This document shows positions 1 through 64,000 of a stretch of DNA of 64,000 bases, piece after piece. The notes beneath the pieces were generated by a model, which was not told where the DNA came from, ran no database searches, and saw only the letters and a program-made list of their open reading frames with translations. Numbering within the stretch: position 1 is the first letter of the stretch; every line of letters begins with the position of its first letter. The stretch is from Nyssa sinensis (taxonomy: Eukaryota; Streptophyta; Magnoliopsida; Cornales; Nyssaceae), in assembly GCA_008638375.1 (NCBI GenBank), contig CM018050.1, positions 31,548,220-31,612,219 of the forward strand. Reading direction: 5' to 3'. The translations under genes were made by a program, and so were the position numbers.

Positions 1-1840
1 CCATTTAACCTCGATTGACCCCTTATCCGTGTTCAGGATTAAGCCCAATTCAATTTCCCTAATTTCAGATTTATTAACCATGCGCCCAAACAGTCCGAAT
101 TTAATTTTTTAAAACACATCAGTTTAGCCAAACGGTGTCGTTCCATTAAAACGGTGGCACGGTCGTTGGCCGACACGTGTCTGGGCCAACTCAGTATGAC
201 TCGGCCGAGTCGACTCCATCTTCCCCAATGCGCAGGGCGCTGTTGCCCTAGTTTCTGGTTCGGTTTTTTCCATTTTCGTGGAGTTTCAAGTACATTCTTC
301 AATCTGTTTTGATCCCAAATGGTTCCTGGTCGTCATGCCAACACTTTTGCATCGGTTTCATGAGTCGAATCAAGCTCAATAGCTTGATATATGGAGGAAT
401 AACAGAAAAGATATTTCGGCTATTAAATCCTCATTTCTCCACCAAACTTCATGCTTCTTGTCTCTTTGTGACCGTAGTAACAGGGGCTTCATTTTCCCAT
501 TCTCACATTTCAGTTTGGAAGCCTATTTTAAAGTTTGGGTTCCAATGGCCGAGACAATAAGTTCGGTTTTGAGGGTCTTCCCATGCGATTTTGGATCGCG
601 GTTTAGTGGTTTTTGAACCATTTTCGTGTCTAGATCAGTTCTAGACCATCAGGGGTTAGCTTGGTTGAGGTCATTTCAGACCTGCTACTCAAGGTCGTTA
701 ATGGCGGATTCTTCACGGTTTGGGTGTTTTCAAGGCTGTCCGACCTTCCCAAGTGTTCTATAACAATCCTAGGCCCCTCAGTAGTGCATACATATAGTTT
801 ATATGGCTCAAAAATCATCAGAGCAGTACCAATAAATCAAAACAGAAGATTTGACGGTTTTGTAGTTTGAGGTGTTTACCTCTCAAGCAGTGGCTGCTTC
901 CTGCTCTTCGATGGTCCAGTTCAGATCCTTGGCACCCCAGGTGTGCCTCAGTCCCAGCCGTGCAGCACATAGCCTCCTTAGTTCCTCCTTCTTTGGGCAC
1001 CTCCATGGCCACACACACATGGACATGCACATACACATACACTTGGTTTGGCAGTCTCTCTCTTAACAGATCAGTTCTCACACAGTTTTCTGATTTCTAA
1101 ATATTCAGCTCACACACTTGGTGTTATAGAGATCCCAAGCTCATGTTATATTAGTGCACACTTATACACATACATAATCATACATGTAGGCCTTAGGTCT
1201 AATTGTAGGCACTGAGATGTGATGATGAGGCTGAGGTGTAGGGGTTCAGTTCATGATGGAGGGTTTGCATGTAAGGTCATTGGTCAGTTTGGGAGGTGGC
1301 CCAACCAGAATTCTAGGTTATATACCTTTCATTGTATATTTGAACACAAAGATAGTAGTAGCCCAGTTGGTAAATTTTTGGGAAGAATCTCTTTCCACCA
1401 TAGGTCAAGGGTTCAATTCCCCTTGACTTCCCATTTGGCCATTTTTTCCATATTTTCGGTTAAGGCCACGTTTGGTTGTGCAGAAATTCAGTTTCAGTAT
1501 TCCCTTCATAACTTTCATTCCGTAACTCCTTTTTCGACACGGTTTATTCCGGGAGTTTCATATTTCAGTTATCTTCAGTGTCAGAGGTTCCGTGTCATTT
1601 ATTAAACATTCGGGATTTTTCGGGTTAGCTAATTCGGATTTCGTTAGTGTTAAAGCGGTGTTATTTCGCCGAATTAATCAGTAATTGGGTTCGGGTATTT
1701 TACCCTTTTCCTCCAGACATATTTAATTATTTTATCGGTCTATCATGACCGTCGGGATTATGATTAATTCCCTAGATCATTCTATAAGCCGGTATTAATT
1801 AATAATTAATAACTAATTATTAATTACGCAAAGTCGGGGT
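1..1840. other. Degraded repeat-like DNA, no gene recognised
   Basis: I see no credible exon here. Open frames on both strands are short and do not resemble a family I know. The stretch ending near 1847 (a GTCGGGGTGTTACA-like string) resembles the end of a chromovirus-type LTR, so part of it may be retrotransposon relic. A tRNA-derived SINE-like segment sits inside it and is listed separately. Confidence 0.4.
1345..1432 (+). repeat. SINE-like segment with pol III A and B boxes
   Basis: An A-box-like TAGCCCAGTTGG at 1359-1370 is followed about 40 bp later by a B-box-like GGTTCAATTCC at 1410-1420. This is the spacing of the tRNA-derived head of a plant SINE. The sequence does not fold as a convincing tRNA with a clear anticodon arm, so I call it a SINE-head relic and not a tRNA gene. 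Its borders and any target duplication were not established. Confidence 0.3.
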
Positions 1841-2159
1841 GTTACATGCTCTCCCCAAGATTCGAACGGAGGATGTATTGGAGGGGAGGTGACACGCTAG
1901 CCAGCGTGCCACCCATTTCACACCCACTAACTTATGCAATTAAAATATATATATATATATATATATATATTATACTTTACTTCATTTAATTAATTAAATT
2001 AAATACCCTGAAATGCCCCGAAACCCAAATAAGACAAGTAATATATGTTTTCTAACTATCTTGGACCTCCTAAGACCAACGGTGAGGTCTGTAATGCGAG
2101 ACGAGGTCCCGAAAAAATAAAAGACCCGTGGGACCCTTAAAAATTATCAAAATGCCCCT

Positions 2160-4230
2160 GAGTCAAAACGCAGTCAAACGAACCCTAATTAAAATAAAAA
2201 GATAGTGGATTTTTATTATTTCGAACATTTTGGACTCAACCATGGAGTCAAATTTACGAGAAGGGGTCTCGGGATATAAGAACCCGTAAAAGTACAAAAT
2301 GACTATTTTGCCCTTTTTAACCCGAACGTCCAAATTAAATTCCGTGAAAGTCTAAACCTATTTTCTTCGACGTTCCAAATACAATGATAGAATTTAATCT
2401 AGCAAAATAGAAACTAATAAAATAAAGACATAAAATTTGATGAATAACATCACTCAAGTGGCAAATGAACTGAGTTATATCTTGTGATTTTAGGGACACC
2501 GAAAGGCAAGGAGAAGGTGGTCTGACCTTTTGCATCTTTACTGTTAATTCTACTACACTACGAGTATGACTTCTTGGGTTGAGACAATCCGTCAGGTATG
2601 ATTTATTGTGCTAAGTAAGAAATAGGATTAAGTTAGGAATAATTGCCATGTTGACTTGATGATTCATATATTTGTTTGATTGCTTATATGCTTACGTGTT
2701 TCTTGTTATCCTTTATTTTGAAGGTTTGATTGAGTGATGGATGTGGATCATGACTATATGTATATTCCATGTGTTGGCACAATGTATGATTTATGTTTTA
2801 GAGAATTGTCAAGATGGTGAATGTGTAAATCAAACATGTGATTAAATTGATCGTTCATGATATATAGACTTGTGGACTGAGTTGTGTGAATTAATGTCAT
2901 GATTTCTTTAAGTAGATTATGCATAACTTAAAGCATGCTTCATGTGTTGATAAATTATTTCGTTGAGATTACATCATTGCATGGTGGAATCAAGGCATAT
3001 TGGCATAGTGTGATTCCTTGAAAGCATGGTTTGAGTTGAGTACTTGGTGCTATGCATTACGAGGGTGTAGATCCTGTGGTGAAAAACTCAAAATCGGCCG
3101 TGGCACTCACGCTAGTGGGGACGGACCGTAAAGTGAGAACATAGTACTCAGGCTATCGGGGAAGGATCGTAAGATGAGACATGAGTGTGGCATAGAGTTT
3201 GCATGGGTGCGTCATGTATATTGATCATGTACTGTATTGATGACATCAGATGACATGTAGAGATAAATGTACACTTGCACATGCCACGCCTTAATCTTGT
3301 TTCTTGCATTAGCATTATATTATACCAGCAGTTGAGCTGACCCATTCGTGGGATACCATTTCAGATGACGCTTCGGCTACATGAGATTCAGTGATGTCTT
3401 AGTGAAAGAAAGAATTTGAAGTGTTTTGGCCCTTGGGGCATATTTTGAGATGTAAGGGCTTAAGCACAAATGACATGTGAACGATGTATTTATGAGACGT
3501 GTAATGCTTTTATATATTGATGAAAATGAATGCATGTTAAATCCGTTTAGATTGTCCTTTATTTTATTTTCTTTCGGCTTCGCCACTCGTGCCCCGGGTT
3601 CGCGAAAATTCGGGGCGTGACATTGTCATTCCCTATGAATAATCTTTATGTTGAGAGTTCACTTATTGATTGTTACCGATTCATTGTGGCGATATTTTTA
3701 TGTTGACTGATTTCTACTGAGCTTTTCCATGTTCATGTTATATCCCTTACTCATGATTGATTATTGTGACCCTACTGTTCATTGGCCATTGTGGCATTTT
3801 ACCTTTATTAACTATCACAACATCTGATTTCATGATTGGCTATCATGTTCATATTACGAATTCATATTCTTTCTATGTTAACTCTAACTTGTGTCGGAGA
3901 TGAAAATTTACTTACTGAGCTTTGTTAGCTCTCCCCGGCTTACTTATTTTTCAAGTAAGGATGCTGTAGGATCACAGTAAGAGTCCAAGAGCATAGGGGG
4001 ACGGTTTGAAGAATATGTTAGAAGTGATGTAGTTTCTCCTATGTATTCGCCACTTAAGAGTGATGTTATGTTAGTTTCATGTTGGTTTATATTTTAACAT
4101 TGTCGAACAATATTTTGTATTAAGACTTTCACTGATTTATTGTTTAAGTTTTAAATTATACATTGTTGTCATTAATATCGAGAAAGAAAAAAGTAGGGAC
4201 GGCCACAAGGCCGGTCCCTCGATACGAGAT
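2160..4230 (+). repeat. Diverged LTR-like block, copy 1 (with inserted segment)
   Basis: 2160-2640 is similar in order and wording to 4235-4640, and 3622-4230 is similar to 5128-5750. Together these are two direct copies of one long block. Copy 1 is interrupted between about 2640 and 3622 by sequence ending in a GGGGCGTGACA-like string, which looks like the end of another LTR. No protein-coding domain is visible. I interpret it as an old Ty3/gypsy LTR, because copy 2 is followed directly by a primer binding site. Confidence 0.45.
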
Positions 4231-4234
4231 CTGT

Positions 4235-5771
4235 ATATGAGTCAAACGGACTCCGATTAAAATAAATAAATAGTGAATCTTTATTATTTCAAGTATTCCG
4301 GACTTAACAGTGAAGTCCAAGTTACGAAGATAGGACTTGAGAAAGAAAGACACGTAAAAGTGCAAAATGACCATGTGCCTTTATTAGTACAAAAGTCCAA
4401 ATTGGAAAACGTGAAATCCTAAAACGACTTTCTTCGATGTTCCAGACTCAATAGTAGAGTCTAAATTAGTAAAAGAGATACTTATAGTAACAAAGTATAT
4501 AATTTGATAAATAGCATTAGAACTGAGACATGTTTACTGGATTATAGGGAACTCAAAAGGAAAAGGAAAAGTCACAGAATACTAGGACGCATTGATAAGG
4601 TAAGTAAACTCCAATCTCTTAAATGTGGTTTTCCAAGCCACGTTCATTCTATTACTGCCAATTTTGTACTCTTGCACGTGCCAAATATTTATTGTTTCTA
4701 TAATATGATATTGTCCTATCTTGTAGATGTTTATTAACTGTTACATCACTGATCATTGTATTGTACTTTTTGTACCACGCCTTGAAAGGCCTATTGTATG
4801 TGTTCACTAAATGATATTCCATTTTTATGCACTTCTTATAGAATCACGAATAATCATGATTTATTATGAATGCCAGAATCGTGCTCGGTCATAATATCCA
4901 TCCGTTGCTTTTTGAGTTAACAGGACCTACGGGTCGAGTCTGTGAACGGTCATATGGCAATGAGGGAATTTTTATGCATTGAGTTATGAGGGAATTTTAT
5001 ATGCATTGAGGTTAAAGAGGGTATGTCGGGCCTTAAAGAACCGAGGGTCTGCCAAGTCCTGAATAGAGTAAATGCATCATTTATATTTGATTGACATGTT
5101 TATGTTTATTGGATTCATGGAATGTTGTCATTCCTTATGAATAATCTTATGTTGAGAGTTCACTCATTGATTGTAATTGATTGTTACCGATGTATTGTGG
5201 CAGTACTTTTATGTTGACTGATTTCTATTGAACGTTTCCATGTTCATGTTATATCCATTACTCATGATTGATTATTGTGACCCTATTGTTCATTGGCTAT
5301 TATGGCATTTTACCTTTATTGGTTATCACAACATTTTATTTCAGATTGGCTATCTTGTTTATATTTATAAATTCATATTATTTCTTTGTTAACCTTAACC
5401 CTTGTCAGAGATAGGAATTTACTTACTGAGCTTTATTAGCTCACCCCGACTTACTTATTTTTCAGGTAAGGATGCTGCAAGATCACAATAGGAGTCCAAG
5501 AGCATAGGGGGACAGTTTGAGGAATATGTTAGAAGCGATGTAGTTTCTCCCATGTATTCACCACCTAAGGGTGATGCTATATTAGTTTCATGTCGGTCTA
5601 TATTTTGACATTGTCGAACAATATTTTGTATTAAGACTTTTGCTGATTTATTGTTTAAGTTTTACATTATATATTGTTGTCATTGATAAAAAGAAAGGAA
5701 AAAAATAGGGATTGCCACAGGGTCGGCCTCGAGATACGAGATTCGCATAGGGTGGGTTTCGGGTCGTGACA
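4235..5771 (+). repeat. Diverged LTR-like block, copy 2
   Basis: This is the second direct copy of the block at 2160-4230. It ends in CGTGACA at 5765-5771 and a tRNA-Met-type primer binding site follows within 4 bp, so the right border is probably a real LTR end. The left border is approximate. The two copies are clearly diverged by many substitutions and small indels, which indicates an old insertion. Confidence 0.5.
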
Positions 5772-5774
5772 GCT

Positions 5775-5786
5775 TGGTATCAGAGC
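5775..5786 (+). other. Primer binding site, initiator tRNA-Met type
   Basis: TGGTATCAGAGC is the standard sequence complementary to the 3' end of plant initiator tRNA-Met. It lies 3 bp after the LTR-like block ending at 5771. This supports reading 4235-5771 as a 5' LTR in plus orientation. Confidence 0.7.
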
Positions 5787-8087
5787 CAGGTTTAGATTGA
5801 TTAGGCTTAGCTGAAACCAAAGGCTTGGTGTTAGAGCTGAGCCATATGTTCTAGTGAGTCATAGGAGACAGGATTAGAGTACTAGAACTGTTAAAGTCTA
5901 AGAGTCAGTCAATAGATAACACTGACATTACTAAGTTAGACTTTTGAAGTGAACACTGACTGTTATTTTATGTATACATTGACTAATTATCTTTTACAGA
6001 AAAGGTTAACACCAGGAATATGCTGATAGCTAGAAATCATTTGACTGAGATGGATCGGATAGATCAATTGAACAGAGTAGAACGTCTTATGAAAAGAGTC
6101 GTCGAGGCTCCACCCAGAATCAGGCCCCAGCGGTTGACCACTTATAATTAAGTAGTGGCACCAACAAAGATCATAAAATGGGGCGGGAAGGAATTTTCCA
6201 GAGAGGGTCAATTATGACAATAGAGGCATAATTACATGCCCCAATTTCCTGAAAGTCCACTAAAGATAATGTCTCAAAAACACTACCGGGAGATGATCGG
6301 GCTACTATACTAGTAGTCGCAAGTATTTTCTAGCTATTTACAATCTGCCCCATATTGTTTAAATATTGGCTCTACGTATTGATTTATAGTTCCCGCATTT
6401 ACTACTAAGTTGAACTTAGAAATAGAACCCCTAGGTTACATGTTAACTATTTCAATACCATCAGGAGATTATTATTGATGAATATTATATATCGAGGGAA
6501 AAGACTATATGTTATGATGAAAATCGATGATTCTTGAATAATTGAGATGCTTAAGTAAATAGTAACCTTTAAGGAATAATAGTATGTTTAAAGACAAACG
6601 ACGAGGATTCTCGAGAAATGACACTAAAAATATTAGAAGAGATTTCGATAGATGTTATAGATAAATAAACGAGGCTTAAATGAGAGATAGTCTGAAGGAA
6701 ACTTAATGGATAATTACAGGAAGAGTTGATACTCTAAATAAATTAATGTATCAGAAATATGAAAACTCTTGAGTAAGTCATAAGTAGACCTTGATAGGAT
6801 AAAGATGAATAGAGTCTTGAAGACAATTACTAAATGCGTGAGATTGTCAGAATTGACCTGATGAAATGTGATGATTTTGAAAAGAAGCTGACACATGGTG
6901 AATAAATATTAGGAAGAAATTTAATGAATCTCATGATCTAAGATGATGTGTGACCGATTTTAGTTAGTACTCTATCAAGTTAGATGCAGGTAAATGATAA
7001 ATGATTCTGAATAACTGTTAGAGAACAATGTGATCTAAATGATTGTAAAGACTGAACTAGTAGTAAATCATTTAGAGTAACTATGAAATTGAGATACTAT
7101 ATAATTTTTGAGGTACTACGAGGAAATCGTTATTCATGAATGATATACATAGAGCATATGAGGTACAGATCGTAAGTACACAGTTATTAACCGATTAGAT
7201 ACACTTAAAGAAACTAAGAATCCGATGACTTAAATAGTTAAATGATAGGTGACTTTTGGAGGACGATAGTTTGTTTAAATACTAAGGTTAATAGTCTTTG
7301 GGAAAGACTATACTATGACTAACTTTTATGTTTCTTAGACGATTGAGATGGTGAAATGAGTAGTGAATTTTGGGAAAAAGTAGTTTGTTTAAGAGAAAAT
7401 GTTAAGGATTCTTGGGAAGAATCGTACCAGTATCAGGGTTGATAACTTTTAAGTCATTTAACTGTGAATTGATCAATGAATTGGGGGAAACTATCATTTG
7501 AGCAAGGGCAACAATTAATGTTCTTTTGGAAGATATAATGTGACATAGAGTTGGGATTATGAAAACTTGAGAAGTCGGTGGATTTAACAACAAATATATA
7601 TAAGAGATGGTCTAAGAAAGACTTAATGAATAGTAACGTGAGGAGTTTGAGACTCTAGATGTATTGGTGACTTATTATTTCTACATTAAAGTGTGTCTTA
7701 GAATTGCAGCGCAGTGTTCTTTTGCTTTATTTACTCTTTTTTCTTTTATTTAGTTTAGTTAGAAGGTAAAAATAACATTCAAATTTTAATTCTCAACTCA
7801 ACAAAGCCTAAATGAGTCCTGCTTTGCCATCTCAGGATTTTGTATATATATATATATAGTGGATACAAGAACAGACACTTGATGTGATGATAGTTATTTA
7901 TACAGCAATTAAGATTATAATCGTTCTCTTTATAATTGGAAGGTGTCTTTAATTCTAAATAAAAGAAAGATAGGAGATAAGTCCCTGAAAACCCTTAAAA
8001 CTCATCTAGCTGATACTTGGACGTAGACCATCATAAGCGGTGTATAATTTAAACATATATGCATGCTTTGGAAATGGATGTATATAC
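5787..8087. other. AT-rich region, decayed retroelement interior, no gene
   Basis: This lies downstream of a primer binding site but has no open gag or pol frame. Short polar runs near 6000-6200 could be gag relics, but I cannot align them to a domain. If the OEP16-like gene continues to the left on the minus strand, this stretch would be part of its third intron. I found no further OEP16 exon in it. Confidence 0.4.
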
Positions 8088-8350
8088 CTTTGAGATCTGG
8101 AAATCGATGCTTCTTGCTACCTGTGATCTCTGGTGGTACACCACCGCTATCCACACATGCACCTGATTCACGTGCGTGCAACTACTATTCATCAATATTA
8201 ACATCATATATATTAATTTCAAAACAGAAAACATACAGAAATGTTGGAACTTGTCTGTCTTACCCACCTTCAACAGCTGTGAAATAAGCCTCACGCGACA
8301 CAGCCTGAACCGCTCCGATCTGTTGTGCCAGCTCTTCATGAAATTAAATT

Positions 8351-8414
<64 letters not shown>

Positions 8415-11400
8415 TAGAGTGTGTGTGTCGCGTGTGTGTTTCAATATATATATATATATGATATACCACTATGTGACACACCAACCACTGCATGACACGT
8501 GCAACTGCAAGATCGGTTCATGACCCATAATAGAGCTCAGGCTCGGCCATATAACTTATGTTCGGTCGCCCAGCTCGGGCTCGGCCACATAACTTGTGCT
8601 CGGTCGCTTAGTTCATGTTCGGCCTTATAATCTATGTTCGGCCATTTAGTACATGCTCGGTCATACATCTCATCCTCAGTCAGTCAAGGGCATAACCTAC
8701 ATGGGCCGAGCTCATAGTATCAAAGCAAGACATTTCTCCCATAAAGACTAACTTGTATAGATGCAAGCTTGCAATACAACACATCAATGATCAGACCTAA
8801 TCATCGCTTCAGTAAGCACCAAGTAGGAAATAAGGAAGCTATCTCCAACAAGGAAACTGCCACACTAAGTTACCATATTCAACAAGGTAACTGATATCTC
8901 CAAGAGATCCAATCCCTATATTCATGGCTCCAAATCCTAATCAACTTAGGAGAGATATTGCCTATAAATTCAACCCTAAAGGTACGCTTTATTTTCATGC
9001 TCATTACTTTGGCTTTCATTACGAGTCTTTCAATTCAATTTATTGACTTAAGCATCGGAGCGGCTACCGCCGGAGCCAACCCGGTGGTCCTCTGATCTCC
9101 TGTTTCGAGTGTTTCGCAGGGAGCCGAGCTTGGATCTCATGTGGGCCAAAAAGTGCAGCATCAGTTTGGCGCCGTCTGTAGGAACGACAATCACCAAGTG
9201 CTCTACTCAATCTAAGCTCATCTTTCGTCTATCAGAGGGATTATGGCTCCCAACTTGCGACCCAGGAATAACACTCAAAACCCTCATCCTCAACCAACTG
9301 CTGGACGAGGAAGAGGGCGAGTGAATAACCCTGCACAGGAAGAACTAATCGAAACTAGGCGGCAGAACCAGTTGCTACGGGAACAGCTTTTGACCATGAC
9401 CAGGACCCTGGCAATGTTCACCCAGAATCATGAAACCAATCCTCAAAATCCACCCGTTGTCACTCAACAGCAGCAGCCTCCTGCGGCCGCCGGTGTTCAT
9501 ATAGACCCCCAGCCGTCGTCGGCAGCCGGTCGAGGGATTCCCGCCTTTGTCCCGGAGGTCCATTATCGAAGTACTACCCGACCCCCCGTCCCGGGGGCCT
9601 CGGGAGTAAACTACGTTCCACAAGGATCACCTCCTCAAGTAGTTCCTGTACCACCAGTACCAGAGAATCAGAACAACCCCCCAGTAGCGGGCCAAGATCA
9701 GCCTACCCATATAGGCCCTGAGGCCTTGAGACCTGCCTCGCAGCAACCCGTTTTACCAAGAGGGTCAGTAAGAGCCGAAGAAGTTGCTGAATCAATAGAC
9801 CGTACTGCTATCATAAGGGGTGCCCAGTATCCAGAACAGGACGAGCTGGCCAGATTGCTCGGGAGGTCGGCCACCCCGTCCACCAATGCTGTCATGGCCG
9901 AGGAAAGACCCAAGAAATTTATCGTCCCTAAATTCACCCCTTATGATGGGACTGGGGACCCGGGGGACCACCTCTCCCACTACCAGCACACCATGGCTTT
10001 GCACGGCACTTCTGATGCCTTCTTATGCAGAACGTTCGTGACCAGCCTCAATGGTACCGCCCTAAAGTGGTTCCACCACCTCCCGCCGAACTCAGTATCT
10101 GGCTTTTATGAACTCGGCAGAAGGTTCTTGGACAGATTCATGACTAGCAGGAGGCTAAGAAAGGGTCCGGAATTCCTTCTGAACATAAAGCAAACGAGGG
10201 AAGAATCGCTCAGGGGGTATATGGCACGTTTTAACGCCGAGCTTACTGAGGTAACAGATTGCAGCCCCGGTTTCCTAGTGGCTGCTCTAGCCGCTGGACT
10301 TGCTCAAGGAGGGTTTAGAGACTCCCTGACCAAAAGTCCCCCTGCGGACATGGCAGCACTCATGGACCGTGCAAGGAAGTACATCAACCTGGAGGAGGCC
10401 AGGGACACCTCCAGAAAGGTCAAAGAGCAAGCTCAGAAAGACGATCACAAGAAAGATAGTCAAAAGAAGGACACCAGCTCGGCCAGGAAGAGAGTCAGGA
10501 GCCCAGAAAAAAGGGGGGCCCCCAGAACCTCCTTCAATTCTGGACTAAGGGAATTCAACCACTTCACTCCTCTAAACGCCTCTCCGTACAACATATTGAA
10601 GCAAGTAAGATCTCGAGAAAATATGAGATGGCCGGAGCCTTTGAAAGGAGACCCCAGCTATCGAGATCAGACCAAATATTGTGACTTTCACAAAGACCGA
10701 GGGCACACAACCAATACCTGCAAAGCTCTCAAGCATGAGATTGAGCAGCTAATAAGGAGAGGAAGGCTGCAGGAGTTCGTCAAGCAGGACGGAGGACAGA
10801 ACCCCCGTGACGAACGACCCCAGCAGAGAAAAACCGACCAGAGGCAGGAGCAGAAAGGAGGCAGGAACGAACCCCCACGACAGAACAATCAGGTGATCTA
10901 TGTCCTACACGCAGATTCCCCTGCAACAGGCACCTCTAACAGGTCAAGGAAACGATATGCTCGAGAGGCCAGGTCTGCTCCCAACATCATGCAGGTCGCT
11001 AACTTGGAGAAAAGGTTAAAGCCCTTGCCGGAAATCCAATTTACGGATCACGACCTTAGGGGAGTTCATTGTCCTCACAGCGATGCCCTGGTTATCTCCC
11101 TTAAGATCGCCAACTTCGATATCCGGAGAGTTCTCGTCGACACTGGGTGTTCGACCAATGTACTGTTCTACGACCCTTTCAAGCATATGAAGCTCGACCC
11201 CAGTAACATTAAGCCCACGAGCATAATCATGACGGGCTTTGATGGAAACACTAACACTCCACTAGGAAGGGTCGATCTGGCCACCACTGCGGGTGAAGGG
11301 GACGGACAGAAGACCACGATAGCCGAGTACATGGTCATAAAAGCCAAATCTCCCTACAACGTCATAATTGGAAGGCCCTGGCTACATGAGATGGGAGCGG

Positions 11401-14400
11401 TCACCTCAACCCTCCACCAATGCTTAAAATACGTTCACAATCAGACAGTCTACTCCATCAGAGGATGCCAACCGACCTCCCGAGAGTGCCATGCCCTCGC
11501 ACTCAAAGCTAAGGCCCCCAAATAGCAATTACTGCACGCCCGTGTGTGCAAGGATGCAATCTACCCTTGCTGTCACGAGGCAGAAGACTGTCCCTCCAAA
11601 ATTGAAGAACCATTGAGCCCCAGAGGAAGGGATAGCAGAGCCAAGCCTATAGGGGAGCCTATTAAAGTCCTGGTCAGCCCAGAGGATCAGGGACGTTACC
11701 TGCAGATAGGTCCCGACCTGACACATGCCGAGCAGGATGAGCTGGTCAAGTTTTTGAAGAAAAACCTCTCCGTATTTGCCTGGGAGACAAGCGACATGGA
11801 AGGGATAGATCCCGACCTGATCACGTACAGACTAATGGTGGATCCAGACCATCCACCAGTGAGACAAAAGAGAAGGCCTCTCGCTCCAAAACGGCATCAG
11901 GTCATCAACGACGAGGTTCAAAGGTTGCTCAACGCCAACATGATACGAGAGGTATCTTATCCTGATTGGTTGGCCAACACTGTTCTGGTCAAGAAGAAGA
12001 ATGGTAAATGGAGAGTCTGTGTCGACTACACAGATCTCAACAAAGCATGCCCAAAGGATAGCTTCCCTCTTCCACGAATAGATCAGTTAGTCGATGCAAC
12101 TGCAGGGCACGAGCTCATGAGCTTCATGGATGCTTATTCTGGGTACAATCAAATACAGATGCATCCTCCCGATCAAGAGAAGACTTCATTCATCACCGAA
12201 CGAGGTCTCTATTGCTACAAAGTGATGTCGTTCGGACTAAAGAATGCTGGAGCTACCTACCAACGTCTTGTTAATAAGATGTTCGGCTCCTTGATCGGCA
12301 GCACTATGGAAGTTTATATCGACGATATGCTGGTCAAGAGCCTAAGGAAGAGCAGTCATCTCCAACACCTAGCGCAAACCTTCGACATCCTCAGACAATA
12401 TAAAATGAAGCTCAATCCCTCAAAGTGCACCTTTGGTGTAACAAAAGGGAAGTTCCTTGGGTACATAGTCTCTCAAAGAGGTATAGAAGCAGACCCGACT
12501 CAGATCGGGGCTCTGATCGGACTGAAATCCCCAAAGGCCCGAAAGGACATTCAAGCTCTGAACGGCCGGATAGCAGCTCTCAGCAGATTCATCTCCAAAT
12601 CCACGGATCGGTGTCTACCCTTCTTCAAGGCTCTGAAAGGTAACAAATCTTTGCAATGGACTGACGAGTGTGAAAAATCCTTTCAGGAACTCAAAAGATA
12701 CTTGGCTTCGCCCGAGCTCTTATCAAAACCAATCCAAGGAGAAAGGCTGCTTCTCTATCTCGCAGTCTCTGAGAACGCTGTCAGTTCGGTACTAGTTAGG
12801 CAAGACAGGAGCGTGCAGAGGCCCATATTCTATGTCAGCAAGGCATTACTAGACACAGAAAAGAGGTACCCCGAAATTGAGAAGCTAGCCCTTGCTCTCA
12901 TAGTTTCTGCACGGAAGCTGAGACCATACTTCCAAGCACATCCCATAGAAATTCCGACTGCCTACCCACTGAAAGCAGTCCTAAGAAAACCAGAAGTATC
13001 AGGACGGTTGGTCAAGTGGTCAGTGGAACTGGGGGAGTTCGATTTGTCCTACATTCCACGAGTCTCAATTAAAGGGCAAGCCTTGGCAGACTTCGTCGCA
13101 GAATTCACTCCCGCGCTGCTAGGCAAAGCTCAAGTCTCAGACGAGGTGGGGACTTGGAAGTTGTATGCTGATGGATCATCCACTGACCGAGGTGCCGGAG
13201 CAGGGCTAGTACTACACTCTCCTGATGGACTTACAACCGAAAGGGCAATTAGCTTGGGGTTCAGAGCCTCCAACAAAGAAGCGGAATATGAGGCCCTTAT
13301 CTTAGGAATGAAGCTAGCTCAGGAGTGCGAGGTACAGAGCCTCGAGGTATTTTCTGACTCCCAACTGGTGGTTAGCCAGGTTCAAGGAGAATATGCCATC
13401 AAGGATGAAAGAATGCTCCGATATTCGGAACTAGTCAACTTGCTAAAACATTCCTTCCGAGCATTCTCAATCCAAAAAATAGAAAGAGGACAGAACAGCC
13501 GAGCCGATGCCTTAGCAAACATGGCATCTCACATGAAAACGGGGGTGGAGTCAACGATAAAGTTCTCTCACCAGCCAAGGCCTAGCACCGAGGAGATCCA
13601 GGTCGCCCAAGTCACAGAACAGCCTCAGAACTGGATGACTCCTATACTCCAGTACCTGGAGGAGGGACTCCTCCCAGAGGACAGAAATAAGGCAAAAAGA
13701 ATCCGCATCAAAGCAGCTCGGTATCTTGTCCTTAACGGAAAACTCTACCGAAGGTCTTACACTCAGCCATTGTTAAAATGCCTAGCACCTGAAGAGTCTC
13801 AATATGTCTTGGCAGAAATCCATGAAGGAATCTGTGGAAATCACAATGGGGGGAGAACCATAGCCCACCGAGCTCTAACCCAAGGCTACTACTGGCCTGG
13901 GATGCTGAAGGAAGCAAAGGAATATACTCGAAAGTGTGACAAATGCCAGAGGTTCGCCCCTTATCAGCATCAGCCGCAACATGAGCTCATCCCCATTACT
14001 AGCCCATGGCCCTTTGCACAGTGGGGAATGGACATCATAGGACCATTACCTAAAGCCAAGCCGAACAGGAGATACCTATTGGTGGCTGTTGACTACTTTT
14101 CAAAATGGGCCGAAGCAGAACCACTGACTCGCATCACTGAAAAAGAGATAAAGAGTTTTACTTGGAAAAATATAGTCTGCAGGTTCGGCATACCTCATGT
14201 GATCGTCTCAGATAATGGCACGCAGTTCACTGGGAAAATATTCAAGAAATTCTGCCAGGACCTAAACATCAAACAGCACTTTTCCTCCCCTGGTCATCCT
14301 CAGGCCAACGGGCAGGCCGAGGTCACCAACCGAACTATCCTCGACGCTCTCAAGAAAAGATTAGAGGAAGCTAAAGGGGGATGGGTCGAGGAACTCCCTG

Positions 14401-17400
14401 GGGCACTCTGGGCCTACAAGACAACCAGGAGAACTCCAACATCGGAAACTCCCTTCTCCCTAGCCTACGGAACTGAGGCAGTAATCCCTGTTGAGGTCGG
14501 CATGCCGACCTTAAGGGCTGAGGCTTTCAACAAAGAGACCAATGACCAACAACTAGCAGAAAATTTGGATTTGCTCGAAGAAAGAAGAGAGCAGGCCGTA
14601 ATCAGAATGGAAGCATATCAGCGCAGGATGGTTAACCGCTCAAAAATTGGCCTCAAACCTACCAATTTCCAAGTTGGGGACCTCGTCCTAAGAAGGGTTT
14701 TCCAGAACACCAAGGACCCCACCATGGGGAAGTTATCACCGAACTGGGAAGGCCCCTACAGAATTATCAAAACAGTTAGACCGACCACTTATTGGTTGGA
14801 AAGCATGAATGGGAAACCTGTTCCCAGGCCTTGGAACATGGAACATTTGCGAAAATATTATCAATAAAGTACTTTCTTTTTATTTCAACATCTTTCGTGA
14901 AACATCTCAATGTACAGACCTCTCAGGTCTGGTCCATCTTAATGCACAGGCTCAGGTCTGGTCCATCTCAAATGCACAGACGATAAGTCTGGTCCATCTC
15001 AAATGCACAGACTATAAGTCTGGTCCATCTCAATGTACAGACCTCTCAGGTTTGGTCCATCTTAATGCACAGGCTCAGGTCTGGTCCATCTCAAATGTAC
15101 AGACCTCTCAGGTCTGGTCCATCTTAATGCACAGGCTCAGGTCTGGTCCATCTCAAATGCACAGACGATAAGTCTGGTCCATCTCAAATGCACAGACTAT
15201 AAGTCTGGTCCATCTCAATGTACAGACCTCTCAGGTCTGGTCCATCTTAATGCACAGGCTCAGGTCTGGTCCATCTCAAATGCACAGACGATAAGTCTGG
15301 TCCATCTCAAATGCACAGACTATAAGTCTGGTCCATCTCAATGTACAGACCTTTCAGGTCTGGTCCATCTCAAATGCACAGACTATAAGTCTGGTCCATC
15401 TCAATGTACAGACCTCTCAGGTCTGGTCCATTTCAATGTACAGACTTCAGGTCTGGTCCATCTTAATGCACAGACTATAAGTCTGGTCCATCTCAATGTA
15501 CAGACCATTCAGGTCTGGTCCATCTTAATGCACAGGCTCAGGTCTGGTCCATTTCAATGTACAGACTTCAGGTCTGGTCCATCTTAATGTACAGACTTCA
15601 GGTCTGGTACATTCCAATGCACAGACCTCAGGTCTGTTCCATCTTAATAAACAAAATCCCTAAGTCTGATCTATCTTGATATATGAGGATGATGTTCTAT
15701 TGCAAGAACACGAAACTAGGTGCCGGCAGTTATAAACAGGCGAGGATAACTCTAAGTGCTCAGTCACACTGACCATCAAAAAATCCTTACAAATACAAGT
15801 CGCTCAGTTCGGCAATCAAGCTCAGATTCCTGCTCTAAAAGATCAGAGTAACTGTCTTGTACCAGTTTCTACGACTGTTAATCAGAGATCAGATTGATTA
15901 ATTATTATTCAAGTCATCTTTCTTAAAAGAAAATCCATGATTCAAAAACCCCTCCAATACCAAGAGTTCGGCACAAGTTGGTTATTACTACACATTACTT
16001 CAGGATTGCCATAAGTTAGTTCTGGAGACAACCCATGGTCGGTAAAAACAATACTCTGGGTTCCGAGCAGGTTTACTTGTGTCATAATACAAGCCTCAAA
16101 GGCCGAAGTCCGTTCATACACAACAAAACATTGATACATATTTAGAACAGAACTCAAAGATTGCCAACAATCAGAGAAAGATAGAGACAAAAAACTGAAG
16201 AGAAGATATTTTCATTAATATTTGAGCTCGGTTACAAAAAGATGAAACAGGACTACAAAAGTTTTCCCTAAACAAAGGGGCTTGCAGATCCGTCGTCCTG
16301 ATCACCATCCTCGTCCTCGTCATCGTCGTCAATCCCAGACAGGTCAATGTCCGGGTACTTGGCAAGAAGCTTGGACTTGAAGTTGTCATAACCGAGCTGC
16401 GCAATAGTATCACCCATCTTCTCAAGCTCGGTCTTCAACCTGGCCTCGGTCTCAACCTTGGCCTCATCAACCTTCTGAACAAGTGAAGACTGAAGAGCAC
16501 TGTTCTCCTCCTTCAGTTTGGTCAGGTCCTGAAGAAGGGAGTCTCGTTCAGATCGCAAAGAATCCCTCTCAAGTTTAATAGAATCCCTTTCGGATTCCAT
16601 AATTGAGAAGCAATTCCTCGCCTCCTTCAGCTCGTCCTCGGCTGTGGTGGCTTGAGATTGAGCCGTACCAAGCTGAAGCCTGGCTTCATCCAGCTCCTCC
16701 TCCAACCTCTCCACGGCCTGGAGATCCACCGTGGCCTCCATTAAAGCAGCCAAGCTATGGAGGGTCTGCAAAAATAAGAAGACGTATCAGTAAAGAGGAA
16801 AAAGAAGAAGAGCACAAAAGCAGAAAGGTCGGTCGTTACCTTCAGATGAGCCTTCATGGCACCGGCCACAGTCTTCTCAGTACCCTTCCTGGTGCTGCAG
16901 GAAGGGATGTCAGTACAAGGGGCCTCAGCCCAGAAATCTTCAATGGCCTGATGGACGGCCTTGTATCCATCAGGCATGTCAGTACCCATCTTCGCCTTAC
17001 CCCTCTGTTGAGATTTTTGGGCCGAAGAGGGGACAGGCTGAAGAACCGTCGTACCCCTCTGAGGGGCAGAAGAGGGTTCCCCGATCACCACCCCCTTTTG
17101 AGGGGCAGAGGAGGGCTCCCTGATCACAACTCCCCGCAGAGGAGGTCGGGAAGAGGGAGAAGCAGAGGAGACCGCCCCCTTCTTGGGAAGCACAGATGGG
17201 GAAGGGTCGGTCGTCCTCGTCTTCTTCGAAGAAGACGCAGTGGGAGGGGGCTGGCTAGCCACCCTCTTCTTCTTTGACGACCCCCATTTGCCAGCGAGGG
17301 ATTTGAGGACGTCGTCAACAACACCCTTATCCTTGGGAGGCATTGTAGGGCCTGAATGAAGAATGGCTCGGTAATCCCGGTTTGAAGTCTGGAGGAGTCT

Positions 17401-19581
17401 CTTGTATTGGTCTTTCAAAACAGGGGTAAATTGCGGCCTCTTCTTGACGCTCTTGGCTACATAAAAGAGTTTTGAACAAAGGTCAGTCAGATACACAAAG
17501 GACAGGCACAAAGCAAAATTACAGAAGAAAAGGGTGTCTCACCCATAAACCCCGTGCTCCGGGGGAACGTGGAGAACTGGTCCTCAGGGTCGGTCACCTC
17601 CCATTTTCCACCAACAAAAAAGAACCGATCCTTCCAAAATTTATTGGAGGACGGCACGAAAGTCAAAGGCCGGAAGCCCTTGTCAAACGACATGTAGTAG
17701 AGGCCCTCCGCCTTCCTATATTTAAGATCCATTTTACTACGGATCAAGTCTAAGGAGACCTCAACACCATTCAGGCGACCTAGGGCCATAAACCCTAACA
17801 GGTGCCTCCAACTGTTCAGAAGCAGATCGGCCGGGCAGAGATTGAACCAACAGAAAAAATCCCTAAGCAGTCTAGGGAAAGGAAGGCGTAACCCCATCTC
17901 AAACCAAGCGGTATAAACACAAATTTCCCCATCCTGAACTTCCCAAGGGTAGTCGAAGTCATCAGGAGCCCTAAGGGTGACATTTGGAGGAATCTCATAC
18001 TTCTCCCTAATAACCTCCAACCAAGAGGATGTTACAGCACTCTCTACCTGAGAAGACCGACTCGAGACTTCACCCTCTCTATCCCTAGACTCCGAGAAGG
18101 CATCAACTATTCTAACTGAGGGACTAAAGTGAGTCTCCTCCGATTCAGTCCCCGAGGAAGTGCTACCCCTAATTAGGGTTTGTGACAAGGAAGGAGCTTC
18201 CGGAAGGCTCCCCGACCCATTACCAACATCAGAAGATGCCGAAGAAGTCGACATTTCAAAATAACCAAAAGGAGAAGAAGAGAAAGTGAAAAGATGAACG
18301 AAAACACTAAAACCGAACCTGAATCAAAGTAAGGGACTTCGGATGGATGGGATTCTTCACAAGGTAGCTTGATGGTTCGACAATGACGGATGTATATCTC
18401 GCTTTGCAAAATAGAAGATGGTAAAAAGAGTCGTACAAGGCTCTTTCCCCCTTTTATATACATTCAGAGAATAATGGCTACCCAGGCGAACCGCCACGAC
18501 AGTATCGCAACAATAATGATTTGAGAAACCCAAAAACCGGCTGCGCAATAAATGATGTACCAACGGACGTCTAGGAAAACGAGACGACAGAACGCGTGAC
18601 TTTTCGGGCACTCTTAAGACCTTAGTTATCCCCCGAGCTCCAACTAAGGCTTGGGGGGGGAGTAACTGATATACCACTATGTGACACACCAACCACTGCA
18701 TGACACGTGCAACTGCAAGATCGGTTCATGACCCATAATAGAGCTCAGGCACGGCCATATAACTTATGTTCGGTCGCCCAGCTCGGGCTCGGCCACATAA
18801 CTTGTGCTCGGTCGCTTAGTTCATGTTCGGCCTTATAATCTGTGTTCGGCCATTTAGTACATGCTCGGTCATACATCTCATCCTCAGTCAGTCAAGGGCA
18901 TAACCTACATGGGCCGAGCTCATAGTATCAAAGCAAGACATTTCTCCCATAAAGACTAACTTGTATAGATGCAAGCTTGCAATACAACACATCAATGATC
19001 AGACCTAATCATCGCTTCAGTAAGCACCAAGTAGGAAATAAGGAAGCTATCTCCAACAAGGAAACTGCCACACTAAGTTACCATATTCAACAAGGTAACT
19101 GATATCTCCAAGAGATCCAATCCCTATATTCATGGCTCCAAATCCTAATCAACTTAGGAGAGATATTGCCTATAAATTCAACCCTAAAGGTACGCTTTAT
19201 TTTCATGCTCATTACTTTGGCTTTCATTACGAGTCTTTCAATTCAATTTATTGACTTAAGCATCGGAGCGGCTACCGCCGGAGCCAACCCGGTGGTCCTC
19301 TGATCTCCTGTTTCGAGTGTTTCGCAGGGAGCCGAGCTTGGATCTCACGTGGGCCAAAAAGTGCAGCATCAATATATATGTTATGTAGAAGATATGCATG
19401 AATATATAAATATATATAAAGGAAAGTTAAACGGTGTAAGTACCCCAGCGGCTTTGATGAAGCTTTCAGCAATGCGGTTGAGGAGAGGGTGGCCAAGATC
19501 AAAGAGGCCACCCTTGTCGAGGCTCCGAAGCTCATCCAGAAGTGATCGAGTCTCCAAATTACTGCCCATTTGACTACTCAA
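8088..19581 (-). CDS. OEP16-2: OEP16-2-like outer plastid envelope channel, first three exons
   Basis: Three minus-strand exons fit in phase: 19581-19444 (46 codons from ATG), 8319-8268 and 8162-8088. The first encodes SLLDELRSLDKGGLFDLGHP and then a helix ending FIKAAG. The second continues IGAVQAVSREAYFTAVE. The third gives a loop with GGVPPEITGSKKHRFPDLK. This order matches OEP16-2 (seed-type OEP16, Tim17/Tim22/Tim23 superfamily), in which an enlarged loop exon follows the first membrane helix. The protein forms an amino-acid-selective pore in the outer plastid envelope. The remaining helices would lie in exons to the left and were not found in the window. Intron 1 contains the whole Tat-1 element; without it the intron would be about 211 bp. 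Splice sites are GGG|GTACTT, ACAACAG|ATC, GAAG|GTGGGT, AATCAG|GTG and AAAG|GTATAT. The start could also be the second Met, at codon 5. The family call is from memory of conserved strings and is quite firm. Confidence 0.75.
8351..8411. repeat. (GA)n microsatellite in OEP16 intron 1
   Basis: A run of GA dinucleotides with one AA interruption lies about 30 bp inside the intron, just upstream of exon 2 of the OEP16-like gene on the minus strand. Read in frame it produces a false Ser-Leu repeat protein. It is followed by a (TA)n tract in which Tat-1 inserted. Confidence 0.9.
8459..9163 (+). repeat. Tat-1 5' LTR
   Basis: Starts TGATATACC and ends GCAGCATCA, giving TG...CA termini. A TATA-box-like TATAAATT lies at 8963-8970, so transcription would start near 8995. 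The left half holds several degenerate copies of a CTCGGCCACATAACTTGTG-like unit (about 8533-8660). Compared with the 3' LTR there are three substitutions and no indels. Confidence 0.95.
9167..9185 (+). other. Tat-1 primer binding site
   Basis: TGGCGCCGTCTGTAGGAAC begins 3 bp after the LTR. Its first nine bases fit the 3' end of tRNA-Asp, after which it departs from the usual Asp-type site. The same TGGCGCCGTCTGT string recurs after every related LTR in the window (29931, 30332, and 25137-25152 on the minus strand), which confirms its role even though the exact priming tRNA is uncertain. Confidence 0.75.
9243..11525 (+). CDS. Tat-1 Gag-protease polyprotein
   Basis: This 760-codon frame starts at the first ATG after the primer binding site. 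The N-terminal 200 residues are Pro/Gln/Asn-rich and low in complexity. A retrotransposon gag core follows at about residues 225-345 (FTPYDGTGDPGDHLSHYQ, then TALKWFHHLP). A lysine-rich stretch (about 395-420) leads to an atypical zinc knuckle, CDFHKDRGHTTNTC (about 478-491), of C-H-H-C type. The aspartic protease follows with LVDTGCSTNVLF near residue 631; the DTG catalytic triplet is intact. Gag packages the RNA and protease would mature the polyprotein. The frame ends at a single UAG that is directly followed, in the same frame, by pol. No breaks are seen. Confidence 0.93.
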   Translation: MAPNLRPRNNTQNPHPQPTAGRGRGRVNNPAQEELIETRRQNQLLREQLLTMTRTLAMFTQNHETNPQNPPVVTQQQQPPAAAGVHIDPQPSSAAGRGIPAFVPEVHYRSTTRPPVPGASGVNYVPQGSPPQVVPVPPVPENQNNPPVAGQDQPTHIGPEALRPASQQPVLPRGSVRAEEVAESIDRTAIIRGAQYPEQDELARLLGRSATPSTNAVMAEERPKKFIVPKFTPYDGTGDPGDHLSHYQHTMALHGTSDAFLCRTFVTSLNGTALKWFHHLPPNSVSGFYELGRRFLDRFMTSRRLRKGPEFLLNIKQTREESLRGYMARFNAELTEVTDCSPGFLVAALAAGLAQGGFRDSLTKSPPADMAALMDRARKYINLEEARDTSRKVKEQAQKDDHKKDSQKKDTSSARKRVRSPEKRGAPRTSFNSGLREFNHFTPLNASPYNILKQVRSRENMRWPEPLKGDPSYRDQTKYCDFHKDRGHTTNTCKALKHEIEQLIRRGRLQEFVKQDGGQNPRDERPQQRKTDQRQEQKGGRNEPPRQNNQVIYVLHADSPATGTSNRSRKRYAREARSAPNIMQVANLEKRLKPLPEIQFTDHDLRGVHCPHSDALVISLKIANFDIRRVLVDTGCSTNVLFYDPFKHMKLDPSNIKPTSIIMTGFDGNTNTPLGRVDLATTAGEGDGQKTTIAEYMVIKAKSPYNVIIGRPWLHEMGAVTSTLHQCLKYVHNQTVYSIRGCQPTSRECHALALKAKAPK
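11523..11531 (+). promoter_or_regulatory. Predicted leaky stop, UAG-CAA-UUA, between gag-pro and pol
   Basis: The gag-pro stop codon TAG (11523-11525) is followed in frame by CAA TTA, which matches the CAR-YYA context that gives stop readthrough in tobamovirus replicase mRNA. Gag-pro and pol are in the same frame, and pol has no ATG close to this junction. Readthrough is therefore a simpler explanation than frameshifting or re-initiation. It would yield a Gag-Pol of roughly 1,870 residues at low ratio to Gag. Confidence 0.6.
11526..14867 (+). CDS. Tat-1 Pol: reverse transcriptase, two RNase H domains, integrase
   Basis: The frame continues straight from the gag-pro UAG for 1,113 residues. 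Reverse transcriptase has WRVCVDYTDLNKACPKDSFP (about residue 160) and the catalytic YIDD (about 264). The first RNase H lies around 380-500 (FYVSKALLDTEKRYPEIEKL). A second, archaeal-like RNase H begins LYADGSSTDRGAGAG (about 546) with DSQLVV and ADALA, which is diagnostic of the Tat lineage. Integrase has the zinc-binding GNHNGGRT and CDKCQRF (about 768-805) and a D-D-E core at GMDIIGPL, VSDNGTQF and GQAEVTNRT (about 835, 895, 930). There is no chromodomain. The frame ends just before the tandem array. All catalytic residues that I can identify are present. Pol would copy the RNA to cDNA and insert it in the nucleus. Confidence 0.95.
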   Translation, partial: QLLHARVCKDAIYPCCHEAEDCPSKIEEPLSPRGRDSRAKPIGEPIKVLVSPEDQGRYLQIGPDLTHAEQDELVKFLKKNLSVFAWETSDMEGIDPDLITYRLMVDPDHPPVRQKRRPLAPKRHQVINDEVQRLLNANMIREVSYPDWLANTVLVKKKNGKWRVCVDYTDLNKACPKDSFPLPRIDQLVDATAGHELMSFMDAYSGYNQIQMHPPDQEKTSFITERGLYCYKVMSFGLKNAGATYQRLVNKMFGSLIGSTMEVYIDDMLVKSLRKSSHLQHLAQTFDILRQYKMKLNPSKCTFGVTKGKFLGYIVSQRGIEADPTQIGALIGLKSPKARKDIQALNGRIAALSRFISKSTDRCLPFFKALKGNKSLQWTDECEKSFQELKRYLASPELLSKPIQGERLLLYLAVSENAVSSVLVRQDRSVQRPIFYVSKALLDTEKRYPEIEKLALALIVSARKLRPYFQAHPIEIPTAYPLKAVLRKPEVSGRLVKWSVELGEFDLSYIPRVSIKGQALADFVAEFTPALLGKAQVSDEVGTWKLYADGSSTDRGAGAGLVLHSPDGLTTERAISLGFRASNKEAEYEALILGMKLAQECEVQSLEVFSDSQLVVSQVQGEYAIKDERMLRYSELVNLLKHSFRAFSIQKIERGQNSRADALANMASHMKTGVESTIKFSHQPRPSTEEIQVAQVTEQPQNWMTPILQYLEEGLLPEDRNKAKRIRIKAARYLVLNGKLYRRSYTQPLLKCLAPEESQYVLAEIHEGICGNHNGGRTIAHRALTQGYYWPGMLKEAKEYTRKCDKCQRFAPYQHQPQHELIPITSPWPFAQWGMDIIGPLPKAKPNRRYLLVAVDYFSKWAEAEPLTRITEKEIKSFTWKNIVCRFGIPHVIVSDNGTQFTGKIFKKFCQDLNIKQHFSSPGHPQANGQAEVTNRTILDALKKRLEEAKGGWVEELPGALWAYKTTRRTPTSETPFSLAYGTEAVIPVEVGMPTLRAEAFNKETNDQQLAENLDLLEERREQAVIRMEAYQRRMVNRSKIGLKPTNFQVGDLVLRRVFQNTKDPTMGKLSPNWEGPYRIIKTVRPTTYWLESMNGKPVPRPWNMEHLRKYYQ
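14913..15660 (+). repeat. Palindromic tandem array in Tat-1 3' region
   Basis: About two dozen units of roughly 30 bp are built as AATGCACAGAC-spacer-GTCTGGTCCATCT. Each unit holds a short inverted repeat such as CAGACCT...AGGTCTG or CAGACT...AGTCTG, and the arms change together between variants. Longer blocks of about 160 bp repeat in the first half. Such hypervariable tandem 3' regions are known from Tat elements. Frames running through it (for example 14809-15171) are by-products of the repeat. Confidence 0.9.
15661..16267. other. Tat-1 spacer between tandem array and antisense gene
   Basis: This is non-coding as far as I can see. It would hold the 3' end of the antisense transcript, whose stop codon is at 16268-16270, as well as part of the sense 3' UTR. 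No repeat units are present after about 15660. Confidence 0.5.
16268..18254 (-). CDS. Tat-1 antisense additional ORF, three exons, 608 aa
   Basis: Minus-strand exons are 18254-17543, 17456-16840 and 16765-16268. The introns are 86 and 74 bp with GTGAGA...ATGTAG and GTAACG...TTGCAG ends, and the joined frame of 609 codons is open. Exon 1 carries a Ser/Glu-rich leader and a domain with WFEMGLRLPFPRLLRDFF and LLNSWRHLLGFMAL. This resembles the 'putative gypsy-type transposon' domain (Pfam PF04195, from memory) found in extra ORFs of Tat elements. Exon 2 is basic and Pro/Ser-rich with three repeats of GVVIxEPSSAPQ type (about 17060-17140). Exon 3 is a long coiled coil (SERDSIKLERDSLRSERDSL) followed by an acidic DDDDEDEDGD tail. 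Function is unknown. A decayed homologue is in Tat-2. It would need its own antisense promoter, near 18300-18460. Confidence 0.8.
18653..18662 (+). other. Tat-1 polypurine tract
   Basis: A run of eight G followed by AG ends 4 bp before the 3' LTR, the position where plus-strand DNA synthesis is primed. The related elements have the same layout (minus strand at 20931-20940; plus strand at 32215-32222), each followed by GTAAC or GTAGT and then the LTR. Confidence 0.85.
18667..19371 (+). repeat. Tat-1 3' LTR
   Basis: Matches 8459-9163 over 705 bp with three substitutions. Ends in GCAGCATCA and is followed by ATATATATG, the continuation of the OEP16 intron. Confidence 0.95.
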
Positions 19582-19694
19582 AAGTAAATCAAATTCCTTC
19601 TCTTCACAAAACCAAGAAGAAGAAAAAGATAGAATTTAGGAAGAAGGCGTGGTGTGGTGTGGTGTGATGAGAGGGAAGAAAAGAGAGAGGATTT

Positions 19695-19723
19695 AGACAC
19701 GTGTAAAGAGGACCTTACGTGTC
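19695..19723 (-). promoter_or_regulatory. ABRE/G-box pair upstream of the OEP16-like gene
   Basis: ACACGTGT (palindromic G-box, 19697-19704) and TACGTGTC (19716-19723) lie 115-142 bp upstream of the predicted ATG at 19581. Seed-type OEP16 genes are known to be induced by ABI3 and ABA signalling in maturing seeds. A close pair of ABRE-like sites therefore fits the family call. This is inference from motif and position only. Confidence 0.45.
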
Positions 19724-20051
19724 TAGTTGCAATGCGGACTTGGTGGCAGACTCTTAGGATCAAGACTGCCACGCAGCGTTTGCTAAATATACGAGGAAAT
19801 AATCTCGTCTCGTGCCACGCCACGCCACTCCACTGGAAAGTTTCAATCTAGTGCTGTCACGTTCACACCATGAATGTGTACACTAAATTTACAAAACAGT
19901 AAACGTCTCTGGCTTTACTTTCCCATAAAATTTTCAGTCGGTCCACGCACTACAAAAATAGTATCAGATTAATGAATTCTTGATACCATCACTCACTCAG
20001 TTCAGATGACCTCATTTGTACCATACTCCATTTTGCACTCTCATATTGTTT

Positions 20052-20220
20052 TGCTGCTTCTACAATTTCAGCACAGGCTCTTTCTGGTCTTCAGAGGGAG
20101 GCACTATGTTTGTCTTCTCTTCATGCTGTTGGATGGACTCAATTCAAGGGATTTACTTCAGTCACAGTGGAGACGGATTGTAGCAATTTGATCTTTAGGA
20201 AGGTTAGGCCGGACTGTGGT
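20052..20220 (+). pseudogene. RNase H-like fragment of a non-LTR retroelement
   Basis: One frame reads AQALSGLQREALCLSSLHAV, then GWTQ and SVTVETDCSNLIF. This resembles the RNase H (RVT_3) module at the end of plant LINE polyproteins, where an AEA..AL..AL segment precedes GW..V.VETD. The rest of the element is missing. It could instead be a chance similarity. Confidence 0.35.
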
Positions 20221-20319
20221 CATGATGCTAGTGCAAAAGCTTCAACAACTGCTATAAGCTCATGCTGTAATAATATTGTAGGGTCTTTTTAATAATGGAC
20301 CTCTCTTTCTCTCTCTCTC

Positions 20320-20321
<2 letters not shown>

Positions 20322-20352
<31 letters not shown>
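20322..20352. repeat. (TA)n microsatellite bordering Tat-2
   Basis: This TA dinucleotide run ends in ATCTC directly at the left end of Tat-2. Tat-1 also lies in a TA run. Confidence 0.9.
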
Positions 20353-20355
<3 letters not shown>

Positions 20356-20357
<2 letters not shown>

Positions 20358-20927
20358 ATGTTGCACTTTTTGATCAATGGGGGCTTCCGCTCTTCGTCCC
20401 CTATTAGAAACTTAAGAAGAGAGATCAGAGGGCTACCGAGTTGGCTTCGATGGTAGCCACTCCGATGATAAAGTCAAAAAAAATAAGAAAAAGACTGAAC
20501 TTGAAAGAAAATAATTGATTATAATTGAAACGCGTACCTTAGGGTTGTATTTATAGACCATGGATCCCATAAGTTGATTCGGATTAGGAGTCGTAAAGAT
20601 CAGGATCCAAAGATATCTGAAGATGGCAGTTTCCACATTTAACCCTAATCTCCGTGAAAATAAGGATCAAAATATATCCGAGAATAACAGTTTCCATGTC
20701 GCATTCTATTTCTTTGTTCTGAGGTCGGTAGGGTAGGCAATGCGGTGATAAGCTCGGTACTTCTTTAGACACATACTTCGCACTCGTTGCTCGAAAGGGA
20801 AGGTCCGTCCCCTTTTGATCGAAGAGCGTCTATCAAATTTGAATAGCTTTGTCACTTCCTGACTTGCATATAAAAGAGCTCAGACACGTGTTAAGTTTGG
20901 GTTGGGCTGTCGTTTTATGGTACATCA
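20356..20927 (-). repeat. Tat-2 3' LTR
   Basis: Plus-strand start TGATGTTGCAC and end TGGTACATCA are the reversed ends of the Tat family LTR. The polypurine tract (plus strand ACTCCCCCCA) follows directly at 20931-20940. On the minus strand, TATAAATACAACCCTAA-like sequence near 20560 is the probable promoter. Confidence 0.85.
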
Positions 20928-21405
20928 GTTACTCCCCCCACCGAGCCTTAGTTTTGTGGGACCCATACAAAACTGAGGTTAGGGTTTTTGAAGAGTCACG
21001 CGTATTCTCATTAATGCGCCGTTCCACATTCTGAGAAAACAACTGTTAATGGAGCAGTTATGGCGTAATCATTGCTTGCGTCACCGATTCGGTAATCGAG
21101 GTCATCATTATCCAACCGTCATATGGGATTTGGGGCATTAAATGACGCCCTTAGAGTTGTTATAAATAGTTCGTATCTTCCCTTTTGATTTCTTTACAAA
21201 ATCTACATTGTTTTGAAGTTTTGAGAGAGAGAAGAGATTTCAGTGCGATTTCTGGTATACTAGAGAACTTTATTCAACCTCTATTTTTTGATCGGCGAGT
21301 GGCAACATTCACTTCCTGCTCTGTTACTCCTTTTGTTAATCTTTCGCTCTTCTTCTTCATCTTCCTCTCTATATTTTCATTTCCATTTTACTATTTTTTA
21401 TTATA

Positions 21406-23321
21406 ATGTCGTCCTCCGACACATTCCGGTAGTGTAGAAAATAGGGAACTTATAGAAGTGGGTAGTGATAGGGCACTTCCGTTTGAGGAGATGATTGATT
21501 CCTCACACAGCGATTCTGAGGTACTACTCCTTGAAGTGCACCTCGAATCTAGGAATAGGGAGGTCGTCACATCGGGCCAATCTCAGAAGGAGGAGGGTGA
21601 GAGTGCTATGACTGAGGGCATGCTAGATGCTTTCAAGACGCACTTCGATTTTCTAAAAAATGTGGTCTATAGAGTCCCTAAGAAGCTTGATTGTCCTTCA
21701 GACATTATGAGGGGGGAAATTTGCGCTTACCTCGAATGGTTTGAGGTCGGTGTGTAATTCCCTTTACATCCCCTCATAAATGAATTCTTCTGTCGGTTTA
21801 AGATCTACCCCGCCCAGCTGAATATTAACAGCTAGAGGCAACTTATGGCCTTTCTAGTGTTAGGCCATAAGAATGGGGTTGAGGTAGATCTGAACCTCAT
21901 ACGAAGCAACATGGATATGAAGTACCTCAGGTCAGGGGGACTGTACTATATATCATTCGACAAGAGGTTCAAGCCCCTGACCTCGGTACCTATTTCCAAC
22001 AAAACGTGGAAGAAGTGGTACTTCTTCATCAACGGAGGTTGGGAACATGAAGATTATGAGGACTGGATGAGTTTTTTCCCTCGCTACACTAGCTTCAAGG
22101 GTGAGCCTACAGACCTTTAGTTACTTAGATTTTTCACTTCTTTTTATTTCTTTTGACTTTGTGTTGTTTCCTATTTTGTATTACAGATAAGAAGGCTTGG
22201 AGAAGGTCAGTCTTCACTCTCGAGTTCTAGGAGAAGAACCGGCAACTTTTGAACCCCCTAGACTGACCTGACGACTGGATCCCGATCTTTCAGAATTTTA
22301 TGGAGGCGAATTTGGTGAAGAGTAAGTCGGCTTTCTTAAAGAAGTCCGTGCTGTCGAGCCGGACGCCGGGCCCCAAGAAAACTGGGAAGGCCTCTAGTTT
22401 TGCGGTCCCTCCCCCTTCTCAGAAGAAGAGGAGGACTAAAGTAAGAGCCTCCAACTCTCCGGAGCACACGGTTTCCGAAGAGTTGGCAACGCCAATTGTT
22501 CATGAGGGGGTCCCGCCACCCTCTGCACTGCCTGCAAGTTCAGCCCCCCGTGGCAAGGAGAAGCTGAGCTCGACCCCCGCCAGCATCATTTCGTTCGGGA
22601 ATAGAGAGGCCACCATCAAGAAGGCCTATGAGGAAATGTGGGTTTCTGCCTTTGAACATTTAAAAGGCGTGAAACCCCGCCGAATTTCCAGAGACCTTCT
22701 GGTCTCCCATATGAGGGTGAGGACTTCTCCCCTTAGAAAGATTTTTATTTATTTTATTCTATATTTTTTTTTGTTACTTTCGTTCTAACCGTCTTACATA
22801 TTTTGCAGGTCGTCCATGCCATGGCCTCAATAATGAACTTCCCAGAGGAGTCCAAGAGGGAAGACAAACTCTAAACCGAGTTGGATGAAGCTCGACTTCA
22901 GCTCGCGATTGCTCGTTCTGCCTCCCACTCATTCGAGGAGAAATTTAAGGAGGCCTTAAATAATGTGGCTGTTCTGGAGTCACGTAAGGATGCATTGGCT
23001 TCCTAACTGGTGGCCCTGAAGAAGGAGAAGGAAGAAATTGAGGCAGCAGCAGCTTTGACGCTGGCCTCCAGCGTCGAAGCTGTTAGGGAGGCGGCTAAAG
23101 AGGAAACTGAGAAAGAGCTCAGAGAAGAGCTGAACCAGCTAGGCAGCGAGTTCGTGGATCATTGGTACGAGCTGTTCCACAAGAAGATCCAGAAGCTCTA
23201 CCCTGACCTCGATATTTTTGGAGTGGATGAGGTGCAACTAGATGATCCAGAACTGAGCCCCTCGGAGGCCTTCCCAGCTGAACCTATAGAAGAAGCCTCC
23301 CCTGCTATTGAAGACCCTTGA
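21406..23321 (+). pseudogene. Decayed copy of the Tat antisense additional ORF
   Basis: This is homologous to the three-exon antisense gene of Tat-1 and has the same architecture. A first block has YLEWFEVGV and LGHKNGVEVDLNLIRSNMDM up to a GTGAGC donor near 22103. A second Pro/Ser/Lys-rich block follows an acceptor near 22186 and runs to about 22718. A coiled-coil block with an acidic C-terminus runs from about 22810 to 23321. Stops and frameshifts break it: a TAG soon after the start near 21431, a stop after the WFEVGV motif near 21757, a TAA near 22872 and another near 23004. It is sense relative to the window but antisense to Tat-2. Confidence 0.75.
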
Positions 23322-23859
23322 ATGGGGTGTTTTTCTTTATCTTGTTTTGTAGTATTTTTTTTTTTTGTAAAACTGTACTCTTCTACCCTTCCCGACTTAT
23401 TAATGAAAGACTATTTATCTCAATCTCTTATGTATTCAGACCCGACGCATCCGCATTCAAAATGTAATCTTTAGGCCTAAAAAACTTGCACAATTAAGTT
23501 GAGATAAAGGCGCCAGACTTGAATAATTTTAATTGAATTTCTGTGAATACTTCAGACCTGAAACACTTGCACAATTAAGTCAAGATAAAATATTCAGTCC
23601 TGAAAAATGACCGGGTTTAAATAAAAAATACAGACCTGAGATACTTGCAATTAAGTCAAGATAAGTCTTCAGACCTAAATCACTTGTAATTGAATCACTG
23701 TGAAGATTTTAGATATGAAAAATTAGCAGCTAAGTCAAGATATAACATTCAAACTTAAAATAATTGTAATTGAATTAAGATAAAAGCTTCAGACCTGAAA
23801 TACTTGCAATTAAGTCAAGAGAAACCTTTAGACCTGAATAATTGAGATACTTGCAACGT
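23322..23859 (+). repeat. A-rich degenerate repeat, Tat-2 interior
   Basis: Loose units of about 45-60 bp with CAGACCTGAAATACTTGCAATTAAGTC-type wording repeat from about 23500 to 23850 and grade into the palindromic array. They share CAGACCTGA with that array, so they may be an early or decayed form of it. Confidence 0.6.
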
Positions 23860-25110
23860 CTAAAGAATGGATCGGACTAGGTGTCCGTGCATTAGGATGG
23901 ACCAAGCCTATAACACTTGTAATGGATACAAGGCTTATAGGGGTCATTGAAATGGACCAGACCTGAGGTCTGTGCATTAAGATGGACCATACTTGTGGGT
24001 TTGTGCATTGAGATGGACCAAGCCTATAGCATTTGTAATAGACACAAGGCTTATAGGGGTCATTGGAATGGACTAGACCTGGGGTCTGTGCATTAAGATG
24101 GATCGGACCTAGGGGTTTGTGCATCGAGATGGACCAAGCCTATAGCACTTGTAATAGATACAAGGCTTATAAGGGTCATTAGAATGGATCGGACCTAGGG
24201 TCTGTGCATTAAGATGGACCAGGCTTGGGGTCTGTGTATTAAGATGGACCAGATTTGGGGGTCTGTGCATTGCGATGGACCAAGCCTATAGCACTTGTAA
24301 TAGATACAAGGCTTATAGGGATCATTGGAATGGACCAGACCTAGAGGTCTATGCATTGAGGTGGACCAAGCCTATAGCACTTGTAATAGATACAAGATTT
24401 ATAGAGGCCAGTGGTATGGACCAGACCTAAGGTCATTGGTATGGACCAAACCTCGGGTCATTGCTTTAAGATGGACCAGACCTAGAGGTCTGTACATTGA
24501 AGTGGATCAAGCTTATAGCACTTGTAATAGATACAAGATTTATAAAGGTCATTGGTATGGACCAGACCTAAGGTCATTGGTATGGACTAAACCTCGGGTC
24601 ATTGCTTTAAGATGGACCAGACCTAGAGGTTTATACATTGAAGTGGATCAAGCCTATAGCACTTGTAATAGATACAAGGCTTATAGGGGTCATTGATGGA
24701 CCAGACCTAGAGTCTGTGCATTAAGATGGACCAGACTTGGAGGTCTGTGCATTAAGGTAGACCAAGCCTATAGCACTTGTAATGGATACAAGACTTACAG
24801 GGATCATTGGAATTGGCCAGACCTAGGATCTGTGCATCGAGGTGGACCAAGCTTATAGCACTTGTAATGGATACAAGGCTTATAGGGGTCATTAGAATGG
24901 ATCAGACCTGGGGTCTATGCATTAAGATGGACCAGACCTTGCGGTCTGTGTATTGAGGTGGACCAAGCCTATAACACTTGTAATGGATACAAGGCTTACA
25001 GGGGTCATTGGAATAGACTAGACCTGGGGTCTGTGCATTAAGATGGACCAGACCTAGGGATCTGTGCATTGAAGTGGACCAAGCCTATAGCACTTGTAAT
25101 AGCATTGAAG
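23860..25110 (-). repeat. Palindromic tandem array in Tat-2
   Basis: Units alternate between GATGGACCAGACCTGAGGTCTGTGCATT-type segments (the reverse complement of the Tat-1 unit) and AAGCCTATAGCACTTGTAAT...ATACAAGGCTT segments. Both contain inverted repeats. A compound period of about 150 bp recurs at least seven times. Open frames here (for example 23828-24124 and 24325-24696) are repeat artefacts. Confidence 0.85.
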
Positions 25111-25136
25111 TGGACCACGTGGTCGTGAATTTGATT

Positions 25137-25152
25137 CCCACAGACGACGCCA
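25137..25152 (-). other. Tat-2 primer binding site
   Basis: The reverse complement reads TGGCGTCGTCTGTGGG, one base off the Tat-1/Tat-3 site over this span (T for C at position 6), and lies 3 bp from the LTR. Its presence directly next to the tandem array shows that gag-pol is missing. Confidence 0.75.
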
Positions 25153-25155
25153 ATC

Positions 25156-25733
25156 TAATGTTGCACTTTCTGATCAGTGGTCGGGGCTTTCGCTCTTCGT
25201 CGCCTGTCAAGGACTCAAGAAGAGAGATCAGAGGGCTACTGGATTGGCTTCAAGGATAGCTGCTCCGATGATAAAGTCAGTGAAAAAAAAAGAAAGATTG
25301 AACTTGAAAGAAAATAATTGACTGTAATTGAAAAGCGTACCTTAGGGTTGTATTTTTAGGCTATAGGATCCCTCTAAGTTGATTCAGATTAGGAGTCGTA
25401 GAGATCGGGATCCGAAGATATCTGAAGATGACAGTTTTCGCATTGAACTCTGATCTCCGTGAAAATAGGGATCGGAATATATTCGAGAATGACAGTTTCC
25501 ATGTCGCAATTCTGTTTCCTTGTTTTGAGGTCGGTGGGGTAGGCAAGGCGGTGATAAGCTCGATACTTCTTTAGACACATACTTTGTGCTCGTTGCTCGG
25601 GAGGGAAGGTCCGTGCCCTTCTGATCAAGGAGCGCCTGTCAGATCTGAATAGCTTTGTCACTTCCTGACCTGCACAAAAAAGAACTCAAAAGCATGTCAA
25701 ATTTGGGTCGGACTGTCGTTTTATGGTACATCA
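25156..25733 (-). repeat. Tat-2 5' LTR
   Basis: This is the second copy of 20356-20927, starting TAATGTTGCAC on the plus strand (TG terminus mutated to TA) and ending TGGTACATCA. Confidence 0.85.
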
Positions 25734-28560
25734 ATATCCTTCTAGGAAAGCTGCTCAGACATGACTCTAATCAGTGTAAGTTCCATAATATGATTATCCA
25801 AATTCAAAAAATCAAATAAATAAAGAAAAAAAAAAGAGGGAGAGAGCTCAATAGCCTGGGCTCCTGGCAAGCCGGAACCTAAATTTGTACTCTGCACAAC
25901 ATGGCAAAAATGGACGGTAAAACAAAACAAATTCTTCTTCTCAATACACCAACAACCAAGACTTCGTAACACAAAGCATGTATGCTGGCCATTAATTTGC
26001 AAAATCTTCAACCAGTGCACACCCGCCGATATAAAACAAATATTTACTTTTACAATATAAAATTTAATTATTTTTGCATATTAAATAAAATTTAAATAAT
26101 GGAGTTTTACATTTTTTTAATATAAATAAATAACAATAAAATATTAGAATATTATATGAATAAAACTCTATTAATAGAATGAAGTTTATTTTTTTTTCAT
26201 GAGTTTTAATAGGATGTTTTTTTGTAACGTTGGATTTTTATTACTCTTAAACTTTTAATTTAATTGTTTATAAATACATAAAATTTGGGGTCTTTGTAAA
26301 GTTAGACTTTCATTAATTTTAGATTTATAATTTGATTATACTATAAATACATAAAATTTAACATCTTTTATTTAAATGTGACTTTAAGATATTATTTTGT
26401 TAGTTTTATGATAGGCCCGGTCCGATGGGATCACAGCCCCTCTGCTATTTATTTGTAGGTTTGTTTTTTCTTTTTTGAAATCCATTTGAATTCTAGAAAC
26501 CTTTTCCATGATTTTATGCGAGTCCAACGTGGTGAAGAGACTCATGATAAATGGAGTTTAATTCAAGCAACGGTTTAAAGGTTGTGTTGGGACATAAAGA
26601 ATGATCAGGGTTTTCATCTTCTTGGGCTTCGTCTTGGGCCTGGGCTTAGACAATTTAGGGTTATAATATTTTGCTTTGCACCTTAATTTCTAAATATTTA
26701 TTTTGAAGAATTTTTCAATAATGAGCTCTTTAAATTATAATATATATATATATATATATATATTGTAATTGTATTTTATTGCAATAGATTTAAGGAAATA
26801 GAAAATAGTAAATTACAAAAAAATCTACTGCAATAAAATACAATTACAAAATATATGTATTATAAAAAAATGTGAATAGAAAAAAAAAAACTGATAGAGT
26901 CTAAGGAAACAAAGAATTTCATAAATAAAAATACTATTTATAATTTTTAAGTGACAAAGAATTTCTTCTTAATTAATTTGCTTGCAAGAATTATAAAAGA
27001 TACTGTGGTTGAAATGAAAATAGATCCTATATTTTGTATCAAAAAAAATCTATAATTCATATAAAAATAATAAATAAGTTTGACAGGATTGTCGATGACA
27101 AGACAACACAATTTTTTTAAAAAAATTTAAAATTTATTATTACATATACATAATAGATTAAAGTATTTCTCAATTCAGAGTAGGATTAAACAATTGCAAA
27201 CACACGAAAATATTATTTGAATTTTTATTTAATTTCAAAAAAATTAAATCACTAGACATTAATAGTGTCTTGATGTTAAATGTTTCCTAAAACATGATAG
27301 TTTTTCAATATTAATGGTTTAGATTTATTTTTACAATTAAAAAATTTAAAAGAAATTTTACAAATAAAAAATAAATAAAAGATCCTAAATTATATAAAAA
27401 AGATTGGATTCTTTTTCAAATGCATACATTGCTTACTAAATATTATTGACAAAAGAAGTTTTTCAAAATTAAAATTGATAAAATCATACTTAAGATCAAC
27501 TATGTTATAAGAAAGACGAAGAGATCAGTCATCTATCAATTGAAAAGAATATATTAGCAAAAACTTATAATAATTTGTATCCCAAAAAGGGAGAAGAATA
27601 AATTTTAAATAAAAAAGTTATTTTAATATTTAAAAAAAAAACTCATTTAAAATTATCGCTTTACTTCTCATATTATCTTGAGTGAGCACTACTATTGTTA
27701 TAGCATTATCAAAAACCAAAAGGTGATGCTTTGATGGGCACAGTTGGACTGATCTCCTAATCATACAAGTAAATAGAAAAATCATGACAAGTTGTAAATA
27801 AAAAGCTTTGATTCAACTTCGCATTTCACCAAGTCAAAATAAAAGAACCAAAATATCAAATTCTATTTATTATTTCAAACCTAATCATAGAAGTAAATTC
27901 ATCAGTTCATGTTATTTATTGATTTGTATTAGTTATTGATGAACAATAAAATTTTATTGTTTCATTATAACTTATGGGAGGTTCGTTTTGGAACTGAAAT
28001 ATAATCACTGGCTTATAATTTATAATTTATTTGTTTTGAATATTTTTATTAATCATCTCTTTATTTTAATAAAAAAAAATTATTATATTGTCATATTGAA
28101 GGAGTTGTATGTTTGTATCAAATTTAAATACAATAGTTTGCTCTAATGGTCATATATCAATTGAAAAGGATATGTTAGCAAAACTTGATTACAAAAACTT
28201 AAGTAATTTTGCATCTTAAAAAATGAAAATAATATATATATATATATAAAGGGTCATCAAAGTTTTCCTTGTTTAGAAGGGCTATTATGTCCAATAGGAC
28301 CAACTCCAAATCCCAAAGAGAAAGAAGGCAAGGTTGGCAGATGCAAGGGTGGCCTGAAAGCTATCCAATTTGGACCATCTAGATAAGGGCAATGGGAAAG
28401 GTAAGGCCACTATCTCCAACACATCTACAATATGACACAGTTACATTGTTTTATGTTAATATAAGGCCATGCAAATTTGAAAACAAATGAAGTATTGAAT
28501 TGGTCAAAATCTATACATATTGGGGTCAGTCTATGATGGAGTGCTCTGAATATTGGATTT
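25734..28560. other. AT-rich intergenic DNA, no gene recognised
   Basis: This is very AT-rich with (TA)n tracts near 26741-26762 and 28236-28250. No exon was recognised apart from the short PR-10 relic listed below. 27775-27840 resembles 36697-36752, which suggests that both are flanking remains of duplicated PR-10 loci. Confidence 0.6.
27711..27762 (+). pseudogene. PR-10 exon 2 fragment
   Basis: GGTGATGCTTTGATGGGCA and the following bases up to ATCTCCTAATC match the part of PR-10 exon 2 at about 29083-29125 that encodes [13 protein letters not shown]. Only about 50 bp is recognisable. It lies 1 kb upstream of the intact gene. Confidence 0.6.
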
Positions 28561-28596
28561 AAACTATAGGATTCCACCACACACCTCAAATGTAAT

Positions 28597-28604
28597 CTAT
28601 AAAT
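28597..28604 (+). promoter_or_regulatory. TATA box of the PR-10 gene
   Basis: CTATAAAT lies about 106 bp before the ATG at 28710, a normal distance for a PR-10 promoter with a leader of roughly 75 bp. Confidence 0.6.
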
Positions 28605-28709
28605 ACTACCAAAGTTCTTTCCCTTTCAAGCAACTCTAAAATCCTTAGTAGAAAAGCCAAACCATCCTCCAAATTTTTTTTAGGATCATTTTCAGACTCT
28701 AAAGACATC

Positions 28710-29300
28710 ATGGGTGTCATCGCTTATGATATGGAGATCACTTCCTCAATCGCTCCAGCAAAAATGTTCAAAGCGTTTGTCCTTGACTCTGACGATCTCA
28801 TTCCCAAGATCCTACCACAAGTTATTAAGAGTGCTGAAATCATAGAAGGAGAAGGAGGGGCAGGTACCATCAAGCTAATCACTTTTGGAAAAGGTTAGTT
28901 GTTATTATCATCATTAGTTACTTCTTTAGAACATCATTATGCCAAATTTACAATTTTTACTGTAGTAAAAATTAAGTATTTTCTATTGTTGATAAATGTA
29001 GGTAGCCAATTTAAGAGTGTAAAGCACCGGGTTGATGGAATTGACAGAGAGAATTTCACCTATAGTTATAGCATAATCGAAGGTGATACTTTGATGGGCA
29101 TGCTAGAATCAATCTCCTACGAGATCAAAATCCAGACTACCCCTAATGGAGGATCCATCTGCAAGAACAGCAGCAAAAATCACACAAAAGGTGATGCCCA
29201 GATCACAGAAGACCAAATTAAGGATGGTAAAGATAAGGCAGCAGGAATGTTCAAGGCTGTTGAGGCCTACCTCCTGGCAAACCCTGATGCCTACAATTAA
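28710..29300 (+). CDS. PR-10 / Bet v 1-family protein, 160 aa
   Basis: There are two exons, 28710-28893 and 29002-29300, with a 108-bp intron (GTTAGT...ATGTAG) that splits the codon at Gly62, the conserved PR-10 intron site. The 160-residue product has the family length. The glycine-rich loop reads GEGGAGT (family usual GxGGxGT), followed by IKLITFGKG. The C-terminal helix ends in [15 protein letters not shown]-10 proteins are cytosolic, have a hydrophobic cavity that binds flavonoids, cytokinins or other small ligands, and are induced by stress and pathogens; many are pollen or fruit allergens. The coding frame is intact. The 3' UTR is interrupted 28 bp after the stop by Tat-3, so the original polyadenylation region now lies beyond 32822. 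Which PR-10 subclass it is cannot be settled here. Confidence 0.93.
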
Positions 29301-29332
29301 TGCTACCTATTGTCTACATTAACATATAGTCT

Positions 29333-29927
29333 TGATAGGCCATAAAGTGATAGACCAATTCAAACATGACACTTGTATAATGCACTTGCGTATACAGACC
29401 AAGAAAGGCTTTCCTATCCAGAACAGTGAGGGTACCGAATAGTACACCACCTCCAGATCTAGCTTCTCCAGAGCTGGTGCCTGAAGCATTGTCCCCAGTA
29501 ACAGCACTGCCTCTAGAGCTGGCCTCTAGAGTTGGCGCCTCAAGCGTTGTCTCCAGCAGTAGCACTGCCTCTAGAGTAGAAGGGGTTCCGAACTGGTCAC
29601 CACCTTCTATGGACTTCCGACCTCGGAATAAGGAAACAGAGTTCAACGTGGTAACTGCCATTTTCCTACAATCAAATCCCTACTTTCATGACTCCAAATC
29701 CTAATCAACTTAGGAAGTCGCAGCTTATAAACAAAGCCCTTAAAGTGCGCCTTTTATTTTCACTGCTCATTCTTTGGTTTACATTACAGTCTTTCAATTC
29801 AGTTTATTGACTTAAGCATCGAAGCAACTACCGTCGGAGCTAATCCGGTGGCCCTCTGATCCTTCTCTTTGAGTGTTTCTCAGGCGACGAAGTTTGAAGC
29901 CCCTTCCAACCAAAAAGTGCAGCATCA
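29333..29927 (+). repeat. Tat-3 5' LTR (subfamily A)
   Basis: Starts TGATAGGCC and ends GCAGCATCA, followed by GTT and the TGGCGCCGTCTGTAGGAAC primer site. It contains an internal Ser/Ala-codon-like repeat (GCCTCTAGAGCTGG type, 29490-29580). The two halves of the pair differ in the number of these units. Confidence 0.9.
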
Positions 29928-30007
29928 GTTTGGCGCCGTCTGTAGGAACACTAAGGGCCACGTGCCTCGTTCCTGTGCTCCACCAGTCCCGACTAGGGGG
30001 GAGTAGC

Positions 30008-30328
30008 TGTTGTGCCACTTTGAGTCCCACGTCGGTTAGAAGTCGGGATTGGCGTCGCTTATAAGTCCCAAGCTGCTTTCTTTCCTAGCACAAGGCCTCC
30101 TCACAGCGGCTACCTCGCTCACAGGAACAAATCTGTGGGCCCACCCTCACGGGACAAAGAGGACAATATTGCACGGTTGAGCTAAGACGGCACATCTTCT
30201 CACCTACAAGGCCTTTTCCTCCTTGGAAGAACAAATCCGTGCAGGCCATACGACCTACGGACAGCCCAAAGCAGACAATATTGTGCTAGGGAGCCTAGCA
30301 TGTGCCAGGGCGAAAAAGTGCAACATTA
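30008..30328 (+). repeat. Internal LTR of a second Tat subfamily (B) inside Tat-3
   Basis: A polypurine tract (AGGGGGGAG, 29995-30003) and AGC precede TGTTGTGCC. A TATA-like TTATAAGT lies at 30059-30066. The segment ends GAAAAAGTGCAACATTA, followed by GTT and a second TGGCGCCGTCTGTGGGAAC primer site at 30332-30350. So a 321-bp LTR with correct internal-side context on both ends sits between the first primer site and gag. Its sequence is unrelated to the outer LTRs except at the 3' terminus. Confidence 0.75.
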
Positions 30329-30419
30329 GTTTGGCGCCGTCTGTGGGAACGACAATCATTCTTTCAACCAAAGTGCTCTACTTACGAACAAACTCATCCT
30401 CCTTCTCACCGGAGGACCA

Positions 30420-31660
30420 GTGGCTCCCAATCTCTGCCCGAGAAAAAATGCTCAAAATCTTCAAAACCCCCAACCCCGGCCACCTGCCGAACGAGAAAGG
30501 GGACGAACAACTGATCCCATGCAGCAAGAGCTTGATTTAGTCAAACGACAAAACGAGTTGATACAAGAACAACTACTTGCCATGTCTAAAACTCTGGTGC
30601 TACTCACTCAGAACCTCGGAACTAATCCTTTGAATCCACCCGTCAACACGGCTGATCAAAGGACACAACTTCCTACTGCCACCATGGGCGGGGGACTCTG
30701 TGAAGAGATTCCCAGTAATCAACCGGTGTACCCCCAATATGCCACCTATGTTATCGGAGACCCACAGCCATTAGCAGCTGCAGGCAGGGGGATACCAACT
30801 TTTATTCCAGATATCTACTAGCACCACTAGGGCTTCCAACCCCAGGGGCTTCAAGAGCGAATCCAGCGCTGTAAGAGTCTCAACCTTAAGCGGCTCCAGT
30901 TCCTCCAGCTCAGGAGCACCAAAATCCTCCTCCAACCATGGGACATGCCCATCCCATTCAAGTAGGAGCCGAAACTACAAGGCAAGACTCACAAGAAGTC
31001 CTGCCTAGGGACCCACGAAGAGTTGAAGAAGTTGCGGACTCTACGGACCACACTAGTTGTGATGAGAGGTATTCAAGTCCTTCCAAAGAAGTCGAGCTAG
31101 CAAGGCTGCTCGGAAGGCTTGCGACGTCGTTCACCCCTACTATCATGGCTGAGGAGAGGCCGAGGAAATTTTTCGTCCCAAAGTTCACCCCTTACGATAG
31201 GACTAAGGACCCAAGGGACCATCTTTCTCATTATCAGCACACCATGGCGCTACATGGGGTCACCGACGCCTTCATGTGCCATACATTCGTCACCAGCCTC
31301 AAAGGGACTGCTCTGAAGTGGTTTCACCACCTTCCTCCAAACTCAGTCGACAGCTTCTACGAGCTCAGCAGGTGATTCCTCGACCGGTTTATGACCAGCA
31401 AAAGGTTGAGGAAGGGCCCTAGAGTTCTTGCTAAACATAAAATAGTTCAAAGGAGAACCTCTTAGAGAATATATTGCATGATTCAATGCCAAGCTTACAG
31501 AGATCATAGATTGCAGCACGAGCTTTTTGGTGGTTGCTCTGACCTCAGGCCTTACTCAAGAGGGGCTTCCGAGATTCCTTAACAAAGAGCCCTCCTGCTG
31601 ACATAGCGGTACTCATGGAACGAGCATGGAAGTATATTAATCTTGAAGACATACTATGAC
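30420..31660 (+). pseudogene. Tat-3 gag, broken
   Basis: Begins MAPNLCPRKNAQNLQNPQPR, closely like the Tat-1 Gag start. It shows the gag core (FTPYDRTKDPRDHLSHYQ, TALKWFHHLP) but has a frame break before position 30530, stops near 30821 and 31373 and several shifts. Similarity ends at AWKYINLED (about 31650), where the sequence jumps to the end of pol. Confidence 0.8.
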
Positions 31661-31866
31661 ACCGAGGCAATCATTCTTGTCAAAATTGGCATGCCAACCC
31701 TTGAAACAGACTGCTTTAACTAAGAGGCTAATAGCCAACAACTTGTAGAAGATTCTGGACCTTACGAAAGATCGTCAGACTTACGACTTATTGGTTGGAA
31801 GACATAGCTAGGAATCCTGTACCCAGACCATGGAATGTAGAACACCTACGAAAATATTATCAATAA
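31655..31866 (+). pseudogene. Tat-3 remnant of the pol 3' end
   Basis: Directly after the gag fragment comes DTEAIILVKIGMPTLETD-like sequence. It matches the Tat-1 integrase C-terminal segment GTEAVIPVEVGMPTLRAE, and then the last pol codons (about 31790-31865) up to TATCAATAAA. Another internal gap lies near 31757. About 4 kb of gag-pol is missing between the two joined ends. Confidence 0.75.
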
Positions 31867-31904
31867 AAGTTTTTCTCTCTTGCATTCTTTCAAAAAGACA
31901 GTCT

Positions 31905-32110
31905 CATCTCAATGCACAGACCTCTAAGTCTGGTCCATCTTATTGACCCTGAAAGCCTTGTATCCATTACAAGTCCTTTAGGCTTGGTCCTCTTAATACA
32001 CAGACTCCCAGGTCTGGTCCATCGTATTGACCCTTAAAGCCTTGTATCCATTACAAGTCTTTTAGGCCTGATCCATCTTGATGTACAGACCCCTAAAAAC
32101 CTTGCAGCCC
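31905..32110 (+). repeat. Short palindromic array in Tat-3
   Basis: Three to four units combine CACAGACCTCTAAGTCTGGTCC with CCTTGTATCCATTACAAGTC...AGGCTTGG. These are the same two motif types that make up the arrays of Tat-1 and Tat-2. Confidence 0.8.
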
Positions 32111-32225
32111 ATGCAAAAGCTACAGGTCGGTATATTATGAATCATCAAGTACGTGTGACTCTTTAGAAATCCAAGCCTCAGCCCTGCACGGATCCCACAG
32201 AACTGAGGCTCGCCGGGGGGGTAGT

Positions 32226-32817
32226 TGATAGGCCAGAAAGTGACAGACCAATTCAAACATGACACGTGTACAGTGCACTTGCGTATACAGACCAAGAAAG
32301 GCTTTCCTATCCAGAACAGTGAGGGTACTAAACAGTACACCACCTCTAGATCTAGCTTCTCCAGAGCTGCCTCCATAGTTGGCGCCTCAAGCGCTGCCTC
32401 CAGCAACAACACTGCCTCTAGAGCTGGTGCCTCACGTGCTACCTCCAGCAGCAGCACTACTGCCAGAGCAGAAGGGGTTCCGAACTGGTCATCTCCTTCC
32501 ATGGACTTCCGACCTCGAAATAAGGAAACAGAGTTCAACATGGTAACTGCCATTTTCCTACAATCAAATCACTACTTTCACGACTCCAAATCCTAATCAA
32601 CTTAGGGAGTCGGAGCTTATAAATAAAGCCCTAATGTGCGCCTTTTATTTTCATGCTCATTCTTTGGTTTACATTACAGTCTTTCAATTCAGTTTATTGA
32701 ATTAAGCATCAAAGCGACTACCGCTGGAGCCAATCCGGTGGCCCTTTGATCCTTCTCTTTGAGTGTTTCTCAGGTGACAGAGTTTGGAGCCCCTTCTAAC
32801 CAAAAAGTGTAGCATCA
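32226..32817 (+). repeat. Tat-3 3' LTR (subfamily A)
   Basis: Preceded by the polypurine tract GGGGGGGT (32215-32222). Starts TGATAGGCC, ends GTAGCATCA, and is followed by the AGTCT target duplication and then the displaced PR-10 3' UTR. Confidence 0.9.
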
Positions 32818-32822
32818 AGTCT

Positions 32823-35500
32823 CATGAGCGTTCTCTTATATTTTTACTTAATAGTTTGTCTTTTATGTTTCACTAAAACAGCCATTTTGTTTGATTTTAT
32901 TATTTTGTTGTAATCGTCAAGTGCTTGTATTATTGGAATCATCTGATATTGATATTAGATGTCATAGTAAATTAAAGCATTCAATGTTATTCAAGTTTAT
33001 ATTATCAATAGAGGGACAAGTTTGAATCTTGTTTGCAACATATAAAGCATCAAATTCTTGATAATATTAGAAGGATCGGTTGCTGTTCAATCTAACAGCA
33101 CTGACATTATATGGAATCAATCTCGTGATTAAGAAAGGTTACATTGTAATAAAAACTTCATTCATTTTATATCGTAAAAAAGGGAAACCAACTAATACTG
33201 GAAGACTATATTTGTTTGCCGGCTTGAGGAGGGAATTGAATAAATTAGTCCCGATTACCTTGTGAAGCCGGTGTTTGATAGACAAAAAAAATGAAGGGGC
33301 TCATTAATAGTACCAGAAGTAAATAATGATCTAGAGCATGGATAAAATAATGGGAGGAAAGGGTTGGGATTATTAATCCTATTACTATTAGTGAAGGAAA
33401 GAACTAATCCACCCGTATCCAATCTATGAAACAAACATAGCCGAAAAATCTTAGCAATGAATTGACCCTTGGTTATGACAACAAATATTTCAGAGATGTT
33501 ACGGAATGAAGGCCCTCTCACCGCACATAAATGTGCACATTCAAATTCAACCCCTATGTCACATGTCCTAATTTCATCTCCTCAAAACCCTAGTTTAAAT
33601 CAAGCTCACAAAAGTTGATAATTCAATTTGGAGCTTCTCCCCAATCAAACCTAGAGGTTCTAAGCACACTACACCCACTGTGTGATGAACCCGATCTTCC
33701 TTCCCTAGCAATGTTCGAGTTCGACATGACAATTTATTTCCTAGGCTACTCTAAAACTGCCAATAATGAGATCATTTGGTTCCAATGGATACATAAGAAT
33801 CACAAATGGAGCTTTACAACCCACATGTAAGAGAACTTTGAATAGTTGAAGAATATGAGCAAGGAGCAAATTACAATCCATAGCTAAATTCAAAACACCC
33901 ACTTGCATGTATATATATTTACGCAAATGATTTCACTTATTTCAAAGAAGACTGTTTTAGTTGTTAGAGAATATAATCCATAAAATTATACCATCTATAA
34001 TAGTTTAAGCTTTTAGATGAATTGGAGATTTAATAGTAGTAAAACCAAATTCACTCAATTGGCTCCATAAGTAGAGAAATATGAACTAGGAAGCAAGTAA
34101 AATCAATTTGTCACATTTGCGTTGGACTTTTGTTCATAGATATTGAAGGACAAAAGTTTGATCCATGGAAAGTTCAAATACAGTACCATTCACCAAATAG
34201 TCTCAAGTCTTTTCATAACAAGGACAGGATCAAGGAAAATAAATACACTGGAAGTGGGGAAATTTTTTCATATGCATGCCCACATGATTCGATTTCAGAA
34301 TATTTTGTTCAATTTACCACCATCCAACTTTTACAAGCAACACTTTCATTAACATCATGAATCACAAACAATAACTCAGCATAATTTAAATTGTTGTATA
34401 CTGAAATCAACTGCATATCATGAAACTACTAAGCCAGTGCAACGTAACTTGAGCTCCACCCGGGAACACATCCATCATGACGGAAAGATGGTAGTCCTCT
34501 GTGTCAACTTGAAATATGGAAAGTTTCAGGAGAAATTCTAAAGAAAATCTGGAGTTATGAAGTGCTTTATAACTATATTAGTTCAGCTAATAACTCCTCT
34601 ATTTCATGCAACCTTATTTCTTACCAAGTGCTCGTGGTCTAACATTTCAAATGTCTTACTAAAATCACCTTTGATGAAGGCAAATGCAGCCAGAAATACA
34701 ACAACATTTTGGTGTGAGCAAGTTTGTTGGCAACGTGTATTTATAAATAAATTCATATAACAAGGAATGAACTTCATTCTTCCATTTGTGGAATTATAAA
34801 TTTTCGTTTCATTTCATATATCATCTAACAATACTAAATTGTTTTGATGACCCCTAATTCCGATTAACACCAGCAACTTAAAAAAAAAAGGTTTATCCCA
34901 AAAGATTGATCAAATTGTGTCACTTGGATCCATCTTTTCCAGACTTCTCCCAATTCCATGTTAACCCTTTCTATCATAATTTCCTCTGTTTCTCCTTTAG
35001 AATAGAATCAATGAAAGCAACACGTAGATTGCGACAGAGATGCAATAATGAGATTAAACACCTCCAGATCTGCAACATCAAATTGATACCTAGTTGCTTC
35101 CTTTTCGTTTCGAACTCGATCAAATGTCTTTTTGCTTGAAATCATCAATCCAAATGTTGCATTTAGACACGGAATGCGACGCCAGAGAAAGTCTTATTGC
35201 TATCAAAAAAAGAAGAAGCAGGATACCGGTTGAGCCGGTTAAAGGAAGACCACTGTCCCAACGCACGGTGGGGTTAGGATATTAGGCAGCCAAGTCCCAA
35301 TCTTCTTCATGATAAGGTAGTTCAAGTAAAAGAAGATTCGTATACGCACGGAATAACATAATTATTAGGATTAATTACACTTAAATTTTTGTAATATTTT
35401 GAGTTTAGTTTGTAAAATAAGATTAAAATTATTTAGGAGTAAAAATATTGAATAAAAATATGTGGATCTAATAAAAAAAACTCAACTAATATTACACAAA
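32823..35500. other. Displaced PR-10 3' flank and unassigned AT-rich DNA
   Basis: 32823-33060 continues the PR-10 3' UTR and flank; it resembles 35880-36000 and 36840-36895, downstream of the PR-10 relic. From 33060 to 35500 I see only short open frames without a recognisable domain. A minus-strand stretch at 34428-34503 could be an isolated exon (DVFPGGAQVTLHW), but it has no partner exons. Confidence 0.5.
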
Positions 35501-35504
35501 ATGT

Positions 35505-35640
35505 AATGTTATAATTACAGAAGATCAAATTAAGAGCGGTGAAAGCAAAATTGTGGAAATGTTCAAAGATATTGAGGCCTACCTCTTGGCAAACCATGGT
35601 ACATATAACTCATGCTGCCTAGTGCTACATTGAGATACAA
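35505..35640 (+). pseudogene. PR-10 exon 2 relic
   Basis: The sequence encodes ITEDQIKSGESK, then MFKDIEAYLLAN, matching the last 35 codons of the PR-10 gene ([24 protein letters not shown]). The similarity continues past the lost stop codon into the 3' UTR (ATGCTGCC/ATGCTACC). The upstream part of the gene is absent. The next 350 bp keep similarity to the PR-10 3' flank in patches. Two copies of a 60-bp TTACAATTCGG...TTCAGTTGGTA segment at 35755-35850 follow. Confidence 0.75.
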
Positions 35641-35850
35641 TTTTACGTTGAATCTCGTTGAGTACAAATTTCTTTGGGACTATCCCAAGGTAAAAAAAAA
35701 AAAAGACTCGACATATCTAGCAGTTGCTGGAGGGGTATCGATAACGCCACAAGTTTACAGTTCGGTCACACGCTCAAAGGATTCAGTTGGTAAAACTGAT
35801 TTACAATTCGGCTACACGATCAAAGGGTTCAGTTGGTAGGGTCAGTTTCG

Positions 35851-37056
35851 GGTTATAAAAAAAAAGAGATACAATATTACGAATGTGCTCTTGTATTGTT
35901 AGTTGAAAGTGTGGCTTTTATGTTTTCCTACCATGGCTAAAACCTTATGGCTTGATTTTATGTTCTGCTATTTTGCTCTGCTAAAAAAATACATACAATC
36001 ATATTGTGTAACTATTTACTTGAATTTGGGTTAAGTTTACTTTCCAAAAAAAGAACTCCAAAGAATTAGTTTTGTATAATGCAATTGAACTGATTTTAAA
36101 TTTTTTTGTATTTGGTCTATACCTTTTAGTATTACAATAGTTCACAAATGTTCCTAACAAAGTCAGATTAAAGGAAAATTGATTTTTAAAAAATCATATA
36201 ATTTAATGAGAATGATTCTAACGTAATTAGTTTGAAAAATTCCCAAAACGCTTGCAATCTTTTAAAAATGACTCTTCTTTTTGAAAGATCATGTTGAAAG
36301 TTTGTGTACATGTCGTGGTATTATTTTGTTGAGAGTCGAGACCATGAACCATGTGGCTGTTGTTCTAAATAATATTGGACTAACATAATTCTCTCTATAA
36401 CATTCAACACTGTTGAGGGTGGACTTTGAGGCAACAATAAGATTGTTTCATTGTAACCTAGAAGTCACAAAAACAACTTCTCTCTTTGCAGAAATAACGC
36501 TACATAAATTTAATCTTCCTCATACCACGCTGTGACGAAAACCTCATACACTAGACTAACATTTTTCTAACATTTAACACTGTTAACATAATATCAAGAT
36601 AAACTGGAGAAGTCCAGCTAAGGAATTGCATTGTTTGAACCCTGAAACCTTAGTTACATGATCACCCGCTTCTTCTAAATCCTGTCTAAAGAAAAATCAT
36701 GACTAGTTGTAAATAGAGAGCTTTGATTCAACTTCACATTTAACCAAGTCATAACCACTAGCTTTAAAAGCCTTAACAGCTTAGTCAATATTTCTCATGA
36801 ATTGTTGGCAGACCTTTTTTCAGGAAGGGTGACACTAGATGTCTCTCAGTAAATTAAGAGCATTTAAAGTTATTCAAGTTTACTTGATCAAAATAAGGTA
36901 TAATTGCCAAGAAAAGAGTAAATGTTCAGATCAAAATACAGCCTGAGAATTCAGGGAGAAGCCTATGTCATCTTTTTCATTGCTGCAGAAGCCCAGGGGA
37001 AGTCACTTGTATTCTGCTGCTTATACTGAAATTAGCATAGATGGAAAAAATATTTA

Positions 37057-37095
<39 letters not shown>

Positions 37096-37397
37096 TTTCT
37101 ACAATAAACCACAATTTTGTAAAATGATACTGTGATTAATGCAGTCTAATGATAACAAAACTGAACCAGAAAGAGGTTGAGCCCATCTTTTTATACAACA
37201 TTTAGGACAGTTCAAAAGAAAAGTATAATCTAACCAGAAAAGGGTTGCACCTATCCTTCCCTGGTTGCAGAAATTCGAAGAATAGCCTCCATGAAATGAC
37301 CAAGGCAGGCTTGGCTCGAATCAAGAAAGCGAACTTTGAACAATCCTGCAAATCAGCCCCCCTGCATGCCAAGACTCCTTGCCCAGAAGGGCTAGAA
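35851..37397. other. Intergenic DNA downstream of the lectin/eIFiso4G gene
   Basis: No gene recognised. 36697-36752 and 36840-36895 resemble sequences next to the other PR-10 copies. A (TA)n run lies at 37061-37090. The 3' UTR of the minus-strand gene ending at 37398 must lie in the right part of this stretch. Confidence 0.5.
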
Positions 37398-40300
37398 TTA
37401 ATGGTCCTCATGGCAGGCATCAAAATTGTCTATCTGGAGCTTATCATCTTCCACTTCAGTTATGTTCTCCACTTCCACCTGCCAAAACAGTGGTCAGAGA
37501 ATGATTATTATTTTCTTCTTAAATATGGTCAAATAAGATAATCAGATAAAAGGAAAATAAGGCTAATGTAATGCTTCAATGGATTTCCAATTTTCCATGG
37601 TCACTAAGATCAGAAAGTAAACCTCTTCGTTTCTAGGGACCCAATTGTTGGCCCTCAGGTCAAGAACATTCTGGACCATGAACCTCAATTGTCGTGCAAG
37701 TTGGGTGTCTGTTACCAGCTCCTTCAGTCGGCTGAAATAGACATCAGTCATTCGCCGAGACTTTGGTCTCTCATCGATCTGCTTACCAATGGTTTTAAAA
37801 AGTTGACATAATGCCTCCACATTTTCCTCGGCTGGGCAAGTTTGAGGATCATGTCCCAAAAGCTCCTATATCACACAATCATAGCATGTAGGTCAACTAT
37901 AAAGGACAATACAAGGGAATTCTTGTTGTCACCATGCATTTTTTTAATTAACTTCTGTGACTCAGAGGCTTTTATACTTGTTTTCAAACCTATGTGATTT
38001 TTAGAAGTGTCTTTAAAAAAGACGTCTTTAAACCAAAAATTTTATCCAAAGACGCTTCTAAAGTGTCTTTTCAAAAGACTCCTTTTGACTTAAAATAATG
38101 AACATTAATCAGTGATCAATTTTTCAAGACTTAGAACTTATTCAACAAGAAGGTGTATTTTGAAGAAATGTCTCTAAAGGCGTCCTTTGAAAAGATATTT
38201 CAGTTGAAAAAATTGGTTCAGAAACATTTTTTGAAAAGACACCTTTGAAAAATGCAAGAATTAACTAAAAAACTGCATGGGTCAGAAAATAAGAAAATAA
38301 ACTGCATGTCTCGACTAAAAAACTCCAATACAATCGCTAGATACTGGAAAGAACAGCTAGGGTGCGAACTCATTGAACTCAGTCTGACCTGAACAATGTG
38401 GTGGACAATCTTTTCAGGTACCATCCTCTGTTTCAGAAGTTCTCCAATGAAGCAGATGTTTCCAATAGTTCTCAGTTTGACAATTCTTTCTTTACACATT
38501 CGGTCAATTTCTTGCTCTGGGGCAGTCATCTGCCTAATTTCTGCCATCAGCTGATCCGAACATTCAAATGCTTCCTGGCAATTATTCAAGAGAACTCTCC
38601 TAAATGTAATCTCTCTCCCACCAGGTTCATCAGACAGGAAACGAGGAAGCTTCTCATTCAGGTCAGAGCAAAGGAGAGCAATCAAGGGACAAAATGTTGG
38701 CTCCAGCACAGCCTTATCGAAAATCAGTGACATGACACCCTGCAGTTGCAAAAAAGACTCCATTTTATTACAAGATAGAGAACACTAAAAACCTCCCACA
38801 ACTGAAGCGTCGTTCAGTTTTGGCAATTAATACTTAAAATTTTCAGTACTGAATATATTAACTGCATTTGATAATATAACATTAGTTATCACCTGGAAGT
38901 AAAATTTTAATAAGGATAGATGAAAGAAATTCATTCATCACTGAAACTAAATGCACTAAGTGAAAAGTTATTTTAAAATTAATTTTAATTTATAAATTTT
39001 TCTTCAATTCTACAAAGTTAAAACTTATATCAGTACTAAAATTGTATGGTACTCAATTTTTAGTTTTACCAAACAGCACCTAAGTCTACTAAGATCTCTA
39101 CATTGTGGAACCTTTAAAATATCAGGAGTTGTGATTCCGGAGTTGATCAGTTGACCTTTGAGAAAATCATACTTCTCTGGGGTCAAATTATTTAGAATCC
39201 TGCACAAAAATGTAACATTTGTCACAACAAGTACACTAAAGCCATTAAAAATAAAAAATAAATTGTCCAACAAACTCCTCCCCCCCCCCCCCCCTCCCAC
39301 CCTCCTCAAAAAAAAAATCTCTTAGTTAGATTGAAACTTCGAATTCCTATTATATTTCCATTGGTTTTGTCACATATCAAGATTTATAGCAAATTGTGGA
39401 AGAAAATCATTCAGATTTTCTCATTTATTTTTTTTTTTCTAAATAAAAAGATAGTGATTTTCATTGAGATCAGATTACAAGGAATCAAGGATCAAATATA
39501 TAGTTACCATTTCACTCTTCTAAGGACATATTCCTTTGCAGATAGATTTCGTCTCCTTGACACCCATGGCACTTTAGCCTTGGTAAGAGCAGGAACAGAT
39601 CCTACCTGGTTTGCACACAATGTTAGAGTGATCCCACCATGAATAATTATATCATTCCCAAATTTTTGAACTAAATTTTAACTTCTAAATGATGTGACAA
39701 TGCATCATCAAATGATGTGGATAATGTGACCTGATGATGCATCATTTGAGAGTCAAACATTCAAAAATTTGAGTAAAATAACATTACTTCAGCACCAAAT
39801 GAAAGCCGAACATATAAAAATAATAATAATAATCTAGCATACGAGAGAGAGAGAGATCAAATTCACTGCAATAGCTTTAAAAATGGGATAACATCATACA
39901 CATTGAAGTCCAGTACATAAAATTTGCATAACTCATATGTCATACTTGCACTATACAAAGAAAGAATGATTGTGTGATCAACATACACTTCTAAAATTTG
40001 TAAGGTAAATTTGACAGCTATTAGACCATCAATGTTGTATGGAACAAAATGTTGAGCAGTTAAGAAACAACATATTACTAACCTAAGTGTGGCCGAAATG
40101 TTAATTCATGTTTAACATCTTTAGGAGCTGGATTAGCATCAGAGGTGACTGAGGCAGCAGATGTAGCTGAGGCAGCATTAACTTGCTTGGGTGAAAAACT
40201 ATGAAGCTTGAAACATTTAGCTCTTGTATGCCCAGGTTTATCACAATAAGTGCAATGTGGTCGATTCCGACCTTTATTTTCGGTACTACTTTTTGAATTT

Positions 40301-41219
40301 TCCTTATTATTCATCCTTGTGTTAGATTCCAGTGGTTGGTGAAATTTCCTTTGGCAGCAATGAGCAGCACCATCTGGTTGGACTGGTGTGACACAATGAA
40401 TTTCCCTTTACTTTTCTTCTTGAAGTACAAGAGAATAAACCTTACCAACTGAAGGAAGAGGTTCAATAACAAGAATTTGACTCGAAGAACAACATATGAC
40501 TCATTTAACCCCATAAAAAATTGATAAATGTGTTCCCGTTGTTCATGTTGAAAAAGAACCTTAGAAGCACCACAAGTGCAATCAGGAACAATACTATTGG
40601 AAGCAAGTTTGTCCCAAAGAGATTTCAATTTAGTGAAATATGATGTAATGGAGGCTTGTTCCTGAATGGTATTGCATATAGATCATTTGATATGAAAAAC
40701 TCTAGTTGCACTTCCTTGAGAGAATCGGCCTTTGAGGTCATCCTAGACTTCCTTTGTCGTATCAGCATAGATGACGCTATTGGCAATATCTGAAGATATG
40801 GAATTTAATAACCATGATAACACCATGTCATTGCAGCGTAACCATTCAGCAATCTCGATAACAGAGGCATCTGGTTTTGTAAGACTCCCATTTACAAAAC
40901 TCAATTTGTTTTTGGCTGAGAGAGCCATTCTCATTGCGCGGCACCAAGTGGGATAGTTATCACCATTAAAGAGTTGATAAAGTAGAACAACACCCGGACT
41001 ATCAAATGGATGAAGATAATAAGGAGAATTGATATTGGAGCCATGTGATCTATTGTTTGTAGATATGACTGTTGTTGATTTAGTTATGGTATGTGAGAGA
41101 AGAAACAAAGAGAATCAATCAAAAAAAAAAAAATTTGTTTGGATGATTGTAAAAAAATGCAAAAAGGATGTCTCAGAATCGAGATGCTCTGATACCATAT
41201 AAAATAAATTTGTGAAGGA

Positions 41220-41255
<36 letters not shown>

Positions 41256-44200
41256 AATATATATTTGTTGTGTATTACAATGATCACAGAGAGCTCTTTA
41301 TATAGGAGAGTTGGGGAGCTATACAAGGCAATTAGAATGCTCTATAAGGAAAAGGTAAGAAAGGAAAGAGGAATATGCTAAGATTATACCCTAACCTATA
41401 TCATATACAGTAACCCTAATTATAGACCAATATTATGGTTTATAATGTTACATCTAACATCCCCCGTCAAACTCAAGATGGTAGAACAGAAATCAACTTG
41501 AGTTTGGAAACTAAATCTTGAAGACGCCCAGGAGGATGAGCTTTGGTGAAAATATCAGCAACTTGATTAGCGGAGGAGATTGGAAGAAGACAAACAGTGC
41601 CACGGAGAATATGTTGCAGAATAAAGTGACAATCAATCTCGATATGCTTGTTACGCTCATGAAAGACATCATTGTGAGTAATTTGGATAGCACTCTGATT
41701 GTCACAATGAAGAGTGGTAGCAGAGGTGGAAGGCACATCCATGTCTGCAAGTAACCAACGAAGCCAAAGAAGCTCCTAGGTGCCATTTGCAAGAGCACGA
41801 TATTTTGCTTCAGTGCTTGATCTGGCAATGACAGTCTGTTTTTGCTGCGCCAAGAGATGAGAGAAGAACCAAGAAAGAAATAGAAACCAGTGGTAGAACG
41901 ACGATCAATAGGATCCCCCGCCCAATCAGCATCAGAGTAAGAACGTAAATCAAGGGATGAATGAGCAGAAAAATGAAAGCCATGAAACATCGTGCCCTTA
42001 ACATAGCGAAGAATACGAAGGACAGGCTGCATAGTGAGTGGAGCGAGGAGCAGACAGGAACTGACTCACAATATGAACATCATGAGCAATATCAGGTCGA
42101 GTAACAATAAGATAGACGAGACTCCCAACCAGCTGGTGATATAAAGACGGATCGGTGAGCGGGACGCCATCCAATGGGGTGAGGCGAGAATTAGGCTCAA
42201 AAGGGGTAGGAGCAGTCTTAGTATCAGTGAGCCCGGCACGAGCAAGGAAATCTGAAGCATATTTTGCTTGAGAAAGATAGTAACCGTTAGAATAAGAAGA
42301 AATCTCAAGGCCGAGAAAATAACAGGAGAGATCCAAGGTCCTTCATTTCAAAATGTTGACTGAGAAACTGTTTCAAATCGGTAATGCCAGCGAGATCATC
42401 GCCAGTGATGATCATATCATCAACATAAAGGAGTAAGAAGATAGACCCACGAGCAGACTTGCGGAGAAAAAGGGCAGAATCCTGAGAACTGGAAGTGAAA
42501 CCAAAGTCTCCAATAACAGAGCTAAACTTGGTAAACCAAGCACGGGAAGCCTGCTTAAGTCTATAGAGAGCACGGCGAAGCTTGCAAACTTTATGAGGAG
42601 GATGGTTGTATCCAGGAGGATGGTTGTATAAAGACTTCTTCTTGAAGATCACCATTCAAGAAGGCATTTTTCACATCCATTTAAAATAAACCCCATTTGC
42701 GAATAGCAGTGACGGCGAGTAAACTGCGGCCAGAGGTGAGACGGGCAACAGGAGCAAAGATCTCTTCATAGTCAATTCAATATTCTTGGGTAAAGCCTTT
42801 GGCCACAAGACGAGCCTTGTATCTGTCAATAGAACCATCGGAGTGAGTTTTAATTTTGTAAACCCATTTGCAACCCATAGCCTTTTTGTTAGGAAGGAGA
42901 TCAACAGGATCCCAAGTATGTGTTTTCTCGAGTGCCTGCAATTCTTCTGTCATAGCTTGCTACCAAAGAGGGTTAGAACTGGCCTCACGATAAGATTGAG
43001 GCTCATGATGGGAAAGAATGGTAGAAAAACAATGATAGTCACGGAGACGAGTAGGTGGTTCCCTTACCCGGATAGAACGACGAGGTGGAGGACCCGTAGT
43101 GGAGATATCAGAGGATGAGCTGGAGTCAGGTGAATCAGTGGCAATGGCTGGTGGATCAATGTCAATGGCCGATGAGTCAGTTGTAATGGCAGGATCATCA
43201 GACAAAGGAGATGTGTCAGGAGAACCTGTAGGTAGAAGCTCAGAGGGCTCATCAGGAAATAAGTCAATAGAGGAATCAGTAAAGAATAAAGAAGTTGACG
43301 GGGAGGATACGTGAAAGGGAGAGAGAGAGGAGAACATCTTGTGTTCCCAAAAGACAACATGACGAGAAATACGAAGTTTCTTGGAGTAAGGATCCCAACA
43401 TCTGTAGCCTTTATGTTCAATGCCATAACCCAAGAAACAACAGAGACGAGCTCGGGATTCCAACTTAGAGCGCTCATGGGGTTGGAGTAGAACAAAACAA
43501 GGCACAACCAAAAACACGAAGAAGACTATAGTCAGGAGGAACACCATAAAGGCTGTTCATATGGAGATTGATTATGGATGACAGGGGAGGGGAGGCGGTT
43601 GATAGTATAAACAGCAGTAAGAGCAGCCTCCCCCCAAAAACGTTCAGGGCATGAGGCAAAGATGAGAAGTGCCCGAACAGTGTCCAGAATATGTCTATGC
43701 TTGCGTTCAGCACGACCATTTTGTTGAGAAGTGCCAGGGTAGGAACGATGGGGAAGAGTACCATGCTGACGAAGAGTATGTAAGAAACCAGAATCTTTAT
43801 ATTCCATGGCATTGTCGGAGCGGAAGACTTTGATAGAACAAGAAAACTGAGTGTTTATCATGCAGTCAAAGTCAAGATAGATTTGAGGTAACTCAGAGCG
43901 ATTTTTCATGAGATAAATCCAAGTAAAACGAGAATAATCATCAATAAAAATAACAAAGTATATGGATCCACCCATGGTAGAATGAGGCGAAGGGCCCCAA
44001 ATATTAGAGTGAATTAGATCAAAAGGAGCAGCAGAAACAGAATCACTTTTATTAAAGGACAAAGCAAGTTGTTTGGCAAGTTGACAAGAAAGACAATCAA
44101 TTTGTTTATTTTTGACAGATCCTAACAATCCACTAGAAATTAAGGTTTGTAGACGACTAGGAGAGACATGACCCAATCGGGAGTGCCAAAGCGTGGTAGG

Positions 44201-47200
44201 AGAAACCGTTCAGACAGAGGCTGCAGAGGAAAGTGGGGAAGTGAGCTGAGGAGGAATACGGAGATGGATGAGCTCAAACAAGCGTCCAACCTTACAGCTT
44301 ATCCCAATGGTCTTCCCTGTCTGTGGATCCTGCACACAACAACCAGAAAAAAGAGAAAAGAACATTGAGTCCAAGATCACATAATTGGCCAACAGATATA
44401 AGATTGAGGGTTAGATTGGGTATAAGATAGGTGCTAGGAAGAAATGTATGAGATGTGGAGACCTCACCAACATGACTAACAGACATATGTAAGCCATCTA
44501 CTGTGTGAATTTTGGGAATATGGGAACCAAGAGTTGTAGAAGTGAAAATACTAGGGTTGGAGGTCATATGATCGCTGCATGCAGAATCAAAATACCAAAA
44601 GGACTTACCAGAAGTGGCAGACATTGCAGTGGATGGTGAAGGTGCAAGAACCTGTTTGAGAATTGCTTCAAGATCGGCAACAGAGAAGGATGGAGAGGGA
44701 GACTCAGATAGAGGAGATCCTTCGGCAGCAGCAACGACAGAAGAGGAAGCAGGCCCTAGTTTGGATGGATGACCAGGTCGGCCCTTGGGCCAGTTGCCGC
44801 GGGACTGACGATTAGGATTTTTGTGGTAGTCATCTTGATAGTGTCCAGGTCCCAGTTTCTGATAGAAGCGGCATACTCTAGTAGGGCAGTCGAGGAAAAC
44901 ATGGCCAAAGAGATGACAATACTTGCAAACTTTTTGAGAAGATGAACTACTCTTGTGGGAAGTGGGCCGGAAGGTAGCAAGTGCAGTGTCGGTTGAAGAG
45001 GGATTGAGGAGACCAAGACGAGTTTCTTCAGAGAGCAGTTCAGAGATGGCTTGCTCGAGAGTAGGGAGAGGATTGCGGTGAAGCAAGGACGCTCGAATCG
45101 GCTCGAAGTGGGAATTAAGAGCCATAAGAAAATGAATCAAGTGTTGTTGATCACGGTAGGTAGCAAATTGATGAGCATCGGCAGTGTAGCGCCATGTGGG
45201 TTCGAATGGTGTCAATTGATCCCAAAGGGCATACATTTGGGATAGAAAATCATTAATAGATTGACCAGATTCCTGTCGTGTACGATGAAGAGAGCTGAGA
45301 AGTTGATATTGGTGAGCGAGGCCAGTAGTGGTGTAACGAGCTGCTAAGAAATCCCAGACTGATTTGGCTGATGAAATGCGACCAAATTGGAGGTTGATAG
45401 AAGATACGGTGGTGTTGCGAAACCACGTGATGATCTGGTGATTTTTACTATCGCAGTCGTCAAGTTGTTCAAGAAATTTGTCAGCTACCTCGTCCATGCC
45501 TTTCTGAGGTTCAATGATATTTCCAGTAATATAGCGCCACAACTTGCGACCTCGAAGAAAATTGGACATAGCTTGTGCCCAAGGAAGGTAATTTGAACCA
45601 TCCAGAATGACAATGATGGGCTGGGAGGCATCAGAACGTTCTATAGCCATTAAAAAGAGTAAAAAGTCATAGTAAAGGACTGTACGGACCAAATTGATCA
45701 AAACAGAGTCCAAAAATGGATTCAGAAGGTCCAAATTGGCTAGGAACGGGTCTAAACCTGTTCTGAACCGGTCAAAAAGGGGTTGAACTGGTCGTTGGAA
45801 GAGAAGACACAATGAACCGGTTCAGGCGTGAACCGACAGTGACCCTAGGGCTGATGTGGCAGAGCGCGCTGACGTGGCAAGCTGGTGGACCTGGATGCTG
45901 ACGTGGCAGATAATGGACCAGGGTGGTGACATGGCGGATGACGTGGCAAGAACAGCAAGCAGGCACGTGGACAGCGCGTTGTATGGCGCGTGAGGGCGCA
46001 TGGGGAGCACGTGGAGGGTGCGTGGGGAGCGTGGACGGCGCGTGTGAGAGGCTGGTGGCGTATGAGCAGGCTGTGAGTTGACTTCTAGGGGCACGTGAGG
46101 GGTGTTTGAGGTTCTGGTTTCGCGATTTGGGTAGATTATTCTTCAAGGATGGTTTCTGTGGGAAAATTGATATTTTTGGTGGTAAGAGGATGGCAGACAG
46201 ATCCCCTTTTGGTGATAGAGGAGAGGAATAGTGGTGGAATGGCGGCAATTGGAGGAGGAGCACTGCTCATAATGAGGGCGGCATAGTTTTGATACCATGT
46301 GAAGGAAAAGGTATATATATATATTGAATATATATTTGTTGTGTATTACAATGATCACAGAGAGCTCTTTATATAGGAGAGCTGGGGAGCTATACAAGGC
46401 AATTAGAATGCTCTATAAGGGAAAGATAAGAAAGGAAAGAAGAGTATGCTAAGATTATACCCTAACCTATATCATATACAGTAACCCTAATTATAGACCA
46501 ATATTATGGTCTATAATGTTACATCTAACAAAATTAAAGAGAGAAGAACAGAAAATAATAAACACAAGTTTTATGTAATTTGGTTTTGGTTGCCTACTCC
46601 ACACGATCTTTTTATTTTATTTCTCACATATGTACAAGCTTTACAATGAGAAGAATTATATACAAGAAGAAGAAGAAAAAAGTCATATAAGGTAAGATGT
46701 AATCAATCCATTAAATTTAGGAAAGAAAAATCTTCTCCTAATAAAAAAGGAAAGCCTTCCATAAAAAAAAAAATCTACTATAATCTTACAAAAAAATTAC
46801 AATAGGTAGAGATGCAAAACACTCAAAAAAATAAAAAAAAAATGACACTACTACTAAGGTCTTGAAATCTTGAAACTATTCTCATTTCCCTACCGACTCC
46901 TGGTATCTCAATCAGTTGATCCCTAGAGCATATTCTTTTCCTTGTTCTATAGTGTTTTTTGATCTCTCTCACATATAACTAGAAATCCTATGAAACCCTC
47001 AAACACATCTCTCATACGGTGATGAAACCAGAAATTATGGTTAGCAGTAGGTGAAAGCATATGTATTAGAATTTTGGGAGACCTTATAAAAATAAAAATA
47101 AAAATAAAATTGGGGACCGATTCCTAATTGTTAAAGAATTTTAGCAAAGTAATAGGAGAGAATGTAAGATTTTGAAATCTTTGCCCCCTAGCCCCTTGAG

Positions 47201-49159
47201 ATCTGCCAATGCTCTTATACAAATCGACTCCCTGCTATGACTACCTCTCACTCTCTCATAAGTCTCAACCAATAACCTAAGTGTTTATTAGAGGTTTCAA
47301 ACGGATCGTGCTAGGTACAAAAAGTTGAGGACGTCTGTTTCACATAGGCTAGTTGCCATTGAGGACATATTTCTAGCACGGGTCTATCAAGAGGTTGACC
47401 TCGATAACTCCTCTGGCATGGTTCCTGTCGATCATAAGATCCTTATTGGCTTTGAGACCAAGTCCTTAAGAATATCATGGATCACAATGATCTGTTGTCT
47501 CTTCTTTGATCACAGTCCACATAGCTTCAATCTCACAAGCTTCGTCATTAGGATTCTTGATCTCGTCTTTATCGTTTGCCATCAAGTCAAGCAATGTTTT
47601 TGCTCTCAGAAGCTATGAAGCATTGGAATCACCATCAAAGAGAACATTGGAATCCACCAATAAAGAAAATCTAGAATTTTATTAATCAATAAACTTATTA
47701 GCCTACACACTTACAAGCCTAAGCCTATTAATAATAAATATAAAAAAAAAAAAAATTATTAAAAATGACAAACAAAAACAACTAATTTAGGGTCCAAAAA
47801 CTAATCCAAAACAAGTAGGATCAAATTTGAAAGTTTCTAACTAAAATTATAACTAAAACTAGATTTTCTTAAAATAGTAAAAATATTAAAACAACCTTTC
47901 CAATCGACCATGATTGCTTGGGCATGATTCTGGCAAGTCTCAAAGCCGTCCTACATAAAAAATCAAGGTATATAATAACATATGGGTTTGTTTTTCCTTC
48001 AATTTTTCATCTTGATTAATCACAAAGTGAAGGATTTCTATCACCACACACTTCACTCTATTTTTTTCCCTTAAAAATATCAAAAGCTAAAACCAAGATC
48101 CAAATGGCTTTCTCCTCCTCCTTTTTTCGAAAAACCATATCTTTTTCACCATAGCCAAGCCCGAACTTCGCCAAACTATTTCAAGCTATGCTCGAATACT
48201 CGTCTCAAGCTCGAACCAAGACTAAATGCAGTTGAAGTTGACCTAGCCGAGCCAAGTAGCTGAGAAAGAGCAGCCCACATTCGGCTCAACTTGGTTCAGT
48301 TCCAACCCTACTAAAAACATCCAAACCAATAAAGAGTGCAACATTTAATGCATTACTCAGTTGAAATATAGCAAACTCAAACATATCAAAAAATAAAAAA
48401 GGAAAAATCAATTATGCCTTACCAGGTAATGCTAAAAATTATTTTCTATTGCTTAGTGCTTAATTAGTGGGCTTTTTTTTTTTTATTATTTTGTGGTTTG
48501 TTGGGGAGGGTGGGGATATTCAATAAAGTAAATTTACTAATACACCATATCATATATATCAAAAATACTGAAGGATGAAAACACAAGAGACTCTACAGAT
48601 TCTTCTAAGTAATCTAACAATAGGATATTACCTCCTGATCTGAAGAGATTTGAGCCCTTGCAAACTGGGACTTCAGTTGGTCCTGATGGAAATTTACTTT
48701 TTGAAGTCTGGACTTAAATCTACCAGAGAATTCTTTATTGTCTTGATGAGCTTTCCAGGATTTTTCCTCTCTAAAGGCATCCAACTGCACAAATTGGCCA
48801 TGCCAACCAAGATTGTTTGGCTCAGAGTAATGACCTTGTGATTGAGGCTGCAGCTAAAGACAAGTTCAAAAGTAGATGCTACTACTTCTAAAGAATAATG
48901 AATTAACAGGAAGATGATAAAGTAAACAAATGAGACGAGTTATATGTCCAACCCATTGCAAACAACAAGGCGAAGTTCAGTAAAATTCACCATAGAATCA
49001 TGAATTGTAAACAAAACCCATCATAACGAAGCTAGAGAAAAAGTAGATTATCAGCTCACATAACCAACCATCTCCATGACCCCAGCTTTGATATTCACCA
49101 ACAAACTTAGCCACAATTTCTTCTCTAATTTTTAATATATTCTCAGGGACATCAGCAAC
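37398..49159 (-). CDS. eIFiso4G-like part of the chimera: exons 4-10, MIF4G domain
   Basis: The exons spell an eIFiso4G order: [10 protein letters not shown] and GEYQSWG (exon 4), [14 protein letters not shown] and [10 protein letters not shown] (exon 5), [10 protein letters not shown] (exon 6), [17 protein letters not shown] (exon 7), [20 protein letters not shown] and NNCQEAFE (exon 8), [20 protein letters not shown] and [19 protein letters not shown] (exon 9). MIF4G is the HEAT-repeat domain that binds eIF4A and eIF3 in translation initiation and nonsense-mediated decay factors. All six exons 4-9 are free of stops. Small departures from the family include VKWILNN for VKGILNK and CFIGELL for RLIGELL. 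Exon 10 ([15 protein letters not shown]) resembles the start of the next family exon (VKAKTITEIH-type) but diverges and stops, so the usual linker and MA3 domain are lost. Intron 5 (39606-48631) is 9 kb because of copia insertions. Confidence 0.8.
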
Positions 49160-52144
49160 CTAGGTTAAAAGATCACACTTGGAAAAAAAATGTGAATGCT
49201 TATTAAAAAAAAAAAAAAATTACACTGAAGTTTTGACAAATACACTGCACTCTCCTGGAATTTCTAAAATTGTGCTGCACTCCCTTATTAGTATCTGTAC
49301 GAATGTTACCAAAGCGGTTGAATTACATTTTTAACCTTCTTATTATTTATTTATTAAATCAAAATTTTGCCGCTCAAAAGTCAAGACAATAAAAAGACCA
49401 AATTTCCCTTATTCTTATACAACCAAAATCTGCTATTTCCTGTGCCAAAACTCTCTGCTTCATTCAGTTCTATGGTTCCCAAATTAGACATAAAATTCAA
49501 ATTAAATTTTATACAAGTTCCATGTTTAAAATCTATTTCATAGGAACTATTTTGGACTTTGGAGACCTGTTTAAAAAAAAAAAATCAATTCATAAGCACA
49601 CATACAGACACGATTACATACATTCAATTCACGGGCACCATTTTGAAGAATTAATTCATAGCCACCATTTCGAGTACCCATTCTAAAGAATTAGTTTATT
49701 TATATCCATAATATTAATATAAACAAATTGAAGACCCATTTTATAACAAACACTTACAATTTCATAAAACACTTTCAAGCTCCATATATGGGCATATCTT
49801 CACAAAACACTTTCAAGCTCCATATATGGACATATCTTCACCCATCAATTGATACATGCAACAAATTGAAACAATTGAGTAACAAACAAAATTCAATTAA
49901 TAACAAATTTATGTTAAGAGGAGAAAAAATTTCGCTTAATGTTTGATCACAAATTTGAAAGTTTAAAAGAAATATAAAAAGTGAATAATAATTGATGATA
50001 TTTTTAATAAGTAACTAAGAATTTATTAAAACAAAGAAAAAACCAATTCGACAAATTCCAAGGAAAGGAAACTCCAAAAACTTTAAGTTATACAAAACAA
50101 ATTCTAAAAATTTGATAAAAGTCCCATTGAGGGGTGAAAATGAAATTAAAATAACGGTAAAGTGTGAAAAATTTTAAACTAGGGAGGGCAGAAACTTAAA
50201 TTAGCGGGCATATTTGATCCTTTTTTTTTTTTGAAAAGTTTTAAAAAAAATCAAATAAAAATAAATTGATAACCTCATGGTGGCTCTGTCTATATCTATA
50301 TCTATCTATATATATATATATATAAATATATATAATTTTCATTTAAACAACCATACACACTGATTCCCACAGCCATACATTTCACAAATTTTGATTTTCT
50401 TCTGTTTTTCAAGAACGAAAATAAACAAAATTATCGGGTTTTTTTTTCCCAAAAGTAGAAAAATTTGAGCTCTTAAATGAAAGGCTTGAAGATGGACATT
50501 GGACCACTTATTTTTGAAGGTCCATTACATTTTTTCATAACCTATAAGATTTTAGTTTAGCACACCAAGAAGAACTTACCTACCTTTTAAGATAACTGGA
50601 TTTTGTTTTATAGTTACCAAACAGATTTTGGCTGTGAATAATGATTATAAAAACTAAAAATAATATAAACATTTTTTAAAAGCACTAATAATTAATTCAT
50701 ATGTATTATGGGCCTTGAAGTATGACAAGAAATTTGAACTGAGAAACCTACCTCTGTTTGGTTTTCAACATTTTCGTTGCTTGAACTTGGAGCACAAACT
50801 GAACTTATCGGCTTCACGTAGACACCGATAGCTTCAAGGAATTCGGAAGCACGTCCATGGAATCCAACAATGACACCACCTTCCATTGGAAAGGAAAAGA
50901 TGGTGCCTGACTCGGAGCCAAAAGGTCCATATTTAGTCAGATTCGTCTTAAAACACAGTGATTTGATTACGACTGGTCCAAAAGGGTCGCCAATGCATTC
51001 AAACGTTCCACTTATACCAGTCAGATACTCCAAAGGACCGTCAATATCAACCTACACAAAGTTCACCAAATGAAAAGGTAAGAATACGCGTTTCAAAATA
51101 AATTTTTTTTAATTTTTTAAAATTTAGATTATTATATCCAAATATATTTTCACAATTTTTAAAAAATTAATTACAAAATTTTGAAATATATTTCAAAAAT
51201 TTTTTCAAAAAATTATATCTGAATCACTATCCAAACGAAGCCTAATAATTTGAAAACTTACATATTCTTACTCATAATGTGGGGAAAAAAAAAATTCTTG
51301 GTGCGAGATTTTGGCATTTTGCTTCTATGTGGGACCATGTGGTTCTAAATCAATACTCAAACTTAAATAGTGCGACAATCGTACTAGAGTTTTTTCATAG
51401 GGTAATGTTACTAAGAGCTTGTTGCGTATGCAAATGAGTTTCTTATCTGTTAAATCTTTTAGGGATTATGTTTGAGACAGAGATTAAAGTGATTTCAATA
51501 AATAGAAACATGATCCCTAAAAATCTAAAGGATAAGAGACATGTTCACATATGCAAACGAGCTCTTAGTAACATTACCGTATCGAAAACAACATACATTT
51601 TCTAATCTTAATATTGCTACACAATAATAGTAGTATTAAACTGGTGTTTGGGAAAGTGCATTTGGGGAAAATCATAGTTGCTTTTACAGAAATATATACA
51701 TTTTCTCATTTTGCAAACGCAAAAGCTCTCTCAAATTAGTCCGAAAAATAACATTTTCACTTACAAGAGGAAATTACAAGTGATGATTGTCATGCTCACC
51801 TTGTCGGTTCGATTGCCACCTTGACCACCAAACTTGTTAGAGTACTCCATTGAACCATCACCGTTGTCGCTTTTGAATACAATGGAATCAATAGCCCCTC
51901 CATGAATGATAATTATTTTTGTTATGTCACCTTTGGCCTTGTAATGCCATTCATTCCCACTTGAACCTCCCCATGGCCCAACAAATATACATCCTTCAAC
52001 ATGGCTACCCTCTCCATCTCCCCCTCCCTGCACAACAATCACAATCATCGTAACCGTATCTTAGCAACCTAACCAAGATCATGCATTATGTTACAGCACA
52101 CACGCAAAAAGAAGAGGAAAAAAATAAGGGAAATAAAGTACCAT
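37398..52144 (-). CDS. Jacalin lectin-eIFiso4G (MIF4G) chimeric gene, 10 predicted exons
   Basis: Predicted minus-strand exons: 52144-52142 (ATG only, least certain), 52027-51800, 51051-50752, 49159-49060, 48834-48632, 39605-39508, 39199-39112, 38739-38389, 37865-37623, 37478-37398. Every intron I drew has GT and AG ends, phases agree at all nine junctions, and the joined frame is 565 codons with no internal stop. Residues 1-177 form a jacalin-type lectin with an 18-residue linker ending [11 protein letters not shown]. From 178 the protein is eIFiso4G-like: [15 protein letters not shown], the [10 protein letters not shown] region, then a MIF4G domain (about 308-538) and a short acidic tail [19 protein letters not shown]. 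The N-terminal eIFiso4E-binding motif and the C-terminal MA3 domain of ordinary eIFiso4G are absent. The weakest junction is exon 4/5, where an AAG acceptor was needed to keep frame. Two separate genes, or a lectin gene next to an eIFiso4G relic, remain possible. Confidence 0.6.
39280..39294. repeat. Poly-C tract in intron 6 of the chimera
   Basis: Fifteen consecutive C (one T just before and one just after) form the longest single-base G/C run in the window. It lies about 80 bp upstream of exon 7 on the minus strand, where it reads as poly-G. Its length may be unreliable in assembly. Confidence 0.85.
40078..41108 (-). pseudogene. Copia-1 gag relic
   Basis: On the minus strand, [39 protein letters not shown] and WLLNSIS are typical of the N-terminus of a Ty1/copia Gag. 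A degraded middle and a zinc knuckle [14 protein letters not shown] (about 40255) follow. Several frame breaks separate the parts and nothing of pol follows. It lies in intron 5 of the lectin/eIFiso4G gene in the same orientation. Confidence 0.8.
41186..41210 (-). other. Copia-1 primer binding site and LTR end
   Basis: The reverse complement TGGTATCAGAGC (41186-41197) is an initiator tRNA-Met primer site belonging to the copia-1 gag to its left. The LTR of copia-1 begins at 41198 and is cut after 12-13 bp by the insertion of copia-2. It resumes at 46536. Confidence 0.75.
41211..41459 (-). repeat. Copia-2 3' LTR
   Basis: A 249-bp copy, longer than its partner because of a longer (TA)n tract near 41225-41253. 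Confidence 0.9.
41473..44391 (-). pseudogene. Copia-2 Pol, broken: integrase, reverse transcriptase, RNase H
   Basis: In minus-strand order: integrase with [30 protein letters not shown] and [15 protein letters not shown] (43532-44176); a Pro/Ser-rich linker (42960-43540); reverse transcriptase with [11 protein letters not shown] sequence, [14 protein letters not shown] and the catalytic YVDDMIITG (42305-42904); and RNase H with [19 protein letters not shown] and [11 protein letters not shown] (41473-42032). Stops or shifts occur near 42775, 42680, 42330 and 41800. Duplicated GGATGGTTGTAT sequence near 42600-42630 marks another small rearrangement. Confidence 0.85.
44292..45650 (-). CDS. Copia-2 Gag and start of Pol
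   Basis: The likely start is [11 protein letters not shown] at 45650. The gag core reads [20 protein letters not shown] through [19 protein letters not shown] and [12 protein letters not shown] zinc knuckle [15 protein letters not shown] follows. The copia protease region has [16 protein letters not shown], with Asp-Ser-Ala in place of the usual Asp-Ser-Gly, and ends [12 protein letters not shown] frameshift near 44345 then separates it from the GAG-pre-integrase segment, which continues in another frame as far as [14 protein letters not shown]. The protease DSA change and the frameshift suggest an inactive copy. Confidence 0.8.
   Translation of the reverse strand: MAIERSDASQPIIVILDGSNYLPWAQAMSNFLRGRKLWRYITGNIIEPQKGMDEVADKFLEQLDDCDSKNHQIITWFRNTTVSSINLQFGRISSAKSVWDFLAARYTTTGLAHQYQLLSSLHRTRQESGQSINDFLSQMYALWDQLTPFEPTWRYTADAHQFATYRDQQHLIHFLMALNSHFEPIRASLLHRNPLPTLEQAISELLSEETRLGLLNPSSTDTALATFRPTSHKSSSSSQKVCKYCHLFGHVFLDCPTRVCRFYQKLGPGHYQDDYHKNPNRQSRGNWPKGRPGHPSKLGPASSSVVAAAEGSPLSESPSPSFSVADLEAILKQVLAPSPSTAMSATSGKSFWYFDSACSDHMTSNPSIFTSTTLGSHIPKIHTVDGLHMSVSHVGEVSTSHTFLPSTYLIPNLTLNLISVGQLCDLGLNVLFSFFWLLCAGSTDREDHWDKL
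46298..46530 (-). repeat. Copia-2 5' LTR
   Basis: A 233-bp copy with TG...CA ends, bordered on the internal side by the primer site and on the outside by the AAATT duplication. Confidence 0.9.
46536..47200 (-). repeat. Remaining copia-1 LTR, right of copia-2
   Basis: AAAGAGAGAAGAACAGAAAATAATAAACACAAG followed by a GTAATTTGG...GCCTACTCCAC string resembles the terminal region of many plant copia LTRs on the reverse strand. It continues the LTR cut at 41210. The right border near 47200 is a guess; no target duplication was found for copia-1. Confidence 0.5.
47201..48631. other. Rest of intron 5 of the lectin/eIFiso4G gene
   Basis: A GC-richer stretch at 47290-47620 has a coding look on the minus strand ([20 protein letters not shown]) but contains stops, and I do not recognise it. 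The remainder is AT-rich intron sequence. Confidence 0.4.
50752..52144 (-). CDS. Jacalin-type lectin part of the chimera: exons 1-3
   Basis: Exon 2 encodes [19 protein letters not shown] and ends [11 protein letters not shown]. Exon 3 starts [18 protein letters not shown] and runs through [19 protein letters not shown] to EAIGVYVKP. These are the strands of one jacalin beta-prism; mannose-type jacalin-related lectins in plants are small cytosolic or nuclear proteins. The sugar-site loop that usually ends in YLDAIG reads FLEAIG here, replacing the ligand-contacting Asp by Glu. After the domain the frame does not stop: 18 more residues lead to a good donor, CAGAG|GTAGGT. A typical single-domain lectin would end near YVKP. 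The start is set by an ATG directly followed by a GTAC donor at 52142, with a TATATATA tract about 65 bp upstream. Confidence 0.8.
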
Positions 52145-52206
52145 TTGTTTTCTTCAATTCTCTCTGGTTCCTTTAAAGGGTGTTTCTAATATTGCAGGCT
52201 TGGCTG

Positions 52207-52217
52207 TATATATATAT
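52207..52217 (-). promoter_or_regulatory. Possible TATA element of the lectin chimera
   Basis: A TATATATATAT tract lies 63-73 bp upstream of the predicted ATG. Dinucleotide runs are common in this window, so position is the only support. An alternative untranslated first exon could lie near 57540-57610, where CAG|GTACC forms a donor on the minus strand. Confidence 0.25.
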
Positions 52218-52218
52218 T

Positions 52219-55200
52219 GCCAGTATACAAGATGATGTCCTTTGGGTTTCCACTTGCTTGTTGAGATTGGAAGATAAAATATCAGGAGCCCAAAAACTGA
52301 ATTTCATAAATAAGCCACAACAATTGCTTGCAATTCTTGGAGAAGATGTGACGGTATCAGCTGGACGTGGAAAAGAGTCATGGCACTGAAAGGGAGTGTG
52401 ATTGGACAAAATAAACTAATACAAGGCAATGATCAAATCATATAGGTTCTTCCATGGGTGCATTTGATGCTTGATCACTGCATCTACGATTGGGATTTTG
52501 GCTTAAAATCCTTGTTGCCCTTTATTTCTATTTTTTTTAAAAAAAAACTCGCCAGTTTTCATATAAAATGCTGAAAAAATGCTATTATAAGAAATGTAAA
52601 CATAGTAATTATTGAGGATATGCTCCCATTATGGCTAGTGTGGGGCCTATGGGAGAGTTCGACATGAAATGGTGAGAGTTCATTTCTCTTACACATGTGA
52701 GGCTTATCAAACAGGCTCAACAGATGGTGGGATCCACCAGTGTGAGAGAAAATGACGCCCTCTATTTCAAATAAAACAGAGAGACTCGTGATTCCTAATA
52801 GGGAATGCCTAATACAGTCTACATGGGAGGTACCAAATCTAGAGACTAAAAAACATGTTATTATTTTTTATGAAATGTTTGTATAAAACTTTTGTTTGTT
52901 TAGCATTGATTAAAGCATAAAGATATTCAGTCAAAAGGGGTTGTAGCCCAATGCCATTACCTGGGGCATTAGGAGGGGGTTTAGTTGGGTTTAATGATCT
53001 TAAACCCAACTAACTAGTGATCAAAATAAATTCTATTGACTATTAGATATGAACTAATGACTCCTACCTTGTGAAAGCAATAATTCATGAATAAATGAGT
53101 TAATAGGTCAAGGAAAGCAAAACTTCAATAGTTGAGTTAATAGGTCATTTATCATTGTAAAGAGAATCAAATGGACTCTTGCATCTATGCATTATAAATG
53201 TCATTTAACTTGAAAGCAATACCAATCAGCCAGACCAAACATAATCATGAATATTCATTGATATTGACAAGAAATTAGCTACATGATAAAATATGCATCA
53301 CAACCTCCAAGGGCTATAGCTCAACTAGGTAGAGCAAGTGAATGGATCACATTTGACATGACCGTTCAAGTTCCATCAACATGACAGACAAAATGAGAGC
53401 CACCTTCAGCCTTTTAATAGCCAGTTCGTGACTAATAATTGTTCTTTTACTGAAAAAAATGTCATAATTAGTGTTGGTTCTGCCTACACAATGTGTAAGA
53501 ATGAATAAATTAGAGACAAGCTTAACTTTTGATATTATTTTTACACAAAATAACTTCTCTTAGACTCAAACATGCATTTTATTGCTTGATAACTGCTCTT
53601 TCCCTACACCAAAAAAAGGCTCAAGTCCAATAAACATGCCTCTTCACACTCTTCATCTTTAGTTCTCCAAACAAATAACAAAACATATAATAGTCTACAT
53701 TATAATATATTTGTAATAAGAATAAATGTGTGTATGTATGTATGTATTTATATAAGTGCTGATAAATGAAAATAGAGAATTACCAAAAGGTAACAAGATT
53801 TGAGTGACATTATAAAGGTCGTTGAGGATAGTATCATGTATAATTATGTTAATCAAAAGAACCAAATCACACTAGAAAATAAAGAGTGGTCATATGTGTT
53901 AATCAAGGTATATATATATATATATATATAAATCAGTTTTGTAATAAAATAGAAACTATTTTATGAAATAAGATTCTATTCTTTGAAAAAACCAAAAAAG
54001 AAAAAAAAAAATGCAAAGAATGTTTTTCCAAAACACAATAGTATAAGAAAAACTTTTCAAAGCAAAAACTAAAATAGAAAACTATTTTACAGTATAATGA
54101 TACAATAATAGAAACTAAACAAGAACACTTACAAAATTACAGAAATTGAAATAGTGATCAAGGCTTGTGTTTTACACAATGTCCTTAAGACAAATTATGG
54201 CTCTCGCGGTGGCGCTTACGAGCTCTTGGTTGTATGTCCCCCAAGATACAATGATCGAGTACATGCAGATGTTAAGCACTGCAACTGAGTGTCTGGCGAA
54301 CCAAACTAGTGACTTGAACTCTCTCAAACTTTATGATTACTGACGCACAGAATGTAGGAAAAAATGCAATATATGATTGAATGGTAGGTGCAGTAGTGTT
54401 TATATAGAGTCATTCATGCCTGTTTGGTACAGGTATGAAGCTTTGGTTGTGTCTGTTCATGGCGAACAGACACAGTTGCGCCCAATGAAGAAGACGCCCA
54501 TTTAGTCAAAATTTCAAACCAAAGGTAATCGCAAAACGACGTCGTTTTAGATTTAAACCAAAGCCAAATGCAATCGCTAAACAACAGCATTGTATTTAAT
54601 TATCCTGTTAACTAAACGAAAACGTTTTGGACTGTTTCTAACAGTGACAAAAATGGCAGCGTTTTAAAAAAATATTTAAATAATTTTTTTCCAAAAAAGA
54701 ATATATACACAGAGGGCCAAGGCCCAAATCCAAACCCAAACCTGACCTGGTTCGATGAGGGGCAACGGTGGCAGCGCGCGTGTGGTGAAACAAGCATGTG
54801 CTAGGTCCTCTCCCTTCCACAAAACTTGGGTGCCCCTTAGGGTCCAAACCTTCCTTCAAAGTAATTGTATATATACTCTTTAAAAGCCTTGTACCCATCC
54901 TATGTGAGATACAAGCTTTTTCACAAGTTTCAAGCTTTTGTTACCATTTTCAAGTAGTGATGTTTGGAGGCAATTTCTCATTCACTCCTTAATGATTTTG
55001 AGCAACCCAATACATGATCTTAATCTCCTCATGGAGGAGAACACATTTTCATATAAATCCACTAAAATTAATGTTTGGGACCCACTATAATTTTAACTTA
55101 AAGATAACCAAAAAAATTATTCTCAAAACCCATTATTTCTAACAATAAATATGTTTAGTAGCCAAAAGAAAGCAAAGAAGACTCATTTTTATGGCTTAGG

Positions 55201-57600
55201 ACAAAAATAACTAACTTGAAGGAGCTTAGATTAAGATATCATGAGAGAAACCTAAAGAGAGTGAGATAAAGAATTAATTACACATAGGCTCTCTCCCATT
55301 TTCTCTTTTCCTCTAGGCCTACGTTATCTTTCTACGTACCCTTTTTGTGATAAGGATGCAATCACAAATCCGAGTCATCTTTATTAATTGCAAAATCATA
55401 CACTAGACAAATGAAATTCATAATTGATCTTCATCATAATTTTTTTTATTGGTAGATCTTCATAATAAGGTATCATATCTACATTAGGCTAGTTATTCAC
55501 AAAGAAGGTAGTGATGTTGCCATGGATTTTTAGAAAGATATATATCTCTCACACTCTTATTTTTGCTCCTTTTTATCACACATAGTTGATGACAACCTGG
55601 TGGGTTAGGGACAGGGCTCCCTAAAAGGTTAGTGTCGACCCCAAACCTAATCCCATTTAACATCTTCCCTTACCCCCACCCATCCCCGGACCATATAGCG
55701 TTGCCTACATATACATATGTATAATCGTATGCATACATATATGTATATATAGGCACACATCTTTTGGTTCAGTCTATGGTCATCTTCTCATCCAACTTTT
55801 ATATGTTGAAAATATAGCATCTTAATTCGTAAAAGTGAGCCAAGTTAACATGACATCTCGTATAGGTATATGCACATGTACATGTATGTATACAAGGTTA
55901 AAATGTTCAATTGTCAAATGAGAACATGAATTTGAGTAATAACTACTCTAGGAAAATAAAATCAAAGATTAGGTCTGATTCTAGTGCCTAGAGATATTAA
56001 TAAAGAAGGTAACAATGTTATCATCACACAATAAATGCAATTTTTTCAAAATAAATAAATAATATATATATATATATATATATCCCTCACACTCCCGTTA
56101 TTGGTCCCTTTTTTTGGGGCATTGAGATGCAATGGAGTGGGTTTGGGACAATGTCCCCTAAAAGAAGCCCTCCCTTTCTCTTGCCCTAGGTTAGGGTTGG
56201 CCCAACCCTGACCCCATTTGAAACATCTTACCTTATCCCCCACCCATTCCTACCCCCATATAGCATTGACTACATATGTGTCTATATAATCATACACACA
56301 CACATCTATATGATTGAATACATACATATATGAGTATATATATAGGCATATATTTGTTCAATTCACAATCATCAACTCATCTCATAAATGATAATCATAG
56401 AGCATTGTAATTCATATAAGCAATACAAGGTTAAAATGCTCATGTATCAAGTATGAAAACATTTGTTCAAGTGCAACCACAAGCTAGGTCGTTGTCTAGT
56501 CTGTCGTTCTCAGCAACCGGAATTAGCTGTTGCATCTTCTTTCTTATTCAAGTTATCAGTTGCTTAGATTAAGGCTTGAGTGCGAGCATGAAGCAATTGA
56601 ATAGGTGCAATGATGGAGAATGATAATGAGAGAAAGAGAGGCAAAGAAAGACAACGAGAGAGGCTGTGTATGTAAACTATCCCTAAAGCTTATATGGTAA
56701 AGATATTTAATATTTTAAAGAATATATGGAAAAATAAGTGTACTCGGATTTGGTTTTTGATATCTTCCCTCTAAACCTGTCCCAAGCCCAATTAACTCCA
56801 CTCCAAAACCTATCCTTTTAGGGGCAGGGGGCAGGGCGCTGGGTGAGGACTAGGGAAAAAGGATTAAATTGTCATCCCAATTCATTCACCATCTCTCTCT
56901 CTCTCTCTCCCTACATTACTTTTTTCAGGTCCTTCTTTGGACTCTTTTTGGTTGATATAGTTAGTGATTGGGAAAAAAAAAAAGAGAATGTTAAGAAAAT
57001 CATTTTCCTTATTTTAGTTACTTCGAAAAAATTAAGGGGAGAGAAAAATAGTTAATTTTACATATCATTTCCCTTTTTCTCTTCAAGATTCTCAATTGTT
57101 TTTGAAAACATGAATAAAATCATTTTATCTTTATTTTCCTTTCCTTTTTCTTCTCGAAATCCATGAATTAAATGATGTATTAATGCTCCACTCCCTCCTA
57201 GTCCTAAGCAAGCATTGCTATGTGACAGCACGCACATGGTTTAGCTTCTATCCTTTTTATTATACCAGGCAAGTTAAGGTTTAAGAGGAACACGTGGTTT
57301 TAAAAAAAAAGAAAAGCAAAAAAAAAGAAAAACTGAAAGCAGAATAGTTTTCCAAGGGGCTTTATCACCTATTGGCATGCTCCATATATGTATATGTATG
57401 TATATATACAAAAAAACTGCCTGCCCTCCGCAACATCAGATAAGCAGCACAAGGCAGATGAACAAGATCAAATTAAGCAGAGTATAAGGGTAAACAATTA
57501 TAATGAAACACTCAAGAATTAGAGAGAGAAAAATGGTACCTGACAATACCTAGTAAGGCAAACAGAGCCTGCAACTTTCAGCGCATTAATTTGGGGTTGA
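52219..57600. other. Long AT-rich region without recognised genes
   Basis: Only short frames without domains occur. Noted within it: (TA)n tracts at about 53912-53930 and 56063-56083, two similar passages with (C)CCCTAAAAG and CCCAACC-type wording near 55600-55700 and 56150-56230 (probably copies of one repeat), and a SINE-like head at 53311. Upstream regulatory sequence of the lectin gene must lie at its left end. Confidence 0.45.
53311..53376 (+). repeat. SINE-like segment with pol III promoter boxes
   Basis: GGGCTATAGCTCAACTAGGTAGAGCA has a tRNA-like 5' half and A box (53317-53329). GTTCAAGTTCC at 53364-53374 is a B box about 35 bp later. No clear tRNA fold, so a SINE head is more likely than a tRNA. 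Confidence 0.35.
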
Positions 57601-57830
57601 TGAATGATGATAGCTAGAGAACACAGGTGATGGAGGATTAATAGAGAAGGAAAGGGGAACGCACATGATAATTAAAAGAAAAAGGGGATGACTGCTTTTA
57701 GATCCTGAGTAGAAAGTGATGAATGATGATAGCTAGAGAACACACAGGTGATGGAGGATTAATTGTGAAGGAAATGGGAAAGCACGTGATAGAAAAAGAG
57801 GGGGATGACTGCTTTTTGATGGTCTGGAGT
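57598..57830. repeat. Tandem duplication of about 115 bp
   Basis: GATGAATGATGATAGCTAGA and the following 90 bp occur at 57598-57710 and again, with a few changes, at 57718-57830. No frame or domain is involved. Confidence 0.8.
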
Positions 57831-57925
57831 GTAGGAAGTGGAATTTTTGACCTGAGGCACGCAATTTAAAAATATATTTCTCGGACCCAGGTTGGTTTCA
57901 ACTTATTTCCCGGACCCATGTCCTT

Positions 57926-58107
57926 TTGAAAAGCGTCTAAATCTAAGACGCTTCTATAGTTTTTTTCCGCACAAAGGCGTAAGAGATTCATACGTCTTTA
58001 AAAGACGGATAAATGACCTACGCCTTTAAAAGGCGGATAAATTTCCTACGCCTTTAAAAGGCGTATGAGATTAATGCGCCTTTTAAAGGCGTATAAGATT
58101 AATGCGA
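57926..58107. repeat. Array of ~32-bp units with perfect palindromes
   Basis: Five or more units carry arms such as ACGCCTTTAAAAGGCG, ACGTCTTTAAAAGACG and GCGCCTTTTAAAGGCG separated by GATAAATTACCT or TATGAGATTAAT spacers. The arms vary together between units. Related GACGCTT...AAGCGTC wording appears at 37995-38200. Such subterminal palindromic units are common near ends of CACTA-type DNA transposons, but I found no terminal inverted repeats. Confidence 0.7.
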
Positions 58108-58116
58108 CTTTCATTC

Positions 58117-58270
58117 GATATATACCCCTTTCAGAAGCGTCCTCTGTCATTACGACTTTACTGCCACAGGGAAACCCTAGCCGCCGTTCATCGCTCGCCG
58201 CCGTCGCCGTCGCTTCGCTCGTCGCCGTCGCCGTTCATTTGGGGTTCATATTCTTGTAGTTTTTTTCAAA
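58117..58270 (+). promoter_or_regulatory. Promoter and untranslated leader with telo box
   Basis: GATATATAC (58117-58125) could serve as a TATA element. About 45 bp further, AAACCCTAG (58173-58181) is a telo box typical of leaders of growth-related plant genes. It is followed by a GCCGCCGTCGCCGTCGC-rich leader and a strong splice donor AAA|GTGAGT at 58271. A matching acceptor, CTCTTAG at 61644, lies 7 bp before the ATG of the MAIN-like gene. I infer an untranslated first exon and a 3.4-kb leader intron for that gene. Confidence 0.45.
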
Positions 58271-61227
58271 GTGAGTACACTTGAAGCCTTAATGTTTCTG
58301 TTCTTCCATCTACCTGGATATATTGTATTCTGATCATATTCACAGTCTATTTTCTACACTGAATTTCTTTTGCCACAAACTTGTCACAAGACAATCAGTT
58401 GGTTTCTATCTACTTTTATGAACTTGAAAAGACATAATTCCTCTTGACTTACTGTTGTTTTCTGTAGTACCATCACCTAACAAGATTCTATTTATTTATT
58501 CAACTTTTAGATGGAAGAGAACAAAATTCTGTCAAAAAAAAAAGAAGTCTGAAAGAGAAGAAGTAGAACATAAACTTGCTTCACAATTGGGGTGGTGACT
58601 GGTAACAAATATTAGAGTTAATATGGCGTTACTTTTTTCGAATTCTCTTTGACCACCCTTCCAATGTAAACACCTTCTATTAGTGAGCCCAATTTTGTGA
58701 AACAAACTAACTCTCAAATTGCAGTATTCACCACCAATATTCGCCAGACTATTACAAGTCCATTATTATTATGGTCTGTTATTTACCCTAGTCTGAAAAA
58801 GAAATGATCAAATTTGAAGACTTATTTGGTTACACACCCACTCTAGAATTGTGTTTCTCCTCCTTGGACTTGAACCTTGTAAGACTTGCACTACTTTTGG
58901 GAAAGTGCTATGAGTCTTTTATAAAAGTGTCTCCAACCATCTTCATGGAAGTTTTAGTTACCAAGCAACCCAGATGATTTGTTTACTGAAGTTTTATTTA
59001 AAAGAAAAAAAAATTAAGAAATGAAATCTAATTCTGAAATTTAGCATTCTTTTGTAAGAAAATTTAAAAAAAAAAAAATCTTAATTTTTTTCAAATTTAA
59101 AGAAAACAGCTCATATTTAATTATTAAATATAAGACAACTACTTGTTCCTTTGTTCAGATGTCTGATTGAATATATGCATGTCCTTGTGAATGTACTGCT
59201 ACAACTGTTCCACTTCTACTCTTCTCCCACGACACCATGTTTCTAAGTTATTTTCTCAAACTGTATTTGTGATATGTCAACTCTGCTGAACTCCATAAAA
59301 CCTTGTCCCAAATGTAGGGTCAGTTATAAGGGTCATATCATGCTATTCTACTTCACGTCTTTTCCGACTTCCCTTACATCTCATTTTCTTATCCTTACAG
59401 CACCCTCAACATGGATTATTTCACTTTTCCTCACTCTGTGTATTGGCCAATATTTGCACGTGAAAAAATCATTTTTGTTGGTTTCTCTTGTTTTATTTCC
59501 CATAGTGTTGCATCAAACTTCTCCCTATACAACTTAGCATTTGGAATTTTATCATGCTCATCTTATAAATATGTTTCTTTACTACCTTTCATTTTGTGCC
59601 ATAAAGTATAGCTCGTTTTATGGTTTAATAATTTTTCAATTTAAATACTATAAGCCAATTGCATAACAGTGGAACAGCCCACCAGTTCATCCATCTAACT
59701 TTAATTCTTTGTGCGAGATCCTCTAGAATCTTGTCCACCCTGTTTTATGAATCAACCTTGTATCTGTGGTTATTGTCTTATCTTTTATGGCCAGTTGGAA
59801 TCCTAAAGAAAGGAGGGTATGGTATGTAGACAACCAATGTAAAACATATAGGCACACTATATGAACATGAAACTTGAAAATTTGGTACAACGGAATCTAG
59901 TAGCTGACTCAAGTAGTTGGGAGTTGGGTTTGAGGCTTTGTTGAATTCATTCAGTTAAGTTGCATCTACTTGATACCTTTTTTCTTCACACCTCTTATTT
60001 TTAGTTTGTTTTAATTTTTTTTTTCAATATTTCTATGTCTGTTAATACATATCAACAGCATATGGATGGTGACAATGATAGTTATTTATTTTATTCAGCA
60101 TATACGCCTTATATTTCTCAAAAACATGTCCAGTGTTATAGACTTAAACTTATATATTATAGCATTGATCTCTTTTGGATTTGGAAAACGGCTCCCTTAA
60201 ATGCTTTTAATGAAATATGAAAGAATCTTTGAAATATAATCCATGCATAAATAGTTCGATAAATTCAAATGATTGTTGGAAACCCTCTTCTATACTTAAG
60301 ATTTTGAATTCATATGGAGAATGTGTGTTTAGTTTCCCTAATACCAGTTCATGGAAATTTTTATTTTTCCATACATAAGTTATACTTTATGTTATTTTCT
60401 TGCATATTATGCTCCCGGTATTGTTGCCTATGTGAATCAAATTTTTTTCAGCTTTCCATTTCAGTTTTTCTACTAAAAATACATAAATAGCCCCAATTAA
60501 AATTAAATTATTTTTTCTGCAAAACATAGATATGTAACTATAAATTATTTGAAGCTGAATAGTCAACTCCAGGCATAACATTTCCACCCTCAAAACTTGC
60601 ATTTTGAATCAAATTAGGTTCAATTACTGGAACCCTTGATAATATAATCATTAAAATCTTATTTGAACCCTTGATAATAAACTATTTGAAGATGTTAAAA
60701 TTGAATTTAGTGTTAGTAATTAGTAATTTTATTTTTAAGAAGGGAAAGACAAATAGGATCCAACATAGTTTGTTAGAAAATTAATATAAGAAATTCCAAT
60801 AGCATTAATATAATTTTATAATATGATAAAGTGAAGTCCAGTTAAAAGAAGTATTGTCAAAACCCAATTAAGATTTTATACATAACTTCCAATCTAATCC
60901 TTTCACGTATATAATTTTCAACACTCGTCTAATTAATTAGGAGTGAGTCAAGACATATTATGTTTCATTTCATAATACAAGCCCGAATATTCAATTATCT
61001 ATATTTTTAATTATTATAAAACGTATTAAAATGTGAAAATGTTTTAAAATAACAATATCCCTAATTGATTATTTTTTATTTAAAAATTCAAATTTTCAAA
61101 TCATAGTAAATAAAAACAACACTCGTAAGGATCCTTGCTGGAACCAAAAAGTAAAGAACTGCCTACCATCCTTACCAAAAACAGATAGAATTTCTGGGAA
61201 AAAACAGATAGTGGAAGAACACTTATG

Positions 61228-61274
<47 letters not shown>

Positions 61275-61644
61275 CCTTTATGTATAATTGTGCATAATCA
61301 TGAATGTCAGTAGTTCTGATGTCAGTAGAAGAAAATAGGTCTTTCGCAGCAAATTTTGAGCAATTTTTTTTACTAACTGTCACTAATTTGTGGCAAATGA
61401 AAACAACCTTCACTATTTAGCGGCGCTTTAATAGAACCGCTTAGCTACCGCCGTAACTAAGCGGTGTTTCCTAGAATCGTCACTTATTTCTAAAAAAACG
61501 AAGTTGTTTTAATAAAATACAATGACAAATTTTAGTAAGTGCCGCGAGTGGCACCGCTAACTAGCGGCAATTTGATTAAATTTTTTTCAGCTTTAATGAC
61601 TTAGCTATTTTACTTTTTGTACTTATTTAACATATTTCTCTTAG
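58271..61644 (+). other. Probable leader intron of the MAIN-like gene
   Basis: AT-rich, without recognised exons. It contains a (GA)n tract at 61231-61272 and, at 61418-61570, inverted-repeat segments such as GCGGTTCTATT...CCGCTTAG and CACCGCTAACTAGCGGCA. These resemble subterminal repeats of a DNA transposon. Confidence 0.4.
61231..61272. repeat. (GA)n microsatellite
   Basis: About twenty GA repeats. Read in reverse they give a false Ser-Leu frame. Confidence 0.9.
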
Positions 61645-61650
61645 TTAGAT

Positions 61651-64000
61651 ATGGATCAACGGAGAGATTTACCTGAGCCAGGCCCTAGCGATCCATCGGT
61701 GTTGTACTTACAGCATCAGCATCGCTCGACCACTATTTGGGACGGTCATGACTTGCCCTCATTGCATTGTCGGCGCATTGAGGCATCATTACGTAGAGTA
61801 GTATGTGTGTTAGACACACGGGTATTGCGATGTTTGATGAGGGCCGGGTTTTATGGGTTGTATCGGTTAGGGTTCATGGCGCTAGATTGGTCCCTCATCA
61901 CTGTACTGGTCGAGCGGTGGAGAGTTGAGACTCACACATTCCATTTTCCTGTGGGTGAGGCGACTATTACACTACAGGATGTTTCATTATTACTTGGATT
62001 GCCGATTGATGGCGACGCCGTTACAAGTCAAGAGGTGCAGAAGCCTATTCCCGAGTGGCAGCAGTTGTGTCGCGACTTGCTCGGGATTGCTCCACCTGAT
62101 TCAGCTTTTGATGGATCACGTCTTAGGCTGAGTGCATTGACGCACCATTTATCTCAGCCGATCCCTAATGATGCTGACCAGAGATTTATCGAGGCGTATA
62201 GCAGGACATACATTTTGGTTCAGCTAGGTGGGTGCCTTTTTGCAGACAAGTCATCCAGTAAGGTCAAGTTGATGTTTTTACCACTACTGCGGGACCTTGA
62301 CGCAGCGGGCAGGCTTAGCTGGGGTAGTGCAGCTTTAGCCTGTTTATACCGTGAGCTGTGTCTTGCTACTAGGGCCGAGGCATCATCTATTGCTGGCCCA
62401 CTTGTTCTTCTACAGGTGCGAATTGTTAACATTATGTTTAACATTTTATGTTCAATATTTATAAAATGAATTAAAGGTGTCATCCCATTTATGTTGTTAT
62501 ACTTTCTCCAGCTATGGGCTTGGGAGCGACTTCGTCATGTTCGACTTGAGCGTCGTGATGTTCATCCACGTGCACCATCCCCACCGATAGCTGCAGGCTT
62601 ACCTGGTGCTCCCCTAGGATGCAGGTATATAGTATGCTTTCAATTATTATACTTCATTTTTGTTGTATTGGATTACTTATTTTTGGACACGAGTAAAATT
62701 TAATTGAATATATAGTTTAGCTTACGTAAAATTTGTCAAGTATAGGTGGGATGTCCCTCACTACCATAAGGACACCCCTGCCCACAGTCTACGCCACTAC
62801 CGAGACCAGCTAGACCAGATGAGGCCGGAGCATGTATGTACATGATTATGTCATATAACATGTGTACCTCAATTAAGATATAAAAAATGGTATTAGTATT
62901 CAAACTGACAACATGTATTACATAATGTAGATGATCTGGGAGCCATATACTGCAGATGTCATGCAGTCATTGCCCGATTACTGCCTCCGTGGTCAGGCGA
63001 TTTGGGGAGCACGGGTGCCACTTATTTACTTTGCAGTTGTTGAGTGGCACTTCCCAGACCGCGTACTACGGCAGTTTGGAGTAGTGCAGGGCATACCAGC
63101 TTCGTGTGATTCTTCCCAGGAGCTACATCGTCTCGACATGCGAGGGAGGCATGGATGTGATTGGTCGGATCATCACAGGGCATATATCGGCCAGTGGGAC
63201 CACCGTCTCGACCACGTCGTGTTTGGGGATGGTTCAGATAGAGCTACTGATCAGTGTACCGATGACTATATGCCCTGGTACACAGGGATTACACGGAGAT
63301 TAATCGGGCCAGTTATTCAGATGCCAGCGGTTGGATTCCAACCTGTTGGCAGCATTCGACATCTGCTGGTATAAGAAATATCTCTTCTAGAACTCACTCC
63401 TGACTTGCGCCTAATTCTTATTATTTATTAATGAATTTAATTTTTTCAGGAGGATACAATGACACGCATATCTCAGATTTCAATTATCCCCGAGATTGGT
63501 GATACAGTTCATCAGGACTTATTCCACGTGGTCCGCCATATCCATGCCATGTCTACAGCTATGCTTGGCTGCTGTTGACGAGGATCGGCGAGTGCGTGAC
63601 GGGGAGGGCCAGCAGTACGCACATTCAGCGCCATCAGCCAGTCACCATACTCAGCCACAGTCACAAGAGCCTGAAGACACGAGTTTTCATCATTCTATGA
63701 GCACACCTGTGGCTGATCATGGGATTGCTTCACACCATTCCTCCCCTGTACCAGATCCGTTTTCCTCATACTACATCATGGAGCCTGACTCTGTGCATGT
63801 CAGGGGTGATGATTGGGTGGAGGAGCCCGTTGGTGATGTTCCAGTGCCAGAGGTGGCACAACATGGGATGGAGACACAGTGTCTTACACAGGCTGCTGAC
63901 ATGGAGGTGCAGCCAGAAATGCAAGACGGTCGAAGTGATGTTATAGTGTACAAGAGACGACGGACTGCACGAGCCAGACCACGTGAGCATGGACGAGGTC
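61651..64000 (+). CDS. Plant mobile domain (MAIN-like) protein, 3' end outside window
   Basis: Exons 61651-62415, 62512-62624, 62746-62833, 62931-63368 and 63450-64000 or beyond have GT-AG introns and matching phases. Exon 1 carries the plant mobile domain (PMD, PF10536 from memory): SVLYLQHQHRSTTIWDG, FYGLYRLGFMALDWSLITVL, VERWRVETHTFHFPVGEATI and LQDVSLLLGLPIDG. Exon 4 reads MIWEPYTADV and then YCLRGQAIWGARVPLIYFAV. This is the layout of MAIN/MAIL and 'PP7 long form homolog' proteins, nuclear factors linked to transposon silencing and found both as host genes and inside transposons. In exon 5 the frame meets TGA at 63576-63578, while the +1 frame stays open from 63568 (AVDEDRRVRDGEGQQ) to the window edge. 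A one-base shift near 63560 has therefore either broken the gene or is a sequencing error. Confidence 0.8.

Follow-up and report, generated by a model that had tools for sequence, protein, structure and literature searches.

DAP5/p97 and PAIP1 are MIF4G proteins without the eIF4E-binding scaffold role, and DAP5 retains MA3; TRIMCyp is a primate fusion of TRIM5 and cyclophilin. In plants, defence genes are known to have arisen from jacalin chimeras, and the parts of the survey covered here describe RTM1 and JAX1 as antiviral, propose decoy roles, and give 172 partner superfamilies of jacalin domains, among which MIF4G is not named (PMC5536079). eIFiso4G is known to make plants susceptible to viruses: in the sections of PMC6806492 covered here, silencing one eIFiso4G copy leads to Plum pox virus resistance, and eIFiso4G mutations are cited in rice yellow mottle virus resistance. 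The openly licensed literature gave no relevant paper on jacalin with MIF4G or eIFiso4G (the sole MIF4G match is unrelated by title), and the term MIF4G is absent from a 2025 chimerolectin review (PMC12355970).

Here we analyse a window of 64,000 nucleotides (G000:C8:31548220-31612219) within the 1.0-Gb Nyssa sinensis genome, whose minus strand carries, from a start ATG at 52144 to an end at 37398, a gene with a jacalin head and a MIF4G body. The chimera is genuine and predates the Nyssa sinensis genome, the two parts having been fused before the Nyssa-Davidia split. The initial annotation of this DNA was not aware of any described plant protein joining the two domains; we also found no paper, but four such sequences, from two genera, are already deposited. 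The features of the locus are the following.

52142..52144, minus strand: exon 1, start codon only, then a GT donor.
51800..52027, minus strand: exon 2, first half of the jacalin domain; both ends phase 0.
50752..51051, minus strand: exon 3, second half of the jacalin domain and linker (ends in 11 residues); donor phase 0.
49060..49159, minus strand: exon 4, the eIFiso4G VADVPEN exon, up to the parental donor; frame broken; skipped in GenBank model P0002.
49062..49069, minus strand: GGTTGGTT, a 4-nt tandem duplication relative to intact C6 (GGCAAT) and C4 (GGCAAC), before gtgagc.
48632..48853, minus strand: exon 5, the LQPQSQ linker exon of eIFiso4G, phase 0; a cryptic acceptor would move its start to 48834.
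41241..46530, minus strand: copia-like retroelement (labelled by eye) between repeats 97% alike in the exon 5-exon 6 intron; frames broken.
39508..39605, minus strand: exon 6, where the MIF4G region begins.
39112..39199, minus strand: exon 7, MIF4G.
38389..38739, minus strand: exon 8, MIF4G; contains an in-frame ATG.
37623..37865, minus strand: exon 9, end of MIF4G.
37398..37478, minus strand: exon 10, a remnant of the last exon (MA3 end) of the parent, frameshifted so as to give the new tail DACHEDH and a stop.

The lectin head is recognized by Pfam as a Jacalin domain with an E value of 9.9e-37 and 126.8 bits (cut-off 22). Its ATG|GT start is also found in two related Nyssa loci described below, locus B and the P0213 gene. 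At the position of what we take to be the GxxxD sugar-binding loop of jacalins, the window lectin reads SEFLE, an altered loop lacking the jacalin-type GxxxD pattern; P0004 and B read SQFLE, P0020 reads CQFLQ and the Parkia lectin GRAGYYLDALG. A similarly altered loop is present in P0231 (Rhododendron, named RTM1-like), which has no MIF4G.

As initially annotated, the last lectin exon stays open through the linker up to a GT donor after CAAACAGAG, and linkers related to that of exon 3 are present in P0004, P0020 and P0213. The minus-strand exon that follows is eIFiso4G sequence starting VADVPEN; the exon-3 donor and the exon-4 acceptor are both phase 0, and these equal-phase introns bear out the proposed join at exon borders on both sides and would fit exon shuffling. 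The same junction (ENVQ|VADVPENLL) occurs in P0004 of Davidia involucrata, where exons 4 and 5 are in frame. When the intron was inspected for a breakpoint, its last 52 nt aligned with the C4 acceptor end with a score of 46, the best of 100 shuffled C6 introns reaching 55. The MIF4G domain has a Pfam E value of 1.1e-46 and 159.5 bits (cut-off 30.8). All eIFiso4G-copy exons of the window have GT/AG borders and are free of stops in their frames, a claim that stands, and exons 4-9 align exon by exon with the Nyssa eIFiso4G genes on C4 and C6. A processed retrocopy, or processed pseudogene, is rejected, since the introns between exons 4 and 9 are retained. The N-terminal piece of eIFiso4G has no match within the window, and no MA3 exons were found in it, two intact-gene pieces spanning the MA3 region having matched only 15 aa and 34 aa.

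The whole gene had been proposed to form a ten-exon GT-AG chain of about 564 codons. Exactly 564 codons are indeed obtained with the parental exon-4 donor and a cryptic, non-parental exon-5 acceptor 19 nt downstream, but splicing of exons 4 and 5 at the parental sites leads to a stop at codon 221, and use of a nearer GATG|gt donor in exon 4 to a stop at codon 218. In the intact C6 gene exon 4 ends with GGAGATGGCAAT|gtgagc, in phase 0, and in the C4 gene with GGCAAC|gtgagc (that is, GGAGATGGC followed by AAT or AAC before gtgagc), whereas the window exon 4 ends with GGAGATGGTTGGTTAT|gtgagc. This 4-nt duplication throws exon 5 out of frame when it is spliced to exon 4 through its parental acceptor; the break does not stem from a deletion in exon 5. 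Skipping exon 4 gives a protein of 537 aa (exons 1-3 and 5-10), identical throughout to the GenBank model of the locus (P0002, F0562_015620; jacalin and MIF4G), and skipping both exons 4 and 5, as in P0020, leaves an open frame of 463 aa. The window chain is thus open, though not via the parental splice sites, and we judge exon 4 to be a dispensable, decaying part of the gene.

The exon 5-exon 6 intron is about 9 kb long, and the repeats that bound its copia-like element are 219 nt each. At 40078-41114 (minus strand) the same intron holds frames that look by eye like another copia-type gag, including a zinc knuckle. Elsewhere in the window, adjacent open frames of 769 and 1,113 aa at 9216-14867 (plus strand) look by eye like a Ty3/gypsy gag-pol, a frame of short repeated peptides (SGLVHLKCTD-like units) at 15066-15587 (plus strand) is probably a tandem DNA repeat, and a 274-aa frame at 61645-62469 (plus strand) appears to resemble plant mobile domain/MAIN-like proteins. 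Further eIFiso4G exon-5-like pieces, with stops, lie at G000:C12:21455861-21456072 and G000:C16:19666515-19666729.

A jacalin search gave 24 matches, all of them listed. Two further protein searches (the best 120 of 913 and the best 120 of 450 matches) listed 212 distinct proteins. Among these 212, Jacalin and MIF4G Pfam domains occur together in four, P0002 and P0121 of Nyssa and P0004 and P0020 of Davidia, and the pairing is confined to these two genera among the matches listed. P0020, also of Davidia involucrata, joins the lectin directly to exon 6 (NQKE|VGSAPAL). P0004 and P0020 are UniRef entries only, with no contig. An Illumina transcript assembly of Davidia is deposited as GHES00000000, according to the part of PMC6760192 covered here, and we infer that both sequences derive from this assembly, which would fit their status. 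In the same searches P0001 and P0005 each have at least two tandem eIFiso4G MIF4G units, and several more high-scoring proteins among the best 120 of 913 have MIF4G without MA3 (PF02847); it seems that eIFiso4G exons are readily duplicated in tandem or merged in gene models.

Three other Nyssa loci are informative. Locus B, on C8 about 250 kb from the window gene, has exon 2, exon 3, a decayed exon 4 and exons 6-9 in order; it carries a +1 insertion in exon 3, and its exon 6 is damaged and duplicated. We take P0121 to be its gene model. Locus A (C8:31.4173-31.4196 Mb) duplicates window exons 6-10 with 92.8% identity over 3,924 nt, introns included, and shares the exon-10 frameshift of the window gene; its exon 9 contains a stop, its exon 7 an insertion, and its exon-6 acceptor reads CCGG instead of CCAG. 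No lectin exon was found in the 30 kb upstream of locus A. The lectin part of the window gene and its promoter have a tandem duplicate (84% over 2,234 nt) 30 kb upstream, the P0213 gene; its lectin donor is at the same place, and no eIFiso4G exons lie between the two genes.

In a tree of 25 MIF4G sequences, in which W is the window copy, P0004 groups with W and A as (P0004,(W,A)) with support of 100/99, and B groups with P0020 (100/100). P0004 was marked by the tree program as a long branch of unsure placement. Weakly supported nodes (80/59, 80/75) bring the B/P0020 pair closer to Camellia and to the intact genes of Nyssaceae. The lectin tree also pairs B with P0020 (95/100); it does not pair W with P0004, and its internal support is weak. 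Since the MIF4G tree pairs each Nyssa chimera with one from Davidia, two fused lineages are older than the Nyssa-Davidia split. Several features speak for a single fusion: the exon-3 border and the linker are alike, the exon-4 remnant of B is at the matching place, and all four chimeras have M changed to L at one position conserved in at least 97% of 147 eIFiso4G sequences. Against a single fused clade stand the placement of B/P0020 in the MIF4G tree and the codon branch model described below, in which the topology with B beside the intact genes fits slightly better (-2865.0 with one parameter fewer, versus -2867.2). One or two fusion events may lie behind the two lineages. As to the split, the parts of the literature covered here address the placement of Nyssa and Davidia in Nyssaceae (PMC5601906) or hold Davidiaceae separate, as a sister family (PMC5721659), and the published dating found there concerns only Cornaceae-Nyssaceae, over 62.22 million years.

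The chimera lacks the N-terminal region of the scaffold. The motif YTRDQLL (YTRYQLL in P0026), of the form YxxxxLphi, which we take to be the eIFiso4E-binding motif, lies in intact genes in the exon immediately before the join; it was found in all three intact Nyssaceae eIFiso4G tested and in none of the four chimeras. An AF2 model of the chimera (overall pLDDT 66.7, pTM 0.52, alignment of 36 rows) has block means of 85-96 at residues 271-500 and 45-83 at the lectin (31-140), with a disordered linker of about 120 residues. With this model, the top Foldseek matches were the HEAT1 of eIF4G (with eIF4A) and DAP5; the lectin part matched jacalins such as the Parkia seed lectin, but at an rmsd above 10, which marks this half of the model as poor. 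The prediction suggests that the MIF4G fold is retained in the chimera.

A codon branch model was fitted to exons 6-9 (259 codons, 7 genes). Background omega in intact eIFiso4G was 0.10. With the fused genes placed together, or with B placed beside the intact genes, the W/A stem had an omega of 0.55 (2dlnL 4.0 versus 1) or 0.85 (0.17), and the terminal branches 0.78 or 0.92 for B, 1.46 or 1.16 for W, and 0.64 or 0.73 for A; none of the omegas of B, W and A is distinguishable from 1, and the W/A stem differs under one topology only. The stem of all fused genes is short and its omega, at the upper bound (20), is not interpretable. Pairwise maximum likelihood on the exons gave 0.61 for W-B (p 0.015), 0.94 for W-A, 0.50 for W-C4, 0.39 for W-C6 and 0.21 for C4-C6, and on the jacalin part 0.52 for W-P213 (p 0.03), 0.63 for W-B (p 0.11) and 0.83 for P213-B (p 0.48). 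By NG86, comparisons of W and B with one another and with the intact genes ranged from 0.32 to 0.51, with W-A at 0.76. Since the W-A split, 1 synonymous and 12 non-synonymous changes fall on the W branch and 6 and 14 on the A branch, 6 being ambiguous. At the 133 positions conserved in at least 97% of the 147 eIFiso4G, changes number 19 in W, 35 in P0004 (4 of them gaps), 21 in P0020 and 25 in B (1 gap), versus 2 and 1 in P0030 and P0036, both within the 147. Strong purifying selection on the MIF4G half is rejected by the W-A values (0.76 by NG86, 0.94 by ML) and by branch-model values near 1 for W and B.

The initial annotation had argued that an unselected relic of this length should contain stops. 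We simulated neutral change of C4 exons 6-9 in 5,000 runs, with 19 indels per 165 substitutions, the ratio seen in noncoding sequence between W and A. With 60 substitutions, roughly the number implied by 42 amino-acid changes along the path to W after its split from P0004 (tree lengths times 260; our arithmetic), the fraction of runs without a stop was 0.155, without a frameshift 0.0018 and with neither lesion 0.0002; with 88 and with 102 substitutions, 0 of 5,000 runs were free of both. The coding sequences of W and A differ by 39 substitutions and one indel, so the coding indel rate may be lower, and we estimate that the true neutral figure could be about 0.01. The argument from missing stops therefore mostly holds in simulation, but it does not amount to strong constraint, amino-acid change being near neutral. 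Exons 5-9 of W have neither stop nor frameshift, while in equal time the headless sibling A gained a stop and a frameshift and lost its exon-6 acceptor. We conclude that in exons 6-9 the frame has been retained beyond neutral expectation with residues changing almost freely, a pattern compatible with relaxed constraint, with diversifying change or with a function lost recently.

We give a probability of about 0.55 to the following reading: an old fusion, now decaying in Nyssa, would act as a competitor or decoy for eIFiso4G, perhaps with an antiviral role. Before the Nyssa-Davidia split, a jacalin gene would have contributed its promoter, start and lectin exons, placed in front of a 5'-truncated eIFiso4G copy via phase-0 introns. 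The fusion protein, if produced, could still contact eIF4A or RNA through its MIF4G module but would be unable to form a cap-binding complex, and so might compete with eIFiso4G or act as its decoy; the lectin module may serve interaction or defence, as it does in other chimeric jacalins. In Nyssa, any protein from the window copy would most simply arise by exon-4 skipping, and this copy looks relaxed or on its way to being lost. We favour a decoy or competitor on account of the decoy proposals in the covered part of PMC5536079 and the virus roles of eIFiso4G in that of PMC6806492.

That the Nyssa loci are relics of a former fusion gene, the GenBank models merely threading open exons, is possible though somewhat doubtful. 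Amino-acid change near neutrality, the broken exon 4 of W, the frameshift and duplicated exon 6 of B and the copia-like element within the intron all agree with it; yet W exons 5-9 are lesion-free while A decayed, a modest contrast given the short W-A age, and neutral change would be unlikely to have left the frame open along the longer branch. Far less credible is an artefact, with the Davidia chimeras as short-read assembly errors or run-on transcripts and the Nyssa models as merged genes. Gene merging is a common annotation error. The Davidia assembly is an Illumina one, according to the covered part of PMC6760192, but the two Davidia sequences join at exon borders that match the DNA of two Nyssa loci, and the eIFiso4G N-terminal piece is without a match in the window. 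A plain gene-merging error is rejected because two Davidia sequences and Nyssa locus B have the architecture in common.

Short MIF4G-only proteins do occur in plants, and the MIF4G exons might be expressed alone from an internal promoter, the lectin being a separate gene that ends in its intron. The in-frame ATG of exon 8 would suit such a protein, as would the short lectin tail before a stop obtained by reading past exon 3 into intron 3; we consider this very improbable, as the P0004 and P0020 junctions are in frame and the phase-0 match is found in both lineages.

A more specific form of the decoy reading, by analogy with TRIMCyp, would combine an RTM1/JAX1-like antiviral lectin with the MIF4G of eIFiso4G, a host factor for potyviruses and a sobemovirus. 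We regard it as unlikely; if true, viral proteins would be lured off the real factor, or the lectin's restriction brought to them, and the bait would be expected to show fast, diversifying change. More broadly, a natural jacalin-eIFiso4G fusion in two genera and two duplicated lineages offers a case in which decoy evolution can be tested beyond the NLR receptors, and illustrates how a housekeeping scaffold can be rewired, with a cap-complex motif lost and a lectin head gained. Even a decaying relic would be the record of an old fusion at exon borders, one that can be compared with intact relatives and with a sibling copy lacking the head.

Compared with known systems, the chimera is closest in design to the monocot chimeric jacalins (dirigent-jacalin proteins such as OsJAC1) and others, which likewise form lineage-restricted families joining jacalin to an unrelated domain (PMC5536079, in the part covered here), except that its partner is MIF4G and theirs dirigent, kelch, F-box or kinase. 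P0002, P0004, P0020 and P0121 each hold jacalin in one frame with an unrelated domain; at the window locus this takes exon-4 skipping or the cryptic acceptor. Relative to plant eIFiso4G, the scaffold of the eIF4F isoform, the chimera lacks the YTRDQLL N-terminus and MA3 and has a lectin head instead. With the antiviral RTM1 and JAX1 of Arabidopsis it has the jacalin domain in common, its own antiviral action being putative. Like DAP5/p97 and PAIP1 it has MIF4G without an eIF4E-binding motif, DAP5 being a top match of its predicted fold, but neither of these contains a lectin. Finally, as in TRIMCyp, a possible defence module is attached to a duplicate of a host factor used by viruses, though with other domains, in another kingdom and with an antiviral role that in the chimera is putative.
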